DNA of 64,000 nucleotides from Flavobacterium reichenbachii (lineage in GTDB: Bacteria > Bacteroidota > Bacteroidia > Flavobacteriales > Flavobacteriaceae): the NCBI RefSeq assembly GCF_002217435.1, contig NZ_MUHF01000001.1:406530-470529 (forward strand), given 5' to 3'. Every line of letters starts with the position of its first letter. Position 1 is the stretch's first letter. Under the pieces are notes generated by a model. It had not been told where the DNA came from. It did not search any database and was given only the letters and a program-made list of their open reading frames with translations. A program made the position numbers and the translations under genes. Shown piece after piece: positions 1-64,000 of the stretch.

Positions 1-563
1 TTTTCTGCGAGTATTTTTCTTTGGTTAGAAAGTAAGAGAGCGGGCAGAAGACCGATAAGAAGAAAAAGGATATTATATTTATTAAGCATTCCAAAAGCAA
101 ACACAACAGCTCCGGCAAAGAACCATTTCGTGTTTTCAGAATTGATATATAAAATGAGAACATAATAAAATCCTGTCCAGCATAATACATCCAACGAATT
201 GGGCTGATACAGCATATTAATTCGCAGAAGAGACGAAAACAATATGCAAACTGCGCCGAGAATAAGAGCGTACAAATTTCCTTTTAGAGTTTCTATAGTT
301 TTCCAGACCACTAAAAGTGTCAGAGCTCCAAAAAGCGCGGGAAAAAATCTAATCCAGAAAACTGAATTTCCGAGGAGCAGAATAATATAAGAAATCCAGG
401 AAGTTACGGGAGGAACAGATAAATAACCCCAAGCGAGATGATGAGCTTGGTCAAGATGAAGATATTCGTCTCTTTGAAGATCGTATTCCGGACTAATTAA
501 TGCATATTGCAGAGCAAATTTGAGAATTATAAATCCGATTAAGATTAATGTTTTTCTGGTCAT
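1..563 (-). CDS. Glycosyltransferase family 39-like membrane protein (partial)
   Basis: The gene starts with ATG at 561-563 (reverse) and runs off the left edge, so only about 187 N-terminal residues are visible. The N-terminus reads MTRKTLILIGFI. After the first membrane helix comes a loop with D-x-x-x-D-E (LQRDEYLHLDQAHHLAWGY), then an S-V-P-P motif and several further hydrophobic helices. An acidic first loop followed by a multi-helix membrane domain is typical of the ArnT/PMT-type glycosyltransferases (GT39, GT-C fold), which use lipid-linked sugar donors at the periplasmic face. The acidic residues of this loop are the usual catalytic position. The acceptor and sugar cannot be told from the sequence. 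It is the last gene of whatever lies to the left. Confidence 0.75.
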   Translation of the reverse strand, partial: MTRKTLILIGFIILKFALQYALISPEYDLQRDEYLHLDQAHHLAWGYLSVPPVTSWISYIILLLGNSVFWIRFFPALFGALTLLVVWKTIETLKGNLYALILGAVCILFSSLLRINMLYQPNSLDVLCWTGFYYVLILYINSENTKWFFAGAVVFAFGMLNKYNILFLLIGLLPALLLSNQRKILAE

Positions 564-623
564 TTTGTGGTTGTTTTGGCAAAGCTAATATAGGATTTAA
601 AATTTATTATGCAGCTGTAAATA

Positions 624-652
624 AAAAAAGCCACTCATTTCTGAATGGCTTT
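624..652 (-). terminator. Intrinsic terminator downstream of the DUF4494 gene
   Basis: An inverted repeat with AAGCCA and TGGCTT arms around a short loop is followed, on the minus strand, by a run of T. It lies about 20 bases past the stop codon at 672. Confidence 0.6.
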
Positions 653-671
653 GTAACGATATTTTTAAATA

Positions 672-1229
672 TTAAGCATCTACATCTGTAAGAGCATCCG
701 CTTTTGCTAAGTCTTGATTTTCTGCCCATTGCTCTGTTTCTGGTTTAGAAGCTTTAAGTGCATTAAATCTTTCTAATTGTTCTAACTCTCCTTCTTCTCC
801 GCTAAAATAAGGGAAAACGTCCATAATTGGAGACTCAGAAATTGCCGGAATAGAATATTCTCCCATTGTATTCTGCATTACATTAAGAGTATTGTCATAT
901 GCTTCTCGAACATCATTGGCTTGTACCAGCAAATACATGTTTGATTTGCGTTCTTTACCGCTTTCTTCATCGTAAGCCAATAAAGAAACTTTAGATTTAA
1001 ACCAGCGATCTGCATTTTCAAAAGGATGAATCTCTGCATAATTTGCCACTTTTATATTAGTAATTTTAAATTCTTCACTAATAAAAGCTGCCATTTCTTC
1101 GTTGATTCTGCTTTCTGCTTCTGTATAAGATATAGCATCAACCAAATAAGGTTCTGTTAATACTTTTTGTCCGCCAGTTTCATCGGTTTTTCTATATTTT
1201 ACTTTGCATTCGTACCAAGTTGCGCTCAT
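672..1229 (-). CDS. DUF4494 domain-containing protein
   Basis: This is a 185-residue soluble protein starting MSATWYECKVKYRKT. The start WYECKVKY, the Y-x-E-A-E-x-R-I segment and a later P-I-M-D-V-F-P-Y-F match the small family DUF4494, which is widespread and nearly confined to Bacteroidota. No function is established. There is no signal peptide or membrane segment, so it should be cytoplasmic. It is followed by its own terminator and appears to be a single-gene unit. Confidence is in the family, not in a role. Confidence 0.8.
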   Translation of the reverse strand: MSATWYECKVKYRKTDETGGQKVLTEPYLVDAISYTEAESRINEEMAAFISEEFKITNIKVANYAEIHPFENADRWFKSKVSLLAYDEESGKERKSNMYLLVQANDVREAYDNTLNVMQNTMGEYSIPAISESPIMDVFPYFSGEEGELEQLERFNALKASKPETEQWAENQDLAKADALTDVDA

Positions 1230-1389
1230 TTCTCTATTATTTTAAGGATGCCAAAGATAGATTTTAACGGAAAATAAATCTGTAAATTGCCTAAATAGAT
1301 ATTCACAATTTCAATGATTTTTTTTGGTGTGTAAAATGTTTGCAGATAAGCTAGGTCAACTTGTTATTTTTTAGGACAATAGATAGCAA

Positions 1390-1815
1390 TTATTCTAAAA
1401 CTTTTATTGTGCCGGCATTTTTCTTTAGTCGAATGCTGATTTTTTTGTATTCCCAATTTTTGCCATTTTTCTCAGCGGTTAAATCCATTTTCCCGTTTTG
1501 TTTTTTTCCAGAAACTCTAAAAGTGATATTTACTTTGCTTTTATCATTAGAATAAGTAGAGCTTCCTTCTAAAACAGCGATTTTATCAACAGGATCCAGT
1601 TTTCCTAAATGTGCTTTTACCTCATCATTTTTATTTGCTATGTTAATTGCATTCTGATAAAGAGAAGAGTCGGTGTAAGATTGAGCTAAATCCCCTAAAT
1701 TATTAAAGTTAAAAGTGATTAAGAAAGTAAAAAACAATAGAACGGCAGATAATGGCAGTAGCCATTTCCAGTTTCTTTGCCACCAGTTTTTTTCTGTAAT
1801 TAATTCGTTATCCAT
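1390..1815 (-). CDS. Coa1/Tim21-like membrane-anchored protein
   Basis: This 141-residue protein has a short cytoplasmic N-terminus with the WWQRNWKW motif, one membrane helix (about residues 17-38) and a small alpha/beta periplasmic domain. The WWxRNWKW-LLP start and layout match the bacterial proteins annotated as cytochrome c oxidase assembly factor Coa1 family. That name comes from fold similarity to mitochondrial Coa1/Tim21, not from a tested role in bacteria. The start overlaps the 3' end of lgt by 8 bases, so the two are translationally coupled. Confidence 0.65.
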   Translation of the reverse strand: MDNELITEKNWWQRNWKWLLPLSAVLLFFTFLITFNFNNLGDLAQSYTDSSLYQNAINIANKNDEVKAHLGKLDPVDKIAVLEGSSTYSNDKSKVNITFRVSGKKQNGKMDLTAEKNGKNWEYKKISIRLKKNAGTIKVLE

Positions 1816-2641
1816 TTTGGCTGGATTGTTTTTTTAAATTTATACTAACAAAATACAATCCGATAATTATAAACGGAATGCTTAGAATTTGTCCCATATT
1901 TAATAACATTCCTTCTTCAAAGTCAACTTGGTTTATTTTGAAGAATTCTATTAAAATTCTCATTGTAAAAATTAATGCGATGCACAAACCAAAGTAAAAT
2001 CCATTTCCTAATGGTATATTTTTTCTTTTGTAAATGGTAAGGATAACTGCGAAAATGATGAAATACGAAATGGCTTCGTAAAGTTGTGCCGGATGCCGCG
2101 GAATATTGTCTATACGTTTAAAAACAAACGCCCAAGGCATTGTGGTTGGATTGCCGATCATTTCAGAATTCATCAGGTTTGCCAGTCGTATAAATGCTGC
2201 GCCAAGAGGTGCTGCAACGGCAATTAAATCTAGTATTTTAAAATATTTTATTTGATATTTTTTTGAATACAAATAAAGTGCAATTATTAAACCCACTGTT
2301 CCGCCATGACTTGCCAGACCAGCGTATCCAACAAATTGGTAGCCTCCGTTAAGTGTTTTTTTTATTGGTAAAAAAATTTCTAAGAGGTTTTGAGAATAAT
2401 ATTCGAAGTCATAAAAAAAGCAATGTGCCAATCTTGCACCTGCAAATATTCCGATTACGCCGTAAATAAGCAGTGCTTCGTGTGCTTCTCTGCTTAAGTT
2501 TTCGGCTTTAAAAATACCTTTGAGAACATACATGCATAACAGGAGACCTGTAGCAAACAAGAGTCCGTAAAATTTTAACGGAATTCCGAAAAGTGAAATG
2601 ATTTCTGAGTCAAAATCCCAATTGATGTATAATTGTGTCAT
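1808..2641 (-). CDS. lgt: Prolipoprotein diacylglyceryl transferase
   Basis: Lgt transfers diacylglycerol from phosphatidylglycerol to the lipobox cysteine of prolipoproteins, the first step of bacterial lipoprotein maturation, at the inner membrane. The 277-residue product has about seven membrane helices. Family landmarks are visible: GLASHGGTVG (the catalytic His region), R-L-A-N-L-M-N-S-E-M-I-G-N-P (the Lgt signature with R, N, E and G) and RHPAQLYEA. Length is normal for the family. It lies upstream of the Coa1-like gene in an overlapping pair. Many lipoproteins in this window would be its substrates. Confidence 0.9.
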   Translation of the reverse strand: MTQLYINWDFDSEIISLFGIPLKFYGLLFATGLLLCMYVLKGIFKAENLSREAHEALLIYGVIGIFAGARLAHCFFYDFEYYSQNLLEIFLPIKKTLNGGYQFVGYAGLASHGGTVGLIIALYLYSKKYQIKYFKILDLIAVAAPLGAAFIRLANLMNSEMIGNPTTMPWAFVFKRIDNIPRHPAQLYEAISYFIIFAVILTIYKRKNIPLGNGFYFGLCIALIFTMRILIEFFKINQVDFEEGMLLNMGQILSIPFIIIGLYFVSINLKKQSSQNG

Positions 2642-2677
2642 GGTTTTATTTCTGATTGCAATTAGTTGTTTGAATGT

Positions 2678-3121
2678 TTAGTCACTAAAACCAATAACTT
2701 TGTAAGTGTCGTTTTTAATTAAAATGCATAAAACAACTGCATCAGAATGTTCATCTTCACCAATATATACAGCAACTTTTGCAACTGATATTGGGATATA
2801 CTGTTCTAAAATTTCAGCTTTATAGTCTAATATTTGGATTCTTAATTTCGGAAAATTTCTTTTTCCTTTATTTTTAAAAACCGAACTATAAAATGCTTTA
2901 AGATCAGCAGTTTTTGTCAATACTTTTTTTCTGTCCAAAGCAAAAGGTACATCCGAAATTTCAGTTATTTTGTCTAAATTTTCAGCTTTAGCTAATTCTT
3001 CAACCCAGGTTTTGGCAATTTTAGAAATATTGGTTTTTTGTTCCGCTGAAAGGCTTAGTTTTTCCTGAGTAAAACCTGATATTGAATAAAGAAATACAAG
3101 TGACAAAAATATTTTTTTCAT
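2678..3121 (-). CDS. Exported hypothetical protein
   Basis: The 147-residue product begins with a signal peptide (MKKIFLSLVFLYSISGFTQ), with likely cleavage after FTQ. The mature part is a small mixed alpha/beta domain with no motif I recognise. It lies 36 bases upstream of lgt on the same strand and may be cotranscribed with it. A gap and a terminator separate it from the export operon that ends at 3262. Confidence 0.6.
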   Translation of the reverse strand: MKKIFLSLVFLYSISGFTQEKLSLSAEQKTNISKIAKTWVEELAKAENLDKITEISDVPFALDRKKVLTKTADLKAFYSSVFKNKGKRNFPKLRIQILDYKAEILEQYIPISVAKVAVYIGEDEHSDAVVLCILIKNDTYKVIGFSD

Positions 3122-3201
3122 AGGTTGTTTGTAGTTTTTTTTGATTTATTACAGTGCTAATATAGATTTAATTTTACATTATTGAAGATATTAAAAACAA
3201 A

Positions 3202-3229
3202 AAAACTTCAGATTTGTCTGAAGTTTTTA
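3202..3229 (-). terminator. Terminator of the export operon (TolC end)
   Basis: A strong stem, ACTTCAGA pairing with TCTGAAGT, is flanked by A and T runs. It lies 33 bases beyond the TolC stop on the minus strand. Its sequence resembles the CTTCAGA-type terminators used repeatedly in this window. Confidence 0.7.
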
Positions 3230-3261
3230 AGAGTTATTTATCCGATCTAATAAATCTGAAA

Positions 3262-4659
3262 TTAATCAGGATTAGCTAGTATTTTGTATAATTCGGCATT
3301 CGAAATGTAAAACTGATTTTCGATGCTTATTTGCGAAAGCTTAGCACTTACCAAATTGTTTTCTCTCGAGTTAATAAGGAATATAGAACTTTCTCCAAAT
3401 GAAAATAATTTTTCTTCTGAGTTGAGCATCGTTATATAATCCTTTACGAGATTATCTATCACCGTTTTTTGTCTTTTTAAAGATGATATTTCGGTTTGCT
3501 GTGCTTTTATTTTGTTTTTAAGTTCCAGACGCTGCTGTTCTATGTCAAATTTTAAATCCTGAATTTTAAGTTTAGCAATTTTAAGATTTCCTCTTTCTTT
3601 TCTCAAGAAAATCGGAATGCTGAAATCAATATTAAATTTATAATCATCTGCATTAAAAGAATCAAAATAAACCGGTTCTGATATATAATTGTAACCCACA
3701 TTTACCTTTGGGAGCAATAAATTTGCCTTGAGCTGTCTGTTGATTTCCAGCATAGACAATTTGGTTTCCAGAGCCTGCATTTTAGGATGCGAATCCAGCG
3801 TTTCTACATTTACCAGCATTGCATCTGTTCTGAGTGTTTGTTCGAGCGTTTCAATCAGATTTTCTTCCGGTCGTACATTGGCATCTAGTTCAACAGGTAC
3901 ATTTTCTATCCATAAATAATTGGCAAGATTAAGTGCTGCTTTGGCCAGTTTCAGATTTCCGTTTTCTACGTTTAGTTCTCTGTTTCTAACAGTAATTCTG
4001 GCTTCGACACTATCTATTGCCGGAGAATCGCCATGTTCTATTAACTGCTTTACACCGTTAAAACGAGTACTTGCAAATCCGAGGTAGCTTTTATAAAGTT
4101 GTGCTTCATTAAAACTTTTTCGCCATTCAAAATACGCTTCACTAGCTTTGTATAAAACGGCTATTGCTTTTAGTTTTCGTTCTGCATCGCTCAATTTTAT
4201 CTGTAGTTTTCCTTCTCTGACATCGGCCATACGCTGGTTTATAAATAAACCTTGTCCCAAAGCTACACTAATGCCCAGAGAAGTTAATCCTGCATCTGGC
4301 GTGCGGTTTTGCGGATTATAATACTGCCCGTCTGTTTCGTCAAAACCAGCTTTAATTTCGATTCCGTACCAAGTAGGAATTTTAAAACTGCTGTTTAATA
4401 ATGAATAATATTCGGTTCCTTTAAATTCTTTTTTATTGTAATCTACTTCAATTTTTGGATCAAATCCACCGCGTGCAGCCATAAGTTTTGCCTGAGCATT
4501 ACTTACTTCAAGATTGGCTTGCTTTACCAGCGGATGATATTTTTTTACGTATCCTAAAAATTCGCTGTAACTCAATTCTTCTTTAATAAAATCCTGGCTG
4601 TAGGAATTAAAAAAGCCGAATAAAAATAAAAAAGAAAGCAATTTAATACTTAGTCTCAT
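3262..4659 (-). CDS. TolC-family outer membrane efflux protein
   Basis: This is the outer-membrane channel of a tripartite export system. I choose the ATG at 4659, not 4695. It gives MRLSIKLLSFLFLFGFFNSYSQ, a proper signal peptide; it has a GGAG ribosome-binding site just upstream; and it starts one base after the adaptor stop codon. The longer reading adds only a charged leader. The mature chain is about 440 residues, long and helical. It shows the duplicated TolC layout and ends in helical NFY-rich segments. It forms an operon with the HlyD-type adaptor and the ABC protein. Confidence 0.85.
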   Translation of the reverse strand: MRLSIKLLSFLFLFGFFNSYSQDFIKEELSYSEFLGYVKKYHPLVKQANLEVSNAQAKLMAARGGFDPKIEVDYNKKEFKGTEYYSLLNSSFKIPTWYGIEIKAGFDETDGQYYNPQNRTPDAGLTSLGISVALGQGLFINQRMADVREGKLQIKLSDAERKLKAIAVLYKASEAYFEWRKSFNEAQLYKSYLGFASTRFNGVKQLIEHGDSPAIDSVEARITVRNRELNVENGNLKLAKAALNLANYLWIENVPVELDANVRPEENLIETLEQTLRTDAMLVNVETLDSHPKMQALETKLSMLEINRQLKANLLLPKVNVGYNYISEPVYFDSFNADDYKFNIDFSIPIFLRKERGNLKIAKLKIQDLKFDIEQQRLELKNKIKAQQTEISSLKRQKTVIDNLVKDYITMLNSEEKLFSFGESSIFLINSRENNLVSAKLSQISIENQFYISNAELYKILANPD

Positions 4660-4660
4660 T

Positions 4661-6013
4661 TTATTTTTTCTCCTTTCCATATGTCGCTTTTTCATCTGCC
4701 TTATAATAATTTGGCGGAAAGCCGTTTAGATTTCTCCATATTTCATACCATATAGAAACAGTATCCAGCAGCGCTATACTTTGCGCTCCTGCACCAATAC
4801 TAAGTTCTTTTGGCCATTTTTGATCTTTGTCGTCTGGTGAAACCAGTATTCTGTATTTTCCGTTGGCACTTATAAAGTTTTCAATTGCTACAATTTTTCC
4901 TCCAAATGTTCCATAAGATAATCCCGGCCATCCAGAAAACACGATTCTAGGCCATCCGTCAAACCAAACGCGAACTTTTGCACCGCGATGCACCAGCGGA
5001 AGATCAATTGGGTCAACATAAGTTTCTACAGCAATATCATAACTTGCAGGCATAATGCTTACTACTGGAGTTCCTTCCTTAATAGTTTCTCCAAGACCGG
5101 CCAATAAAGCGCGGTTTACATAACCGCTTTGAGGAGCTGTTATATAATACAATCCGTTTCTTATGCTGTAATTTACATATTGATTCTGCAGTTTGTTCAC
5201 CTGCGCTTCGGTATCATATTGCGTACTTAAAGCGGTAAACTTGTCACTTTTTGACTTCGAAATCTTTTCTGAATATTCAGCCGTAATACGATTGATTTCT
5301 ACTCTGGCATTAATAAGCTCATTTTTACTGCTCAAAAGCTTATTTTCCTGAGTAATTATGTACGCTTCTGATTCCTGAAGTTTTAATCTTTTCTGTTCTA
5401 CATCAGAAAGAGGTTTTAGACCTTCTTTATTTAAGGCGGTGGAACGGGTAAACTGTGTTTGAGCAATTTTTAACTGCGTTTTTACGGCCTGCAGATCCAT
5501 ACTGTCGCTCTTAATTTTCAGCTGGGCTTGTTTTATTTTATTCTGTGCCTGCTGCAGTTTTAATTGTCTTTCTGTATTAAGTGATTGTGCCTGAACGTCT
5601 AGAGAGTTTACTTTGTCTCCATAAGATTCTACCGCCATTTTTTTGGCATCAACTTGCTGTTTGGTATTGCCAATAAGATTTGGATCTAAGTAATCTTCTT
5701 TTATTTCTGAAATAAACAAGATTGTATCTCCTTTTTTTACATAATCTCCTTCTTTTACAAACCATTTTTCAATTCTTCCCGCAATCGTATTGTGTACGGT
5801 TTGAGGTCTCTGATCCGGTTTTAAAGTTGTAACAGAACCGCTTCCAGAAATATTTTGTGTCCATGGAAGAAAAAGGCAGGCAACAGTAAAAATTAAAAAC
5901 CCGATTATAATTCTGTTTAGTATTTTATAGTGTGGTCTTCGGGCAACACTCGTAATAGACTTGTAATTTCCCGGAGTTATAAGTACATTATTATCTTTAG
6001 ATATATTGAGCAT
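4661..6013 (-). CDS. HlyD-family periplasmic adaptor protein
   Basis: This 450-residue membrane-fusion protein links an inner-membrane transporter to TolC. It has one N-terminal membrane helix (about residues 34-52). Next come the first half of a biotinyl-lipoyl domain (IAGRIEKWFVKEGDYVKKGD), a long coiled coil (about residues 115-285) and the second lipoyl half (TAPQSGYVNRALLAGLGETI). The C-terminal part is a beta-barrel. This is the classical HlyD order. It lies 2 bases downstream of the ABC gene and 1 base upstream of tolC. Substrate unknown. Confidence 0.85.
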   Translation of the reverse strand: MLNISKDNNVLITPGNYKSITSVARRPHYKILNRIIIGFLIFTVACLFLPWTQNISGSGSVTTLKPDQRPQTVHNTIAGRIEKWFVKEGDYVKKGDTILFISEIKEDYLDPNLIGNTKQQVDAKKMAVESYGDKVNSLDVQAQSLNTERQLKLQQAQNKIKQAQLKIKSDSMDLQAVKTQLKIAQTQFTRSTALNKEGLKPLSDVEQKRLKLQESEAYIITQENKLLSSKNELINARVEINRITAEYSEKISKSKSDKFTALSTQYDTEAQVNKLQNQYVNYSIRNGLYYITAPQSGYVNRALLAGLGETIKEGTPVVSIMPASYDIAVETYVDPIDLPLVHRGAKVRVWFDGWPRIVFSGWPGLSYGTFGGKIVAIENFISANGKYRILVSPDDKDQKWPKELSIGAGAQSIALLDTVSIWYEIWRNLNGFPPNYYKADEKATYGKEKK

Positions 6014-6015
6014 AA

Positions 6016-7671
6016 TTAAAGTTTTATGTCGTTTGTAATTTTTCCATCATCAATCGTTATCATACGGCTGGATTTATTCTTCCAGATATCATTTTTGGAA
6101 GTAATAATTACCGTCCAGTTATTTTCTTCAGACATTAAAAAATCAACTATTTTAGTAGAAGTCAATTCGTCCATTTTATCAACCGGATCTTCTAAGAATA
6201 ATATATTAGGTTTATGAACAATGCTTCGCGCTAATAATATTTTCTGAATATCAGACGCAGAAAGTTCACTTCCGCCAGGATGAATTTGATTTTCCAGTCC
6301 ATTTGGGAATGTTTTGATGTACGGCGTCAGGCACACATTATCTAAAGCCCATTTTAAGTCATCATTATTAATAGTATTATTTCCAAAAACAATATTCTCT
6401 CTAATCGTTCCTGCAAAAAGTGTGTCGCCTTGCAGAAAAGTACCACCTTGAGCTCTATAAGAATCTTCATCAAGACGGTTCATAAAATTATCGGTTACAT
6501 ACATGGCACCGCTTTCAGGTTCTAGGAGACCAGAAAGTAAACGAAGTAAGGTACTTTTTCCTGCACCATTTGTTCCTGTAAGTATTATTTTTTCGCCTTG
6601 AGAAATTTTCAGGTTAATGTTTTTAAGTGACTTTTTATTATAACCGGGATAGTTGTAAGCAATGCTTTCGGTTTCTATAGTAATTCCTGTTTCTGTAATT
6701 TCTGAAGATTTTGGAATACAAGAAATTTCCATGTCTGTGACCTGACCAATTTTTTCTACAGAAGTCAGTACATCATAAAAAGACTCTAGTCCGAAAATTA
6801 TTTTTTCTACGGAATTGATGAGCAATACGATAACAATTTCTGCTGCTACAAACTGCCCAATATTCATTTGATGGTGAATTACCAGGAAACCACCAATAGA
6901 CAAAAGGGCAGCTGTAACCAGAACTTTAAAAATGGTAAGCTGTATGTATTGCTTTTTCATTACCTGAAAGTGTTTTTCGCGATAATTTACATATTCGCTT
7001 ACATAGCCGTCATTTCTCTCTAATGCATATTCAAAACTTGCTTTCTTGCGAAAACTTTCGCGGTTGCGCGCTATTTCCTGAAGCCATGCAGCAACTTTGT
7101 ATTTAAATTTAGATTCGTTAAGACTCGTTTCTAAACCGTCTTTATACGAAAATTTAAAAATTATATATAAAATGGCGATAAAGAAAAGTCCGATTACCAT
7201 AAAAAAGGAATGGTATAAAACCAATAATATGATACCAAGACCAACTTGCAGAAAAGCGGTGCAAAAATCTAAGAGAAGTTTTGCAGTTCCTTTCTGCACC
7301 ATCAGCGTATCAAAAAAACGGTTTGCTTTTTCCGGCGCATATTCAGAATACATTTCCTTAAATTTAATCAAAGGCATTTTGTAAGCAAATTCAAAAGAAG
7401 AACGCACAAAAATTCTTTGTTGCAGGTTTTCTACAATTCGAAGTTGTAATATGGTAAGAACACCGCCAAAACCAACGCCAATTGTAACCAAAAATACAAG
7501 AACAATCCAGGAAACACTAAGCTGTCCGCTCTGTATAAAATTAATAATAGCCTGAATTCCTAAAGGCAGAGAAAGGTTTACTAAACCAGCAAAAGCAGCA
7601 TAAAAAATAATCTGATATACGTCGCGTTTATCGAGTTTAAGTAAATTATAAAAACGTTTAAAAGGTGTCAT
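6016..7671 (-). CDS. ABC transporter permease/ATPase fusion with degenerate ATPase site
   Basis: The 551-residue protein has an N-terminal six-helix exporter domain (about 1-320) and a C-terminal nucleotide-binding domain, with no C39 peptidase domain. Walker A is intact (GTNGAGKST). The signature reads LSASD where LSGGQ is usual. The Walker B end reads FLEDP, so the usual D-E pair is swapped. The switch histidine position reads TSKN, with no His. ATP may be bound but hydrolysis may be weak. With HlyD and TolC partners it resembles a type I secretion or tripartite efflux system. It is the first gene of the operon; the small exported protein at 7770-8174 lies just upstream on the same strand. 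Confidence 0.85.
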   Translation of the reverse strand: MTPFKRFYNLLKLDKRDVYQIIFYAAFAGLVNLSLPLGIQAIINFIQSGQLSVSWIVLVFLVTIGVGFGGVLTILQLRIVENLQQRIFVRSSFEFAYKMPLIKFKEMYSEYAPEKANRFFDTLMVQKGTAKLLLDFCTAFLQVGLGIILLVLYHSFFMVIGLFFIAILYIIFKFSYKDGLETSLNESKFKYKVAAWLQEIARNRESFRKKASFEYALERNDGYVSEYVNYREKHFQVMKKQYIQLTIFKVLVTAALLSIGGFLVIHHQMNIGQFVAAEIVIVLLINSVEKIIFGLESFYDVLTSVEKIGQVTDMEISCIPKSSEITETGITIETESIAYNYPGYNKKSLKNINLKISQGEKIILTGTNGAGKSTLLRLLSGLLEPESGAMYVTDNFMNRLDEDSYRAQGGTFLQGDTLFAGTIRENIVFGNNTINNDDLKWALDNVCLTPYIKTFPNGLENQIHPGGSELSASDIQKILLARSIVHKPNILFLEDPVDKMDELTSTKIVDFLMSEENNWTVIITSKNDIWKNKSSRMITIDDGKITNDIKL

Positions 7672-7769
7672 GGATTTAATATAAATACAAGATTAATAGA
7701 TAGATACATTATATACGGTAAAAACCATATTAAAGATAACAGAATTTCTCCTGATCTTAAAAAAAATAT

Positions 7770-8174
7770 TTATCCCATAATCTGCGGAGGCCGCAAGTGT
7801 ATTTTACCATGAAATCCAAAGGAGAAAATTGGATTATCGATATAGTTTTTGCCTCTGGATTCTGTCTGAAAACATAATTCTGTAATCGAAGTATTTAAAG
7901 GAACTAAGTATTCTAATAAGGGAATTCCTTTTGTGACTTTGGCCGTTTTAGATTCTTTGGCTTTATAATCATCCAGTTCTTCTGGAATTCCGTCACACTT
8001 AAATATTTTTTTAAGGAAATTGCATGTAATTCCCTTAACAGAATGGCCTTCTGTATTGCTGTTTACAATTAAAATAACGCTGTTGGATACGTTAAGACTG
8101 CTCATTAAAAAGTAGCCGATAAGCAATGCCTGCAGGCATTTGCATAAGATACTATTTTTAATTCTATTCAGCAT
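7770..8174 (-). CDS. Small hypothetical protein upstream of export operon
   Basis: This 134-residue protein has an N-terminal hydrophobic stretch (about 13-35, LQALLIGYFLMSSLNVSNSV), which may act as an uncleaved anchor or signal. Its C-terminus is short and proline-containing, ending PPQIMG. I do not recognise a family. It lies 98 bases upstream of the ABC gene on the same strand, so it could be cotranscribed. It could be an accessory factor or a regulator of the export system; that is inference from position only. Confidence 0.5.
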   Translation of the reverse strand: MLNRIKNSILCKCLQALLIGYFLMSSLNVSNSVILIVNSNTEGHSVKGITCNFLKKIFKCDGIPEELDDYKAKESKTAKVTKGIPLLEYLVPLNTSITELCFQTESRGKNYIDNPIFSFGFHGKIHLRPPQIMG

Positions 8175-8304
8175 TTTCTAACGATTTCCAGGTGCGCAAG
8201 TTAGAGCTAAATTTAAAGCGCAACATTAGAATAACATTAGAATTCGGCAATTAACGAAATTTTATAACACTCTAAAAAAGGTAAATTTTTTCTGAAAAAT
8301 CTGC

Positions 8305-9438
8305 TTAAGAAGTAAATCTTTTTTGAAAAGAGAAATCAGAATTATGCATCTCAATTTCATTCTTAGTAGTTTGATCTTGCGCTGCTTTTGCATAATTAAA
8401 CATCTTTTGTTCGTAATCATAAATGGCATCTTCTATATTTCCTAAATTTCCATTAATCAGATTTTCAGATAAAATTAAAGCATCCATCAAACCGCTGTTT
8501 GCACCTTCTCCGGCAAAAGGAGGCATTAAATGTGCTGCGTCTCCGATAAGTGTAATAGGGAGCGAGCGATTGGTTGTCCATAAATTATCAAGAGAAATTT
8601 TTCTTGTTGGTAATCCGGCAAAAAATGAAGTCGAGCGAAATAAGGATTTGTAAATTTCATTCCAATCAGAAAACAGATTAGAAAGAAACGTAACAATTTG
8701 TGCAGCGTTTTTAAAATCCAGTTCATTTTTGAGAATCCAATCTTTGGGTTTTCTAAAAGTTACATTGTAGGTCAATGCGCGGTTATTATCTGGATTTGCC
8801 ACAAAATTGATTCCATGGTCTGCAGTCATTAAAATTTTATTATCGCAAAGTTTAAAGAAATCCGGACAATTTATTTCAGGATTTAAAACTTCGCCTTGTA
8901 TAATATAAGTTCCGGTATATTCTGGCGTTGCATCTGTTACAAATTTTCTTATCTGTGACATTCCTCCATTGGCTCCGATTACAAAATCTGCGGTATCAGT
9001 AATTCCATTTTCAAATTTCAAAAGCCATTTTTTGTTGTGTATTTCGAGTCCGGTAAATTTTCTATCCCAAACAACAGTTTCTGTGTTTAAACTATCCAGT
9101 AATAGTTTTCTCAAATTGTTTCTGTTTATTTCTGGATTCTCATAGATTTCTTCGGGTTTGGGATTTTTACAAAACAATACTTTGGTTTGATTGTCTGTAA
9201 TGATTCTTCCCATTGATTTAGACATTTCGTAGTAGCGTTCCAGTAATCCTGCTTTTTTCATAGCTTCCTGCCCGGAGTGTTTATGCAGATCAAGCGTACC
9301 GCCCCAAATTCTAGTTTTGTCGTTTTTATCCCTTTCGTAAACGGTAATATTTACTCCTTTTTGTTGTAATAATTTAGCAATAGTGAGTCCTGCTGGTCCT
9401 GCGCCAATGACTGCAATCCTTTTATCTTTTAGTAACAT
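8305..9438 (-). CDS. Tet(X)-like FAD-dependent monooxygenase
   Basis: This 377-residue flavoprotein belongs to the class A monooxygenase family of Tet(X). It has an N-terminal dinucleotide fold (VIGAGPAGLTIAKLLQQKG), the hallmark GGTLDLHKHSGQEAMKKAG, and the FAD-binding GDAAHLMPPFAGEGANSG near the C-terminus. Length and collinearity with Tet(X) (about 388 residues) are strong. As I recall the Tet(X) sequence, the Gln in NIQ is kept. The Arg before L-M-A-S and the His and Gly of ALHFG appear replaced (ILMTAD; ALTYN). Tetracycline inactivation is therefore possible but not assured. The gene follows an AraC-type regulator on the same strand. Confidence 0.8.
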   Translation of the reverse strand: MLLKDKRIAVIGAGPAGLTIAKLLQQKGVNITVYERDKNDKTRIWGGTLDLHKHSGQEAMKKAGLLERYYEMSKSMGRIITDNQTKVLFCKNPKPEEIYENPEINRNNLRKLLLDSLNTETVVWDRKFTGLEIHNKKWLLKFENGITDTADFVIGANGGMSQIRKFVTDATPEYTGTYIIQGEVLNPEINCPDFFKLCDNKILMTADHGINFVANPDNNRALTYNVTFRKPKDWILKNELDFKNAAQIVTFLSNLFSDWNEIYKSLFRSTSFFAGLPTRKISLDNLWTTNRSLPITLIGDAAHLMPPFAGEGANSGLMDALILSENLINGNLGNIEDAIYDYEQKMFNYAKAAQDQTTKNEIEMHNSDFSFQKRFTS

Positions 9439-9520
9439 GATTTGTATTCAATTAATATTGAAGTGCAAAATTGAATGATATTGAAGTATTAGGATTGTAC
9501 AAATGCGACAAACTTATGCA

Positions 9521-10306
9521 TTAAATTCCGCCGTTCTTTTTTGCTTCTCGTGCAAATGCTGCGGGAGTTGTGCCGCTGTATCGTTTAAATTCTCTGCTAA
9601 GGTGAGATTGATCTGTATAACCCAATTCTGAAGCTAATCTGGCAAGATTAGAAAAAGGATCAATCAATAATTGATTTCTTGCCTGCTCGAAACGGATGAG
9701 AGCAGAGATGTCTTTTACGGTATGTCCAGAAGATTGTTTAAACTTTCTTTCTAGTGTACGAACTGTTGCGTGTGCCGCTTCTGCAACCTGACTTACCGGA
9801 ATAGTGCCGTTGGATGCTCTCATAGCACTTCCTGCTTTAACCAGTGTAGTATCAGTAAAAAAATCAGAGCGGGCCGTTATAAAATAGTTTTTAAGGTATT
9901 CTATTGCTTCCAGAATTTTTTTGGCTTCAATAAATTCATTTAGTGTAGTTTGGAGCATGGAAATCGGATGCTCAAAAAGCTGCACTCCTTTTTTGTCAGA
10001 GGGTAATTTTAATAAATCATATACAGTCCATGGATAACATCTTATACCAAGAATTTGGATGTTTTTTTTAGTAAAAAATGTGACTGGTTTATCCAGAAGT
10101 CCAATCATAAAAGGAGAGGGTAATGACTTTAATTCTCCATTGTAAGAAATGCTTAATGAACTTCCGAAATAAAAAATAATTTCGCAATAACCATCAGGAA
10201 TAACTTCAAAACTAGATTCAAGTTCTCTGAAGTTGCTTTTGTTATACCAAAAGCACTTTATGGCACTTTTAAGCTCTTCGGGCGATTCAAATTGTTGGTG
10301 ATCCAT
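9521..10306 (-). CDS. AraC-family transcriptional regulator
   Basis: This 261-residue protein has an N-terminal sensor domain of about 150 residues, with the start F-x-S-P-E-E-L-x-x-x-I-K-C-F-W typical of DUF6597-type AraC proteins. The C-terminal double helix-turn-helix contains RFEQARNQL and LGYTDQSHLSREFKRYSGTTP, a textbook AraC signature. It lies immediately upstream of the Tet(X)-like gene on the same strand with an 82-base gap. Local regulation of that gene, or cotranscription with it, is plausible. Confidence 0.85.
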   Translation of the reverse strand: MDHQQFESPEELKSAIKCFWYNKSNFRELESSFEVIPDGYCEIIFYFGSSLSISYNGELKSLPSPFMIGLLDKPVTFFTKKNIQILGIRCYPWTVYDLLKLPSDKKGVQLFEHPISMLQTTLNEFIEAKKILEAIEYLKNYFITARSDFFTDTTLVKAGSAMRASNGTIPVSQVAEAAHATVRTLERKFKQSSGHTVKDISALIRFEQARNQLLIDPFSNLARLASELGYTDQSHLSREFKRYSGTTPAAFAREAKKNGGI

Positions 10307-10586
10307 TTAATAAACGAGTTTAACGGAGATCTTAATATGCAAGCAATAAGTCTTGGCAAAATTACATTTTTTTAATCTGATAAAACCATTAAAAGCACTG
10401 TAAGGATGATTTTGAAATTTTTAAGAATAAATCAAAACTATGTTGACAATTTATACGTAGATGAAAAAGACGGTAATCTGAAGTGTGATGAATTCAAAAA
10501 AAAAATATGGTTTTTGGAAAAAATACAGAATCTTATCACATTTCTGGTTATCGTTTTTTTTTATAAATTTTTAAGAGGTACAAGGA

Positions 10587-10829
10587 TTGGAAAAATTAAA
10601 TATCCACAGGTTAAAAGAGACTTTGAAATATCTGGAAAGTAAACAGCGTGAATTAAAAAGACAAAACGAAAATGAAACACGTAGTCTTGAATCAATGATA
10701 AAATATTTGAAAAAAGATATGCTAGAGCATTTTGAATTGTCAAATCACCACCAATCTATTAAGGAAGAAATTAAAAATACCGATGCTTTTATTGAGAATG
10801 TAAAAAACATTATTGAAATCAATTCTTAA
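10587..10829 (+). CDS. Possible small coiled-coil protein
   Basis: This 80-residue open frame reads MEKLNIHRLKETLKYLES and then a strongly charged helical repeat rich in E, K and L, consistent with a coiled coil. No ribosome-binding site of note is seen. An overlapping frame at 10406-10642 competes for the same DNA. The composition favours this frame over that one, but it may not be expressed. Confidence 0.35.
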   Translation: MEKLNIHRLKETLKYLESKQRELKRQNENETRSLESMIKYLKKDMLEHFELSNHHQSIKEEIKNTDAFIENVKNIIEINS

Positions 10830-11165
10830 GATTTGGTTTTTACTTTGGGCTGAATACTAGATTACAGAATGAACTTCCTGTCTTTACTCCATTTAAGAAC
10901 ATACTATTTTGTTGTAAAAGAGATCTTGTCTTTTGCTTAGACTTTCATAATTAAATATCCGTAAATGATATTGCGAGATGAATCGCTGTATTTTTTTTTA
11001 ATAAAAAATTATGTCATTTAATTAACAAAATTACTAACTTGTTATAGAAATTGAAATATGATTCTTATTTCAAATAACGCTGTTTTTATGTAAAACACTG
11101 TTTATGAGTCAATTTCAGTGATATAATAAAACATAGTAACATTTATTGTAATAAAAGACAAATTT
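10830..11165. other. Intergenic region upstream of GH130
   Basis: This is about 335 bases of AT-rich sequence without a supportable gene. It should contain the promoter of the GH130 gene. I see no clear operator dyad or RNA structure. Confidence 0.4.
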
Positions 11166-12632
11166 ATGCGAGTATCAGTAATCCGAAAAGAGATAAAATT
11201 TACCCCAGATTCCAGAAGAGTTGTTGCCAGATATTTTATGAATGGTTATGAACGGACTCAACAAATGGTAGCTCGCATAATGATACTGGATGAAAAACAA
11301 GTACTGCAGACTTTAGAGCAGACTTTACGTGAGTTTGCAAGGCGTCATCGAAATATTTCGGCTGTGTTTTTTAGACATTGCGAAAAAATCAGACCGGTAA
11401 TCGAAGCAATGAAAATAGATTATGAAGGATTGTCTTTAGATCGAAAAATGCTCATTGGTTCGTATTGCACGATGGAATATGCAATTGAATCTGCCGCAAT
11501 ATTTAATCCGTCTATTGTAGAAGATTTTGATCAAACTGGCTTAGCAGCAGGTGAGAAGCGTGTTGTTATTTCTTTTCGTGCAACAGGCGAAGGTCATATT
11601 TCGTCTATTGTTTTTAGAAGAGGAATTCTAGACAAAGACAACAATCTGCACATCATGAAAATTGGGAATCATATAGATAAAGCGGAGATTGAGCATAAAA
11701 CCTTATTCAATAAGGAACGATTTCTAACAAAGCTTTCTGAAATGCATACAACAGACAAATATATTGTCCAAATTATGCAGGATCTTCCGGACGAATTTGA
11801 GTTTGCTGTGCTCAAAAATATTCTAAATACTTCTTTGAGCGATCCGTTAATTCGTGAAGAACGAAAAACAGCATTGCAGGAAATACTTTGGCTGGCCAAT
11901 TCTTTTTATGATTTGCAATTTAAACACGATTCGGATATTACCGAACGTGTTATATTTCCAATATCAGATTCTGAAAGCCGTGGAATCGAAGATGCGCGTT
12001 TTGTGCGTTTTGTAGACGATGATGATTCTGTACGCGTTATGGCAACCTATACGGCGTATAACGGACATACCATACTGCCTAAACTTATTTCTACCGAAGA
12101 TTTTTACAGTTTTAGAGTAATGCCGCTTCATGGTGCCGGAGCTCAGAATAAAAATCTGGCGCTGTTTCCTCGAAAAATAAAAGGAAAATATGCCATGCTT
12201 GCCAGAATAGACGGTGTAAATAATTACATTATGTATTCTGAAAGAGCAACACAGTGGAATGATCCAATTTTGCTCCAAAAACCCCGTTTTACATGGGAAC
12301 TCACCCAAATAGGAAACTGTGGATCACCGCTTTGGACTGCAGAAGGCTGGCTGGTAATAACGCATGGTGTAGGTACGATGAGACGTTATTGCATTGGTGC
12401 CTCTTTGTTTGATCTTGATGATCCTTCTAAAGAAATAGGAAGGCTGACAGAGCCCTTGCTTTCGCCATTAGAAGACGAACGCGAAGGGTATGTGCCAAAT
12501 GTAGTTTATTCTTGCGGAGCCATTATTCATAACAACAGCCTTATACTGCCGTATGCGGTATCAGACTATTCGTCTACTTATGCTGTTGTAGATATGGTAG
12601 AATTATTAGATGCTTTGAAGAATAGTAACTAA
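11166..12632 (+). CDS. Glycoside hydrolase family 130 protein
   Basis: This 488-residue protein belongs to GH130, the mannosyl-phosphorylase/mannosidase family, which acts on beta-1,2- or beta-1,4-mannosides. Supporting segments include FTPDSRRVVARYFMNG at the start, ESRGIEDARFVRF in the five-bladed propeller, and the late stretch GAIIHNNSLILPYAVSDYS. In GH130 the E-D-A/P-R motif binds substrate and phosphate nearby. There is no signal peptide, so it should be cytoplasmic, which fits a phosphorylase. It stands alone, without an adjacent polysaccharide-utilisation locus. Confidence 0.85.
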   Translation: MRVSVIRKEIKFTPDSRRVVARYFMNGYERTQQMVARIMILDEKQVLQTLEQTLREFARRHRNISAVFFRHCEKIRPVIEAMKIDYEGLSLDRKMLIGSYCTMEYAIESAAIFNPSIVEDFDQTGLAAGEKRVVISFRATGEGHISSIVFRRGILDKDNNLHIMKIGNHIDKAEIEHKTLFNKERFLTKLSEMHTTDKYIVQIMQDLPDEFEFAVLKNILNTSLSDPLIREERKTALQEILWLANSFYDLQFKHDSDITERVIFPISDSESRGIEDARFVRFVDDDDSVRVMATYTAYNGHTILPKLISTEDFYSFRVMPLHGAGAQNKNLALFPRKIKGKYAMLARIDGVNNYIMYSERATQWNDPILLQKPRFTWELTQIGNCGSPLWTAEGWLVITHGVGTMRRYCIGASLFDLDDPSKEIGRLTEPLLSPLEDEREGYVPNVVYSCGAIIHNNSLILPYAVSDYSSTYAVVDMVELLDALKNSN

Positions 12633-12654
12633 AAATTAATGTGTTTAATTTTTG

Positions 12655-13749
12655 CTAATTTTCTCCAAGTATTTTTATTCTTATATATTGAAAATGATCA
12701 TTGAGATTTCCATCCTCATTCCAAAATACTTCCATATGATTTACGGTCAAGTATAAATAATTATCAGAACTAAAAAAATGTTCTCCAGGTTCAACTGCCG
12801 GCATCCAATTTTTAAAACTGGCGCTCATGACATGCTTAATCTGTTTGTTGTTGATAGCGTACAGTTCTAAGTCGGCTGTTGATTCGTATGGATTCGCATT
12901 AATAGCGATAATGTTTTTTTGGTCTGGAGCAATATTCGGATAATCCCCAAATGTCTGTGTAGTGGCACCGCTGTTTTTGTCAATAAAGCTATAATCTGAA
13001 CTTTCATAATAAGAACCGCTGATTACATATTGATTTAAAAATTCAATCTGTCCTTCGTACTCAAACTCCTCTCTGTTTTCTTCGGTATCTGGCTTATCAA
13101 CCAATTTTACAGTTTTGTCTGCGCATTTAAGTTCTATAACACCTTTTTTCTTTCTTATTGCCAAAGTGTCTGCTAATAAGTAATTTACAGAAGTACTTCT
13201 TTTACTTTCAAAAAGGGCTTTGTCTATGAGTTCAATCTGCAGATAATCTGTTAGTTCCTTACCTTTTTCAAAATTTTCGTTTTTTTGGTTTACTGTAAGT
13301 GATGAAATTATGTTTAAGTCAGACTGTATTAAAGTTACTTTATCTATAGGTCCAGTTGCGCTCTTTGGTACATAAACTTTCTCCCATTGATTACTTTCGA
13401 TTTCATTTCCATTTTTAGAATATTTTCTTGTAATTCTGTCCATTATTCCAAACCATTCAGCCGTTTCTTCAATAACAGGAAGTTTTTTTCCAAACGTATA
13501 AGTTCCTAATGTTTCAGAGTTTTGGTCTGCCTTATCCTTAAAATCTATTCCGTTTCTTTTAATGACATAAACATTTTTAATAACTTTTGTATCGTCATAA
13601 TCGATTCTGTTTCCTATTTCTTCACTGTCGACTGTTGAGGTATCTTTGATAACACCTTGTGTTGTTTTTTTTTCTTTTTTCTCAGTATTATTACAACTTA
13701 AAATGGTCAGGAGTATTAATATAAACGGAATTCGGTATAGCGTTTTCAT
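12655..13749 (-). CDS. Hypothetical lipoprotein with SH3-like N-terminal region
   Basis: The product is 364 residues. It starts MKTLYRIPFILILLTILSC, so it has a lipobox cysteine at about residue 19 followed by a Lys/Thr-rich tether. Residues 60-130 (NGIDFKDKADQNSETLGTYT... AEWFGIMD) look like a bacterial SH3 domain. The remainder is beta-rich and unrecognised. Expected location is the periplasmic side of a membrane. It converges with the GH130 gene, the two stops being 23 bases apart. Confidence 0.7.
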   Translation of the reverse strand: MKTLYRIPFILILLTILSCNNTEKKEKKTTQGVIKDTSTVDSEEIGNRIDYDDTKVIKNVYVIKRNGIDFKDKADQNSETLGTYTFGKKLPVIEETAEWFGIMDRITRKYSKNGNEIESNQWEKVYVPKSATGPIDKVTLIQSDLNIISSLTVNQKNENFEKGKELTDYLQIELIDKALFESKRSTSVNYLLADTLAIRKKKGVIELKCADKTVKLVDKPDTEENREEFEYEGQIEFLNQYVISGSYYESSDYSFIDKNSGATTQTFGDYPNIAPDQKNIIAINANPYESTADLELYAINNKQIKHVMSASFKNWMPAVEPGEHFFSSDNYLYLTVNHMEVFWNEDGNLNDHFQYIRIKILGEN

Positions 13750-13891
13750 ATTCTAATTTGGCTTTTTCTTAGTTATATTTGATTGTAAAAGGAAAAGCTA
13801 ATATACTTTTTATTTTTGCTTTTAAGATTTTGTAAGAACTTTTTTTAAGATCGTATTTTAAAAATGATGGTATTGATGATTTAGATAAAAA

Positions 13892-13922
13892 AGCTTTGAA
13901 AATTTTAAATTTTCAAAGCTTA
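13892..13922 (-). terminator. Terminator of the cupin/CMD operon
   Basis: A near-perfect inverted repeat with AAGCTTTGAAAAT arms ends 20 bases past the stop at 13943. It is AT-rich, so it could also serve the opposite strand. Confidence 0.55.
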
Positions 13923-13942
13923 ATATAATTAAACATGTTTGT

Positions 13943-14509
13943 TCAATTTACTTCAGGAACCGGAACATCAAAACCATTTAATACCATTGCAAGAAGTGTG
14001 TAAGCGCCAACTAAAAATATTAGTTCTGCAATCCCGTCTTTTCCTAATATTGCTGTACCCAAATTGTAAGTGGAGTCTGGAATAATTTTTCCTTTGGCTA
14101 AAACAGAAGCTATTTCATACGCTGCAGATTCTTCTTGATTTAGTTCTGCCGGACGAATTCCCGATGCTAATGATGCAATGGCTTCTGGAGAAACACCAAA
14201 ATGGTTTGCCATGATTTCGTGTGCGTAAAGCTCAAATCGTGCTCCAAATGCGGCGCCAACAGTAAGAATTGCAACTTCTCTGATTTTTTTAGGAAGGGCT
14301 GCGTGATTGTCGAGCGAACGGACAAAACTTAAAGCAGGAATTCCAAATTTTGGAAAAGCAAGCATTGGTGGAAAAGGCCCGGTTAAAGCGCCTTCATCAT
14401 TTGTCATGGCAACAGGGCCCTGACTATGTGTGATGAGTTTGAAAATTTCATCATGTACAAATCGAACTTCGATGCTCATAGAATCTGGATTTATTGGATT
14501 TATTCTCAT
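13943..14509 (-). CDS. Carboxymuconolactone decarboxylase-family protein
   Basis: I place the start at the ATG at 14509 (MRINPINPDSMSIEVRFVHD), 11 bases after the upstream stop. The longer frame to 14554 would overlap the cupin gene. The helical AhpD/CMD fold is indicated by REVAILTVGAAFGARFELYAHEIMANHFG and by the E-x-x-A-Y-E-I-A segment. The redox Cys-x-x-Cys of AhpD is absent, so this is of the non-redox CMD-like type. Function is probably detoxification or ring-compound chemistry, but the substrate is unknown. It is the third gene of an operon with the cupin and 2TM genes. Confidence 0.75.
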   Translation of the reverse strand: MRINPINPDSMSIEVRFVHDEIFKLITHSQGPVAMTNDEGALTGPFPPMLAFPKFGIPALSFVRSLDNHAALPKKIREVAILTVGAAFGARFELYAHEIMANHFGVSPEAIASLASGIRPAELNQEESAAYEIASVLAKGKIIPDSTYNLGTAILGKDGIAELIFLVGAYTLLAMVLNGFDVPVPEVN

Positions 14510-14519
14510 AATTGATTTA

Positions 14520-15095
14520 TTAGAATTGACTACCATTTTCTTCGAATATTCCATCGATCAGAACAAATGCAACTCGACATGTTTTTCCTGATTTATTGCT
14601 CCAAGCATGATTTGTACCTCGTTGTATAATAATGTCTCCGGCTTTAGCAATAGTTTCGCCTCGATCGACAATTAACGTAAGTTCTCCTTCAAGGACAATT
14701 CCGTAATCAATAGTTTCCGTTTTGTGCATTAATGGATGAGGTGCATTTTCATCTGCTCTCGAAGCATTTTCGCCTTTCATTGTTTTAAAATGTTCAACAG
14801 CTTCTTTTTGAGTAAGATTTCTGATTTCATCACTTTCGGGAGGAAAATCAATAACTCGAATTCGAGTACCTTGTTTAGGAGGACCTAATATAAGTCCGTT
14901 TTCTTCTGGATCTCCTGATACATTATCGATTAGCACGGGAGTTTGTTTTGTGTTCCAGATTTCGTGAAACTTTGCTCCATTGGTTCCGCCAACCATATAC
15001 GTGCGTGAAGGTATCTCGTCTGATAAGATAATCGCTTTGCCTTCACTATCATGACCTGTTACAATGCGTCTAAATGCTGTATGATTTGTTTCCAT
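14520..15095 (-). CDS. Cupin domain-containing protein
   Basis: The start is set at the ATG at 15095 (METNHTAFRRIVTGHD). The upstream extension runs in the frame of intergenic DNA. At 191 residues it carries a C-terminal cupin: the segment HKTETIDYGIVLEGELTLIVD (cupin motif 1, with Glu and Gly in place) and GDIIIQRGTNHAWSNKSGK (motif 2, metal His). The N-terminal half has FRRIVTGHD, common in small-molecule cupins next to CMD-family proteins. Its likely role is as a partner of the CMD protein. Confidence 0.8.
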   Translation of the reverse strand: METNHTAFRRIVTGHDSEGKAIILSDEIPSRTYMVGGTNGAKFHEIWNTKQTPVLIDNVSGDPEENGLILGPPKQGTRIRVIDFPPESDEIRNLTQKEAVEHFKTMKGENASRADENAPHPLMHKTETIDYGIVLEGELTLIVDRGETIAKAGDIIIQRGTNHAWSNKSGKTCRVAFVLIDGIFEENGSQF

Positions 15096-15327
15096 GGTAA
15101 TAAGATTTAGTGTTGTTTTTTTTAAATACAAATACGCCCAAATAGTGAAAAATGATCCCAACTGCCCATGCAGGAGTAGACCAAAGAGGCCAGGCATAAG
15201 TAGTATCAGTTAAAAACCATACAATAAATACAATTGGGGTAACCAATAAAAATACAAGAAGGTGGATTCTAAATTCCAATTTCTGATTCTTGTCTGCTTT
15301 TGCTTCGATGTTGAATTTAGTTTTCAT
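15070..15327 (-). CDS. Small 2TM-domain membrane protein
   Basis: I choose the ATG at 15327 (MKTKFNIEAKADKN) over the one at 15414, giving 85 residues. Two hydrophobic helices (LLVFLLVTPIVFIVWFL and WAVGIIFHYLGVFVF) with a short loop match the 2TM domain family of Bacteroidota. The C-terminal region overlaps the start of the cupin gene by 26 bases, implying coupling. It is the first gene of the operon. Confidence 0.65.
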   Translation of the reverse strand: MKTKFNIEAKADKNQKLEFRIHLLVFLLVTPIVFIVWFLTDTTYAWPLWSTPAWAVGIIFHYLGVFVFKKNNTKSYYHGNKSYSI

Positions 15328-15546
15328 GATTAAGTTTTTTAAATTATTAGCAATAGATAAATTTTTAAATTGAAATGTTTTAAATATTTGATTTTCAAAA
15401 CGTTTACAGGACAAAGGTAGAGCGGTAATTCAATAAGGACCATTGACTTTGGTTAAGAAAGAATATTTAATATTAAAGTCCATGGATTTTGTATTTCGCA
15501 GAAATAAATCTAATTTTAATGCACTTATGACTCTTAAATCACTATT

Positions 15547-16122
15547 ATGGAGGCTCTTAAAACAGTTATTACATCAATTGTACCTATGTCTGATGAAGAG
15601 TATAATTTGGTGCAGCCCATCATCAGCCGGATAGAAGTAAAGAAGGATACAGATCTTTTGCAGCAGGGAGAAGTATGCCGTCATATTTATTTTATAGAAA
15701 CTGGTTTTTTTAGAATGTTTTATGTGGATTACAGAGGCAATGAAATCAACAGCAGATTTGCGAAACCAAATGATTTTCTGGTCGATTTTGCTAGTTTTAT
15801 CACCCAAAAAAAAGCGCAGTACCACTGCAGAGCGATGGAAGATTCTAAAGTAATTGCATTAGAATATGAAAAGGTTGAAAATCTATACAATAGTTGTCCC
15901 AGTTGGTCAAAATTTGGAAGACTAATAGCAGAATCAGCCTATCTTATGATTATTGAAAGACAGGAAATGCTTCATTTTCAAACTCCGGAAGAGCGATATA
16001 AAACCATCTTAAAAAAAGAACCTTATCTTCTTCAATTGGTGTCACAGAATCAGCTTTCGTCTTACATTGGCATTAAGCCCGAATCATTGAGCAGGATTCG
16101 TAAAAGAATGATCGGCAAATAA
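15547..16122 (+). CDS. Crp/Fnr-family transcriptional regulator
   Basis: This 191-residue protein has a cyclic-nucleotide-binding-like N-terminal beta-roll (LLQQGEVCRHIYFIETGFFRM) and a C-terminal DNA-binding part (NQLSSYIGIKPESLSRIRKRM). The layout is that of the many Crp-like regulators of Bacteroidota that do not necessarily bind cAMP. It is divergent from the 2TM-cupin-CMD operon, with a gap of about 220 bases, and is the natural candidate to control it. Confidence 0.85.
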   Translation: MEALKTVITSIVPMSDEEYNLVQPIISRIEVKKDTDLLQQGEVCRHIYFIETGFFRMFYVDYRGNEINSRFAKPNDFLVDFASFITQKKAQYHCRAMEDSKVIALEYEKVENLYNSCPSWSKFGRLIAESAYLMIIERQEMLHFQTPEERYKTILKKEPYLLQLVSQNQLSSYIGIKPESLSRIRKRMIGK

Positions 16123-16153
16123 GGATTACTTTATTATTTAAGTTCTGCTTTAT

Positions 16154-16205
16154 TGTGTCTGCTCAGTTCATTTATAATATGTGTCTGCTCAGTTCATTTA
16201 TAATA
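16154..16205. repeat. 26-bp tandem duplication
   Basis: Two exact adjacent copies of a 26-base unit beginning TGTGTCTGCTCAG lie at 16154-16179 and 16180-16205, between the Crp-like regulator and the cyclase gene. Confidence 0.9.
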
Positions 16206-16257
16206 AAAGTACTGGTTTTGGTTTGATCAATAAATTTATAAAAAGTAATTCCTAAAT

Positions 16258-17301
16258 ATGACTTTACCTAAAATCCCTTTTTTTAGAAAATACAATATAT
16301 TTTTTAAAGCTGTAATTATTGGCGGTGTATTAGGATTGTTTTATGGAATAATCACAGATGCTGTTGCCACTTATAAACATTTTGGTTTTCTGCCGGGTAT
16401 TATGATTGGAGTTTCCATAGGATTTATTGTAATCGTTTTTGAGAATGTGCTTTTTAAATTAAATTCATATCCATTTTTAGCAGTAATGGCGCTAAAAGCA
16501 TTTATATATAGTATTAGTATATTGATATTATTAATTCTTTTTGTGTTTGGATTTACAGAATTGTTAGGGCAAAATTTAGACAGAGAAGGATTAGGAAATT
16601 ATGTTCGTGCTCGTTTGGCAGGCGATTTCTTTTTTTCTCTTTGTGCCTCTATATTTTTAATTTTATTTTTGGAAGTCAGCAGTTTATTAAGTTCTAGATT
16701 TTTTTATAATTATTTCACAGGACGCTATCATAGTCCCGTTCAGGAAGAAAGAATTTTTATGTTTGTTGATGTAAAATCCTCAACAACTATTGCCGAAGAA
16801 TTGGGAGATATTTTGTACAGTCAATTACTGCAAGATCTTTTTAATGATTTTAGCGACGGAATACTTGCTTCGCGGGCAGAAATTTATCAATATGCTGGAG
16901 ACGAGATTATTCTAACATGGAAAACATCGATTGGACTTAAAGATCAGCGATGCCTTTATTGTTTTTATCTTCTCAGGAAATCTATAGAATCAAGAAAAAA
17001 TTATTATCTCAAGAAATATAATCTAATTCCAAAATTTAAAGCAGGAATGCACATTGGAACTGCTGTGACGACATGGGTCGGAAAAATAAAAAAAGAGATT
17101 GTTTATCATGGAGATCTTCTTAATACAGCCTCAAGAATTCAATGCAAATGCAACGATTTAAATCATGATTTTGTTGTTTCTGAAGCGATTAAAAACGTTA
17201 TGCCCGAAAACTTTGCGGTAACTTATAATCATAAAGGAGAAATACATTTAAGAGGAAAAGCACAACCTTTGAAACTCTATACTGTCGATTTTAATTTTTA
17301 A
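16258..17301 (+). CDS. Membrane-bound class III adenylate/guanylate cyclase
   Basis: This 347-residue protein has four predicted N-terminal membrane helices (about 15-150) and a C-terminal class III cyclase domain (about 165-345). Domain landmarks are FVDVKSSTTIAEELG (first metal Asp and the strand after it), YQYAGDEIILTWK (second metal Asp in A-G-D-E) and the late HGDLLNTASRIQ with N-x-x-x-R transition-state residues. Catalytic Asp, Asn and Arg are all in place, so it is probably active. Product specificity cannot be read with confidence. It lies near a Crp-like regulator. Confidence 0.85.
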   Translation: MTLPKIPFFRKYNIFFKAVIIGGVLGLFYGIITDAVATYKHFGFLPGIMIGVSIGFIVIVFENVLFKLNSYPFLAVMALKAFIYSISILILLILFVFGFTELLGQNLDREGLGNYVRARLAGDFFFSLCASIFLILFLEVSSLLSSRFFYNYFTGRYHSPVQEERIFMFVDVKSSTTIAEELGDILYSQLLQDLFNDFSDGILASRAEIYQYAGDEIILTWKTSIGLKDQRCLYCFYLLRKSIESRKNYYLKKYNLIPKFKAGMHIGTAVTTWVGKIKKEIVYHGDLLNTASRIQCKCNDLNHDFVVSEAIKNVMPENFAVTYNHKGEIHLRGKAQPLKLYTVDFNF

Positions 17302-17410
17302 AATTACAGCATGCTAAAATACTTTTTAAAGGTTTACTTTGGATAAATTAGTCTAATCTTTGAAAAAGAATCTGATAAGCAAAGACATAAAATGTTGAAA
17401 AAAACTAAAT

Positions 17411-17442
17411 AAAAAAAGCTTCAGATTTCTCTGAAGCTTTTT
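17411..17442 (-). terminator. Terminator of tRNA-Glu
   Basis: AAGCTTCAGA and TCTGAAGCTT form a strong stem with a TTTC loop and flanking A/T runs, immediately downstream of the tRNA on the minus strand. The same AGCT-CAGA stem type accompanies the tRNA-fMet fragments elsewhere in this window. Confidence 0.8.
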
Positions 17443-17447
17443 CTTTG

Positions 17448-17519
17448 TAGCCCGTAGCGGAATCGAACCGCTCTTACATGGATGAAAACCATGCGTCCTA
17501 ACCGATAGACGAACGGGCC
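17448..17519 (-). tRNA. tRNA-Glu (UUC)
   Basis: On the minus strand the gene begins GGCCCGTTCG and ends ACGGGCTA. All arms are recognisable: a seven-pair acceptor stem (first pair G-U), an anticodon stem CATGG/CCATG around a loop containing TTC, and a T-arm with GGTTCGATTCC. No CCA is encoded. Length is 72. Confidence 0.95.
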
Positions 17520-17810
17520 TGTTTTTCTATGCGGGTGCAAAAATGCAACTAATTTTATAATGCGCAAAAGGATTTCAAAAAAAACTTTTGCTTAATTATT
17601 CTGAAAAAAGTTAAAGGTTTAATTTTTAAAGTGTAAGCTTTTTTAAAAGAATATGAAATTTTAAATATTACATTTAATTTGGAAATAAAGCCGTTATAAT
17701 TCTTGTTAAAATTCAATAAATACAATTTGTAAACAGTCAATTCTAATGAAATATAAAGATATAAACGTCAAAACACCACTTAAAAAGGGATGTTTTGATG
17801 TTTTATGGTA

Positions 17811-18350
17811 TTAAAATCTATAACCTAAATTAAAACCAAATCTCGCAATTTGAGTGTGGTCAGTCTTATCAGCATTAAATAACAGTTTGCCCCAACCGGC
17901 ATTAATTTCAAATATAAAGCCGCTTTTAGTAACCCATTTACTTCCTAAACCTATACCAAGAGAAAAATCAATTACATCAGCACCTTCAGTAAATATAGAA
18001 TGATCATTTATATCATATGTTTTTTTTCCGTCAATTGAGCTTAACATTCCAAAACCTTCGGCAAAGAAACCAGAAGCAAATTTTTTTCCAAAATATCTTC
18101 TATAGTATGGTGAAACAGAATAATTTAAATCTTTTTCATTTTTTGTATTGCCATACACAGTAAAAACAGAGACACCTAGTGAAGATTTTTGGTTTAAGTT
18201 CCTTTCATAAGTTCCTTCAAGTACACCAGTCGGAATTAATAAGACATTTAATTTTAATTCATTTTTCTTTTGATTGGGTTCGATTTCATTTTGAGCATTA
18301 ACAGAATAAAAGGCAGACAAAATGATCAGTAGTAAAAAGTTCTTTTTCAT
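17811..18350 (-). CDS. Outer-membrane beta-barrel protein (DUF3575-like)
   Basis: The product is 179 residues with signal peptide MKKNFLLLIILSAFYSVNAQ. The mature part alternates short amphipathic strands and ends in GFNLGYRF, with the terminal aromatic expected of a BAM-inserted barrel. The SPYYRRYFGK segment is typical of DUF3575-type small barrels of Bacteroidota. No specific role is known. It is a single-gene unit. Confidence 0.7.
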   Translation of the reverse strand: MKKNFLLLIILSAFYSVNAQNEIEPNQKKNELKLNVLLIPTGVLEGTYERNLNQKSSLGVSVFTVYGNTKNEKDLNYSVSPYYRRYFGKKFASGFFAEGFGMLSSIDGKKTYDINDHSIFTEGADVIDFSLGIGLGSKWVTKSGFIFEINAGWGKLLFNADKTDHTQIARFGFNLGYRF

Positions 18351-18436
18351 AAATGTGATTTAAATTATATAATCCAAAATTCACATAAGAAAAATTAGTA
18401 AAGGTTTCAAAAGCTTAAAAATGGATAAACTGGTAC

Positions 18437-19573
18437 TTATCTGCGGGTATTTTTATATTCATTTGGCGTCTGACCAGTAACTTTTTTAAATGTTTTATAA
18501 AAAGTAGTTTTTGAAGTAAAACCAGATTCTAATCCCATTGCCAGCAAATTATAGTTATCAAATTCAGAATTTGAAATCATTTCCTTTACAGCTTCAACCC
18601 GATATTGATTAATATAATTGGCAAAGTTATCTCCTGTTATCGTGTTTACAATTTGTGAAACATATCCAGCACTTATGCCGAGTTTTTCTGCAACCTTTTC
18701 TCTGTTTAATGTACTATCAGTATAAATTTGCTGCTCTTTGCAAAGTATTTCCAGTTTTTGAAAATAAAGATTATCTGCCGTTATAGATTCCCGATATTCT
18801 TCTAATGTACTATTTTCTACAATTTTAAGATTGCTATACGAAATAGCTAAATCTGTATTTAAAAAATTGTAAACGGCATCTTTGTTTTTGGCTAGTTTAT
18901 ATTTGTAAACCCCTATGTAAGCGGTCCAATGAATTATAAATGTTGCGGATAAAGCCAGGATGTTCATAGTAAAAGAGATGTCATATTCAAGAAATAAGCC
19001 GGCTAGACAGGTAATAAGCCACGTAAATAACAGTGAAGAAATAATTGTTAATAAGATGATTATCCATTTTTTTTCCTGTGAATCTTTAAAATGTCTTATC
19101 ATAAAATAAGAGTAAATCAATAGGAAAGGGATGAATGCAACGGCAAAAATAAGTTGAATTAACCCCAGTATTTTGATTAGATTGATGCCTGATTCAGGAA
19201 TAGTATAAATTCCTGCCACACGATCAAGATCGTATGTAATATTAAGGAGAGCAGAATAGGCAAATGGAATAAAACACAAATAAGATTTTTGTCTGCTTTT
19301 TACATTATTGTCAACACGTTTTAAAATAAACAGGAATAGGAAAGCAGGAATTAGAAATACCCACTCGATGTGATCAATAAAACGAAGAAACGGATAGGGA
19401 ATAAAGGCGCCTTCAACCTCAAAAACATGATTCAGTAAAATAATTGAAAGTGTAAATAGTAAACATGCCAGATATTTATTTGAGTTACTATTGAATATGG
19501 AAGACTTTAAGAAAATTAAGCCTAGAATTATTCCCTGGAAAATCGCAATATTTAAAAGTGTTGTATAAATCAA
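18437..19573 (-). CDS. Membrane-anchored AraC-family regulator
   Basis: This 378-residue protein has seven N-terminal membrane helices (about 1-225). A cytoplasmic linker follows, then an AraC helix-turn-helix domain (VAEKLGISAGYVSQIVN and SGFTSKTTFYKTFKKVTGQTPNEYK). The architecture is common in Flavobacteriia as a one-component membrane sensor. Target genes are unknown; the S41 peptidase gene lies upstream on the same strand. Confidence 0.85.
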   Translation of the reverse strand: MIYTTLLNIAIFQGIILGLIFLKSSIFNSNSNKYLACLLFTLSIILLNHVFEVEGAFIPYPFLRFIDHIEWVFLIPAFLFLFILKRVDNNVKSRQKSYLCFIPFAYSALLNITYDLDRVAGIYTIPESGINLIKILGLIQLIFAVAFIPFLLIYSYFMIRHFKDSQEKKWIIILLTIISSLLFTWLITCLAGLFLEYDISFTMNILALSATFIIHWTAYIGVYKYKLAKNKDAVYNFLNTDLAISYSNLKIVENSTLEEYRESITADNLYFQKLEILCKEQQIYTDSTLNREKVAEKLGISAGYVSQIVNTITGDNFANYINQYRVEAVKEMISNSEFDNYNLLAMGLESGFTSKTTFYKTFKKVTGQTPNEYKNTRR

Positions 19574-19894
19574 TTTTTTAATATAAAAGTTGTTTATAAG
19601 ATTTGTTTTGGGGTATCAGGTTTATAAGTCAATTTTTAAAAACAGAGCTTTTGCATAAGAATTGATAAGACGAATTTATACCAATAACACATCATTTTCT
19701 TAGCAGATTAAGAAATGATTAACTAAAATATCCATTTCCGGAAGCGCTCTCACAAAAGCTGTGCGAATGTGTGTTTACTTTGTACTGCAATCTAAATCAA
19801 GTAAAAAACAGCTTTGCAAAAAGAAGTCAAAAACAAAAAAGCTCCAGATTTCTCAAAAGCTTTCTATTGGTTTTGGAAGTATAGAAAATCCAAA
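19574..19894. other. Intergenic region between S41 peptidase and AraC gene
   Basis: This is about 320 bases. A decayed copy of the AGCTCCAGATTTCTC terminator lies at about 19838-19868 and probably ends S41 peptidase transcription. The rest shows no supportable gene. Confidence 0.4.
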
Positions 19895-21460
19895 TTATTT
19901 CATTTTTATAAGTTTCAGAGTGAATTCCATTTGTGTATCCTTATGTTCGAAAAAATCATTTAGAGATGGCCAAACTTCATAGTCTGGAATAATACCATGA
20001 CCTTCTGGCTGATTGTCTTTTTTTGGAGCATCCTGCACTAGATTTACAATTGAAAATTGTGTTTTTATCTTTGAATTAGGAAGCTCATAGACCAGTGGTG
20101 TATGTCCGTTATGAAGATAATAGCCGCCAACAGTCTCTACACCAATAATGGCAACATTTTGAACATACCCTTTTACCAGAGAAGCAAAATGTGAAGCAGC
20201 TGAAGCCACATTTTCATTAATCAAAAGATAAAGATTTCCTTTAAAGATGGGTGATTTAGGATGATAAACCGGATTGTATTTTTGGTTTTGCAGGCTTATA
20301 TTGTTTTTAAAAACAGGATAAACATCTTTTAAGTATTCTTTCCCCATTTTTTTGGAAACACTATCTATTCGTTCTGAGGTTGAAACGCCCCAGAAATATT
20401 TTTCGTAAGGTAAAAAGTTGGGGTCAAAGATTATAGAAGCCTTTACATTTTCTTTGAATGGTTTATCTGTGAGGTACATTACGGGCTGTTCAAAGTTGGG
20501 ATCACTGCCTCCGGGATTATTTCTAACATCAATTATAAGATTAGAAACCTTGTTTTTGTCCAGTCCTGTAAAAACGCTGTCTAAAAATTGAACGTACGTC
20601 TTAAACTTCGGATCGTCTGATCCGTATGCCATACCAAAAGATCTTAGATTTAATAAACCTACAGTCGCATTAAGCATGCGAAAGCTATAAGCAGGCTGTT
20701 TTTTAAAATCTATCAATTCTGTAACAGAAGCACTAAATCTATTTTTAATATTTATTTCTCTTTGGTTGAGTGTTACTGCGGGAAGCACCTTTTTTTGAAG
20801 AGATTCAGATTTTGGTGAGTTGTATTCTATGATAAATTCATCGCAAAGACCATATTCCAGCAGATAGTTTATACCAAACGATTTATTTACGCTGGCCGAT
20901 AATTTTTCTGTAATGTTAAAACCATCTGCTGTATAATATTTATAAAAAGACTGCATTAATTGTACATCATTTACTCCGTTTATACTTCTTATCCTCGATC
21001 CAGGTGGTATATCAGATGATTGACCATCAAAAATAATTTGTCCGTTAATATAAACAAGAGGATAAGGGAAAAATGATTTTTGTCGCTTCAGAAAATTTAT
21101 TAAATCGAGATCAGGAATAGTATAGTTATGTACACTTCCTTCAAAATCGGCCAGGCGGAGCATTATTTTGTAAAACTCGGTAACGCGCATTGGCTTTTTA
21201 ATACTTTTAATGGTTGTATTGTAAATGCTGTCTATTTGTTTTTTAGAGCGGTATTGGTATAAGCCCGAATTTACTTTTTCGTTTATGGCAAGGAGTATTT
21301 TAAGATCCTCTCGCAGCTGTTTTTCTGAAAGCATTTTATTATACAGCATTAAACTATCCTTTCCGTTATTATCAAAGCTTTGTCCCTGAATTTTAAAGGT
21401 GAAGAAAAATAACAATAGGATTGTGAAAATTGGTATCAGATTTTTATTATTCATAAACAT
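19895..21460 (-). CDS. S41-family peptidase
   Basis: The product is 521 residues with an N-terminal signal sequence (FTILLLFFFTFKIQGQ). Methionine 3 (21454) is an equally good start. The C-terminal half carries the S41 catalytic region: NLIIDVRNNPGGSDPNF, then LYLLINENVASAASHFASLVKG with the likely nucleophilic Ser, and VGGYYLHNGHTP. This is the tail-specific protease/TSP fold, here without an obvious PDZ domain. It is likely periplasmic. Substrate unknown. Confidence 0.8.
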   Translation of the reverse strand: MFMNNKNLIPIFTILLLFFFTFKIQGQSFDNNGKDSLMLYNKMLSEKQLREDLKILLAINEKVNSGLYQYRSKKQIDSIYNTTIKSIKKPMRVTEFYKIMLRLADFEGSVHNYTIPDLDLINFLKRQKSFFPYPLVYINGQIIFDGQSSDIPPGSRIRSINGVNDVQLMQSFYKYYTADGFNITEKLSASVNKSFGINYLLEYGLCDEFIIEYNSPKSESLQKKVLPAVTLNQREINIKNRFSASVTELIDFKKQPAYSFRMLNATVGLLNLRSFGMAYGSDDPKFKTYVQFLDSVFTGLDKNKVSNLIIDVRNNPGGSDPNFEQPVMYLTDKPFKENVKASIIFDPNFLPYEKYFWGVSTSERIDSVSKKMGKEYLKDVYPVFKNNISLQNQKYNPVYHPKSPIFKGNLYLLINENVASAASHFASLVKGYVQNVAIIGVETVGGYYLHNGHTPLVYELPNSKIKTQFSIVNLVQDAPKKDNQPEGHGIIPDYEVWPSLNDFFEHKDTQMEFTLKLIKMK

Positions 21461-22025
21461 ATTAGATATAGGTTATTCGATTCTAAATACAGATCTGTTC
21501 GTAATAATTTGTAATTGAATATATTAATAAATGTACCGCTTGTGCTTTCAATTTTTAGAGTTTAATATTCTCTTTTGATAATTATTTTAGCTTATTTTTT
21601 TCAACTGTAGTCTTGTGATAAAAATAGGACAAATTGCATTACGGCAAAAGAAAAATAATTTAAATATAGATCATGAAAGAAACGAACTTAAAACACAAGA
21701 TTAACCTGCAAATACCTCCTGAATTTTAAGGATTACAGATGTATAATTAATATAAAAGAAAAAAAATCTACTTGTTTTTCAATAAGTCGTTTATATTTTT
21801 TTTCATTTCTATTTTGATAAAAGTAGGTTTCTATTTATAAAAATGATTAGTTTCGTTTGCATTTAAATTAGTTTAAAACTTATGAGCAAATTGACATGAA
21901 AAGCATTTTCTTATCTATCAAATAATGCATAAACGAGTTTTTTTCCAAATTTAAATGGAATGAAAAAATTAAAATAATACCTAAATATATTTAACATAAC
22001 CAAACCAAAAACCCCTAATCTAAAA
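21461..22025. other. Divergent intergenic region
   Basis: This is about 565 bases of very AT-rich DNA between the divergent S41 peptidase and erythromycin-esterase-like genes. It must hold both promoters. I see no coding frame, structured RNA or repeat that I can support. Confidence 0.4.
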
Positions 22026-24206
22026 ATGAAAAGAACATTTTTAATAATACTTTGTAGTGTTTTTTACGCAATCGGTAATGCACAAAATTTCAATCCAAAA
22101 GTCTTGAATTTGCCCGAGAATCCATCTAATGAGGATTTCTCTTTTTTAAAAGAAGAATTAAGAGGCGTACAAGTGCTCATGTTGGGAGAGAAATCACATT
22201 TTGATGGAAATGTTTTTGAGATGAAAACTAAGATTATTGAATATTTGTACAAAGAACTTGGGTTTACAACCATTGCATTCGAATCTGGCGTGTATGACGT
22301 TTGGAAAGCTGAGAATGAAATTAAAAAAGGGGCAAATGTACAGCTGGCTTTTAAAAATTCTTTATTTACCATTTGGTCCAATACCAATGAATTTCAAAGT
22401 TTTGTTCAATTTTATGACGCCAATAAATCAAATTTAAAGCTATTTGGATTTGATAGTCAAATTTCAGGAAAATATGGGGATGAAAACTTATTCATTGATC
22501 TGTATGAATATTGTGAAAAGAACCAATTAGAACTGAAACTAGAAAGAGGAGATTTAGAATTGCTGATTGAATCAATCAATTACTCCTATGTTTTTGATGA
22601 AAATGATATCACTTACAGCCAGTATAAATCATCTTTTGAAAATTTACTAAAAGCAATTACTAAAAAGCCTAAAACAGAAACCAGTTTTTATTGGACGCAG
22701 ATAGTAAAGAGCTTGCTTTCGCTCGGTGAAAAATGTTATTTTAAAAAGCCACAAATTGAAAGCCCTTTTCATACCGGTTCTAAGGATAATATTAGAGATA
22801 AACAAATGGCTGATAATCTATTGGAATATATTAAAAATCATCCAAATGAAAAGATAATATGCTGGGGTGCAAATCAACATTTTGTCAATGATATGTCTTC
22901 TGTAACGGCGCCAATTATCAAAGATTTTGTTCCGATGGGATCTTATGTAAAAAAAGAATTAAAAGAAAAGATGTACAGTTTTGCGGCTGTTACTGCAGCC
23001 GACTCCGTTTATCTTGGAGGAAAATGGAATACCACAGTAATCGATAAAAAATCTTTTGAATATTATTTGAGAAGTAAAAACAAGGCTCATATGTTTATTT
23101 CATCAAAACAAGATGAAATGGAGAAACCACAATTAAATAGATTATTCAGTCCTGAAGTTTTTGTTGAAGTAAAATTGAACTCCATTCACGATGGTTATTT
23201 TTATTTTAATAAAGTAAGTCAATCTACTTCAATTCCTAAAAATGAAAACGAACTAGAGACAACAAACAAAAGCAGATTTACAAGCAATGAAAATCTTAGA
23301 CCAGTTGAAGAGATCCAAAAAGAGGTTAATAAAAAAGGAATTGCTTTAGATGAAGTCATTGTTCGTGGCCGAAAGTACCCTTATACTGTAGTAAAACACG
23401 TAATTGAAAATTTAATCAAAAACTATCCTTCAAAAGATTTCAATTCGCAATTAATTTCAAATATTGATGTTAAAGTTCAGGATACAACGACGTTAAACCT
23501 AGATTTTATTGCAAAACAATATGACTTAGGTTATGATAAAGATATCCGAAATTACACCCAGATTCAAGAAATACGATGGAATATAAAAAACGGATACAAT
23601 CCAAAAAGTTTGCGAGGTCCATTTTATCACGTTTATGTAGGTAATCCCATAAAATTTAGTCAATATTTGAATGAAAAGAAATTTAAAAAATTTGTTTTTA
23701 AGGAAGATGACGATATAATGTATGACGGCAAAGAGGTTTATGTAATTAATTTTTCTACACTTAGGGATCAATATAGTTATACACACAGAAATTTTTTATG
23801 TGATTTTTCGGGAACGCTTTACATAAACAAGGACGATTATGCTATTGTAAAAGTAATTGAGAAATGGGACATTAAAAAATACGACAGCAGTTTTGATAAA
23901 AAATTAGAGTTAATGGGCTGGCCTGAAAATTATGTCCAAAAAGAATCTACGTTAGAAATTACAGAAACAAATTTAAAAAAGGCAAATGGACTTTATTATA
24001 TAAGTGAGGTCGAAAATAAGATTTATGGTAATATAACAGACAAAAATAACCGTATTAAGCCATTTCAAGTTATTGTAAAATCAATTTTGAATGATTTTAA
24101 TATCCTTCAAGTCGAAAAATTCACATACAAACAAGAGAAAACTATTTTCGATAAGGTCGATTATAATAAAACATTTTGGGACAAATATCAATCTCCTATT
24201 AAATAG
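22026..24206 (+). CDS. Erythromycin esterase-like protein fused to a C-terminal outer-membrane-associated domain
   Basis: The product is 726 residues with signal peptide MKRTFLIILCSVFYAIGNAQ. Residues about 40-400 match the erythromycin esterase/succinoglycan-type family: MLGEKSHFDGNVFEMKTKII (Glu and His of the active site), FESGVYDVW, and later CWGANQHFVND with its His. Residues about 430-726 (LDEVIVRGRKYPYTVVKHVIENL...) resemble the C-terminal part of carboxypeptidase-regulatory-like exported proteins of Bacteroidota. Macrolide hydrolysis is possible but not shown; many family members act on other substrates. A remnant of a cassette site (24219-24240) follows it, so it may once have been a cassette gene. 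Confidence 0.75.
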   Translation: MKRTFLIILCSVFYAIGNAQNFNPKVLNLPENPSNEDFSFLKEELRGVQVLMLGEKSHFDGNVFEMKTKIIEYLYKELGFTTIAFESGVYDVWKAENEIKKGANVQLAFKNSLFTIWSNTNEFQSFVQFYDANKSNLKLFGFDSQISGKYGDENLFIDLYEYCEKNQLELKLERGDLELLIESINYSYVFDENDITYSQYKSSFENLLKAITKKPKTETSFYWTQIVKSLLSLGEKCYFKKPQIESPFHTGSKDNIRDKQMADNLLEYIKNHPNEKIICWGANQHFVNDMSSVTAPIIKDFVPMGSYVKKELKEKMYSFAAVTAADSVYLGGKWNTTVIDKKSFEYYLRSKNKAHMFISSKQDEMEKPQLNRLFSPEVFVEVKLNSIHDGYFYFNKVSQSTSIPKNENELETTNKSRFTSNENLRPVEEIQKEVNKKGIALDEVIVRGRKYPYTVVKHVIENLIKNYPSKDFNSQLISNIDVKVQDTTTLNLDFIAKQYDLGYDKDIRNYTQIQEIRWNIKNGYNPKSLRGPFYHVYVGNPIKFSQYLNEKKFKKFVFKEDDDIMYDGKEVYVINFSTLRDQYSYTHRNFLCDFSGTLYINKDDYAIVKVIEKWDIKKYDSSFDKKLELMGWPENYVQKESTLEITETNLKKANGLYYISEVENKIYGNITDKNNRIKPFQVIVKSILNDFNILQVEKFTYKQEKTIFDKVDYNKTFWDKYQSPIK

Positions 24207-24218
24207 TAAATCAGAGTG

Positions 24219-24240
24219 AAGCTCCAGAACGTTATCATTA
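24219..24240 (+). repeat. Remnant 3' end of a cassette recombination site
   Basis: The short stretch CTCCAGAACGTTATC matches the right end (CCAGAACGTTA) of the intact sites at 39.6-49.1 kb. The left arm and centre are missing. Confidence 0.5.
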
Positions 24241-24261
24241 AGCCCAAAAAGTGCAAAACAT

Positions 24262-24732
24262 ATGTATAGAAGATTTTTATTTGTTTTTATATTATTTTTT
24301 TCTTGTAATAATGAAAAAAACAATTCTCAATCTACTGAGAATATAAAGGCTGTAAAATCAAGAAGTATGATGGAAGAACTCGAAAAATATTTAAAACACG
24401 CTGATGAAGTGACAAATAGCGAAGTAAAAGAATTCCACATAAATTTTTACGAAGATGGTAGCGAATGTCTTTTTGAAATCAATTATGAGAATAATTTATA
24501 TAGTCTTGAAAATATGAAATCAAATGACGGGTATTTGAATATTAATGATAAAAAAATATTTTTTCATGGACTAAATTTATTTTGCAGCAGAGACTTTATA
24601 AACTCGAGGTTCTTAAAGAAGGAAAAGGTGAATGTTAAAAGATACAACAAAAAATATAAATATGGTGATGATTTATTTCAATTATATTTAATAATTGGAA
24701 AAGGTAAACTCCGAAGACTTGCAAAAGCATAA
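24262..24732 (+). CDS. Hypothetical lipoprotein (decayed-array cassette gene)
   Basis: The product is 156 residues and starts MYRRFLFVFILFFSC, a lipoprotein signal with Cys at about residue 15. The rest is a small acidic/basic domain without a known motif. It lies between two cassette-site remnants and has the size and layout of a single cassette gene. Confidence 0.6.
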   Translation: MYRRFLFVFILFFSCNNEKNNSQSTENIKAVKSRSMMEELEKYLKHADEVTNSEVKEFHINFYEDGSECLFEINYENNLYSLENMKSNDGYLNINDKKIFFHGLNLFCSRDFINSRFLKKEKVNVKRYNKKYKYGDDLFQLYLIIGKGKLRRLAKA

Positions 24733-24737
24733 ACCCC

Positions 24738-24877
24738 AGTTCGTAACAGCAATTATAACACATTTAGGGATTGACTTTCTGGAAAGTTTGCCTTGTATTT
24801 GTTATCAATTGATTAAATCGCAACAATAAATTTAATTTAGTTTCCAAACCCCAGTAGCGGCAACACCTTTGTTGCAA
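24738..24877 (+). repeat. Degenerate cassette recombination site
   Basis: This stretch starts CGTAACAGC, contains the conserved centre CTTGTATTTG and TTTAATTTAGT, and ends GTAGCGGCAACACC before TTTGTTGC. The order is the same as in the intact sites, but the end corresponding to AGAACGTTA is mutated. Confidence 0.65.
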
Positions 24878-24897
24878 ATTTCACACAAAAAATAAAA

Positions 24898-26256
24898 ATG
24901 AAAAAAAAACTATTCATAATTTTAATACTATTTAGCATAACATTACAAGCACAAAAAGATATTAAATACCATGAAATTGATTCTTTAATCGAGACTAATT
25001 CAATGATTAACTCGATGAACGCAATTAAAAAACTCAAAGAAGATTTTTCAAAAGATTCGAATAATTCAAATTATTGGCTTAGATATTCAAAGGCTTCATT
25101 TGTTTTTTTTAGATACGAAGATGCTTCATCCAGTATTGATAAAGCAATTCAATTAAATCCAAACGATTCAGAGTTGTATTTTGAAAAAGGAATGCTTAAT
25201 AATAAAATTGATAAACTTGATATAGCACTGCAAGCATTTGAAAAAGCTGTAGAGATTAAAAAAGCGGGTAAATATTTTTACTGGAAAGGTATTGTAAACC
25301 AACAGTTGGGAAATATACAGAGTACTGAAAATGATTATCAGGCTGCTATCGCAAATAAATTTGAAAGCCCGGAATTATTTAACAACTTTGCAATTCTTTT
25401 GGCAGAAAACGGCAACAACGAAAAAGCTTTGGTAATGATTAATAAAGCAATTAATCTTGATAACAAATTTGCACGAGCGTATTCTGCAAGAGCCAAAATT
25501 AACTTCTCATTATTAAATTTTGATTCGGCTTGCAAAGATGGAAAATATGCAATAAAACTAGGGCATCGAAATCCGTTTCAAATCCCAGATTCAATTTGTA
25601 ATGGTACTTTAAATCAAAAACTACAATTTGCTGCAGATATGTTTGCTGTAAGTAAATCATATAGACAAGGAATTACGGCTTACACCATGTTGATAAACAA
25701 TAAGGCCGCAAAATCAGATAATTTTTTAAATCGAGGTTACTGCTATTTTCAAATTAAAGACTATGTAAATGCCGAAAAGGATTATCTCAAGGCTTTATCT
25801 CTTCCGAAAGCTGCACTCGATCAAATTTATGACAATTTAAGTTTGTTGTATTTTGATTTGAAAAATTTTGAAAAATCAATAGTATATTCAACAAAACGTA
25901 TTGCACTAAATCCAGAAAATCACGTTCCCTATATTGACAGAGGACTTTGCTATAGAAAATTAAAAAATTATGCCGATGCTGAAAAAGATTTTAATAAATC
26001 TTTAGAATTGAAACCGGACTTTTTTAGAGCATTTGGTTATCGTTCATTTTTATTTTTGGAACTGGGCCAATATCAAAAATCATTGGATGATGCTGGTAAA
26101 TCAATTAAAATAAATCCCAAATATGGTTATGGTTACATGGTTCGGGCTCAAGCAAAACAACAAACCGGAATACCCGATTTCTGTGAAGATTATTACAACG
26201 CAAAAAAATATGGTGAACCTGATGCTGAAAAAGGAATAAAAGAATATTGTAAATAA
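24898..26256 (+). CDS. TPR-repeat exported protein
   Basis: The product is 452 residues with signal peptide MKKKLFIILILFSITLQAQ. It then has about ten tetratricopeptide repeats with the A-x-x-x-Y/F and N-P pattern (for example KAIQLNPNDSELYFEKG and SLELKPDFFRAFGYRS). It is a protein-interaction scaffold, likely periplasmic. It sits between degenerate cassette sites. The cassette's outer ends still show complementary GTTGCAAATT/AATCTGCAAC bases. Confidence 0.8.
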   Translation: MKKKLFIILILFSITLQAQKDIKYHEIDSLIETNSMINSMNAIKKLKEDFSKDSNNSNYWLRYSKASFVFFRYEDASSSIDKAIQLNPNDSELYFEKGMLNNKIDKLDIALQAFEKAVEIKKAGKYFYWKGIVNQQLGNIQSTENDYQAAIANKFESPELFNNFAILLAENGNNEKALVMINKAINLDNKFARAYSARAKINFSLLNFDSACKDGKYAIKLGHRNPFQIPDSICNGTLNQKLQFAADMFAVSKSYRQGITAYTMLINNKAAKSDNFLNRGYCYFQIKDYVNAEKDYLKALSLPKAALDQIYDNLSLLYFDLKNFEKSIVYSTKRIALNPENHVPYIDRGLCYRKLKNYADAEKDFNKSLELKPDFFRAFGYRSFLFLELGQYQKSLDDAGKSIKINPKYGYGYMVRAQAKQQTGIPDFCEDYYNAKKYGEPDAEKGIKEYCK

Positions 26257-26264
26257 AAAAAATC

Positions 26265-26326
26265 TGCAACTAACAGCAGTGCAACGGATTTTTGCAATAG
26301 ACATAATTGAAAGCAATCTAACCAAA
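26265..26326 (+). repeat. Left half of a cassette recombination site
   Basis: TGCAACTAACAGCAGTGCAACGG matches the left arm of the intact sites (TAACAGC-CACTACAACGG), followed by ATTTTTGCAATAGAC. The right half has been lost. Confidence 0.5.
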
Positions 26327-26344
26327 AATTATGCAAAAAAGATT

Positions 26345-26725
26345 ATGAAATATATTATCGGAATATTATTTTTAGTGTTGATTTCATGTTCAAAAAAAGA
26401 GGAAACAATCAACAAAGATCTTATAAGTTTTAAATCAAAGTTTTTAGGTGAATTGGGAAGTGATGATTATGAAAAATTATTGGATAAAACCAAATTAAAA
26501 ATCAAAGCTCAATACATAGATGATGTGATTTTTGTAACTAATTATGTTGAAAGTAATGCTTGTGGAGAATATAGTGGAGATATTGAAATCAAAAAAGATT
26601 CAATTCTCTTAATATTTAAATCAGTTTCAGATTTGGTTTGCACATCAAGATCTGTAGAAAAGTTAACTTACATCATAAATAATCCAAAAGAAAAAAAATA
26701 TAAATTCTCTATACGCTATGAATAA
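26345..26725 (+). CDS. Hypothetical lipoprotein
   Basis: I choose the ATG at 26345, which gives MKYIIGILFLVLISCSKKEE, a clear lipoprotein signal. The longer frame to 26279 reads through cassette-site DNA. The 126-residue product has no recognised domain. Its position and size fit a cassette gene. Confidence 0.6.
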   Translation: MKYIIGILFLVLISCSKKEETINKDLISFKSKFLGELGSDDYEKLLDKTKLKIKAQYIDDVIFVTNYVESNACGEYSGDIEIKKDSILLIFKSVSDLVCTSRSVEKLTYIINNPKEKKYKFSIRYE

Positions 26726-26734
26726 CATAGCCAG

Positions 26735-26796
26735 CTCATAATAGCTTTTACAACAGATTTGAGCAATAGACTTTCCCGAAGCAGAACGTTAACAGC
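26735..26796 (+). repeat. Deleted cassette recombination site
   Basis: A shortened site: TTTTACAACAGATTTGAGC at the left and GCAGAACGTTAACAGC at the right, with the middle (TTGTATTTG block) missing. Confidence 0.5.
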
Positions 26797-26804
26797 AATT
26801 TAAA

Positions 26805-27839
26805 ATGATACAATTGATAATAAGACATTTCATAATATTAGTTTTTCTCGTTCCAATACTTTTGTTCGGACAGAAACAAGAAGACCTTACCGCAAGTCAA
26901 ATTGTAGATTCATCATTAATTTTTTGCGGTGGTGAAATACGAATTTCAAAAATTGAATCAAGTAAAATAAATTACTTGCTTATTCAGCCAGATCAGACAA
27001 TAGCAATAATAAATGAGCAGCTGAATACTGGCAAAAAATACGTTCAATGTATTTTATCAAAGAGTCATTCCCCGCAGACCACTTTCTTTAACGGAGAAAA
27101 AATCAGCAGGGTTGATGGAAGCTCAATTACTCACATTACAGATGTACAATCAAAAGAGGAAGTAAAGCTTAAAACATACAATCAAATTCAATATGGATAC
27201 AAACAGTTAAAATATCAATTAACCCGATTACCTGACCAAAAATTTAAAAACTTCGATTGTTTTGTAGTAAATGCAAAAGCAGACAATGGATATACTACCA
27301 TGAACTTTTTTGACAAAACGAATTTCAGGTTACTTATGATTATGTATCCAAACGGAAATAAATCTTTAATGATTGATTATATTTTTAAAGACAATGTTTT
27401 ATTCAATTCTCATATCTTAAATACAATTTCAAATTCTGATAAAATACAAACATTGAAACTTCAAACCATTGATTTAAATCCAGTAATTTCAAATACTTGG
27501 TTTAACTGTCCTTATACGGATACTGTTATGATTCCTGATTATATTAAAAAAGGAGAATTTATTTCAACAAATGGAGCGCATACCCGATTTACAAGAACAG
27601 AAATTGCAATGGATTATACTGATGAAAGTGGAAGCGTGATATTGAAACGCTTTTTAGCATGGAACATTATTTCACCGGACACTTTTGGTTTAATTGATGA
27701 AAAAGCGTTTAAAAACAATGATCAATCTTCATCATCACAAATATTAGTTAGAGTTGTTTCATGGGACGAGAAAGGATACGTTTGCCAATGGATTACAGAC
27801 AAATATACAGATACTCAGGATTACAAATTAATTAAATGA
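26805..27839 (+). CDS. Exported hypothetical protein, possibly LolA-like
   Basis: The product is 344 residues with signal peptide (IIRHFIILVFLVPILLFGQ). The mature part is beta-rich. Segments such as FNGEKISRVDGSSITHITD and FRLLMIMYPNGNKSLMIDYIF recall the outer-membrane lipoprotein-sorting (LolA-like) fold of Bacteroidota exported proteins, but this is a weak match. Lies in the decayed left array. Confidence 0.55.
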   Translation: MIQLIIRHFIILVFLVPILLFGQKQEDLTASQIVDSSLIFCGGEIRISKIESSKINYLLIQPDQTIAIINEQLNTGKKYVQCILSKSHSPQTTFFNGEKISRVDGSSITHITDVQSKEEVKLKTYNQIQYGYKQLKYQLTRLPDQKFKNFDCFVVNAKADNGYTTMNFFDKTNFRLLMIMYPNGNKSLMIDYIFKDNVLFNSHILNTISNSDKIQTLKLQTIDLNPVISNTWFNCPYTDTVMIPDYIKKGEFISTNGAHTRFTRTEIAMDYTDESGSVILKRFLAWNIISPDTFGLIDEKAFKNNDQSSSSQILVRVVSWDEKGYVCQWITDKYTDTQDYKLIK

Positions 27840-27840
27840 G

Positions 27841-27893
27841 TATAATAAGCGGGCTGCTTTTGTACCGAAATGTTAGCAGTAATACGCCACGAA
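27841..27893 (+). repeat. Remnant cassette site with GTTAGCAGT junction
   Basis: TACCGAAATGTTAGCAGTAATACG keeps only the right end and the cassette-start core. The start GTTAGCAGTAATAC matches the reverse complement of the end of the same cassette at about 28290-28305 except for an A/G at position 11 and its neighbour. Confidence 0.55.
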
Positions 27894-27915
27894 CAAATCA
27901 ATTAAAACAAATAAT

Positions 27916-28290
27916 ATGAGAAAATTAATTTTAGCAATTGCCGTAGTTTCAATATTAAATTCTTGTAATTCTACAAAGAATTCCAACACAGTTGACACGA
28001 CTTATGGGTATACTGAAAAAAATGCTGTAAAAGTTGGCGGTGATTTTGATGGCCCAAAAAATGAGAAAAAATATCTTAATTCATTGACTGGACCAAATGG
28101 AGAGGAAGTATCATTTAGCAGACTTGGCAGTTGTTGTGCTTTCGAAACAAAAAACAGTTCGTTTGGCGGAGGAATGTTAGATAAATATGCTGTCTCATAT
28201 AAAGGGAAAAAAGATACGGTGACATTGTATATAAATATGTATGATAAGACTAAATTGAAAGCACCTGATGGTTTCAAACTTAAAGATTGA
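27916..28290 (+). CDS. Small lipoprotein of a Bacteroidota family
   Basis: The 124-residue product starts MRKLILAIAVVSILNSC with a lipobox Cys. The body has YGYTEKNAVKVGG, GPKNEKKYLNSLTGPNGE, LGSCCAFETKNSSFGGG and KAPDGFKLKD. This pattern is familiar from Bacteroidota lipoproteins that databases often label, wrongly in my view, as a phosphooctonate aldolase. No enzymatic motif is present. A cassette gene with a near-intact site after it. Confidence 0.7.
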   Translation: MRKLILAIAVVSILNSCNSTKNSNTVDTTYGYTEKNAVKVGGDFDGPKNEKKYLNSLTGPNGEEVSFSRLGSCCAFETKNSSFGGGMLDKYAVSYKGKKDTVTLYINMYDKTKLKAPDGFKLKD

Positions 28291-28299
28291 TACGCTACT

Positions 28300-28414
28300 G
28301 CTAACAGCTGCAACAACGGATTTGAGAAAGTTAGTTTTGTATTTGAAATGACTTTGCAGATCCGAAAATAGATTTAATTTAGTACCAAACCCACTTTAAT
28401 ACCAAAGCGTTAGC
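28300..28414 (+). repeat. Cassette recombination site (left array, well preserved)
   Basis: Runs from GCTAACAGC to GCGTTAGC (115 bases). It keeps TTTTGTATTTG and TTTAATTTAGTACC in the centre and opposed arms (CAACAACGGATTTG; CCAAACCCACTTT). It closes the lipoprotein cassette and opens the next. Confidence 0.8.
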
Positions 28415-28423
28415 ACAAAGCAT

Positions 28424-28981
28424 ATGACAACAGAACGATACATAAAATTAGGACGGCAAACAGCAGTAATTTCATTTTTACTTGGAACAGTTCTTTTCGG
28501 ACTTTATTTCCTAACTTCTTCATCCGAACTACTTTTTCTTGGTTATGGTTTTATAGTATTAACTGGCCTTGTAAACCTTGGAATATTAATTTCAATTTTA
28601 GTGAAAGCTTTAAATGACAAAGACAACAGGAAAAAACTATTTATGACTGGTGGATTTATGTTGCTTAACATTCCTGTAATACTTTTTTATTTTTGGCTTA
28701 CAATTATTCTGCTCAACACAATGAGAATTACTTTCACAAATTCGACACAGACAACTTTGACAAACATAAATATTGTTGGTTGTGGTGGTGGGCACATTGA
28801 TAAATTAGAAAGTGGAGAAAGTGAAACTGCTTGGGTTAAAATAACAGGCGACTGCTCGATAAACATTAACTATTTATCAAACGGAGAGCAAAAGAAAGAA
28901 AACGTAGCAGGATATGTTACGAATAGCATGGGACAAAAAATGAAACATAATATTGGTGGACAAAACGAAGAAAATTTTTGA
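28424..28981 (+). CDS. Small membrane protein of unknown function
   Basis: The product is 185 residues. Three hydrophobic helices lie in the N-terminal 100 residues (SFLLGTVLFGLYFL; FIVLTGLVNLGILISILV; LLNIPVILFYFWLTIILL), then a short extracytoplasmic domain with VGCGGGHIDKLESGESE. No family recognised. Starts 10 bases after the cassette junction GTTAGC, the tight spacing seen in cassettes. Confidence 0.6.
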   Translation: MTTERYIKLGRQTAVISFLLGTVLFGLYFLTSSSELLFLGYGFIVLTGLVNLGILISILVKALNDKDNRKKLFMTGGFMLLNIPVILFYFWLTIILLNTMRITFTNSTQTTLTNINIVGCGGGHIDKLESGESETAWVKITGDCSININYLSNGEQKKENVAGYVTNSMGQKMKHNIGGQNEENF

Positions 28982-28999
28982 TAGTAAACATCAAATAAA

Positions 29000-29068
29000 A
29001 TGGAAGAATTCAAATCAGACGATAAAAAAGTGGATAGAATTATATATTATGCAGAATTTGATGCTTAA
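29000..29068 (+). pseudogene. 22-codon gene remnant
   Basis: A short frame MEEFKSDDKKVDRIIYYAEF stops after 22 codons directly before the inverted cassette site. It looks like the start of a cassette gene cut off by the rearrangement that put the next cassette in reverse. Confidence 0.3.
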
Positions 29069-29073
29069 TTAAT

Positions 29074-29207
29074 CGCCCGCTTTCTTGCGCTAGACACGGT
29101 TTGGGACTAAATTAAGCCCTATTTTTGGATTTGCTAAATCTTCCTAAAATACAAACCCATTTTCAAATTAAGCGTAAAACCCAAATTGCTTGCAACGTGT
29201 TTTGCAG
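29074..29207 (-). repeat. Cassette recombination site in inverted orientation
   Basis: The reverse complement reads CACGTTGCAAGCAATTTGGG, a GTTTGTATTTTAGG centre, TTAGCAAATCC, GGGCTTAATTTAGTCCC and CTAGCGCAAGAAAG. This is the same order as the site at 39606-39736 but on the opposite strand. Both ends (TAAC, GTTA) are mutated. Confidence 0.75.
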
Positions 29208-29216
29208 CCAGTTTTT

Positions 29217-29573
29217 TTATTCATTTATTTTATAGACCTCGTTTTTGTTCAGCGTTTTGCCCCAAACAGAGAATGCTATTATATCTTCGTTATCACCCAA
29301 TATTTTTCCTCGCATTTCAAAATTATCAAAAGATAATGTTAGCGTTTCTTTTTCAGTTTCTCGGTAATGCCCTGTCAATACTATATCTGAAACATTTCCA
29401 TCATATCTTTTAGCGTTAATAACTTTGGAATGTAATTCTACCGTGTTATCAAGTTTTCTAAATATTAGACTTTTTTGTATCAAGTATCCGTCAAAGTTTC
29501 CACCTCCAACCCAATCAATATACGGTGCTGTTATCCCTTCAAAATATTCCGAATCGTATTTTATCCCAACCAT
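29217..29573 (-). CDS. Hypothetical protein in an inverted cassette
   Basis: The 118-residue product (MVGIKYDSEYFEGITAPYID...) has no signal, helix or known domain; it looks beta-rich. It is read on the minus strand and is followed by its own site, also on the minus strand. Gene plus site thus make one cassette flipped as a unit. Confidence 0.5.
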   Translation of the reverse strand: MVGIKYDSEYFEGITAPYIDWVGGGNFDGYLIQKSLIFRKLDNTVELHSKVINAKRYDGNVSDIVLTGHYRETEKETLTLSFDNFEMRGKILGDNEDIIAFSVWGKTLNKNEVYKINE

Positions 29574-29647
29574 ATTTTTAAATCCTTTAATTATTCGGAA
29601 ATTAAAACAACTTCTCCGTTTTCATACTTATGAGGATAGTATCCCAT

Positions 29648-29740
29648 GCTGGCGCGAGCCTCCCGCTCGTGAACTCAACGAAAGTTGACAAAGATAGTTA
29701 AAATAAAAAAGCATCAGATTTCTCTGAAGCTTTTGTCTTG
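29648..29740. repeat. GC-rich hairpin plus AGCTTCAGA-type terminator (island repeat)
   Basis: Contains GGCGCGAGCCTCCCGCTCGTGAAC, a short GC-rich dyad, followed about 40 bases on by the tRNA-type terminator GCATCAGATTTCTCTGAAGC. It is the leftmost copy of the unit that is perfect at 49288-49393 and 50340-50445, but lacks a recognisable tRNA end. Confidence 0.7.
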
Positions 29741-30000
29741 CTAGCCTAACTGGACAATTTTGAACCATTTTGTATTAATTTTCCATGTTTAAATTACATC
29801 CTACTCATTTTGTAATATTGGATCATTTTAATCAAATTTTGTTTATTTCGTTCTTATTTTCATGGTTAGAAATCGGTAATGATTTGCGTTATATACAAAT
29901 TTTTTCAGGGGAGTAGTGAAACAATTTAAATTTGCATTCATGTATGTACTAAAAGTATTCAGTAAATTAAATCCGTTTGATGCGGTATAAGAATTATCTA
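29741..30000. other. Intergenic region, nothing recognised
   Basis: AT-rich DNA between the leftmost island repeat and the attI-like leader at 30001. No gene or structure supported. Confidence 0.4.
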
Positions 30001-30050
30001 TATATTTGGGTTGTATTAAATGTGCAGTTTGTCATACATATCAACAAGTT
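30001..30050 (+). promoter_or_regulatory. attI/promoter-like leader, copy 1
   Basis: TATATTTGGG (a TAnnTTTG-type -7 box) is followed by GTCATACATATCAACAAGTT just before the gene. This matches the leaders at 32080, 34085 and 39011, all ending ATAnAAnAAGTT or ACAAGTT at a cassette start. Confidence 0.45.
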
Positions 30051-30071
30051 GGTAGTAAATAAAAAACCGAA

Positions 30072-30605
30072 ATGATAAAAATAGACAAAAATAAAGTTAG
30101 AGATCTAGTTGAGGGTAATATTAGCTTGAATGATTTTGAAATTGATTCAATTAAAATTGACCAAAATTTTCGTGTGATTCCAAAAGAAGAAATTAATGAT
30201 ATTTATATTATAAATCCTGAAAATGAAGGTTACAATTTCGAAAACTCTGACTTTACAATTGCTGAAAGAATAGAAATGTTAGAAAAACTGAACGGTCATA
30301 TACATTTAGCAGGCGGGCTAACATGTAGAATTGAAAACAAGAAAATAGTAGATTTAAGATTATCTAGAAAATATATTGAATTTGTAAAAGAATATACAAA
30401 GCAACAAGTCTTTGAGTATCACGGTAAGCCAACATTTGAACTTATAGATGATATGGCATTTGGTGGTTTTGACTATTCAATCGGAAACTATATCTTAGTC
30501 TACGAAACAAAAAGGATTAGTTTTTATTTTGACCCAAATAATCTAAAATTGAAAGAAATAAACACAAATAAACTGAATTATGAATGTTTTACAGTTGAAA
30601 AATAA
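30072..30605 (+). CDS. Hypothetical protein
   Basis: The product is 177 residues, acidic and soluble, without signal peptide. I do not recognise a family. It is preceded by an attI-like leader and followed by a degenerate cassette site, so it is probably a cassette gene in an older unit of the island. Confidence 0.6.
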   Translation: MIKIDKNKVRDLVEGNISLNDFEIDSIKIDQNFRVIPKEEINDIYIINPENEGYNFENSDFTIAERIEMLEKLNGHIHLAGGLTCRIENKKIVDLRLSRKYIEFVKEYTKQQVFEYHGKPTFELIDDMAFGGFDYSIGNYILVYETKRISFYFDPNNLKLKEINTNKLNYECFTVEK

Positions 30606-30611
30606 ATTACC

Positions 30612-30700
30612 TACAGCGAACAGCAACAATAGATTTGGGCAATTGACTTAATGAAAAGTTAGTTTTGTATTTGAATGATTAACCTTAAGGGGACTCGAAC
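30612..30700 (+). repeat. Degenerate cassette recombination site
   Basis: Keeps GCGAACAGCAACAATAGATTTGGGC, GACTTAATG and GTTTTGTATTTG in the usual order. The right half is lost, and GGACTCGAACC-like T-arm sequence follows at about 30691. Confidence 0.55.
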
Positions 30701-31046
30701 CAAATTCCCTTGAAAACACAGGCTTTTAAATTTCCAAGAGACTGAAACAAAATTTATCGAACCACAAAAAAAGCTCCAGATTTCTCTGAAACCTCCTGCT
30801 GTTTGGCAAACCATAAAAAAAACAGTAAATTACAGCCCATTTAAAACGCTACAATACAGCTACTGAATAATAATTTTACAACTGCTCAAATGCAAGAAAA
30901 AATAAATGAATATGAACCAAAACCATACATTCGATTGTTAATTTAAAACTTAGAAATGTATTACAGTTGGCTTCGAAAGATTTTGATACTGTATTACTAA
31001 ATACTGTTTTGCTAATGGGTACAAAGCTTTAACATTATAAATATAA
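30701..31046. other. Intergenic region with terminator remnant
   Basis: About 345 bases. A broken AGCTCCAGATTTCTCTGAAA terminator copy lies at 30772-30792. Nothing coding is supported. Confidence 0.4.
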
Positions 31047-31364
31047 ATGGAAGAAATAAATAACTTTAGGTGGTTTAGATTTACAAAAAATATAAGAATC
31101 CTCAATGTAATTATTTATGCTTTACTAATATTTTTTGGAAATATATACCAGCATTTCATTCTTGTGCTGTTGTTCTTATACCTTCATTTATTTGTGATTT
31201 TATTATTCATAATTTTAGAGATTAGATATGTAGTGTTGACAAGAAAGAACTTTTTAGAACATATTTTTACAAACTGGCTTGTATTTTTAGGGTTTTTAAT
31301 TTTGACATATGATATCGCTAAAATATTTTTAACAAAGAGTTACTTCATCTCTGTTTTCCTTTGA
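31047..31364 (+). CDS. Small membrane protein
   Basis: The 105-residue product has three hydrophobic helices (ILNVIIYALLIFFGNIY; LVLLFLYLHLFVILLFIIL; WLVFLGFLILTYDIAKIFL). No family recognised. It is a plausible gene by composition but has no other support. Confidence 0.45.
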   Translation: MEEINNFRWFRFTKNIRILNVIIYALLIFFGNIYQHFILVLLFLYLHLFVILLFIILEIRYVVLTRKNFLEHIFTNWLVFLGFLILTYDIAKIFLTKSYFISVFL

Positions 31365-31400
31365 ATAAATTTAAAGTTTTTTTATAAAATTCAAAATAAA

Positions 31401-31435
31401 GGCAGATTTGTAATCTGTGCCCGCAAAGAGAATCA
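31401..31435. repeat. Short palindromic repeat, copy 1
   Basis: GGCAGATTTGTAATCTG followed by TGCCCGCAAAGAGAATCA. The same block recurs at 36465-36497; a reversed partial copy is at 35599-35620. Confidence 0.75.
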
Positions 31436-31549
31436 AGAAAGGTAAAAACAAAAAAGCCCTGGATTTCTCCAAAGCTTTTGTTTTGATGTTTTATAAATGA
31501 TCATTTCTTAATTTAATATTTCCAGATATGAATAAGAAGTATCCCTAAA

Positions 31550-31957
31550 TTATTTAGTGATTAATTTTTCAAGCCTTGCCATCATTTCATCTTTTTCTTT
31601 CAGCATACGCTCGTATAAAGCAATCTTTTCTTCGTGAAGTTTTAAAACCTCTTTTACAGGATTAAATGTTGGATGAATATTAATTGCAGAAGCTCCATCT
31701 TTAAAATCTGAAAAAGTATTTGAAATAATATTTATTGCCTGCTCCTCATCAAAATTCTGAAAAGCTTCCACAGGAATTTTTAATGAATTCGATATTTGTT
31801 TAAGTATATCATTTTCTATTACATCTTTTTGCTCCAGTATAGAAATTTTCTTTTGATTCCAGTCATTTCCCATATCAAAAGCCAATGCTTCCTGTTTGAT
31901 GCCAAGCATTTCTCTAAAACGTTTTACGTTTCTTCCCTGATGTATTTTCTGTTCCAT
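31550..31957 (-). CDS. Helix-turn-helix (XRE-like) regulator
   Basis: I choose the ATG at 31957 (MEQKIHQGRNVKRFREMLG). The 135-residue protein has an N-terminal XRE-type domain (about 8-65: NVKRFREMLGIKQEALAFDMG... KKISILEQ) and a C-terminal helical tail with a probable coiled coil. This type is frequent in Bacteroidota mobile regions. Confidence 0.75.
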   Translation of the reverse strand: MEQKIHQGRNVKRFREMLGIKQEALAFDMGNDWNQKKISILEQKDVIENDILKQISNSLKIPVEAFQNFDEEQAINIISNTFSDFKDGASAINIHPTFNPVKEVLKLHEEKIALYERMLKEKDEMMARLEKLITK

Positions 31958-32079
31958 AATGAATATCAATTTTCTAAAAGCTCAAAGATAAAGCCATTTG
32001 TATTAAAAATCCTCAATTTCAAAGATAAAAAATATATATTTGGAAATAAATAATGTATGAAATTTATCATGCAAAGCTG

Positions 32080-32128
32080 CCTGAATTTGGATGACTTTGT
32101 GTGGTTTTATCACGTATATAAATAAGTT
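32080..32128 (+). promoter_or_regulatory. attI/promoter-like leader, copy 2
   Basis: CTGAATTTGGATGACTTTGTG then CACGTATATAAATAAGTT. It aligns closely with the leader at 34085-34132 and ends in GTT at the start of the following cassette-like unit. Confidence 0.5.
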
Positions 32129-32156
32129 GACAGAGATTATAGAAAAATCTAAAATA

Positions 32157-33017
32157 ATGAAGATAAAATCAATTTTTATACTTGTTTTTTTATCACTTAT
32201 CTTCACTTTTTGTGGAAAGGATTTGAAGAATAAAAAACAACAAAAACAAAAACAACATAAACTTACAATAGAAGTTCAAAATGCTGTAGATAGTTTGTCT
32301 TTAATTGACGAAATTCGATTACGTGGCACAAAAAGATTTGATGACTTACTAAAAGTTGCTTCCAATCAAGATCTTGTTTTCTTAACAAAGAATAAAAATC
32401 CAAAAATTAGATGTTATGCTTTTAACGGTTTAATAATAAATAAATATCCAGAACTCACGGATATATTTTTTGAACATTTAAAAGACACTTCTGTCATACA
32501 AACAAGATATGAATGTACAGGTGAAAGAACAACCGTTATGAATTTTATGCTAAACTATTTTCATCCAAAAAACATAGGAGTTAAAAACAAGTTTAGTGAA
32601 ATTGAATACAATAAATACAACAAAATAGCTGAATCATATAAAAAGAATATAAAACCAGTCAAGATTGAAAATTATGAAAAAGAAATAAAAAAACTTCAGA
32701 ATAATGATTTAGAATATTTTCAAGATTATTATTGTGCAGATTCTAAAGATGAAGATTTTGAAGTAAAAAGAAAACTCGTAAAAAAGAATATTGAATTTGT
32801 TAAATATGAAGAAATGGTTTTAGCAACTGCATACTTTGAAGTAAATGGATGTAATTCACATTTTCCAAACATAGAAAGAAGAAATGATACAATTATCTTA
32901 AAATATCAAATGCGAAATAAATATCCTTGCGATGAAAAACACAGAATAATTGAAAAAATTAATTTTGTGATTTTTGATCAATATGTAACCAAAATAAAAA
33001 CAGTTATTGCAGAATAA
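32157..33017 (+). CDS. Hypothetical lipoprotein
   Basis: I take the ATG at 32157: MKIKSIFILVFLSLIFTFC gives a lipobox Cys. The 286-residue product has a Lys/Gln-rich tether and a helical region (LLKVASNQDLVFLTKNKNPKIRCYAFNGL) that looks HEAT-like. The unit starts GTTGACAGA and ends TCTGCCAAC, which are complementary apart from one A/G position, as in the intact cassettes. Confidence 0.65.
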   Translation: MKIKSIFILVFLSLIFTFCGKDLKNKKQQKQKQHKLTIEVQNAVDSLSLIDEIRLRGTKRFDDLLKVASNQDLVFLTKNKNPKIRCYAFNGLIINKYPELTDIFFEHLKDTSVIQTRYECTGERTTVMNFMLNYFHPKNIGVKNKFSEIEYNKYNKIAESYKKNIKPVKIENYEKEIKKLQNNDLEYFQDYYCADSKDEDFEVKRKLVKKNIEFVKYEEMVLATAYFEVNGCNSHFPNIERRNDTIILKYQMRNKYPCDEKHRIIEKINFVIFDQYVTKIKTVIAE

Positions 33018-33047
33018 AAAACAATCTGCCAACAGGCATTTCCCAGG

Positions 33048-33163
33048 CTGGTGCGAGCGTCCTGTTCGTAAACTCAACGAAATGTTGACAAAGATAGTTA
33101 AAACAAAAAAGCTCCAGATTTCTCTGAAGCTTTGTATTAGTAGCGGGAGGCATTCAAATATCT
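33048..33163. repeat. Island repeat with tRNA-end junction
   Basis: A GGTGCGAGCGTCCTGTTCGT hairpin, an AGCTCCAGATTTCTCTGAAGCT terminator and TAGTAGCGGGAGGCATTCAAATATCTAAC. The TAGCGGGA part equals the 3' end of tRNA-fMet (reverse); GGCATTCAA is the presumed element end. Confidence 0.75.
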
Positions 33164-33270
33164 AACAACTTTATTTATGATTTTTATAAAATAGCTTGGT
33201 TATAAATACATATTTATTCATTAAAAATTGTTTTAAATATCATGACAGAAACAAATCCTAGAAAATAAAG

Positions 33271-33750
33271 TCAATCTTCTGGTTTGATTTTTCCATTTGA
33301 AAAATCCTCAATAAACTTCATGGGATCTGCAACAAACTTTAAAGCACTACTATTCTCGATACTCTCTCTGAAATTATCTATTTGAGGCTCAAATAAATTT
33401 TCATTTTGATCTAAAATTAAAAAATCCAATTCTCTACAAATTGCTAGAAATGGAATAAGAAAATAATTAATGTCGCCTCTTAAATCCAGTCGAAACCTAA
33501 TATGAACAATTATATTTTTGTCTAAGTTGTAGGTAACACCAATATCCGATTTATCGCTCGGACCCCAACTTTGAAATTGATTCATACTCCATGATCTTTC
33601 AATAAAAGTATCAAGCTTATCAAAGAAGGAGTCTTTATCAACATAAAAAATGCCAGACCAATCATGCACATAAAGGTCTACTTGATTACTTTTTGAGTAT
33701 TCGTAAAAACTCCTTGGAATTGCATTATAGGTTGTTTGCCAAAGTGCCAT
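33271..33750 (-). CDS. Hypothetical protein
   Basis: The product is 159 residues, soluble and acidic, starting MALWQTTYNAIPRSFYEYSK. No domain is recognised. Size, solitary position and surroundings recall immunity-type genes, but there is no direct evidence. It lies alone between two tRNA-end repeats (33163 and 33881), so it is probably the whole cargo of one small insertion. Confidence 0.5.
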   Translation of the reverse strand: MALWQTTYNAIPRSFYEYSKSNQVDLYVHDWSGIFYVDKDSFFDKLDTFIERSWSMNQFQSWGPSDKSDIGVTYNLDKNIIVHIRFRLDLRGDINYFLIPFLAICRELDFLILDQNENLFEPQIDNFRESIENSSALKFVADPMKFIEDFSNGKIKPED

Positions 33751-33880
33751 ATAATTTATCTAAAATTTCGTGACTTAGTACGTTAGTGGTAAGTTAATTA
33801 AAAAAACAAAAGTAAAACAAACTTTAAAACTAAATTGATTTTTCAAATTGTTTTAATTAGAGTATACTTTTTTCTGTAAT

Positions 33881-34010
33881 TGGCGCAAGCGTCCTACAAG
33901 TGAATAAAAGTTATTTCAAAGTATAAGTGTAAAGTAGAGTAGTTTAAAACAAAAGCTCCAGATTTGTCTGAAGCTTTGTCTTAATAGCGGGAAGCATTCA
34001 ATTATCTAAC
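33881..34010. repeat. Island repeat with tRNA-end junction
   Basis: A diverged hairpin (TGGCGCAAGCGTCC), an AGCTCCAGATTTGTCTGAAGCT terminator and TAATAGCGGGAAGCATTCAATT. The element-end sequence GCATTCAATTATCTAACC is identical to copies at 36928 and 49394. Confidence 0.75.
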
Positions 34011-34084
34011 CGGTTAATTCAAGTTTATTATAGTATTATCCCATGTGCATCCTAATGTTTTTTTAATAACTTATAATATAAAGT

Positions 34085-34132
34085 GACCCAAATTTGGATA
34101 GCTTTGTGAAGTCCCACACATATAAACAAGTT
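34085..34132 (+). promoter_or_regulatory. attI/promoter-like leader, copy 3
   Basis: GACCCAAATTTGGATAGCTTTGTG contains TAGCTTTG, a match to the Bacteroidota -7 box TAnnTTTG. It continues CACACATATAAACAAGTT up to the cassette start GTTGTAAAGC. Confidence 0.55.
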
Positions 34133-34148
34133 GTAAAGCATTTAAGAA

Positions 34149-35066
34149 ATGACAGAAAAAGATAAAGAAATACAAGCTGATTACAAAAATCGAATTAACC
34201 GAGTTTTTGAGTTTATTGACCAAAACTTGGAATCGGACTTATCGTTAAATGCAGTTTCGGAAATTGCTTTTTTTTCATCATTTCATTTTCATCGAGTTTT
34301 CAAATTTGTTACAGAACAAACTCTACATGAATATGTAAAACGAAGAAGAATAGAAAAATCAGCATCTGATTTGTTACATAAAAACATAACAGCAACTGAA
34401 ATAGCACATAAATATGGATTTAGTGATAATTCTTCCTTTTCCAGAGCATTTAAAAAGTATTTTGGAGTAAGTCCGACTGAATTTAAAAACCAAAATCCAA
34501 ATAGATTTAGCAAGATTCGTCAACTTAAAAGCAAGAATGGACAAGAATATCCTGACTATGAAAAATACATTTGTGTCATTAATAATCTTAAAAATTGGAT
34601 AAAAATGAACGCAAAAATTGAAATTAAAGAAATGTCAAAAATGGATTTGGCTTATGTATCAAGTATTGGTCCTCATAACCTTGAAAATGCCTATGCAAAA
34701 TTAATGCAATGGGCAACACCAACAGGATTAATGAACGACCAAACAAAAATGATAACGATTTATCACGACAGTTTTAAAGTTACTGAAGCCAACAAAGTAC
34801 GGATGACTGCTTCGATTTTACTTGATAAGCCAGTGGAAACAATTGGAGAAATCGGACTGACAACAATAGAAGCTGGAAAATTTATCGTTGGAAATTTTGA
34901 AATTGGATTAAACGAATTTGAAAAGTCGTGGACTGGATTATTTGTCTGGATGAACGAAAATGGATATAAGAAAGCTGACAGAGAGCCTTTTGAAATTTAT
35001 TATAATAATTTTAATGAACATCCTGAAAGGAAAGCTATTGTTGACTTTTGCATACCAATTGAATAA
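34149..35066 (+). CDS. AraC-family regulator with GyrI-like effector domain
   Basis: The 305-residue protein has an N-terminal AraC helix-turn-helix pair (SEIAFFSSFHFHRVFKFVT; YGFSDNSSFSRAFKKYFGVSP). The C-terminal GyrI-like small-molecule domain runs from about residue 155 to 305, with the S-x-I-G-P-H and DFCIPIE ends typical of that fold. It is like Rob/SoxS-type multidrug sensors. The unit's start (GTTGTAAAGCATTT) pairs with its end (AAATGCTGTAGAAC), so this too is a cassette. Confidence 0.85.
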   Translation: MTEKDKEIQADYKNRINRVFEFIDQNLESDLSLNAVSEIAFFSSFHFHRVFKFVTEQTLHEYVKRRRIEKSASDLLHKNITATEIAHKYGFSDNSSFSRAFKKYFGVSPTEFKNQNPNRFSKIRQLKSKNGQEYPDYEKYICVINNLKNWIKMNAKIEIKEMSKMDLAYVSSIGPHNLENAYAKLMQWATPTGLMNDQTKMITIYHDSFKVTEANKVRMTASILLDKPVETIGEIGLTTIEAGKFIVGNFEIGLNEFEKSWTGLFVWMNENGYKKADREPFEIYYNNFNEHPERKAIVDFCIPIE

Positions 35067-35165
35067 AAAATGCTGTAGAACAATTGCCATAAGTGATTGC
35101 TTTTTTTTCGTCTACTTTTGAAAAAAATTCCCTCGCTCTCCCAAGTATTACTTATAATGCTGCGC
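35067..35165 (+). repeat. Divergent short cassette-like recombination site
   Basis: TGTAGAACAATTGCCATAAGTGATTGC at the left opposes AAGTATTACTTATAATGC at the right (arms ATAAGT...ATT / AAT...ACTTAT). It follows the complementary cassette end. It lacks the TTGTATTTG centre of the main site family. Confidence 0.4.
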
Positions 35166-35193
35166 AAATGTCTCTGACTTTGCGCATTTTTTT
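35161..35193 (+). terminator. Intrinsic terminator after the AraC cassette
   Basis: TGCGCAAA and TTTGCGCA form an eight-pair stem around a ten-base loop, followed by seven T. Confidence 0.8.
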
Positions 35194-35294
35194 GATGTTA
35201 TTATGAAAATTAAACATGATAAAATCTCTCTACTTTTTAATTTTTCTCTTAAAACAAAAAAGCCTCAGATTTCTCTGAAGCTCTTTTTTCTTAG

Positions 35295-35343
35295 TAGCGG
35301 GAACAGGACTCGAACCTGTGTCCGCCGTGGCGGATATGAGCCA
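35295..35343 (-). pseudogene. 3' half of a tRNA-Met-like gene
   Basis: On the minus strand it reads GGCTCATATCCGCC then GGCGGACACAGG and TTCGAGTCCTGTTCCCGCTA: anticodon loop with CAT, T-arm and acceptor 3' strand identical to tRNA-fMet at 50437. The variable region is replaced by a TCCGCC-AC-GGCGGA hairpin. The 5' half is absent. Confidence 0.8.
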
Positions 35344-35344
35344 A

Positions 35345-35518
35345 TAAACTATAGATTTTGAATAAGATCTTTAATGAATTCTCTTCCAATTCCAGTTTTA
35401 AAATATTTTTCTCTTTTCATTGCCTCAGATTTTGAATTGAAAAATTCAGTATAAATTACGATCCAAGGTCTAAATTTTAAAGTATATCCTTTTGTTTCAA
35501 GGAAATTATGAGATTTAA
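35345..35518 (-). pseudogene. GIY-YIG nuclease gene, 5'-truncated
   Basis: Matches the last two thirds of the intact gene at 36606-36860, ending in the same ...EFIKDLIQNL-type tail. The match ends abruptly at 35518, so the GIY-YIG catalytic start is missing. It keeps the position directly against a half-tRNA. Confidence 0.75.
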
Positions 35519-35598
35519 CCCGCACAGTGCAACTCGTGGAATATTTTATTTATTACAAGTTATTTATTATATAAAAAGTGATCATGTACAATCTTTGT

Positions 35599-35620
35599 GG
35601 CACAGATTGCAAATCTGCAC
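35599..35620. repeat. Short palindromic repeat, reversed copy
   Basis: GGCACAGATTGCAAATCTGC is the inverse of the CAGATTTGCAATCTGTGCC block at 36465. The two bracket the lipoprotein gene at 35709-36383. Confidence 0.7.
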
Positions 35621-35708
35621 TAACGATTGACCTTATACCTGCGCGATATGATTCCTAATAAAATTAGTCATTCTCGAGCTATTGAGAATTAATTAGAAAT
35701 TAGATCTT

Positions 35709-36383
35709 TTATTTTAATAAATTATTTCCAAAAAGATGTTCGTACAATTTGTTTTTATCTATAATAGCGTTTTTCTTCAGAGGTGTCATGATGAAAATAT
35801 ATAGCTGATCTTCAGAATGATAAAGTACTATGTTAGCATTTATGTTTTTTAATCCATAATATTCTATTTTGCTATATATTACCTTTGAATCTTGATTATT
35901 AATTTTGATGGCATAGTTACTGAAATTTAGATTAAAGTTTTTTATAGTATCATTATTTATTTGGTAATTTATCTCATTATCTGAAAAAAAATCTATGCGA
36001 TTAATTTTATAGTCATCTTTAAATATTTCCGGACTCAAATTAACTTCGAATAAACCTTCGTTAATAGTAGAAAAATATCCTGGTGTTGGATAATTAGCTG
36101 ATTGATGATTATTGAAAGTACAATTCTGAGAAATATTTTTAAGTTTTATGACTAGTAATGAGTACTTTGATTCAATTTCATATTGTGAGATAATTGAATC
36201 ATTCTTTAATATATAAGTACCAATACAAACATCGTGGTTTTTAAAGGGTAACAAATTTTTTATTTTCATGCTTTTTGTTGGAACGAAATTCATTTCGTTC
36301 ATTGAATTCATTTCTTTTTCTATTAGATTTTTTTTGCAACCCAAAAAGATAAAAAGCAATAAAATGGTACAGATAATTTTCAT
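35709..36383 (-). CDS. Hypothetical lipoprotein
   Basis: I use the ATG at 36383 (MKIICTILLLFIFLGCKKN), which gives a lipobox; the longer frame begins in repeat DNA. The 224-residue product has a Met/Asn-rich tether and a beta-rich domain with no recognised motif. It is the only gene between inverted copies of a short palindromic repeat. Confidence 0.65.
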   Translation of the reverse strand: MKIICTILLLFIFLGCKKNLIEKEMNSMNEMNFVPTKSMKIKNLLPFKNHDVCIGTYILKNDSIISQYEIESKYSLLVIKLKNISQNCTFNNHQSANYPTPGYFSTINEGLFEVNLSPEIFKDDYKINRIDFFSDNEINYQINNDTIKNFNLNFSNYAIKINNQDSKVIYSKIEYYGLKNINANIVLYHSEDQLYIFIMTPLKKNAIIDKNKLYEHLFGNNLLK

Positions 36384-36464
36384 GTTACTTTTATTTAAAA
36401 CGAAGTTATTTAATTTTCTGTAATTAAAACTCCTATCGCTCCAATATGTAAACAACGGACAGTA

Positions 36465-36497
36465 CAGATTTGCAATCTGTGCCCGCAAAGAGAATCA
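36465..36497. repeat. Short palindromic repeat, copy 2
   Basis: CAGATTTGCAATCTG followed by TGCCCGCAAAGAGAATCA, 32 of 33 bases the same as at 31403-31435. Confidence 0.8.
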
Positions 36498-36508
36498 GAA
36501 TTATAGAA

Positions 36509-36775
36509 ACAAAAAAAAACTCCAGATTTCTCTGAAGCTCTTTTGTCTTAGTAGCGGGAACAGGATTCGAACCTGTGTCCGCCGTGGCGGATATGAGCCA
36601 ATAAATTATAGATTTTGAATAAGATCTTTAATGAATTCTCTTCCAATTCCAGTTTTTAAATATTTTTCTTTTTTCATTGCTTCAGATTTTGAATTGAAAA
36701 ACTCAGTATAAATTACGATCCAAGGTCTAAATTTTAAAGTATATCCTTTTGTTTCAAGGAAATTATGAGATTTAA
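36509..36775 (-). repeat. Direct repeat A, second copy
   Basis: See 35254-35518. Here the GIY-YIG gene continues intact beyond the repeat. Confidence 0.85.
36552..36600 (-). pseudogene. 3' half of a tRNA-Met-like gene
   Basis: Same structure as at 35295, with GGTTCGAATCCTG in the T-arm (one substitution). It abuts the 3' end of the GIY-YIG gene: the stop is only 5 bases away. Confidence 0.8.
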
Positions 36776-36860
36776 ATCTTTCAATTAAATTAGATGTGAA
36801 ACCTGTGTAATTTTTATTGAACTTTTCAGAATAAAGAATATAAATAACAAATTCTTCCAT
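36606..36860 (-). CDS. GIY-YIG domain nuclease (UvrC/homing-endonuclease-like)
   Basis: I choose the ATG at 36860 (MEEFVIYILYSEKFNKNYTG), giving 84 residues, the usual size of single-domain GIY-YIG proteins. Family features are Y-I-L at the first strand, N-K-N-Y-T-G-x-T, L-I-E-R-F-x-x-H and the final E-A-M-K-K-E-K-Y-L-K. The catalytic Arg, His and Glu positions look present. It is joined to a 3' half-tRNA, as if the nuclease gene had been inserted in or captured by a tRNA gene. Confidence 0.85.
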   Translation of the reverse strand: MEEFVIYILYSEKFNKNYTGFTSNLIERFKSHNFLETKGYTLKFRPWIVIYTEFFNSKSEAMKKEKYLKTGIGREFIKDLIQNL

Positions 36861-36879
36861 AAATATATTGTTATAAACA

Positions 36880-36912
36880 AAAAAAACACCACTTGTTGAA
36901 GTGGTGTTTTTT
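36880..36912. terminator. Bidirectional hairpin terminator
   Basis: AACACCACTT and AAGTGGTGTT form a ten-pair stem with a GTTG loop, flanked by A and T runs. It differs in sequence from the AGCTTCAGA-type terminators that hold the same place at other junctions. Confidence 0.8.
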
Positions 36913-36945
36913 GTCTTAGTAGCGGGAAGCATTCAATTATCTAAC
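36913..36945. repeat. tRNA-end/element-end junction
   Basis: GTCTTAGTAGCGGGAA then GCATTCAATTATCTAACC. It matches 49379-49411 exactly over more than 30 bases. The two copies bound the segment that carries RadC, the recombinase and the cassette array. Confidence 0.85.
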
Positions 36946-37050
36946 CATTTTATTGAAGATTACTATATGATTATTGCACTTGCATCTTAAAAATATACAT
37001 AGGATAATCTTTAACTTTTTTGGATATCTTTTATAGATAAAAATAGTTAA

Positions 37051-37072
37051 AAAGGCGCTTATAAAGCGCCTT
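37051..37072 (-). terminator. Terminator overlapping the radC-like stop codon
   Basis: AAGGCGC and GCGCCTT pair around TTATAAA. On the minus strand a T run follows at once. The stop codon lies inside the loop. Confidence 0.75.
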
Positions 37073-37523
37073 CATCAGCAAAGGAGTAGTAGGATTCGGA
37101 AGTTATAATTAATGAATCCAGTAAGGTGATGTCAAGGAGCCTTCCTGCTTCTTTTACTTTTCGAGTTATCTGTTTATCGGCTTCAGAGGCTGTTAGGTTT
37201 CCTGAAGGATGATTGTGGATCATCATCAAAGATGTGGCATTTGCCTTAAGAGCTGCTGAGAATATTAATCTAAGATCTACAACAGTTCCTGCAATTCCTC
37301 CAGAAGAAATTTCGTAAATACCAAGTGCTTTATGAGCGTGATTCAAAAGCAATACTTTGAACTGCTCGAAGAATTCTATTTTATTATAATCCCAAGCTGA
37401 AAGCATTAGTATATATGCATCTTTTGAAGATTTGATTTGTGGTCTTTCAGAGTTTTTTACTTTTGTTTTGTAGATCAGTTCAATTTCAGATACAGTCTGC
37501 CAGTTTTGATTTAAAGTTTCCAT
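37059..37523 (-). CDS. RadC-family JAB/MPN protein
   Basis: The 154-residue product is the MPN (JAB1-like) domain of RadC. The metal-site motif is complete: H-N-H-P-S-G (MIHNHPSGNLTASEADKQITR) with the Ser and Asp spaced as in the family. The N-terminal helix-hairpin-helix region of long RadC is absent. Short RadC proteins of this kind are common on mobile elements of Bacteroidota. It is divergent from the recombinase gene. Confidence 0.85.
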   Translation of the reverse strand: METLNQNWQTVSEIELIYKTKVKNSERPQIKSSKDAYILMLSAWDYNKIEFFEQFKVLLLNHAHKALGIYEISSGGIAGTVVDLRLIFSAALKANATSLMMIHNHPSGNLTASEADKQITRKVKEAGRLLDITLLDSLIITSESYYSFADEGAL

Positions 37524-37560
37524 AGTTTCTATATTTTATATTAATTATGGAACATTCGCT

Positions 37561-37668
37561 GGGAATCGCTCAGCAAGCGCAAAAAGCAACGCAATAAAGC
37601 AGGAATTTTTTCCTGCATTTATGGGGGAATTTTTTGCTAGCGCCCGCAGGTGATTCCCGAACTTTGTG
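37561..37668. repeat. Long imperfect inverted repeat upstream of radC
   Basis: GGGAATC at 37561 opposes GATTCCC at 37652-37658, CAAGCGC opposes GCGCCCG, and the centre has GCAGGAA-TTTT-TTCCTGC (37599-37616). The whole can fold into a branched hairpin of about 100 bases. Confidence 0.6.
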
Positions 37669-37913
37669 ACGAAATTAAATAAGATTAAGAAGAATAAAGA
37701 GCCGTTTGATTACCTAATTTTAATAGTGAAAGATCACTATACTATGTGTGAAGAAAAATTAAACTCTTCGATGATTAAAATATAAAACTTTGAAGGGAAT
37801 TGATAATTGCACGATCTATCAAAATTCAGCTTATTTTATTACTCTTCTTTTGTCTTTATACTCATTTTGAGATTGATCTTAATTTATTATTTTAGTAGTT
37901 AAATTGCATAAGT
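37669..37913. other. Upstream region of the recombinase gene
   Basis: AT-rich DNA of about 245 bases, with no gene; presumably the promoter of the recombinase. I see no clear -7 box near the start. Confidence 0.35.
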
Positions 37914-38957
37914 ATGAGATGGGAAGCCAAAATTATTACTCATAAAAAAGAAAAAAGAATTGCAGTGTATTTTGAAAAAAATGCCGAATTAATAGTTCGA
38001 ATAAAAAAGCTAACAGGTTCTCGCTGGAGTCAAACTTTGGGAGTTTGGCACCTTCCTGATACGGTTGAAAATAGAGAGCGATTTCATTTGGCACCTCCCT
38101 CTTATTCCTTACCATCAGAAGACGGCATTGAGCAAATCGAAAAATTCAAACAAATACTGCGTTCCAAACGTTACAGCGAAAACACTGTTACGACTTACAG
38201 CGAAGCCCTGAAATCTTTTTTGGTTTTCTACCGGGAGAAAGCGGTTGCCGAAATTACGAACGAAGATGTGATTGTATATAATAACGAGTATATCTTAAAG
38301 AATAATCTTTCGGCTTCTTACCAAAACCAAATCGTTAATGCTATTAAATTGTTTTTTCAAACCATTCGAGAAACCAAGATGATAGTGGATAAAATTCATC
38401 GTCCCAAAAATGCCAAAACCCTACCTAATGTTTTGAGCAAAGAGGAAGTCAAATTGATTTTGAATGCCCATAGTAACATCAAACACAAAATGATGCTTTC
38501 GCTGATATACAGTTGTGGCTTGCGCTGTGGTGAATTATTAGCGCTTAGACCTGTTCATATCGATTCTAAAAGAAATATTGTATTGCTTAAAAACTCCAAA
38601 GGGAAAAAAGACAGAATTACACCTTTATCTCCTAAAATTTTAGAAATGCTTCGGGAATACTATGTCTTATTTAAACCCACAACCTATTTGTTTGAAGGTG
38701 CAAATCCTGGTGAGCCCTATTCAGAAAAAAGTTTGCAAAGTGTATTAAAACAAGCACTCAAAAAAATTGGCATAACAAAACCTGTAACTTTACATTGGTT
38801 GCGCCATAGTTTCGCTACACATTTACTTGAAAGCGGAACTGATTTAAGGTATATTCAAGAACTATTAGGCCATCAAAGCAGTAAGACCACCGAAATTTAC
38901 ACCCATGTTAGTACGAAAAGTATTCAACAAATAAAAAGTCCGTTTGATGATTTATGA
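37914..38957 (+). CDS. Tyrosine recombinase of the cassette array (integron-integrase-like)
   Basis: This 347-residue enzyme has an extra N-terminal domain of about 60 residues (start MRWEAKIITHKKEKRIAVYF; KLTGSRWSQTLGVWHLPDT), a SAM-like core-binding domain (about 72-160) and a catalytic domain. All catalytic residues are visible: R204 (CGLRCGELLA), K231/232 (SKGKKDR), H294 and R297 (HWLRHSFATH), H320 (LLGHQS) and Y329 (IYTHV). The end IKSPFDDL is like that of IntI-type integrases. The extra helix that marks true IntI between the Lys and His-Arg motifs is not evident. It is read towards the array, with the first cassette only 102 bases away. Strand cleavage at GTTA junctions is inferred. Confidence 0.85.
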   Translation: MRWEAKIITHKKEKRIAVYFEKNAELIVRIKKLTGSRWSQTLGVWHLPDTVENRERFHLAPPSYSLPSEDGIEQIEKFKQILRSKRYSENTVTTYSEALKSFLVFYREKAVAEITNEDVIVYNNEYILKNNLSASYQNQIVNAIKLFFQTIRETKMIVDKIHRPKNAKTLPNVLSKEEVKLILNAHSNIKHKMMLSLIYSCGLRCGELLALRPVHIDSKRNIVLLKNSKGKKDRITPLSPKILEMLREYYVLFKPTTYLFEGANPGEPYSEKSLQSVLKQALKKIGITKPVTLHWLRHSFATHLLESGTDLRYIQELLGHQSSKTTEIYTHVSTKSIQQIKSPFDDL

Positions 38958-39010
38958 AATAAAAATCCTATTTTTGAAAAGAAATAATACTGACAATTGT
39001 CAGACATAGC

Positions 39011-39067
39011 GACCCAATTTGGGGTAGATAAGTCGGACGTAGTCAGACATATATACAAGTTAGCAGG
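39011..39067 (+). promoter_or_regulatory. attI-like primary site and leader, copy 4
   Basis: GACCCAATTTGGGGTAGATAAG, then GTCAGACATATATACAAGTTAGCAGG. Located between the recombinase stop and the first cassette, where an attI is expected. It lacks the palindromic arms of the cassette sites and matches the leaders at 30001, 32080 and 34085. Confidence 0.55.
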
Positions 39068-39079
39068 CATACACCAAAA

Positions 39080-39598
39080 ATGAGAATATCAAGAAAATAT
39101 AGAAGGATTGGAAATTATTTAACAGGATTGTTTTTTGTTACGATATGCTTTTTTGGAAGCTTTTTAGCATTCAAAAATGCGGAATTAAAACTGAAAGAAT
39201 TAAACTCATACACTGGAAAAATAATTGAAAAAGGAATTACTGATAGCTATTCGAGTATTAGTGGAAAAGGAAATCTTAAATTTAAAGTTTTCTATTTAAA
39301 GTTGGAAGGACTTAATCAAATTTTGGCTTCATATAATCCTAAAAAGTCTTACGGAAATCTGGATAAAAACTTAAAAATTGGAGACACAGTTAAGGTTTAT
39401 TTTAAAATGTCAAGCACCACAACTAAACCAAATTTAGCAACGTTCCAAATTGAAAAAAAGAATATAATTATTCTCAATACAAATGATTATCAATTTCGTG
39501 AAAAAATTGTTGGCTATATGGCTATATTAGGCGGATTTGTAATTATCGGAATTGCAGTTTACCAAGACAAAAAGTATTGGAAGAAAATTAGAAAATAG
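39080..39598 (+). CDS. Cassette 1: two-helix membrane protein (DUF3592-like)
   Basis: The 172-residue product has membrane helices at about 12-30 (YLTGLFFVTICFFGSFLAF) and 145-160 (GYMAILGGFVIIGIAVYQ) around a beta-rich extracytoplasmic domain. The layout resembles DUF3592 proteins. No function known. The start is 21 bases from the GTTAGC junction. Confidence 0.6.
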   Translation: MRISRKYRRIGNYLTGLFFVTICFFGSFLAFKNAELKLKELNSYTGKIIEKGITDSYSSISGKGNLKFKVFYLKLEGLNQILASYNPKKSYGNLDKNLKIGDTVKVYFKMSSTTTKPNLATFQIEKKNIIILNTNDYQFREKIVGYMAILGGFVIIGIAVYQDKKYWKKIRK

Positions 39599-39605
39599 TA
39601 CGCCT

Positions 39606-39736
39606 GCTAACACACGCTACAAGCAATTTGGGTATTTGGCTTAATGGAAAGTTGGTTTTGTATTTGTGATGATTTGGCAAATCCGAAGAATGGTCTTAAT
39701 TTAGTCCCAAACTGCTTGTAGCGCGAGAACGTTACT
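39606..39736 (+). repeat. Cassette recombination site 1
   Basis: GCTAAC to GTTACT. Arms CGCTACAAGCAATTTGGG and CCCAAACTGCTTGTAGCG pair with one mismatch. The centre holds TTTTGTATTTG. Confidence 0.9.
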
Positions 39737-39801
39737 GGCTAGTTACCAAAAAGCTGAAAACCAAAACTAAACAAGGAACAAACATCTGAAAGCGAACTAT
39801 A

Positions 39802-40635
39802 ATGGGAAAAATGAAAGATTGGCTTTTAGACATGCAAGAAAATGCAACGGAGTATGCACTTGCGAAAATTCTTGGGATATCTTATGAGGAATTAAATGAG
39901 CTAGATTATCAAATTGAAACTGACGAAAGTAAAGACGGAATAATTTATAATTACAGATTCGAATTAACTGGAAATTCACCAACACAAATTATTCAAAAAA
40001 TTAACCGCCTACAAGATGGTAAACGAGTCTATTTAGAACCATGGGAATTAGATGATGAATTTGACTATGACTTCCAATTCGAAGCCATCACTAATGACAA
40101 AAATTTCTTAAAAAAATTCCACGAAGAAATTGATAATTTGATGTCATTACTTGCAATTAAAATAGAAGAACCAAATCAAAAAAAGATATTAAACAGACAA
40201 GTATTTATTGGTATAATTGGAACAATGGAATCTTTTCTTTCTGATGTATTTATAAATTTAGTTTTCGACAATGACAATTATTTCAAAAACTTCATTAAAA
40301 CCCATCCTGAATTCAAACAACGTAAATTTGAACTACGAGAAATATTTGAGGAAACAGACAGGCTCGAGGAAACTGCCAAAAAAATTATGCTTGACACTAT
40401 TTATCATAATTTACCTGTAGTTAAAGAAATGTATGAAGACACTTTTAAAATTAAATTTCCTTCTATCAAAGAAGTTTTTAAATATGTATTTCAACGTCAT
40501 GATTTAGTACATAGAAATGGAAAAACAAAAAATGGAATAATTGTAGAGACTAACGAAGAAGCAATACAAGACTTGACAATGAAAGTGAATGAAATGATAA
40601 CTAATTTAGCGAAAGAACTAAAATTGAATAATTGA
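39802..40635 (+). CDS. Cassette 2: HEPN-like protein
   Basis: The 277-residue soluble protein is largely helical in its C-terminal half. The segment FQRHDLVHRNGKT carries R-x4-H, the metal-free RNase motif of HEPN domains, near the end of a helical bundle (about 130-275), with N following as often seen. The N-terminal part is unrecognised. HEPN proteins are frequent toxins and anti-phage effectors; here that role is inference. Confidence 0.65.
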   Translation: MGKMKDWLLDMQENATEYALAKILGISYEELNELDYQIETDESKDGIIYNYRFELTGNSPTQIIQKINRLQDGKRVYLEPWELDDEFDYDFQFEAITNDKNFLKKFHEEIDNLMSLLAIKIEEPNQKKILNRQVFIGIIGTMESFLSDVFINLVFDNDNYFKNFIKTHPEFKQRKFELREIFEETDRLEETAKKIMLDTIYHNLPVVKEMYEDTFKIKFPSIKEVFKYVFQRHDLVHRNGKTKNGIIVETNEEAIQDLTMKVNEMITNLAKELKLNN

Positions 40636-40758
40636 AAATAATACCTTGAAAATAATACCTTGAAAATTACGAGCCGAAAAGCAGAAACGTGAAAGTTGGA
40701 TTCTGCCAACAGAAGCGTGAAAATTTGCGGTTTAATTGTAATTTCGACAAAATAACCA

Positions 40759-40893
40759 GCCAGTAACACACGCTACAAGCAATTTGGGGATTTGGCATAA
40801 TGGAAAAATTGGTTTGTATTTGGATGATTTGGCAAATCCGAAAGATTACGCTTCCTTAATCCCAAACTGCTTGTAGCGCGAGAACGTTATGGG
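40759..40893 (+). repeat. Cassette recombination site 2
   Basis: GCCAGTAAC to GTTATGGG. Arms CGCTACAAGCAATTTGGGG and CCCAAACTGCTTGTAGCG; centre TTTGTATTTGG. Confidence 0.9.
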
Positions 40894-40943
40894 TTATTGC
40901 AAAAAATAAAATCGTACAAAAAATTAGAAACAGTAGAAATAAT

Positions 40944-41861
40944 ATGAAAAAAAATATTTTAGTTTTATTAATTACATTATTTAGTTGTGATTTATTGTCT
41001 CAAAGTGTAATTGCAACAGTTAATAGTGGTTCACATTTAATTTTGACTACAGATTGGTCAAAATTTAATAATGTGAACCTAATGATCGAAAAAGTAGATG
41101 GAACTAAAAGTAAATCTTATCTTTTTTCAACTTCTAGACCTATTAACCCCACTGCTATGTATGTAGATGGGCTACAAGATGATTTTGAACAAGGTTCATT
41201 GGTAAAAGTATATATTCTAAAACCAAAAATAAGTGGAATTATATCTAATCAAATACTAGCAACAGTCAATAGTGGTTCACATTTAGAGAAGGCAACTGAT
41301 TGGTCTGTTTATAGTAATAAAAATATACTTGTAGAGGAAGTCAATGGAATGAACCAGAATGTATATAAATATTCAAGTTCGAGACCTACTAATCCGAATG
41401 CAATGTTAGTAACAGGTTTAGAAAATGCATACGGACAAGGAACAAATGTTTATGTATACATAATTGAAGATGTTAATTTCTTGAACAATAACATGGGAAT
41501 TGGAACAAATACTCCATCATATAAACTTGATGTCTGTGGAACAATTAGAGCACAGGAAGTAAAGGTTGATTTACAAGGAACCTGTGTGCCTGATTTCGTA
41601 TTCAAAAATGATTACAAACTTATGGATTTAAACACATTGGAAAAGTTTGTAAAAACTAACCAGCACTTACCTGAAATATCTCCTGAAAATGAAATGATTG
41701 AGAATGGACTCAATATAAAAGAGTTTCAGATGAAATTGTTACAAAAAATGGAAGAAATGACTTTGTATGTAATTGAGCAAAATAAAAAGAACGAGAAACA
41801 GGAGCAAAAAATAAAAATACTGGAAGCTGAAATTAAGAAAATAAAATCTACTAAAAGATAA
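40944..41861 (+). CDS. Cassette 3: tail-fibre-like exported repeat protein
   Basis: The 305-residue product has a signal peptide (NILVLLITLFSCDLLSQ) and two tandem repeats of about 75 residues, each opening ATVNSGSHL and containing SRP-x-NP-x-AM. The C-terminus is that of phage-fibre-like proteins: MGIGTNTPSYKLDVCGTIRA, then a final long coiled coil. This end resembles intramolecular-chaperone tails common in Bacteroidota surface proteins. Probably surface-exposed. Confidence 0.7.
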   Translation: MKKNILVLLITLFSCDLLSQSVIATVNSGSHLILTTDWSKFNNVNLMIEKVDGTKSKSYLFSTSRPINPTAMYVDGLQDDFEQGSLVKVYILKPKISGIISNQILATVNSGSHLEKATDWSVYSNKNILVEEVNGMNQNVYKYSSSRPTNPNAMLVTGLENAYGQGTNVYVYIIEDVNFLNNNMGIGTNTPSYKLDVCGTIRAQEVKVDLQGTCVPDFVFKNDYKLMDLNTLEKFVKTNQHLPEISPENEMIENGLNIKEFQMKLLQKMEEMTLYVIEQNKKNEKQEQKIKILEAEIKKIKSTKR

Positions 41862-41877
41862 GGATTGTCAAGCAACA

Positions 41878-42014
41878 ACCCATAACAGCTAGTAAGCAAT
41901 AGTCGGGAATCAGGCTTAATGGAAAAATGGTTTTGTATTTGGGAAAATAGTGATAATCCGAAAAAATTGTCTTTACTTAACCCGACCATCGCCTACTAGC
42001 AAGACGTTACCAGC
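41878..42014 (+). repeat. Cassette recombination site 3
   Basis: ACCCATAAC to GTTACCAGC. Arms GCTAGTAAGCAATAGTCGGG and CCCGACCATCGCCTACTAGC; centre TTTTGTATTTGGG. Confidence 0.9.
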
Positions 42015-42037
42015 AAGCCAACAAAACGAAAGAAGTA

Positions 42038-42514
42038 ATGACAAGAATAATATTGACAATAGCTGTTTTGCTTTTTAACTGTTTGACTTTTTCTCAGACG
42101 GCAAAAAAAGAGAATTACGCATTGATAATCATAAAAGGAAAAGTTATAAACGAAAACAAGCAAAGATTTTTGATAACTCCTACTACTCTTACCAACAATA
42201 CTAAAGAAACATTGAAATATTACAGTATGTCTTGTTCTTGGCAAGACTTTTATTCTGTTGATAGTAAAGAATTACAAGTTGATGGACAAGATTGTGACAA
42301 AAATATCCCGATAATTTTGACACTTGCACCAGGAGAATCAAAAACAGTAGAAATTAGGTTATTAATGAATCGGACAATTGATGCTTCTGAAATAAAATTC
42401 AAAATCGGATTCAACTTAATGAAAGTATCTAACACTCAAAAAGAATTTGACTTTGACTTCAATGAACAGCAGAAAAAGAAAAACATAATTTGGTCAAACA
42501 TAATTTCAAGATAA
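42038..42514 (+). CDS. Cassette 4: exported hypothetical protein
   Basis: The 158-residue product has a signal peptide (MTRIILTIAVLLFNCLTFSQ) and a single beta-sandwich-like domain. CSWQDFYSV and LTLAPGESKTVEIRLLMN look like an immunoglobulin-type fold. No function recognised. Confidence 0.6.
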   Translation: MTRIILTIAVLLFNCLTFSQTAKKENYALIIIKGKVINENKQRFLITPTTLTNNTKETLKYYSMSCSWQDFYSVDSKELQVDGQDCDKNIPIILTLAPGESKTVEIRLLMNRTIDASEIKFKIGFNLMKVSNTQKEFDFDFNEQQKKKNIIWSNIISR

Positions 42515-42529
42515 ATGAACAAATGGCCA

Positions 42530-42664
42530 GCTGGTAACAGCCACTACAACGGATTTGGGCATTTGGCTTAATGGAAAAATGGATTTGTATTTGGGATGAT
42601 TTGGCAAATCCGAAGAATGGGCTTAATTTAGTCCCAAACCCGCTGTAGTGCCAGAACGTTAGCA
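42530..42664 (+). repeat. Cassette recombination site 4
   Basis: GCTGGTAAC to GTTAGCA. Arms CCACTACAACGGATTTGGG and CCCAAACCCGCTGTAGTG; every mismatch is A on the left against C on the right. Confidence 0.9.
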
Positions 42665-42681
42665 GAAATACTTTTAGAACT

Positions 42682-43917
42682 ATGGTACAAATTAGCTTCT
42701 ATTTTGAAAAGCAAATGAATACACTAATCGAATATTTGAAAAATATTAAACACCCAATTTTTAAATTAGCCTGGACATTAGTTGGTTTAGGTTGTCTAGT
42801 AATAAGCTATTTATGTGTAAGATCCCTTTTTTTTACTTGGATTTGGGGTGGAGAATTAGATTTCGCTTTGACTGGACAAGTTGGTGATTTTATTGGAGGT
42901 GTTGCTGGAACATTCTTTGCACTTTCTGGTACATTACTCATATTTTTATCTTTTAAAGAACAAACAAAGCAAAATAAAAGAGAAGCTTTTGAAACAGCCT
43001 TTTTTCAAATGCTAAATCTCCATCGAGCAAATGTTAGCGAAATGAGTTATACAAAATTTGAAAATGGAGAACTACAAAAATCTGAACATCGAAAAGTTTT
43101 TAGGCTTATACACCAAGAATTCATAGAATGTTATAAAGAAGTTAGAAAATTCTCTAACTCCAAAGATTTTGATTATTACCTAACACGAAAACATAAAAAC
43201 AAGCTTCAAAATTTAATTAATCAAAATAACATTGGAGCAAACGTTTTGGATATGGCTTTTATAGATATTGCCTATACAATTATCTATTATGGTTTGGGTG
43301 AAGAAGGTGAAATTATAATCAGAGATAAATTTAAAAGAAAATATAAGGATACATTTTTTTATCCATTGCTAACATATATAAAATTAAAACCAAAAAAAGA
43401 GAGCAAAAAAAGGTGGCAAAAATGGGAACATTTAAATAAGTTAGAATACAAAGTTTTTAAAAAAGCTAATGAAGAATTTTATGATTACAAGAAACACAAA
43501 AATGAAGAAAAACTTTCCGATGATTCATCCTATCTTGTAATTAAAAAAGACTATTATAAATATTACGGAGGTCATCAACACAGATTAGGTCACTATTTTA
43601 GACATTTATTTCAAAGTTTCAAATACGTAAATTATCATGAATATTTATCTGACAAAGAAAAATATTTCTATGCTAAAACACTTCGAGCTCAACTTTCCAC
43701 ATATGAGCAGGCAGTAATATTTACAAATAGTATTTCAAATCTGGGATGGAAATGGGAATTTAATCCTGAAATAGAACTTTTAAAATCTGGGGAATCCGCA
43801 AAAGAATCCAAACTGATTACCAAATTTAATGTTATTAAAAATTTACCTGGAAATCACTTTTATGATATAACTTTCAACAAATATTATCCTAACGTAAAAT
43901 TTGAAAGAGAAGAATAA
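42682..43917 (+). CDS. Cassette 5: putative phage abortive infection protein (putAbiC-type)
   Basis: The 411-residue protein has two membrane helices near the N-terminus (FKLAWTLVGLGCLVISYL; FIGGVAGTFFALSGTLLIFL). A cytoplasmic segment starts SFKEQTKQNKREAFETAFFQML, followed by LHRANVSEM. This is the familiar layout of the putative phage abortive infection family (putAbiC). A late H-Y-F-R-H-L-F-Q and YEQAVIFTNSISN complete the pattern. A defence role rests on family naming only. An internal methionine 11 could also be the start. Confidence 0.75.
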   Translation: MVQISFYFEKQMNTLIEYLKNIKHPIFKLAWTLVGLGCLVISYLCVRSLFFTWIWGGELDFALTGQVGDFIGGVAGTFFALSGTLLIFLSFKEQTKQNKREAFETAFFQMLNLHRANVSEMSYTKFENGELQKSEHRKVFRLIHQEFIECYKEVRKFSNSKDFDYYLTRKHKNKLQNLINQNNIGANVLDMAFIDIAYTIIYYGLGEEGEIIIRDKFKRKYKDTFFYPLLTYIKLKPKKESKKRWQKWEHLNKLEYKVFKKANEEFYDYKKHKNEEKLSDDSSYLVIKKDYYKYYGGHQHRLGHYFRHLFQSFKYVNYHEYLSDKEKYFYAKTLRAQLSTYEQAVIFTNSISNLGWKWEFNPEIELLKSGESAKESKLITKFNVIKNLPGNHFYDITFNKYYPNVKFEREE

Positions 43918-43922
43918 GTACT

Positions 43923-44059
43923 TCTGCTAACAGCCGTTTGGTGCGATTGGGGTTTTAGGCTGAATTTAAAGATGGTTTTGTATTTGGAAAATTTGTGTTT
44001 AACCGAAAAATCTCGCATCTTTAATCCCCAACCTCGCCAAGCGCCAGAACGTTATACCA
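43923..44059 (+). repeat. Cassette recombination site 5 (arm type II)
   Basis: TCTGCTAAC to GTTATACCA. Arms CCGTTTGGTGCGATTGGGG and CCCCAACCTCGCCAAGCG; centre TTTTGTATTTGG conserved although the arms differ from type I. Confidence 0.9.
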
Positions 44060-44081
44060 CATTTTAAACGCGTAACTGCAA

Positions 44082-44588
44082 ATGGAAGAAATAGCAGAAC
44101 AAAGATTAATAATAGATATTGACCTTAGGCCAAATGTAGACGATGTTTACACAGGAAAATGCCTTGTGGCAAACTCTGAAATAGTTATGCTTCTAAATTT
44201 TGATGAAGAAAACGGAAATTTTGACGGATATACTATTGTGAAAAATAGTGACGTTGAAAAATATCGAACTTGGGAAGAAAAAGATTTTGGAGAATTGAAA
44301 AATGACAATTCAGAAAGTTTGGTAGCTAACATTAATTTGAATGACTTTACAGATTTAGAAAAATCATTGAAAAGCTTAGTTTCCGAGATAGTTTCAATTT
44401 TTGCCTATGATGATGAAGATTCATTTCTTGTTGGTAAAATATTATGGGCTACAAATGATTCAGTTGAATTACATTTAATTGACGAAGATTCGAATTGGAG
44501 TGAAAACGAAATTATTAAACTAAGTGATATTAGTTATCTTGGTTTTGATACAGAATACGAAAGAGAAATAAAGAAAAACGCGGTATAA
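44082..44588 (+). CDS. Cassette 6: hypothetical acidic protein
   Basis: The 168-residue product is very acidic and soluble. It seems to contain an internal duplication of a small beta-domain (DVYTGKCLVANSEIVMLLNFDEENG and DSFLVGKILWATNDSVELHLIDEDS). No known family. Confidence 0.6.
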   Translation: MEEIAEQRLIIDIDLRPNVDDVYTGKCLVANSEIVMLLNFDEENGNFDGYTIVKNSDVEKYRTWEEKDFGELKNDNSESLVANINLNDFTDLEKSLKSLVSEIVSIFAYDDEDSFLVGKILWATNDSVELHLIDEDSNWSENEIIKLSDISYLGFDTEYEREIKKNAV

Positions 44589-44717
44589 CAGCTACTACAA
44601 CGGATTTTGGCAATAGTCTTACCGGAAAGTTGGCCTTGTATTTGGGATGATTTGGCAAATCCGAAGAATGGGTTTAATTTAGTCTCAAACCCGCTGTAGT
44701 ACCAGAACGTTAGCGAT
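44582..44717 (+). repeat. Cassette recombination site 6
   Basis: GGTATAAC to GTTAGCGAT; arms CTACTACAACGGATTTTGG and CTCAAACCCGCTGTAGTA; centre CTTGTATTTGGG. The site overlaps the last codons of the gene. Confidence 0.9.
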
Positions 44718-44733
44718 AATAACCTACAGAAAT

Positions 44734-45069
44734 ATGAAAAATCAAGATATAATAAATGCTTTGAACAAAATAGTCAATCAGAACTATCACTTTTCTGATT
44801 ATGATGTACAAAATATTATATCAGAACGTCGAAATATTCTAATTGATACGTACAAAAACTTTGCTGAAAATTTATTGGGAAAATTGGCTCAAGAAAAAAG
44901 CGTAGAAGAGATAAATAGTTACATAAGTGATTATGTAATTAAACTAAATACAAAGTTATATTCCAAAAACGAATATGAAGTTTTATTATTGAAAATTAAC
45001 GAGATATCATATTGGATTTTTGGAAATAGTTTCCCTTTGGATTACTATAATGAGAAGAACAATGTGTGA
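44734..45069 (+). CDS. Cassette 7: small hypothetical protein
   Basis: The 111-residue product is all-helical by composition (MKNQDIINALNKIVNQ...), soluble, no motif recognised. Confidence 0.55.
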   Translation: MKNQDIINALNKIVNQNYHFSDYDVQNIISERRNILIDTYKNFAENLLGKLAQEKSVEEINSYISDYVIKLNTKLYSKNEYEVLLLKINEISYWIFGNSFPLDYYNEKNNV

Positions 45070-45076
45070 AGTTACT

Positions 45077-45213
45077 ATCGCTAACAGGCACTACAACGGA
45101 TTTGGGCATTTGGCTTAATGAAAAAATGGTCTTGTATTTGGGATGATTTGGCAAATCCGAAAATATGGCTTAATTTAATCCCAAACCAGCTGTAGTGCCA
45201 GAACGTTATGCCT
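45077..45213 (+). repeat. Cassette recombination site 7
   Basis: ATCGCTAAC to GTTATGCCT; arms GCACTACAACGGATTTGGG and CCCAAACCAGCTGTAGTGC; centre CTTGTATTTGGG. Confidence 0.9.
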
Positions 45214-45273
45214 CAGTTCAACCGAACTGAGGCTGAAAAAGAAACGTTTTTCATAATACTTAAATTTTAAAGG

Positions 45274-45507
45274 ATGGATAATGAACAAATAATACATGAA
45301 TTTTTGTTAAAATTTAAAGGGTTCAAAAAAGGAGCTAAAATGCATTTAACAGATACTATCAGACGAGATATCGTAAAAAATTTACGCTTTAATACTGACG
45401 ATGCAATAAATTCTATTTTGAATAGCGGATATTTCAAATTAGAAATGCACGATTCAGTTAGCCTTACAGACGAAGGTTTTGAATACGCAAATCAGACTCA
45501 CTACTAA
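45274..45507 (+). CDS. Cassette 8, first gene: small hypothetical protein
   Basis: The 77-residue product (MDNEQIIHEFLLKFKGFKKG...) is probably a small winged-helix: RRDIVKNLRFNTDDAINSILNSGYFKLE, then SLTDEGFEYANQ as the wing. A DNA-binding role is tentative. Shares its cassette with the gene at 45678. Confidence 0.5.
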   Translation: MDNEQIIHEFLLKFKGFKKGAKMHLTDTIRRDIVKNLRFNTDDAINSILNSGYFKLEMHDSVSLTDEGFEYANQTHY

Positions 45508-45677
45508 AAACTTGTTTGCCTTTAATTACGATATAAGAAGAAACATCTTCCTTCGCTTTTAATAGTTCAATTGTATCGTTGTAAACGTCATCATTTGGGG
45601 CAATTACAATTACTGTTGAAAAATCAAATTTCTGTATTATAAAAAAGTATTCTAGCATAATAATTAAAATTTTAAAT

Positions 45678-45974
45678 ATGAATAATGAAATAAAAACGAG
45701 CGACAATATCGCAGGTTCAATACGTTTAATTGGTAGTTTAATATTAATTGGTGGAATCGTCCTTTTAGGAATATCACAAATTATGGAAATAAATGTTGAA
45801 CCTAATTCGGAAAATATGAATGCTGAAACATTACTTGAACTCCCTAAAAAAATTGCAGACAAAACTAACTTTACTCTATTAGGAGGATTATTAATTATTG
45901 TTGGTTTGCAATTATCTTTCATATCAAACCAAGTAATTGCAGAAATCAAAGAACAATTTAAAAAGTCGTTATAA
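45678..45974 (+). CDS. Cassette 8, second gene: two-helix membrane protein
   Basis: The 98-residue product has two helices (SIRLIGSLILIGGIVLLGISQI and FTLLGGLLIIVGLQLSFI) separated by a short loop. No family known. The only cassette here with two genes. Confidence 0.55.
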   Translation: MNNEIKTSDNIAGSIRLIGSLILIGGIVLLGISQIMEINVEPNSENMNAETLLELPKKIADKTNFTLLGGLLIIVGLQLSFISNQVIAEIKEQFKKSL

Positions 45975-46002
45975 AAAACGATTCTGCTAAATAAAGAACC
46001 GA

Positions 46003-46139
46003 AGGCATAACAGCCACTACAACGGATTTGGGCATTGGGCTTAATGGAAAGATGGTCTTGTACTTGGGATGATTTGGCAAATCCGAAAATAGGACTTAAT
46101 TTAACCCCAAACCCGCTGTAGTGCCAGAACGTTAGCCGT
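46003..46139 (+). repeat. Cassette recombination site 8
   Basis: AGGCATAAC to GTTAGCCGT; arms CCACTACAACGGATTTGGG and CCCAAACCCGCTGTAGTG; centre CTTGTACTTGGG. Confidence 0.9.
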
Positions 46140-46174
46140 CACTTTATGACCGACCGAGAACACAACAAGAAATT

Positions 46175-46684
46175 ATGAATATAACAGAACTTATAAACTT
46201 AATCAAGCAGGACGAGAACTGCGAAGTCAGACCTGCGAATAAGGAAATTGCTTTACCGACAAATATTCCTGACGACTTAAAAGAGTTTTACGAATTAACA
46301 GACGGAATTAAATTGTTTGAAAGCGAACCATACGGAATAACGATTGTAGGACGAGAAGAATTTATTCCGACAAATAAATACTTGTATCCAAAGGACGATG
46401 TTATTTGGGAAGAACTTGAAGGCGAAGTTTGCAACGAATGGTATTTAATGGCAAAGATTGATGAAATGAGCCAATATATTAGTATCGATTTGACAAACGA
46501 ACGAAATGGACAATGTTATGACAGTTTCTATGAAACCCATTCGCTACAAGGCGACTCAGCCATTGTTGCGAAAAATTTTACTGAATTATTGACAAAACTC
46601 TATCACAATAAAGGGCAACATTGGTATTGGTTACAAGACGACTTTAAAAAATTAGGAGATGCTTATGACGAACCAATAATATAA
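46175..46684 (+). CDS. Cassette 9: SMI1/KNR4 (SUKH) family protein
   Basis: The 169-residue protein has the SUKH pattern: LPTNIPDDLKEFYELTDGIKLF near the N-terminus, an E-P-Y-G-I-x-I-V-G strand and a final FTELLTKLYHNKGQHWYW helix. In bacteria such proteins often neutralise contact-dependent or polymorphic toxins. No toxin gene is alongside, so this would be an orphan immunity gene. Base composition is slightly richer in GC than its neighbours. Confidence 0.75.
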   Translation: MNITELINLIKQDENCEVRPANKEIALPTNIPDDLKEFYELTDGIKLFESEPYGITIVGREEFIPTNKYLYPKDDVIWEELEGEVCNEWYLMAKIDEMSQYISIDLTNERNGQCYDSFYETHSLQGDSAIVAKNFTELLTKLYHNKGQHWYWLQDDFKKLGDAYDEPII

Positions 46685-46712
46685 AATCCAATTTCGGTGG
46701 ACAAAAAAGCGA

Positions 46713-46849
46713 ACGGCTAACAAGGGTTTTGCGTCAGGCGGGCTGAAATGCAAAATTCAACGGCAGTAATTCTATTAAATTTTAGTAATAATATCAACTT
46801 TTGTGCTTCGATTTCCCGCCCGAACGCAAAGCCCCGAAACGTTACCAGC
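46713..46849 (+). repeat. Cassette recombination site 9 (arm type III)
   Basis: ACGGCTAAC to GTTACCAGC; arms AGGGTTTTGCGTCAGGCGGG and CCCGCCCGAACGCAAAGCCCC. The only intact site without the TTGTATTTG centre. Confidence 0.85.
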
Positions 46850-46905
46850 AATTGCACAAAAACAGGAAGAATTCAAGAACCGAATCAACAAATAACCGAA
46901 ATAAT

Positions 46906-47394
46906 ATGGATGAAAATCTCATCGATGCCCTTTTAAACGATATTCAAAACAAACCTGAATATATACTAGAAGAATCGGATATAGTGCGTAATGGCGCTAC
47001 ACAAATACAATATCGGGAAATTGTCAGTTTCCTATGCGAAAATGATTTCATAAGACAGCCTTTTAAAAATCATGGAAAATTGACTATTTTGGAAAAAGGC
47101 AAGGAAGTTTTGAAGTTAGGAGGTTGGCAAAAATATTTACTTAAAGAACAGCAAACTAAGGAACAAACTGCACAAAAGGCAATTTATGACGCACGAATCT
47201 CTAAATTTCAGGCAAGATACGGAAAATATGCATTACCAATTTCTGCGATATCACTTTTAGTCGCAATTGGATCGTTGCTTACTGGAATATTAATGTACCA
47301 ATCCAGAATAAAAGAACTTGAGATTAATCAAGAAAAGCTGAAAAATAAAATTGAAAAAATTGACTCTGTGAAAAATAATATTAAACAGAAATAA
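46906..47394 (+). CDS. Cassette 10: membrane-anchored hypothetical protein
   Basis: I choose the ATG at 46906 (MDENLIDALLNDIQNKPEYI), since the longer frame begins inside site 9. The 162-residue product has an N-terminal winged-helix-like part (about 1-75), then one or two helices (YALPISAISLLVAIGSLLTGILMY) and a C-terminal coiled coil. A signalling or toxin-like anchored protein is possible; unknown. Confidence 0.55.
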   Translation: MDENLIDALLNDIQNKPEYILEESDIVRNGATQIQYREIVSFLCENDFIRQPFKNHGKLTILEKGKEVLKLGGWQKYLLKEQQTKEQTAQKAIYDARISKFQARYGKYALPISAISLLVAIGSLLTGILMYQSRIKELEINQEKLKNKIEKIDSVKNNIKQK

Positions 47395-47406
47395 CCAATA
47401 GTAACT

Positions 47407-47543
47407 GCTGGTAACAGCCGTTTGGCGAGATTGGGGTTTTAGGCTGAATTTAAAGATAGTTTTGTATTTGGAAATTTTGTGTTTAACCGAAAATTCTCGC
47501 ATCTTTATTCCCCAACCTCGCCAAGCGCCAGAACGTTACCTGC
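47407..47543 (+). repeat. Cassette recombination site 10 (arm type II)
   Basis: GCTGGTAAC to GTTACCTGC; arms CCGTTTGGCGAGATTGGGG and CCCCAACCTCGCCAAGCG; centre TTTTGTATTTGG. Confidence 0.9.
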
Positions 47544-47569
47544 AATTTAAACAACACTTATCCTTAATT

Positions 47570-48190
47570 ATGAACAAATCATTACTATTTTTTTTTCTGA
47601 TTTCATTAAAATTATATTGCCAAGACTTTGAAGGGAAAGTTGAATATAAAATTTCATATAAAGTCATTTCTACTAAAGAAAATGAAGTCAATCTAAAAAA
47701 AGATTTAGGGACGAAAACTACATTTATAGTTAAAAACGGATTTTACAAAGAGATAACCGATGCAGAATATATGAACTATCAATTGTACAATCCAAAAGAG
47801 AATAGACTATACTTTACAGACAAGTTTACACCGAAGACATTATATTTTTATAGAGGTCAAAAATTACCCAATACGAAAGTTGAATACAAGATTATTAAAA
47901 ATGCCGAAACAATTTTAGGGCATATTTGTGATGTCCTTATCTATAAAACTGACAAATATGAAATAGCTTTATATTATTCAAAAGATTTAAAGCTCAATCC
48001 AGAATATTTTAAGAATTTCACTTATTTGAATAGAAATAAAAAAGCACAAATAATGAAATCCATTTGGTTGAAACAAATAATTACCACCAAGGATTACGTT
48101 GCGACATTAAAAGCTTCCAAAATAATATTCGCAAAAATTAGTGATAGTGAATTTATTAAACCTCAATACGATCTCTTGAAAGAACAATAA
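47570..48190 (+). CDS. Cassette 11: exported hypothetical protein (GLPGLI-like)
   Basis: The start at 47570 gives signal peptide MNKSLLFFFLISLKLYCQ; the longer frame begins inside site 10. The 206-residue product has an N-terminal DFEGKVEYKISYKV, common in GLPGLI/DUF4412-type exported proteins of Bacteroidota, and a beta-rich body (ILGHICDVLIYKTDKYEIALYY). Confidence 0.6.
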   Translation: MNKSLLFFFLISLKLYCQDFEGKVEYKISYKVISTKENEVNLKKDLGTKTTFIVKNGFYKEITDAEYMNYQLYNPKENRLYFTDKFTPKTLYFYRGQKLPNTKVEYKIIKNAETILGHICDVLIYKTDKYEIALYYSKDLKLNPEYFKNFTYLNRNKKAQIMKSIWLKQIITTKDYVATLKASKIIFAKISDSEFIKPQYDLLKEQ

Positions 48191-48193
48191 ACT

Positions 48194-48332
48194 GCAGGTA
48201 ACACTTGCTACAAGAGATTTGGGCATTTGGCTTAATTTGGAAAATGGTTTGTATTTGTGAGAATTTTTGTTAAACCGAAAAATAACGCTAATTTTAGTCC
48301 CAAACCACTTGTAGTAAGGGTACGTTAGCGGT
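48194..48332 (+). repeat. Cassette recombination site 11
   Basis: GCAGGTAAC to GTTAGCGGT; arms TTGCTACAAGAGATTTGGG and CCCAAACCACTTGTAGTAAG; centre TTTGTATTTG. Confidence 0.9.
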
Positions 48333-48379
48333 AATTTTGCCTCCGAAAAGACCGAAAAGAGAAAAAAACCAATTGAATA

Positions 48380-49009
48380 ATGAAAAAAATATTAATCATA
48401 ACTATTTTAAGCACAGTTCTACTTTGGATAATAAATATTTTCTCTTACTATTTATTAAACTATCCAAATGAATTAGACATTTTGAAAATCATAAAAGAAA
48501 ATGTTGAATGGAAACCTTTACTTTTGATTTATTTAGCTTTAATTTTCATTTCAATTATATCAAGTTTCTTGTTTTTTAAAAATCGAACATTCCTAAATAA
48601 ATTTTGCAGAATTATGATTGCCTTTAACATAATTGGAATGATAATTATGAGTGTAATTGGACTTAATCGATTTATAGAAAATAAGAAATATTTTGACGAA
48701 ATTTTGACTGAGTTTAGAAAAAAAGCTGAAAAAGACATAAAAAATGATGATGTAAAAACTTTTGGTTTTGGATTATCATTACCTCCTAAAAATAAAATTC
48801 AAGAAATAGAAAAAGTAAAAACAGATAGTATTTTGAAAATCTACGGACTGAAAGTTAAAAATCTTGGCTGTAGTATAACGCCAGAATTAACAAAAGCATC
48901 TGAAGAGTACGAAAAAATAACTGAAGTTTATCTAACAAAAAGAAATGGAAAAGGTTGGAGAATGAAAATGGAAAACGAAATACAAAACGTAAATAAAAAC
49001 TACCGCTAA
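48380..49009 (+). CDS. Cassette 12: membrane protein of unknown function
   Basis: The 209-residue product has three helices in its first 105 residues (ILSTVLLWIINIFSYYLL; LLLIYLALIFISIISSFLF; IMIAFNIIGMIIMSVIGL), then a soluble helical tail. No family recognised. Confidence 0.55.
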   Translation: MKKILIITILSTVLLWIINIFSYYLLNYPNELDILKIIKENVEWKPLLLIYLALIFISIISSFLFFKNRTFLNKFCRIMIAFNIIGMIIMSVIGLNRFIENKKYFDEILTEFRKKAEKDIKNDDVKTFGFGLSLPPKNKIQEIEKVKTDSILKIYGLKVKNLGCSITPELTKASEEYEKITEVYLTKRNGKGWRMKMENEIQNVNKNYR

Positions 49010-49138
49010 CAGCCGTTTGGCGTGATTGGGGTTTTAGGTTGAATTTAAAGATGGTTTTGTATTTGGAAAATTTGTGTTTAACCGAAAGATCTCGCATATT
49101 TATCCCCCAACCACGCCAAGCGCGAGAACGTTAGCTGT
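49002..49138 (+). repeat. Cassette recombination site 12 (arm type II)
   Basis: ACCGCTAAC to GTTAGCTGT; arms CCGTTTGGCGTGATTGGGG and CCCCCAACCACGCCAAGCG; centre TTTTGTATTTGG. Confidence 0.9.
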
Positions 49139-49162
49139 TATTTTAAACAAAAGAAAATCTAA

Positions 49163-49290
49163 ATGGAACATAAATTTAATGATTGGGCAATGTATCTAAA
49201 TGTTTGCGCTTCATATAGTGAAACATTTCGACAAGAGATGGCTGTACAACTTCTTGAAGAATTTTATAGATTGTTAGAATTTGAATCCCC
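49163..49290 (+). pseudogene. Cassette 13 gene, truncated by island repeat
   Basis: The frame opens MEHKFNDWAMYLNVCASYSE, a plausible protein start 33 bases after the GTTAGC junction. After about 42 codons it runs into the GC-rich island repeat at 49288, where coding sense is lost. The rest of the cassette and its site are gone. Confidence 0.6.
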
Positions 49291-49393
49291 CTGCTGGCGC
49301 GAGCGTCCCGCTCGTGAACGCAACGAGATGATAAACACAGTTAAACCAAAAAAGCTCCAGATTTCTCTGAAGCTTTTGTCTTAGTAGCGGGAA
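49288..49393. repeat. Perfect 106-bp direct repeat, left copy
   Basis: Identical to 50340-50445. It contains a CGAGCG-TCC-CGCTCG hairpin, the AGCTCCAGA/TCTGAAGCT terminator and the last 9 bases of tRNA-fMet (TAGCGGGAA). It is followed by GCATTCAATTATCTAACC. Confidence 0.95.
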
Positions 49394-49531
49394 GCATTCA
49401 ATTATCTAACCAGTTTATGGATGATTTTTGTGAAATTTTATACGCATAAATTGTATTAAAAACATTTTCTATATTCGCTTGACGAAAAATCACATCATGA
49501 AGCAGAGAATATAAAAAAATAACAACTAATT

Positions 49532-50311
49532 ATGGAAATAATAATAAGAAAATCATATTTTTTTTGGGATGGTGACGCATACAAGTATGGAGGATTCGGA
49601 GAAATAATTGATAAATGTTTTTCTGTTTCTGAGGCTGAAATTTTAATTGAAAAGCTAAGCATTGATTTTTTGAGACATATCAATCCTCTTATTAAAGATT
49701 ATGTTTTTTCAAATAATAATTATGATAAAGATGTTGAACTAATTGAAAAGGTAACTGTTTTTTTTAAACAGGAATTTCAATTAGACTTCAAAACTGAGTT
49801 TTGGTTACCAGCAAGGGCAACTGATAAACAGGTGTTGGAATTATCAAAGCTTTTTCCATTCCCTTTTTACTCAATAATTGAAAAAGTTAATGACACTTTT
49901 TACATAAATGAACTTAATGATGCATTCTGGAGTGAGAGTGAAATAATTGGAATAAAAAAATCTGAGTGGGATTTTACAAATATTTGTCTAGGAATGAAAG
50001 GGCAAATAAAACACCTTTACAATGATATTGAAATTGCTAAAAAAGACGCAACTAAAAGATTGCTTTCGAATGTTATGCGCGAAAGTAATCATCAACTTTT
50101 TAGCAAACTTACAAATTTGAAAGAACTACAATTTGTACAAGAATGGCACAATGAAATTGATTACTATGCTGAAATTTTACCTAACAATATGCAGAGTAAA
50201 AAGACAGGAGAAGTTATTGCAAAAATTAAAAACATTGTTAATGTGGAAGATGTTTTTCAAACCAAAGAAATTTCATTTGAAGAGGCAATATCATTTGAAG
50301 AAATTCCATAA
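49532..50311 (+). CDS. Hypothetical protein, cargo of the innermost tRNA insertion
   Basis: The 259-residue soluble protein (MEIIIRKSYFFWDGDAYKYG...) has a two-part alpha/beta body with no motif I recognise; the acidic tail repeats SFEEAISFEE. It is the sole gene between the perfect 106-bp direct repeats, so it arrived with, or as, the most recent insertion. Confidence 0.6.
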   Translation: MEIIIRKSYFFWDGDAYKYGGFGEIIDKCFSVSEAEILIEKLSIDFLRHINPLIKDYVFSNNNYDKDVELIEKVTVFFKQEFQLDFKTEFWLPARATDKQVLELSKLFPFPFYSIIEKVNDTFYINELNDAFWSESEIIGIKKSEWDFTNICLGMKGQIKHLYNDIEIAKKDATKRLLSNVMRESNHQLFSKLTNLKELQFVQEWHNEIDYYAEILPNNMQSKKTGEVIAKIKNIVNVEDVFQTKEISFEEAISFEEIP

Positions 50312-50339
50312 AAAAAAACTGGAAACAATGCATACTTCG

Positions 50340-50445
50340 CCCCTGCTGGCGCGAGCGTCCCGCTCGTGAACGCAACGAGATGATAAACACAGTTAAACCA
50401 AAAAAGCTCCAGATTTCTCTGAAGCTTTTGTCTTAGTAGCGGGAA
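50340..50445. repeat. Perfect 106-bp direct repeat, right copy
   Basis: The copy attached to the functional tRNA-fMet gene; see 49288-49393. Confidence 0.95.
50405..50430 (-). terminator. Terminator of tRNA-fMet
   Basis: AGCTCCAGA and TCTGAAGCT form an imperfect eight- to nine-pair stem flanked by A and T runs, directly downstream of the tRNA on the minus strand. It is duplicated at each island junction. Confidence 0.75.
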
Positions 50446-50509
50446 CAGGACTCGAACCTGTGACCTTCGGGTTATGAGCCCGACGAGCTGCCTACTGCTC
50501 TATCCCGCG
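50437..50509 (-). tRNA. Initiator tRNA-fMet (CAU)
   Basis: On the minus strand it starts CGCGGGATAG and ends TCCCGCTA. The anticodon loop is CTCATAA, on a stem with three successive G-C pairs (GGG/CCC), the hallmark of initiator tRNA. The first acceptor pair is C opposite T, the unpaired end also expected of an initiator. It is the only complete tRNA-Met in the window and the target of the island insertions. Confidence 0.95.
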
Positions 50510-50521
50510 ATGTTTCGGGTG

Positions 50522-50551
50522 CAAAGATACGTCGATTTTTTAGAAATCCAA
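50522..50551 (-). promoter_or_regulatory. Promoter of tRNA-fMet
   Basis: On the minus strand: TTG, exactly 19 bases, then TATCTTTG. This matches the Bacteroidota primary sigma-factor consensus (TTTG-N19-TAnnTTTG). The tRNA starts 12 bases on. Confidence 0.85.
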
Positions 50552-50598
50552 CGAAAACTTTAAAAAATGTTTTATTTCCTGTATTGAGTTGATATGAC

Positions 50599-50606
50599 TA
50601 CCTTTG
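50599..50606 (+). promoter_or_regulatory. -7 box of era
   Basis: TACCTTTG, followed by CA, lies 20 bases before the era start. The same TACCTTTGCA occurs upstream of der at 52828. Confidence 0.65.
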
Positions 50607-50625
50607 CACATTAAATAATACTCAA

Positions 50626-51507
50626 ATGTCACATAAAGCAGGTTTTGTAAACATCATCGGGAATCCAAACGTTGGAAAATCAACATTGATGAACGCCTTT
50701 GTTGGAGAACGATTATCAATCATTACATCAAAAGCACAAACTACACGTCATAGAATTTTAGGAATTGTAAACGGAGAAGATTTTCAATTGGTGTTGTCTG
50801 ATACGCCCGGAATCATTAAACCGGCGTACGAAATGCAGGAATCGATGATGAACTTCGTAAAATCGGCTTTCGAAGATGCTGACATTTTAATTTACATGGT
50901 CGAGATAGGGGAGCAGGACTTAAAAGACGAAGCTTTCTTTAATAAAATCATTCACGCTAAAATTCCGGTTTTGTTATTGTTAAATAAAATTGACAATTCT
51001 AATCAGGAACAATTGGAAGAGCAGGTCGCTTTTTGGAAAGAAAAAGTGCCAAATGCAGAAATTTTTCCAATTTCGGCATTGCAGAATTTTAATGTACCGG
51101 AAGTTTTTGGAAGAATTATCGAATTATTACCAGAATCTCCTGCGTATTATCCTAAGGATCAATTAACAGACAAACCAGAACGTTTTTTTGTAAACGAAAC
51201 CATTCGTGAGAAAATCTTGTTGAATTACAGTAAAGAAATTCCGTATGCGGTTGAAATCGTAACAGAAGAATTCTTTGAAGATGAAAAAATCATCAGAATC
51301 CGTTCGATTATTATGGTAGAACGCGAAACTCAAAAAGGAATTATTATTGGGCATAAAGGTGCTGCTTTGAAAAAGGTAGGAACAGATGCACGTGCAGATT
51401 TGGAGAAATTCTTCGGAAAACAAATTCACATTGAGCTAGTTGTAAAAGTGAATAAAAACTGGAGAAGCAATGCCAATATGCTGAAACGTTTTGGGTATAA
51501 CCAGTAG
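50626..51507 (+). CDS. era: GTPase Era
   Basis: Era is an essential GTPase that binds the 3' end of 16S rRNA and aids 30S subunit assembly. The 293-residue product shows G1 GNPNVGKST, G3 DTPGI, G4 NKID, and a C-terminal KH domain with IIIGHKGAALKKVG. The length is typical. The gene is divergent from tRNA-fMet, which marks the right border of the island. Confidence 0.97.
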   Translation: MSHKAGFVNIIGNPNVGKSTLMNAFVGERLSIITSKAQTTRHRILGIVNGEDFQLVLSDTPGIIKPAYEMQESMMNFVKSAFEDADILIYMVEIGEQDLKDEAFFNKIIHAKIPVLLLLNKIDNSNQEQLEEQVAFWKEKVPNAEIFPISALQNFNVPEVFGRIIELLPESPAYYPKDQLTDKPERFFVNETIREKILLNYSKEIPYAVEIVTEEFFEDEKIIRIRSIIMVERETQKGIIIGHKGAALKKVGTDARADLEKFFGKQIHIELVVKVNKNWRSNANMLKRFGYNQ

Positions 51508-51534
51508 TTTTCCAAAACGTTTAGATCTTAATTT

Positions 51535-52533
51535 ATGCAAATTTCAAGCAAGTACTCCATACCAATTTGTTGTGGACTTATAGTTATTGTGGGTTTAGCA
51601 TTCTTCTTTCAACCAAAGAAAGATAGTGTAAAACCTGCTCCCGTTAAGAAAAAGACAGAAATAGTTGCAAAAGTAGATTCAGTCGCGTCCTTTGATACCA
51701 CAGCATGTTCAGATGTAGAAGTGAAATTGTTTTTGAAAGAATTTATAAAGCAATTCCACACCAATAAAGCTGCCAATATCAATAAATTTGTTGATAAAAA
51801 TGATGGACTTGCAATATTTGTAAAGGATGGATATTATCCTGTTTTAAGTTTTTCTAACGGAATTGATGATCGGATTGAATGGTTCAATTTTAAAATTTAT
51901 GAAAACGTAATGCATGAACCATTTCCTGAATATCTAGGAGATACCGAATTTAAGAAGAAAGGCTTTTTTTATATAGATTATAAAAATAAATTTAGTTTAG
52001 ACGACTTCGATGATATTTATAGTGCTCGAACTGATGAAGATAAAAAACCTTTTCGTATTCTTGAAAAAACATGTAATTATAGAGCTGATGCCATGTCAGT
52101 TGACGGAAATCTGATTTTGACACTGTATTTTAGAATATATAGAGATAAAAAACAATTGGTAGCTATTACTCAAGATACTGTAGAAGATCATTTATTTACT
52201 GACCCTCAAAGAGCGTTTATAAAAATTGATACAGAATTGGAGGTTGAGGAGTTTTTATTGAATCATAGAAAGTTCTGTGATTCAGAAACTAAAGGATATA
52301 TTGATTTTGATAAAAAAGAATTGACTTATTGTGATTTTGGAGATAAACCATTCTCATTTACGGGTTATAAAATTGATTCGATTAGTAATCTTTCTCAGAA
52401 AATTAAAGTCCGGGAAATTGAGTTTTTTAATTCAAAAGAAAAATTCACATTAAGATTATCAAATAAGGGAACTTTTACATCTTATCAAATGGGAGCAAGG
52501 CCATTGTATATTTATAGTGTTTGTGATAAATAG
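51535..52533 (+). CDS. Membrane-anchored hypothetical protein
   Basis: The 332-residue product has one N-terminal helix (PICCGLIVIVGLAFFF) and a Lys/Pro-rich linker. A large extracytoplasmic domain with DUF-like features, such as VKLFLKEFIKQFHTNK, follows. No known family. It lies 27 bases after era and is probably cotranscribed. Confidence 0.65.
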   Translation: MQISSKYSIPICCGLIVIVGLAFFFQPKKDSVKPAPVKKKTEIVAKVDSVASFDTTACSDVEVKLFLKEFIKQFHTNKAANINKFVDKNDGLAIFVKDGYYPVLSFSNGIDDRIEWFNFKIYENVMHEPFPEYLGDTEFKKKGFFYIDYKNKFSLDDFDDIYSARTDEDKKPFRILEKTCNYRADAMSVDGNLILTLYFRIYRDKKQLVAITQDTVEDHLFTDPQRAFIKIDTELEVEEFLLNHRKFCDSETKGYIDFDKKELTYCDFGDKPFSFTGYKIDSISNLSQKIKVREIEFFNSKEKFTLRLSNKGTFTSYQMGARPLYIYSVCDK

Positions 52534-52559
52534 TTTGAGAAGAAGTCGAAGACAGGATT

Positions 52560-52690
52560 TTGAAATGATGAACAAATAGTTCTATTGAAAATGACTGCCC
52601 TAGCCCTGATAGAAGTGGAAATCCTTTTGTGAAGCTTTAGCGAAACAAAAGATTGAAACGGATAGCAGGAATAGCTCCTGAAAAAATAAA
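52560..52690. ncRNA. Candidate conserved structured element
   Basis: CTGCCCTAGCCCTGATAGAAGTGG, an ATCCTTTTGT / ACAAAAGATT hairpin and CGGATAGCAGGAATAGCTCC. I recognise this block as one that recurs between genes of many flavobacteria, with the pairing partly preserved. Whether it is an RNA (it may correspond to a known Rfam motif) or a terminator-like repeat is unclear. Confidence 0.4.
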
Positions 52691-52933
52691 TAACTTTCAA
52701 TTTTTTGATTATACTTTCTGGGTTCTAAAACTTGAAACGTGAAACCTCAAACTTGAAACAAAAAACAATAAAAACTTAGGTACTTAGAAACTTAGTCCCG
52801 AAGCTTCGGGATAGTCACTTTTTTAACTACCTTTGCAAAAAATTTAAATAAAGCATTTTTGATTTGTAATTTATTGTGGTTTAGTCAAAAACGAAATCTA
52901 AAATTTTAAATCTGAAATCTAAAATTCAAAAAA
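52691..52933 (+). promoter_or_regulatory. Upstream region of der
   Basis: AT-rich DNA with short AAACTTGAAAC repeats, the perfect palindrome CCCGAAGCTTCGGG (52798-52811) and the -7 box TACCTTTG (52828-52835). No gene is seen. Confidence 0.55.
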
Positions 52934-54244
52934 ATGAATAACATTGTTGCGATAGTAGGAAGACCTAATGTGGGGAAATCGACCCTTTTTAATAGGCTGA
53001 TACAAAGAAGAGAAGCTATTGTAGATTCAGTATCTGGGGTTACCCGTGATAGAAACTATGGTAAAAGCGAGTGGAACGGAAAAGAGTTTTCTGTCATTGA
53101 TACCGGAGGATATATTCGTGGATCGGATGATGTTTTTGAAGGTGAAATCCGTAAACAAGTAGAGCTTGCTATCGACGAAGCAGATGTTATTATTTTTGTT
53201 GTTGATGTAGAGGAAGGAATTACACCAATGGATGAAACGGTTGCTAAATTGTTGCGTAAAGTAACAAAACCAGTTTTATTGGCTGTAAATAAGGTTGATA
53301 ACGCAATGCGTGAAAAAGATGCTGTTGAGTTCTACAATCTTGGATTGGGAGAATATTTTACATTTGCAAGTATTTCAGGAAGTGGAACCGGAGATTTATT
53401 AGATGCTTTGATTGATTCTTTTCCAGAGAAACCAGAGCCGGTTCAGGAAGAAGTTGTTTTACCTCGTTTTGCTGTTGTTGGTCGTCCAAATGCTGGAAAA
53501 TCAAGTTTTATCAATGCATTAATTGGTAAAGAACGTTTTATGGTTACGGATATTGCAGGAACGACTCGTGATGCAATTGATACTAAATTTGACCGTTTTG
53601 GTTTTGAATTTAACTTGGTTGATACTGCGGGAATCCGTCGTAAGGCTAAAGTAAAAGAAGATTTAGAGTTTTATTCTGTAATGCGTTCAGTTCGCGCAAT
53701 TGAGCATGCAGATATTTGTATATTGGTTATAGACGCAACCCGCGGATTTGAAGGTCAGGATCAAAGTATTTTTTGGCTTGCAGAGAAAAACCGTAAAGGT
53801 GTTGTAATTTTGGTAAACAAATGGGATTTGGTAGAAAAAGATACCATGTCGACACGTGATTACGAAGAAAAAATTAAAAAAGAATTAATGCCTTTTACAG
53901 ATGTGCCAATTCTTTTCGTTTCTGCTTTAACAAAACAACGTTTATTGAAAGCGCTGGAAGCTACAGTTCAGGTTTTTGAAAACAGAAAACAAAGAATTCC
54001 TACTTCAAAATTCAACGAATTTATGTTGAAGGTAATTGAGGCTTATCCGCCGCCGGCAACAAAAGGTAAATACGTAAAAATTAAATATTGTATGCAGTTA
54101 CCAACTCAGACTCCTCAGTTTGTGTTTTTTGCCAACATGCCTCAATATGTTAAAGAACCATATAAGAGATATCTGGAAAATAAGATTAGAGAAAATTGGG
54201 ATTTTTCAGGAGTTCCAATCGATATTTATATCAGAGAAAAATAG
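52934..54244 (+). CDS. der: GTPase Der (EngA)
   Basis: Der is a double-G-domain GTPase needed for 50S ribosome assembly. The 436-residue product has the first domain ([18 protein letters not shown]), the second domain ([18 protein letters not shown]) and a C-terminal KH-like domain with [14 protein letters not shown]. Length is normal. A terminator follows at once. Confidence 0.97.
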
Positions 54245-54277
54245 AAAAAAAGTCCCATTTTAGGGGCTTTTTTTATG
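54245..54277 (+). terminator. Terminator of der
   Basis: AAAAAAGTCCC and GGGGCTTTTTT pair around ATTTTAG directly after the stop codon. Confidence 0.85.
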
Positions 54278-54398
54278 TATAAAACCATCCGGCGAATAGT
54301 TTAGACTAATTTTTGTGGCATTATATTTGAATAAATGTAAAAAATACAATTAAACCTTTTTAGGTTTTTTTAGTCTAACTATTCTAACTAACCAATTT

Positions 54399-57158
54399 AT
54401 GACCAAATTTCATTTCTATCTGCTTTTTACACTTTTTGCTTACACGGCAAATGCCCAGAACGATATTACTGTTAAAGGAACTGTTATTGATATTAATACG
54501 CAGCTGCCCTTAGAATTGGCAACTGTTTATTTTACTACTGTAAAAGATTCGACGATTATAGAATATGCTACAACCGATAAAAACGGTGATTTTAGAATCA
54601 ATATGAAGAAATATGATAAACCTGTGTTTATAAAGGTAAATCATATGGGATATCAAGTTTATTATGAAGAGCAAAAATCACTTTTAGAAACTAAAGATTT
54701 CGGAAAACTATATTTACTCGAAAATGTCAATGCTTTAAACGAAGTTATTATAAAGAGCGAAGCAGCGCCTATAACGATTAAAAAAGATACATTGGAGTTT
54801 AATGCAGCCTCTTATAAAGTTCGCCCAGATTCTAATGTAGAAACTTTATTGAAACAGCTTCCTGGTTTTGAAGTAGATAATAATACCGGAAAAATCACCG
54901 TAAATGGGAGGGAAGTAACGCAGTTTTTAGTAAATGGTAAAACATTTTTTGATAAAGACGGCGCAATTGCTTTAAAAAATCTCCCAGCAGAAATTATCAA
55001 AAAAATTCAGGTTTCTGATTTTAAAACAAAAAAGGAAGAACTCTCTAAGCAAGAATCGACATCAGATTATTCTAGCGTAAATATTACGATTGACGAAAAT
55101 AAAAATAAAGGTTTTTTCGGAAAAATTATTGGAGGTTACGGTTCTGATGAGCGTTACGAAACCAGTGCTATTTTAAATTTTTTCAAGAATAAACAAAAAA
55201 TCAGCATATTGGCGGCTTCAAATAATATTAATTCATCTGGTTTTTCTCAGGATGAGGTTTTTGATAATATGGGGGGAGGCAGAAACAGCAAAGGGAATTC
55301 GCAAAGCTCATCGGGAGGAAAAGGAATAACGCAGTCTAATATGGCCGGAATTAATTATTCTGATGACTGGACCAAAGATATTGAGTTTATGAGCAGTTAT
55401 AACTTCTCTAACTCGATTAATAAAAACGACAGCAAATCAAGTCAGATTAGTTTTCTGCCTGATGGAAATATTTTGACGGATGCAGATTCTAAATCTCGAA
55501 GTGAAAATACAGGAAATAATGTAAATTTTCAATTAGAATATAAAATTAACCCGACAACTCGACTTGTTGTAATTCCAAGCCTTAATCAGTCCCGATCTAA
55601 CAGTAATTCGTCTTCAACAACTTCTTCTGAAGATGAAAACGGACTGGCACTGAACGAAAGCAAATCAGAATCATCAAACGAGAATTCGAGCACTAATTTT
55701 TCTAACAGTATTAACTTTAATAAAGCTTTTGAAAAAAAATCTCGTAACTTAAGTTTCGTTTTTACAAATACGAATACCAGAAGCGATTCTAACGGTTTCA
55801 ACCTTTCTGAAACTATTTTTTATCAGGACAATCAGCCCAAAGATGAGCGAAATCAAAACAATAAAAATAAAGCAGATTCAGATTCTTATAGTATAGATTT
55901 AGAGTATACGGAGCCTATAACCGATTCGCTGCGAGTTAGATTTGGATCAGATTTGGATTGGAACAGTTCATCAAATGATCTTAAAGCATTTAATTATGAT
56001 GCTTTGACACAGGATTATTCAGATCTGAATGCCTCGTTGTCTAACTTTACAAGTTCAAAACGAAATTCAATTACTCCAAAGGTTGGAATCACGCTTCAAA
56101 AAAATAAATTTACCATCAACCTAAATTCTAAAACATCTATTATAGAATATGATAATCATTCGCTGTATTTGAATCAAGTAACTGATTTGAATAAAAGATA
56201 TGCACTGCCATTTGGAAATTTTCAAGTTCGATATAAGTTCAACAGATCAAAAAATCTAACGTTTAAATATGATTATTCAAATGCACTTCCGTCTGCAACT
56301 CAATTAATGCCGGTTCTAAATTTGACAAATCCTTTGAATACTGTTATTGGTAATCCTGATTTGAATCCTATTGAAAAAAATAGTGCAGCAGTTGATTTTA
56401 GAAATTTTGATTTCAGAACTCGTTCCGGTTATACCTTAAATCTAAGAGGAGATTATTATAATAATGATGTTGTTTCTACTTCTGTTTTTGATGACAGCGG
56501 AAAAAGAACCACTACATATGCCAACATATCGGGAACATATATTGTCTCTGGAGGTGCCAATTGGAATCAATCTATTAAAAGAGATGCTCATGTTTTACGA
56601 TATAGTTTTGGTGTAAACGGAAGTTATTCTTTTGATAAAGGATTTACAAATGAGCTTGTGTACAATGCAAAAACAACCACAGTTACGCCAAAAGTTAGTG
56701 TGACTTACGAATACGGACAATTGCTTAATATTTCTCCATCTTACAGTTTGTCTTATAATGAAGCGAAGTATGAGAATTATTCTCGAGATGCAAGCTCCAA
56801 TGTAGTACACAGAATTAATCTGCAGACAACAACATATTGGCCCGAAAATCTAATTTTTGGAAACGATTTCGGATATAATTATAATTCTAATATTTCGGGG
56901 AACTTTAAGAAAGATTTTTATTTATGGAACACCAGTTTGTCTTATGGATTCTTTGATAAAAAGGTTTATGCAAAAATAAAAGTTTATGATGTTTTAAATC
57001 AAAACCAAAGTGCAACGAGAACTATTTCTGCAACTTCTATTAGAGATGAAGAAAATACCGTTTTAAAACGATATGTAATGTTTTCTCTTTCTTATAAAAT
57101 AGGAAATTTTGCTTCTAGCGAAAAGAAAGGCAGAGGAAAACAAAGAGGAGATTTCTAA
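54399..57158 (+). CDS. Outer-membrane beta-barrel protein with carboxypeptidase-like N-domain
   Basis: The 919-residue product has a signal peptide (FHFYLLFTLFAYTANAQ) and a carboxypeptidase-regulatory-like domain (about 23-110: VKGTVIDINTQLPLELATVY). A plug-like region (LKQLPGFEVDNNTGKITVNG) precedes a large Ser/Asn-rich barrel ending SLSYKIGNF and a basic tail. This is the outer_membrane beta-barrel protein family of Bacteroidota, related to TonB receptors but without an obvious TonB box. Ligand unknown. Confidence 0.8.
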   Translation: MTKFHFYLLFTLFAYTANAQNDITVKGTVIDINTQLPLELATVYFTTVKDSTIIEYATTDKNGDFRINMKKYDKPVFIKVNHMGYQVYYEEQKSLLETKDFGKLYLLENVNALNEVIIKSEAAPITIKKDTLEFNAASYKVRPDSNVETLLKQLPGFEVDNNTGKITVNGREVTQFLVNGKTFFDKDGAIALKNLPAEIIKKIQVSDFKTKKEELSKQESTSDYSSVNITIDENKNKGFFGKIIGGYGSDERYETSAILNFFKNKQKISILAASNNINSSGFSQDEVFDNMGGGRNSKGNSQSSSGGKGITQSNMAGINYSDDWTKDIEFMSSYNFSNSINKNDSKSSQISFLPDGNILTDADSKSRSENTGNNVNFQLEYKINPTTRLVVIPSLNQSRSNSNSSSTTSSEDENGLALNESKSESSNENSSTNFSNSINFNKAFEKKSRNLSFVFTNTNTRSDSNGFNLSETIFYQDNQPKDERNQNNKNKADSDSYSIDLEYTEPITDSLRVRFGSDLDWNSSSNDLKAFNYDALTQDYSDLNASLSNFTSSKRNSITPKVGITLQKNKFTINLNSKTSIIEYDNHSLYLNQVTDLNKRYALPFGNFQVRYKFNRSKNLTFKYDYSNALPSATQLMPVLNLTNPLNTVIGNPDLNPIEKNSAAVDFRNFDFRTRSGYTLNLRGDYYNNDVVSTSVFDDSGKRTTTYANISGTYIVSGGANWNQSIKRDAHVLRYSFGVNGSYSFDKGFTNELVYNAKTTTVTPKVSVTYEYGQLLNISPSYSLSYNEAKYENYSRDASSNVVHRINLQTTTYWPENLIFGNDFGYNYNSNISGNFKKDFYLWNTSLSYGFFDKKVYAKIKVYDVLNQNQSATRTISATSIRDEENTVLKRYVMFSLSYKIGNFASSEKKGRGKQRGDF

Positions 57159-57196
57159 TTTTCTGCTTTTTAAAGTATTAGATAAATAAAATCATA

Positions 57197-57237
57197 AAAA
57201 AAACGAGATACGTTCTTAAATGTATCTCGTTTTTTTA
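57197..57237. terminator. Bidirectional terminator between convergent genes
   Basis: AAAAAACGAGATAC and GTATCTCGTTTTTT form a long stem with A and T runs on either side, serving both the barrel gene and the TonB receptor gene. Confidence 0.9.
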
Positions 57238-57253
57238 TGGTAAACTTTATGTT

Positions 57254-59800
57254 TTATAGTGAATATTTAAGTGTTATTCCATACGTTCTTTGATCTCCTA
57301 ATACAGCAGCATATTGACCTGTATTTCCTCCCGCAGGCAATAATTGTTCGTAATAATCTTTGTTTAAAAGGTTACGACCCCAGAATTGGATAGATAAACC
57401 TTGCGTAGCGCGGAAACCTAAACGAGCATTAAAAATTGCATAACCAGGAACTACCAAATATTTTGAAGCAGATGGACTCGATGAAAATTCAGAACGAGCG
57501 TAAGAATCAACAGCCAGGAAAATTTTACCAGCATTTCCGAAGAAAGTTGCTCTGTCAGAAAGTTCACCTCCCAAAGATCCTGCCCATTTTGATGCACCAG
57601 GCAAACTGCTTCCAGAAACATCTTTAAATGATACTGGAGCTCCTGTTTCTTCTAAAGGAAGCGGTGCATTTGTAAATTTATCATACTTTGCATCAGTATA
57701 AGTTGCAGCGGCATTAATAGTCAGGTTTCTGTTTACAACAAAACTTGCGTCTAACTCAGCACCTTTTACACTTACTTTATCTGCATTGGCAAGATATCCA
57801 CGGTTTACACCTAATTCAGCAGCTTGTACATTCGTTTGGAAATCTTTAATTTCTGTTCTGAATAGCGCCAGATTTAATATTGAATTTTTAAATGGAGAAG
57901 TTTTTACACCCACTTCGTAGTGATTTACTTTTTCTGGTTTGATTACAGCAAGATCCAATAAAGGCTGTCCCGCAGAATTTGTCGGAAGTCCGGCTACGTT
58001 TACACCAACTGGTTTATAACTTTTTGCATAAGTTGCATAAGCATTGATTTTGTCTGAAGCTTTATACGTTAAAGTTAAGTTTCCAGAAAAGTCAGTATTG
58101 TCAATACTTGAGTCAAAAGCCTGATCAGAATAAACTAATTTTTTTAATGCTAATAATGCTGGATCAGTTGTTTGAAGACCTCCGTATGTTGTACGGGCAT
58201 AATGCGCGTCTTTCTTATCAAAATTATATCTTAAACCTGGTAAAATATGTAAACGGTCTGTAATAGCCCAGTCGATTTGACTGAATACAGCTGCACTCGA
58301 TGCTCTAATGTTGGCATCAGTTTTAATTCCGTAACCTTCAAAAAGACCTGGAGTTTTCCATAATGCGCTTGTAGTACTTTGAGCAAATCTCCATTGTGCA
58401 TTTCCAGACTCTTCTGTACCATTAGTTTGAGAAGTTTGATCGATAAAGAATGCACCAACAACACCACTGATTCTTGATGTTAGCTGTCCTGCATAACGAA
58501 CTTCTTGTGTAATTTGAGTTTGTCTCGTTGGGTTTTGAGATAATGCCAATACTTGTAGTCCTGTAAAATCTCTATCATTTGACGGATCCCAGTTCCAAAA
58601 ACGCCAAGCTGTAGTTGAGGTAAGTGTACCGTTTGCAATTTTTGTGTCAATATTTAACGAAATACCTCCCATATCTTGTCCAGAACGCCACGGAGTATCA
58701 TGATCAATCTTACGGTCAAAAGCATTTTGGCTTGGCAGCTGATAATTTAAATCTTTGATGATTGCATCAAACTGACGATAAGCAGCTCTTTGAGTTGGAG
58801 CTACACCAGCAACAACTTGCGCATATCCATCAGGACGTTGTGTTGTAATATCTGCAGCCAAAATTATATTGGTTCTTTCAGAAGGAGTAAAAAGTAATTG
58901 ACCTCTAATTCCCTGATTGTTTAGTGTGTTTGTAGGTCTTCCAGTTGCAACATTATCAATTAAACCATCGCGTTGTGTACCAGAGAAAGATAAACGTCCT
59001 GCAACTTTTTTGCCTAAAGCTCCTGTAATAGATGCTTTTGCCTGTAGAAAATTGTAATTTCCGTAACTTACTTCAAAGTCTGCACCAGAAGTAAAACTTG
59101 GTTTGCGCGTTGTAATATTAAATGCTCCAGAAGTAGTATTTTTTCCAAATAATGATCCTTGCGGTCCACGTAAAACTTCAATTTGCTCTACATCGATAAA
59201 ATCTAAAGTTGTAGCAGCCGGACGAGCGTAGTAAACTCCATCTACATAGAAACCAACACCTGGATCAATACCATCATTAGTAAGTCCAAAAGGAGAACCA
59301 AGACTACGAATGTTAATACCTGTATTTCTTGGATTTGAGGAATAAAGCTGTACAGACGGAACTAATTCTTTAATACGATTAACGTTAAACGCTCCAGTTT
59401 GTTCTGCTTGTTTTCCAGTAATTACCGAAACTGCAATAGGTACATCCTGAACTTTTTCGATTCTGCGTCTGGAAGAAACCACAACTTCTCCAAGTTCGTT
59501 TTCTTCATTCAATAAAATGGTTAATGGTGGTGCATCCAAAGTAGTAACTTCGATTTCTGCAGTTTTATATCCAACATATTGAACTAAAATTGTAAGCGGA
59601 AGTTTTCCTCTTGTGTCTAATACAAATTTTCCGTTTTGGTCAGTAGTAGTACTGCTTGTTGTTCCTTTAATGACTACGTTAACGGCTTCTAGGGGAGTGT
59701 TGGTATTTGTAGTAACTACTCCTTCTATTTTTTGTGCGAAAGAGATTGAAAATGTAAAAATTGTAAGTATAGTAAAAAGATTTTTTATAGATGTTTTCAT
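57254..59800 (-). CDS. TonB-dependent receptor
   Basis: The 848-residue product has a signal peptide (FTILTIFTFSISFAQ), then a carboxypeptidase-regulatory-like domain (about 24-105, IEGVVTTNTNTPLEAVNVV). The plug follows (about 115-230: DVPIAVSVITGKQAEQTGAF; EVLRGPQGSLFGKNTTSGAFNI). The barrel ends YGITLKYSL with a terminal aliphatic strand. The VLRGPQG motif and layout are those of siderophore/cobalamin/xenobiotic receptors. The adjoining leader peptide and Rrf2 gene hint at a sulfur-containing ligand; this is inference. Confidence 0.9.
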   Translation of the reverse strand: MKTSIKNLFTILTIFTFSISFAQKIEGVVTTNTNTPLEAVNVVIKGTTSSTTTDQNGKFVLDTRGKLPLTILVQYVGYKTAEIEVTTLDAPPLTILLNEENELGEVVVSSRRRIEKVQDVPIAVSVITGKQAEQTGAFNVNRIKELVPSVQLYSSNPRNTGINIRSLGSPFGLTNDGIDPGVGFYVDGVYYARPAATTLDFIDVEQIEVLRGPQGSLFGKNTTSGAFNITTRKPSFTSGADFEVSYGNYNFLQAKASITGALGKKVAGRLSFSGTQRDGLIDNVATGRPTNTLNNQGIRGQLLFTPSERTNIILAADITTQRPDGYAQVVAGVAPTQRAAYRQFDAIIKDLNYQLPSQNAFDRKIDHDTPWRSGQDMGGISLNIDTKIANGTLTSTTAWRFWNWDPSNDRDFTGLQVLALSQNPTRQTQITQEVRYAGQLTSRISGVVGAFFIDQTSQTNGTEESGNAQWRFAQSTTSALWKTPGLFEGYGIKTDANIRASSAAVFSQIDWAITDRLHILPGLRYNFDKKDAHYARTTYGGLQTTDPALLALKKLVYSDQAFDSSIDNTDFSGNLTLTYKASDKINAYATYAKSYKPVGVNVAGLPTNSAGQPLLDLAVIKPEKVNHYEVGVKTSPFKNSILNLALFRTEIKDFQTNVQAAELGVNRGYLANADKVSVKGAELDASFVVNRNLTINAAATYTDAKYDKFTNAPLPLEETGAPVSFKDVSGSSLPGASKWAGSLGGELSDRATFFGNAGKIFLAVDSYARSEFSSSPSASKYLVVPGYAIFNARLGFRATQGLSIQFWGRNLLNKDYYEQLLPAGGNTGQYAAVLGDQRTYGITLKYSL

Positions 59801-59849
59801 TTTTTATATTAATTATATGTGATTAGTAGAATTTAAAATTAAATTTTTT

Positions 59850-59963
59850 TTACCAGCACATACACATTCTAAATGAAACATGGTTTGCAGCTTTTAAACC
59901 GCTATTTTGATTTCTTTGCAAAAAATTTTCTAATACACCCGATGGTTGTAAATGTACTTTCAT
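59850..59963 (-). CDS. 37-codon Cys-rich leader ORF upstream of TonB receptor
   Basis: ATG at 59963 begins MKVHLQPSGVLENFL. The frame ends RMCMCW and a TAA stop, 49 bases before the receptor start. The terminal Cys-Met-Cys-Trp recalls the leader peptides that sense cysteine or methionine shortage by ribosome stalling. The frame lies between the predicted operator/promoter (60016) and the receptor, as a leader should. It is too short to have been selected by length alone, but the end motif and placement are suggestive. Confidence 0.6.
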   Translation of the reverse strand: MKVHLQPSGVLENFLQRNQNSGLKAANHVSFRMCMCW

Positions 59964-60015
59964 GGATTAAATTTTGTAAATGGTTAGTTAAATATTTTGC
60001 GCAAATATAAATATT

Positions 60016-60039
60016 AATTCTATCGATTTACTAGGAATT
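60016..60039. promoter_or_regulatory. Dyad operator upstream of leader/receptor
   Basis: AATTC, 14 bases, GAATT: an inverted repeat whose inner bases (CTATCG / ACTAGG) add partial symmetry. On the minus strand a TATATTTG box (-7 type) lies just downstream. A natural candidate binding site for the adjoining Rrf2 regulator. Confidence 0.55.
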
Positions 60040-60052
60040 AGAAAATATTTTT

Positions 60053-60466
60053 TTATTTATTTACCAATGAAGCTATTGTGATGCCTTCCATTGCCTTTAA
60101 AGTTTTATCTCTAATTAGCATTAAACCGTGACGCAGACTGCATTCAGACTCGGTTTTGCAATCGGAGCAAGGCTCGTAAAAATTTAAAGAAGCACAAGGC
60201 AAAAGTGCAATTGCACCATCAAATAAACGGTGAATTTCTGCCAGCGTGATTTCATTTTTAGATTTTATCAAATAATATCCGCCAAATTTTCCCTGCTTAC
60301 TGCTCACAAAACGGCCGCGTTTTAGATCTAACAAAATCTGCTCTAAAAACTTTTTTGGTATGTTGGCTCCATCCGCAATTTCTATCGTTCTAGAAATGTG
60401 ATTTTCGTCTTGTTCTGCTAAATAAAGTAAGGCCTTAAGGGCATATTTTGCTTTATGTGATAACAT
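60053..60466 (-). CDS. Rrf2-family transcriptional regulator
   Basis: The 137-residue protein has an N-terminal winged helix (MLSHKAKYALKALLYLAEQ; IPKKFLEQILLDLKRGRFVSSKQGKFGGYYL) and a Cys cluster (LPCASLNFYEPCSDCKTESEC). Cysteines are spaced as in IscR/NsrR/CymR relatives that bind an Fe-S cluster or sense sulfur status. It is upstream of the leader and TonB receptor on the same strand and likely controls them. Confidence 0.9.
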   Translation of the reverse strand: MLSHKAKYALKALLYLAEQDENHISRTIEIADGANIPKKFLEQILLDLKRGRFVSSKQGKFGGYYLIKSKNEITLAEIHRLFDGAIALLPCASLNFYEPCSDCKTESECSLRHGLMLIRDKTLKAMEGITIASLVNK

Positions 60467-60581
60467 CTATATTTTATTATTATGAATTATAAACTGTTAA
60501 TTATGAATTGCAAATGTAAGCTAAAATCAGCTTTAAATTAAACCTGAAATTTGAAACTAAAAAACTTGACTTCAAAGAATC

Positions 60582-61409
60582 CTACCAGCTTCCACCAGAT
60601 CCGCCTCCGGAGAAACCTCCACCGCCAAATCCGCCGCCAAATCCGCCTCCTCCTCCAGAAGAGCCTCCGCCAAATCCGCCAAAACCTCCGCCGCTGCTTC
60701 GTCCTAAATTACTCAGGATAATAGCATCAAGCAGGCTTGGGCCTCCGCCGCTATTATTGCCGTTATTGCCTCCGCGTCCTCCTTTATTTCTAGAGATTAA
60801 AATAAGTACAATTACTACAATAGCAATAAACGGAAAGATAGGAAATTCTTTTCCTTTAGACTGCTGTTTGCGTTCGCCTTTATATTTCCCTTTAAAAACA
60901 TCAATTATCGCGTCAGTTCCTTTGTTAAGTCCTTCATAATAACTTCCGGCTTTAAACTCAGGAATAATGATATTTCTTGTAATTTCTCCACCAATACCTG
61001 CCGTTAAACGATCTTCTAAACCGTAACCTGGCGAAATCCAGATTCTTTTCTCTTTTTTTGCTAATAAAATTAAAACACCGTTATCATTTTTTGCTGTTCC
61101 TCCAATTCCCCATTCCTGTCCCCATTTTGGAGTAAGAATTCCGATATCTTCTCCATTTAAACTTTCGATAGTAACAACAACAATCTGCGTTGTGCTAGAA
61201 TCAGAATAACGAATTAGTTTTTCTTCCAGCTGGCTTTTTTCAGATGCACTTAATATATTGGCATAATCATAAACAGAAGTCTGAAAACTTGGTTTTTTTG
61301 GAATTGTAAATTGTGCAAAAATGCAATTAACTGTAAAAAAGGCTATTAGTAAAAAGGACAAACGAAAAATTCCTTTAGAAAGTGAAGTTTTATTTTTGGA
61401 AATATTCAT
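60582..61409 (-). CDS. TPM-domain protein with Gly-rich tail (YgcG-like)
   Basis: The 275-residue product has a signal peptide (LSFLLIAFFTVNCIFAQ) and a TPM domain (about 40-170: VYDYANILSASEKSQLEEKL; RIWISPGYGLEDRLTAG). A membrane helix (FPFIAIVVIVLILIS) precedes a very Gly/Ser-rich tail. It is the last gene of the lemA operon, 3 bases after the preceding gene. Role unknown; family members are linked with membrane stress or photosystem repair in plants. Confidence 0.85.
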   Translation of the reverse strand: MNISKNKTSLSKGIFRLSFLLIAFFTVNCIFAQFTIPKKPSFQTSVYDYANILSASEKSQLEEKLIRYSDSSTTQIVVVTIESLNGEDIGILTPKWGQEWGIGGTAKNDNGVLILLAKKEKRIWISPGYGLEDRLTAGIGGEITRNIIIPEFKAGSYYEGLNKGTDAIIDVFKGKYKGERKQQSKGKEFPIFPFIAIVVIVLILISRNKGGRGGNNGNNSGGGPSLLDAIILSNLGRSSGGGFGGFGGGSSGGGGGFGGGFGGGGFSGGGSGGSW

Positions 61410-61412
61410 TAT

Positions 61413-61850
61413 TTATCCTTTAGAGATTTCGTTAGATAATTCATTTGTGTCGCCTTCAGACCAAGGGAAGTATTTTTTTAATTGCTCTCCGGCACACAAA
61501 ATGCCGTCAACTATTCCTTGTTTAAAATTTCCTGATTTAAATTGAGCTGTCATTTTGTCTTTGGTAATATCCCAAAAATCAGAAGCAACCAAATCATTAA
61601 TTCCTTTATCGCCGCAGATAATAAAATTTTTATCACTTACAGCAAAGTAGAATAAAACGCCATTTTTTAGTTGCGTTTCATTCATTTTTAATTCATGAAA
61701 AACTTCTAAAGCCCGGTCAAAATGGACTTTAGAAGTTGTGTTTTCTATGTGAACTCTAATTTCGCCAGAAGTATTCTTTTCAGCCATACATATAGCTTCA
61801 ACAATCTCTTGTTCTTCCTGTTTGGTTAAAAAATCTTCTACTTTTGACAT
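61413..61850 (-). CDS. TPM-domain protein
   Basis: The 145-residue protein is a TPM domain without signal or helix (FLTKQEEQEIVEAICMAEKNTSGEIRVHIE; FAVSDKNFIICGDKGI). Second gene of the lemA operon. Paired TPM proteins with LemA are common in Bacteroidota. Confidence 0.85.
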   Translation of the reverse strand: MSKVEDFLTKQEEQEIVEAICMAEKNTSGEIRVHIENTTSKVHFDRALEVFHELKMNETQLKNGVLFYFAVSDKNFIICGDKGINDLVASDFWDITKDKMTAQFKSGNFKQGIVDGILCAGEQLKKYFPWSEGDTNELSNEISKG

Positions 61851-61878
61851 TGAAATTATTTTAGAGTTAAAATTAGAT

Positions 61879-62463
61879 TTAGAATTTTACTTCTACTGGT
61901 TTATCAGCACCTGTAGAGGCTTCAAAATATGGTTTCTCTTTGTATTCTCCTAAGAACCATTTGTTTGGAATAGATAAAATATATCCGTTATATTCCTGAA
62001 CAGATTCGTTAAAACGAGTTCTTGCAGTCAGAATTTGGTTTTCAGTACTCGCCAGCTCATCTTGTAATTTTAAGAAATTTTCATTTGCTTTCAATGTTGG
62101 ATATTGTTCAACAGAAACTAATAATCTTGACAAAGACGAAGAAACACCACTTTGAGCCTGGTTAAATTGTGCCAGTTGTTCCGGAGTAACATTACTTGGG
62201 TCAATTGTTACAGAAGTTGCTTTTGCACGTGCTTCTATTACAGCAGTCAAAGTTCCTTTTTCAAAATCAGCAGCTCCTTTTACAGTATTTACTAAATTTC
62301 CGATCAGGTCATTACGTCTTTGGTAAGCCGTTTGTACATTTCCCCACTCTTTGTTAACAGCCTGGCTGTATTTTAATCCACTGTTTTTAATTCCAATAGA
62401 CCAAAAAGCTATAATAGCAACTAGTACTACAATAATTCCCACGGGGATTAACCATTTTTTCAT
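61879..62463 (-). CDS. lemA: LemA-family protein
   Basis: The 194-residue product has one N-terminal helix (IPVGIIVVLVAIIAFWSIGI) and a four-helix cytoplasmic or periplasmic bundle with YQRRNDLIGNLVNTVKGAADFE and the C-terminal RFNESVQEYNGYILSIPN, the LemA signature. Function not firmly known. Part of a set with two TPM proteins. Confidence 0.9.
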   Translation of the reverse strand: MKKWLIPVGIIVVLVAIIAFWSIGIKNSGLKYSQAVNKEWGNVQTAYQRRNDLIGNLVNTVKGAADFEKGTLTAVIEARAKATSVTIDPSNVTPEQLAQFNQAQSGVSSSLSRLLVSVEQYPTLKANENFLKLQDELASTENQILTARTRFNESVQEYNGYILSIPNKWFLGEYKEKPYFEASTGADKPVEVKF

Positions 62464-62506
62464 ATTTGTTTAGATTTAAGTTGGTTTATAATTTTAATAT
62501 TATTTT

Positions 62507-62839
62507 TTATAATTCGTTTTTAATTTCGTTTAATTGTGTTTTTATAGATTCTAATTTACGTATTATTTCAAATTTATCTAACGTTTTCTTCTGGCCTTCT
62601 TTCAGATGTGTTTTTGCACCTTCCAGCGTAAAACCTCTTTCTTTGACCAAATGATAAATCAATTGTAAATTGGTAATGTCGTCTGGTGTAAACATTCTGT
62701 TGCCTTTGGCGTTCTTTTTAGGTTTCAGGATATCAAATTCGCTGTCCCAAAACCGAATCAATGATGCATTGACATTAAAAGCTTTGGCAACTTCGCCAAT
62801 ACTATAATATCTTTTATCTTTTGAAAGCTCAATATGCAT
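62507..62839 (-). CDS. MerR-family transcriptional regulator
   Basis: The 110-residue protein consists of a MerR winged helix (YYSIGEVAKAFNVNASLIRFWDSEF; NRMFTPDDITNLQLIYHLVKERG) and a coiled-coil tail. It lacks an effector domain. It lies between lemA and the M23 peptidase gene, possibly in the same transcript. Confidence 0.9.
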   Translation of the reverse strand: MHIELSKDKRYYSIGEVAKAFNVNASLIRFWDSEFDILKPKKNAKGNRMFTPDDITNLQLIYHLVKERGFTLEGAKTHLKEGQKKTLDKFEIIRKLESIKTQLNEIKNEL

Positions 62840-62891
62840 GATTTGTTTTTTCTTATTCTATGTTATTCCAAAAATAGTACTTTTTATACTA

Positions 62892-63869
62892 TTAATCTAA
62901 TGATTGGTTTTCCTGATTTGCCAATTGCGAAATCGCTACATATTCTGCAGCCGAAATATTTCCGTAATAAAAGTTCAGCGGATTTACAACTTTTCCATCC
63001 TTATGCACTTCATAATGACAATGCGGTCCTTCAGATCTTCCTGTGCTTCCTACGTATCCAATTACATCTCCTCGTTTGACATGTTGTCCGGGTCTGCAGT
63101 TATATTTGCTCAAATGCGCGTATAAACTCTCATATCCAAAACCATGCCTGATTACGACGTGATTTCCAAAACCAGACGCAGCGGCATCTGCTCTTTCTAC
63201 AACACCATCGCCTGTGGCATAAACCGGCGAACCTGTATTGGCAGTGAAGTCCATTCCGTTATGCATTTTTCGCACTTTCGTGAAAGGATCGGTTCTGTAT
63301 CCAAATCCGGAAGCCATTCGTTTTAAATTTTCATTTCGCACGGGCTGAATTGCCGGAATAGCCGATAATAAATTCTTTTTTGTACTCGCCAATTTCAGAA
63401 TTTCATCTAATGATTTGGATTGAATTGCCAATTGTTTAGATATTTTATCAATTCGTTTTGTGGTGTTTAATACCAGTTGAGAATTATTGTAACCTTCTAA
63501 TTTTTTATACCTCAACTGATCTCTAAAACCTGCTTTTCTTATAGAATCAGGAATTTCAGTTTTATTAAAATAAACCCTGTATATGTTGTTGTCCCGATCT
63601 TCTAATGCTTCTGCAACTTCATCGATACCATCCATTTTTTTATTCAAAATGGCATATTGAAGTTTCAAATTCTCAATTTCCCGTGCTTGTAATCGATCTT
63701 TTGGAGTTTCGAAATAAGGAGTGTTGATTAAAAGTATAAAAACTAAAAAACCAAATAATGCTGAAGCAGACAAAAACAGTACAGCATAACCAATTTTGAT
63801 TCTCTTTCTGGTTTTTATTTTTGTATAAGCCAGATTTTCTGAGTCGTAATAATATTTTACTTTCGCCAT
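62892..63869 (-). CDS. M23-family peptidoglycan endopeptidase
   Basis: The 325-residue product has one N-terminal helix (IGYAVLFLSASALFGFLVFIL), a coiled-coil region (about 65-150) and a C-terminal LytM/M23 domain. Zinc ligands and active site are complete: KMHNGMDFTANTG (H, D), GFGNHVVIRHGFGYESLYAHLSKY (HxH-type) and GPHCHYEVHKDGKVVNPL. It cleaves cross-links of peptidoglycan in the periplasm. First gene of the run on the minus strand. Confidence 0.92.
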   Translation of the reverse strand: MAKVKYYYDSENLAYTKIKTRKRIKIGYAVLFLSASALFGFLVFILLINTPYFETPKDRLQAREIENLKLQYAILNKKMDGIDEVAEALEDRDNNIYRVYFNKTEIPDSIRKAGFRDQLRYKKLEGYNNSQLVLNTTKRIDKISKQLAIQSKSLDEILKLASTKKNLLSAIPAIQPVRNENLKRMASGFGYRTDPFTKVRKMHNGMDFTANTGSPVYATGDGVVERADAAASGFGNHVVIRHGFGYESLYAHLSKYNCRPGQHVKRGDVIGYVGSTGRSEGPHCHYEVHKDGKVVNPLNFYYGNISAAEYVAISQLANQENQSLD

Positions 63870-64000
63870 ATTTTAAAATACCCTATTTTTGCAGCTTGTA
63901 AAATAGTTAGTCGAACAAATTTAATAAATGTTTCAAATGTTCGATGCTTTTTTCAAGAATAAAAAACAATTAGATAATGTGTCAATTTGATAATTAGATA

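What the first reader, a model, noticed from the sequence alone, without database searches (positions are those of the whole stretch)
38958..49287. Integron-like cassette array in a Bacteroidota chromosome, with its own tyrosine recombinase
Twelve whole cassettes and one truncated follow the recombinase gene, all on the same strand. Each has one or two genes and a palindromic site of about 131-139 bases, opening TAAC and closing GTTA. The first bases of each cassette pair with the bases before its own site, which is the mark of mobility through a circle, as with integron attC. But the recombinase has an extra N-terminal domain, seems to lack the IntI-specific helix, and is read towards the array. 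I know of no standard name for such a system in Flavobacterium.
Basis: partly seen in the sequence, partly recalled or inferred. Interest (0 to 1): 0.95.

Follow-up and report, generated by a model that had tools for sequence, protein, structure and literature searches.

The report
A second integron system in Bacteroidota
A Flavobacterium chromosome carries twelve small gene packages in a row behind a recombinase gene, laid out like an integron but with a different class of recombinase and docking site; in other bacteria the tetracycline-resistance gene tet(X) sits in a package of this same kind, so the system likely helped that gene to spread.

Summary
Behind a 347-aa tyrosine recombinase lie an attI-like point (GTTA, 39059-39062) and twelve cassettes, each ending in a 126-129-nt hairpin site (TAAC...GTTA). 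Wider data make it a system. In 199 cassettes bounded by two sites, the first bases of a cassette pair with the bases before its own site, not those of its neighbour, and base pairing brackets the crossover to GTT. Identical cassettes recur in one chromosome, and one cassette is 92% alike in a Flavobacterium and a Pelobium while its flanks are unrelated. Of 120 sites found near 80 recombinase genes, 118 lie downstream on the gene's strand. The recombinases form a clade apart from IntI and lack IntI's extra domain; the sites do not follow attC's GTTRRRY rule. Both arms carry a conserved, almost always unpaired A. A Tet(X) relative is a complete cassette in a genome of the same class, and tet(X) keeps this kind of site on Bacteroides, Empedobacter and Riemerella plasmids, which would explain the known xerD-tet(X3) linkage. 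Recombination is inferred, not shown; the HARP-like N-terminal domain is weakly supported.

The parts
37914..38957 (+). Tyrosine recombinase, 347 aa: HARP-like (weak) N-terminal domain ~1-60, SAM-like core-binding domain, catalytic domain with R, K, HxxR, H, Y; no IntI additional domain
38943..38976 (+). Predicted cassette promoter: TTTG (38943-38946, in the SPFD codons) - 22 nt - TATTTTTG (38969-38976)
   Evidence: TTTG-N18-24-TAnnTTTG in 42 of 82 loci, 0.055 expected in shuffles; no transcript data; the Bacteroidota promoter consensus is recalled
38989..39049 (+). Leader with alternating inverted copies of a locus-specific motif (here GTCAGAC/GTCGGAC) ahead of attI
   Evidence: by eye; exact inverted 6-mer in 29 of 76 loci, 1.08 expected in shuffles
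39050..39062 (+). attI-like insertion point TATATACAAGTTA; GTTA at 39059-39062
   Evidence: TA-N(3-7)-AGTTR 78-169 nt after the stop in 76 of 82 loci
39059..39734 (+). Cassette 1: ORF 39080-39598 (unknown), site 39608-39734
39731..40889 (+). Cassette 2: ORF 39802-40635 (unknown), site 40764-40889
40886..42009 (+). Cassette 3: ORF 40944-41861 (unknown), site 41883-42009
42006..42661 (+). Cassette 4: ORF 42038-42514 (unknown), site 42535-42661
42658..44054 (+). Cassette 5: ORF 42682-43917 (putAbiC, PF16872), site 43928-44054
44051..44712 (+). Cassette 6: ORF 44082-44588 (unknown), site 44586-44712
44709..45208 (+). Cassette 7: ORF 44734-45069 (weak PADLOC PDC-S19), site 45082-45208
45205..46134 (+). 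Cassette 8: ORFs 45274-45507 and 45678-45974, site 46008-46134
46131..46844 (+). Cassette 9: ORF 46175-46684 (SUKH, SMI1/KNR4), site 46718-46844 (different loop sequence, same stems)
46841..47538 (+). Cassette 10: ORF 46906-47394 (unknown), site 47412-47538
47535..48327 (+). Cassette 11: ORF 47570-48190 (unknown), site 48199-48327
48324..49133 (+). Cassette 12: ORF 48380-49009 (unknown), site 49007-49133
49130..49287 (+). Truncated cassette 13, cut by a 106-nt repeat (49288-49393 = 50340-50445) that ends in the tRNA-Met gene

Best explanation
This is an integron-like platform with its own recombinase class: a recombinase gene, an attI-like point and twelve cassettes that each end in a 126-129-nt site predicted to fold, and the recombinase is predicted to cut within GTT and likely moves cassettes as circles. 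Shown by sequence: the outer arm of each site is completed by the first bases of the same cassette (about 11 positions, the seventh always A), as expected if the cassette closed into a circle at GTT; the base after GTT goes with the cassette and the base before GTT stays with the site or attI, so the exchange lies inside GTT. Inferred: the recombinase binds the folded strand as two protomers, one on the outer arm (GTTR N6 A N4) and one on the inner arm (about 11 bp, A against C, 6 bp). The mismatched A, placed alike in both arms, would take the part that extrahelical bases play in attC (recalled), and the N-terminal HARP-like domain would be the part that reads it. In the other strand the A-C mismatch becomes G-T, so the two strands differ: the bottom strand folds better, as in attC (recalled). 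A promoter at the end of the recombinase gene is predicted to express the first cassettes. Insertion at attI, excision between sites and capture from elsewhere would build and shuffle the array.
For: Own head/own tail pairing at positions 1-6 in 98, 95, 94, 95, 90 and 66% of 199 cassettes, position 7 A in 199 of 199, positions 8-11 in 77-86%, then background; the next cassette's head pairs at 30-58% at positions 1-6. R of GTTR pairs with Y of the cassette's own site in 193 of 199, while within a site the two vary independently; base before GTT is C in 271 of 274 sites but A in the 76 attI-like points, which a pattern that required that A found. Inner A/C in 228 of 266 distinct sites. 118 of 120 sites downstream on the recombinase's strand although upstream DNA searched was twice as long. 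Identical cassettes at 2-3 places with different neighbours in one single-contig chromosome, and a 92% cassette shared by F. taihuense and Pelobium with unrelated flanks. Genomes with the recombinase tend to have the sites (73 of 91 against 51 of 205). Recombinase catalytic residues intact. Bottom strand folds better in 177 of 193 circle-form sites.
Against: No excision or insertion was observed; no reads or bench data. 23 of the 61 same-genus genomes have sites but no recombinase relative at E<=1e-40, and 3 have the relative but no site (33 have the relative, 53 have sites, 30 both), so some arrays may be moved in trans or be fossils. The base opposite the outer A is C in 152 but G in 40 of 199. 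The inner pair would be A-T in 14 of 266. The promoter pattern is met in 42 of 82 loci only. With the wider model at E<=0.1, 8 of 185 matches lie outside the downstream stretch, three of them in the window upstream of the recombinase. The HARP match is weak (Foldseek E 0.67; profile E 0.017; VIA-align ranks other folds first).
Confidence: 0.9

Rival explanations
1. It is an ordinary integron with a divergent IntI and ordinary attC sites.
For: Same layout; TIGR02249 (integron integrase) gives 207.6 bits; both kinds of protein end in SP-D; bona fide IntI occurs in the phylum, 84 of 296 genomes over the cut-off.
Against: Below the TIGR02249 cut-off of 265; additional domain absent (distance Arg patch to HxLRH 91-92 in 79 of 80 against 133-134 in 25 of 31 IntI; 1 and 6 not parsed); 48 recombinases and 15 IntI form separate groups, 100/99 each; GTTRRRY in 13 of 273 and RYYYAAC in 11 of 269 sites; sites are rarer, not commoner, in IntI genomes (23 of 86 against 101 of 210).
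Confidence: 0.06
2. The repeats are terminators or REP/MITE-like elements that happen to lie between genes; the recombinase is a neighbour only.
For: They are hairpins between genes, and the window array lies in a region with repeated copies of the tRNA-Met flank.
Against: Head-tail pairing with the own cassette, not the neighbour; R-Y pairing across a whole gene; cassette-precise repeats and sharing; one strand, downstream of the recombinase.
Confidence: 0.02
3. The cassettes were mobile once but are moved by host XerC/XerD or are now fixed; the recombinase is a relic.
For: 23 of 61 genomes have sites without the recombinase; a truncated recombinase end with a stop lies beside an array on contig C4 of the same genome.
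Against: The window recombinase is intact with all catalytic residues; position of sites follows the recombinase gene; 100% identical cassettes at several places in one chromosome point to recent movement.
Confidence: 0.07

Closest known systems
Integrons (IntI, attI, attC; e.g. chromosomal integrons of Vibrio, recalled)
   Same: Recombinase gene, adjacent insertion point, array of same-strand cassettes, folded sites completed by the cassette's own first bases, exchange inside GTT, bottom strand folds better, arrays without recombinase
   Different: Recombinase outside the IntI clade and without its additional domain, with an extra N-terminal domain; site arms GTTR N6 A N4 instead of GTTRRRY; mismatched A instead of extrahelical bases; site length 117-129 nt in 259 of 274, 126 or 127 in 180; recombinase read towards the array (recalled as also found in some integrons)
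XerA-type recombinases (NCBIfam NF040815, 'site-specific tyrosine recombinase/integron integrase')
   Same: Best NCBIfam match, 218.7 bits, just under the cut-off of 220; the plasmid-borne relative carries this product name
   Different: XerA of Pyrococcus groups with Xer in the tree (long branches); that XerA has no cassette array is recalled, not tested
xerD-tet(X3) element of Acinetobacter (PMC7494873, PMC9784759, passages read)
   Same: Its 'xerD' is a C-terminal fragment 52% identical to this recombinase over residues 127-347, followed by tet(X3) with the same cassette head as in G553
   Different: Fragment of the recombinase, insertion point and site depart from the consensus, moved onward by ISVsa3 (PMC9784759 passages); the main texts searched do not hold the word integron
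HARP domain of SMARCAL1 (PDB 4o66)
   Same: Top match of the N-terminal domain by Foldseek and by profile
   Different: Both matches are weak; function here untested

Membership tests
Integron | Integrase of the IntI clade with the additional domain near patch III | tested here: not met
   the 2008 survey selected intI by this domain or the intI patch (PMC2426708, passage)
Integron | attC core GTTRRRY and inverse core RYYYAAC | tested here: not met
   13 of 273 and 11 of 269 (consensus recalled)
Integron | Insertion point (attI) next to the integrase gene | tested here: met
   conserved TA-N(3-7)-AGTTR 78-169 nt after the stop in 76 of 82 loci; its use as insertion point is inferred from the head-tail pairing of the first cassette
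Integron | Folded, imperfectly palindromic cassette sites with covarying stems | tested here: met
   13 of 21 pairs with double changes; of 6 sites folded alone, 2 have z below -3, the others -1.8 to -0.1
Integron | Cassette's first bases complete its own site (circle signature) | tested here: met
Integron | Cassettes all on one strand, reading away from attI | tested here: met
   118 of 120 sites; 177 of 185
Integron | Promoter Pc reading into the array | tested here: inconclusive
   pattern in 42 of 82 loci; no transcript data
Integron | Single-strand (bottom-strand) recombination of the cassette site | not testable with these tools
   folding bias only
XerC/XerD-dif | Belongs to the host XerC/XerD clade | tested here: not met
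   two other Xer-like proteins of 29-30% identity are in the same genome
HARP domain | Significant sequence or fold match | tested here: inconclusive
   (no Pfam hit above cut-off)

The most novel reading that the evidence does not exclude
Bacteroidota have an integron system of their own, parallel to IntI integrons: a separate class of recombinase whose HARP-like domain reads a mismatched A in both arms of a folded site. It is spread across the phylum with hundreds of cassettes and is the machinery that first turned tet(X), the tigecycline-resistance gene, into a mobile cassette.
Probability: 0.55. Interest if true: 0.97.

Novelty: new variant of a known kind. Interest (0 to 1): 0.93.

Why it matters
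A survey that selects intI by its additional domain or patch, as the 2008 one did (PMC2426708), would not pick up this recombinase, although the sites occur in at least 124 of 296 genomes sampled from the phylum. It offers a second, separate solution to the integron problem, which can show which parts of site folding and strand choice are essential. It gives a concrete account of the xerD-tet(X3) linkage and of how tet(X) could have become mobile, and a catalogue of cassettes that include restriction, GajA/Old-like and metal-transport genes.

Tried and rejected
Single-sequence AlphaFold of the whole recombinase was poor (mean pLDDT 46.6) and was not used. Pfam on the N-terminal domain of ten recombinases found nothing above its cut-off. 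Near copies of window cassette 5: the best of 298 other same-genus genomes is 68% over 905 of 1266 bases; the other matches are shorter. A 97% relative of the recombinase exists (P0001, Flavobacterium sp. 245), but no such relative turned up in the 60 relatives searched, the best other being 83%, so the best strain-level comparison could not be made. PADLOC on ten window cassette proteins gave one weak hit. I considered that tet(X) beside intI1 on an E. coli plasmid was captured by the class 1 integron; the sequence between them looks like ordinary 3'-conserved-segment DNA (recalled), so I make no claim. Literature: the listings (integrons; tet(X) and XerD), with passages of five papers, showed nothing that describes this system; I read no paper whole, and the library lacks most subscription journals and all preprints. 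Rows dropped: the alignments behind the site catalogue keep the best 150 of 185 and 150 of 152 matches; L095 and L097 were not given; of these 300, 274 with YAAC/GTTR ends and at least 91 nt were counted; cassettes were counted only if the two sites were 150-2500 nt apart. The folding of circle forms used 193 of the 199. The tree used 48 of the 81 recombinases in hand (window and 47 of 80 loci) and 14 of 30 Bacteroidota IntI plus IntI2. The cassette survey used 144 ORFs. Genome counts from the RNA models are lower bounds, since at most 57 or 11 candidates a genome were scored. Searches were taken to be the same draw of 296 genomes (same number and handles).
Full report
What was checked. The window holds, on the + strand, a 347-aa tyrosine recombinase gene (37914-38957) followed by twelve repeats that open with TAAC and close with GTTA, 126-129 nt long, with genes between them. 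On the twelve sites the proposed stems pair in 94.8% of cells, with two-sided changes in 13 of 21 pairs; sliding the partner by one to three columns gives 31.7-41.7%. One site (46718-46844) has another loop sequence but the same stems. Folded one by one as DNA, two of six sites are clearly more stable than shuffles (z below -3); the others are not (z -1.8 to -0.1).

The circle signature. If a cassette excises as a circle at GTT and re-enters elsewhere, its first bases travel with it and complete its own site. In the window, tails permuted among cassettes never reach the observed pairing (0 of 200000; the row for cassette 1 was off by one base there). With covariance models built from the window sites (R1) and then from 120 hits (R2), I catalogued 274 canonical sites and 199 cassettes bounded by two of them. 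Own head and own tail pair at positions 1 to 6 in 98, 95, 94, 95, 90 and 66% of cassettes; position 7 pairs in 1%, because the head base is A in 199 of 199 (opposite C 152, G 40, A 5, T 2); positions 8 to 11 pair in 86, 80, 80 and 77%; beyond that there is nothing. The head of the next cassette, which is what physically adjoins the site, pairs at 30-58% at positions 1-6 (265 sites). At least five of the first six pair in 185 of 199 cassettes; shuffles give 11.4 on average and 22 at most.

Where the exchange lies. The R of GTTR before a cassette pairs with the Y of that cassette's own YAAC site in 193 of 199, whereas R and Y of one site vary independently. The base before GTT is C in 271 of 274 sites and A in 76 attI-like points, which were found with a pattern that required that A (82 loci searched). 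So R travels with the cassette, the base before GTT does not, and the crossover is bracketed to GTT.

Two arms, one mark. The inner arm has an A opposite C in 228 of 266 distinct sites; A opposite A, T or G in 33. Read outward from the central spacer, each arm has 10-11 positions and then the A. On the complementary strand A against C becomes G against T. Folding of 193 circle-form sites with DNA parameters gives -29.95 kcal/mol for the bottom strand and -25.51 for the top on average; the bottom is more stable by over 0.5 in 177, the top in 6, and 10 are within 0.5. With another cassette's head the bottom strand falls to -22.0. That the A is read by the protein is inference.

The platform. Of 27 loci with at least 5 kb downstream, 25 have sites; of 54 with at least 1 kb, 40 do. 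With R2 at E<=0.1, 177 of 185 matches in 81 sources are downstream on that strand; the eight others include three in the window upstream of the recombinase. After the stop codon, TA-N(3-7)-AGTTR occurs in 76 of 82 loci, mostly 93-108 nt on; TTTG-N18-24-TAnnTTTG, a promoter of Bacteroidota type (consensus recalled), in 42 of 82 against 0.055 in shuffles, with the TTTG at the same place, in the codons for SPFD, in 35. Between them lies a leader with inverted copies of a motif that differs from locus to locus: the exact inverted 6-mer recurs in 29 of 76 against 1.08 expected. Its role is open.

Movement. In one single-contig chromosome (G045), one cassette occurs three times, a second three times, a third three times (two of them in tandem) and a fourth twice, at 99.8-100% identity over their whole length and otherwise with different neighbours. 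A cassette of F. taihuense (G030) and one of Pelobium manganitolerans (L079) are 92.0% alike over 1311 columns, their own sites 78.5%, the preceding sites 54.7% and the 300 bases after them 33.3%. At the syntenic era/tRNA-Met locus of five same-genus relatives, tblastn finds no recombinase and R2 finds no site in the stretches held; two stretches end with their contig 4-6 kb from the tRNA, and one of the five shows a 55-58-nt stretch like a site's middle. The window genome has further arrays on other contigs, one of them next to a broken recombinase end.

Spread. R1 sites at E<=1e-3 occur in 53 of 61 same-genus genomes and a recombinase relative at E<=1e-40 in 33 of 61; 30 have both, 23 sites only, 3 the relative only. 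In 296 genomes of the phylum, R2 sites at E<=1e-6 occur in at least 124 and the recombinase at E<=1e-50 in 91; both in 73, recombinase only 18, sites only 51, neither 154 (Fisher p 3e-19, relatedness not corrected). Genomes in the IntI list have sites in 23 of 86, the rest in 101 of 210. A relative with sites is on a Chryseobacterium plasmid. In 144 cassette proteins Pfam finds 86 families at E<=1e-5, 13 of them in two or three proteins and the rest in one, among them restriction enzymes, MerT, GNAT and SUKH; PADLOC finds restriction-modification, GajA/Old-like and candidate systems.

The tet(X) link. In plasmids the recombinase search hit the 'XerD' fragment next to tet(X3) in Acinetobacter, 52% identical over residues 127-347. 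On a Bacteroides fragilis plasmid tet(X2) is followed by its own site; its head pairs at five of six, an R2 site ends 180 bases before the gene, and a further site-like arm, seen by eye only, adjoins the head. On Empedobacter and Riemerella plasmids tet(X) is followed by the same site, with the full head in Empedobacter but not in Riemerella. The E. coli tet(X4) shares 22 bases after the stop with them and then departs. The Acinetobacter tet(X3) has the same head but a tail that pairs at three of the first six and a site that R2 does not recognise. The insertion point before tet(X3) in Acinetobacter departs from the consensus (T, not A, before GTT). That tet(X) was first mobilised here is inference. 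The paper on Flavobacteriaceae as the source of tet(X) notes xerD-tet(X3); its main text does not hold the words integron or cassette (PMC7494873, passages).

Known or new. Reviews list Bacteroidota among phyla with integrons (PMC8618304, PMC9668308; passages), and the phylum does hold canonical IntI, over the cut-off in 84 of 296 genomes. Those are another clade. The present system fails two defining features of integrons, the IntI domain and the GTTRRRY core (13 of 273 sites); it meets the layout, folding and circle-signature features that could be tested, and the promoter test is inconclusive. It works like an integron and is best filed as a new variant of that kind.

Noticed in passing
window 17400-50510: Copies of the tRNA-Met 3' flank recur at about 17.4, 29.7, 33.1, 33.9, 35.3, 36.5, 36.9, 49.35 and 50.4 kb; the stretch between tRNA-Glu (17447) and tRNA-Met (50436) looks like an island built by successive insertions, 0.2 kb long in one relative, 9 kb in another and 13 kb in a third.
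   Followed up: partly
window 49288-50445: A 1052-bp unit with one ORF (49532-50311) lies between two identical 106-nt repeats at tRNA-Met and cuts cassette 13.
   Followed up: no
window 8317-9444, - strand: Tet(X)-like monooxygenase, 58% identical to Tet(X3) (G000:C1:414846-415973); no site was found beside it in the fetched stretch.
   Followed up: partly
G000 contig C4, L005 and L165: A second, decayed platform: broken recombinase end, attI-like tatatacaagtt, and sites on the - strand.
   Followed up: partly
window 38989-39049 and leaders of other loci: Locus-specific motif (TTTCGC, TCAGAC, TCATAC, TAGCG...) in alternating orientation ahead of attI; it differs between close recombinases. 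Binding sites or RNA hairpins are both possible.
   Followed up: partly
window 37059-37523, - strand: RadC-like JAB-domain gene upstream of the recombinase, divergent.
   Followed up: no
window 24744-24870 (+), 28302-28412 (+), 29082-29197 (-): Three weaker R2 matches outside the array, upstream of the recombinase; stray or decayed sites.
   Followed up: no
L097 and L076: Recombinase relatives in a MAG labelled Azoarcus and one labelled Ignavibacteria; transfer or wrong binning.
   Followed up: no
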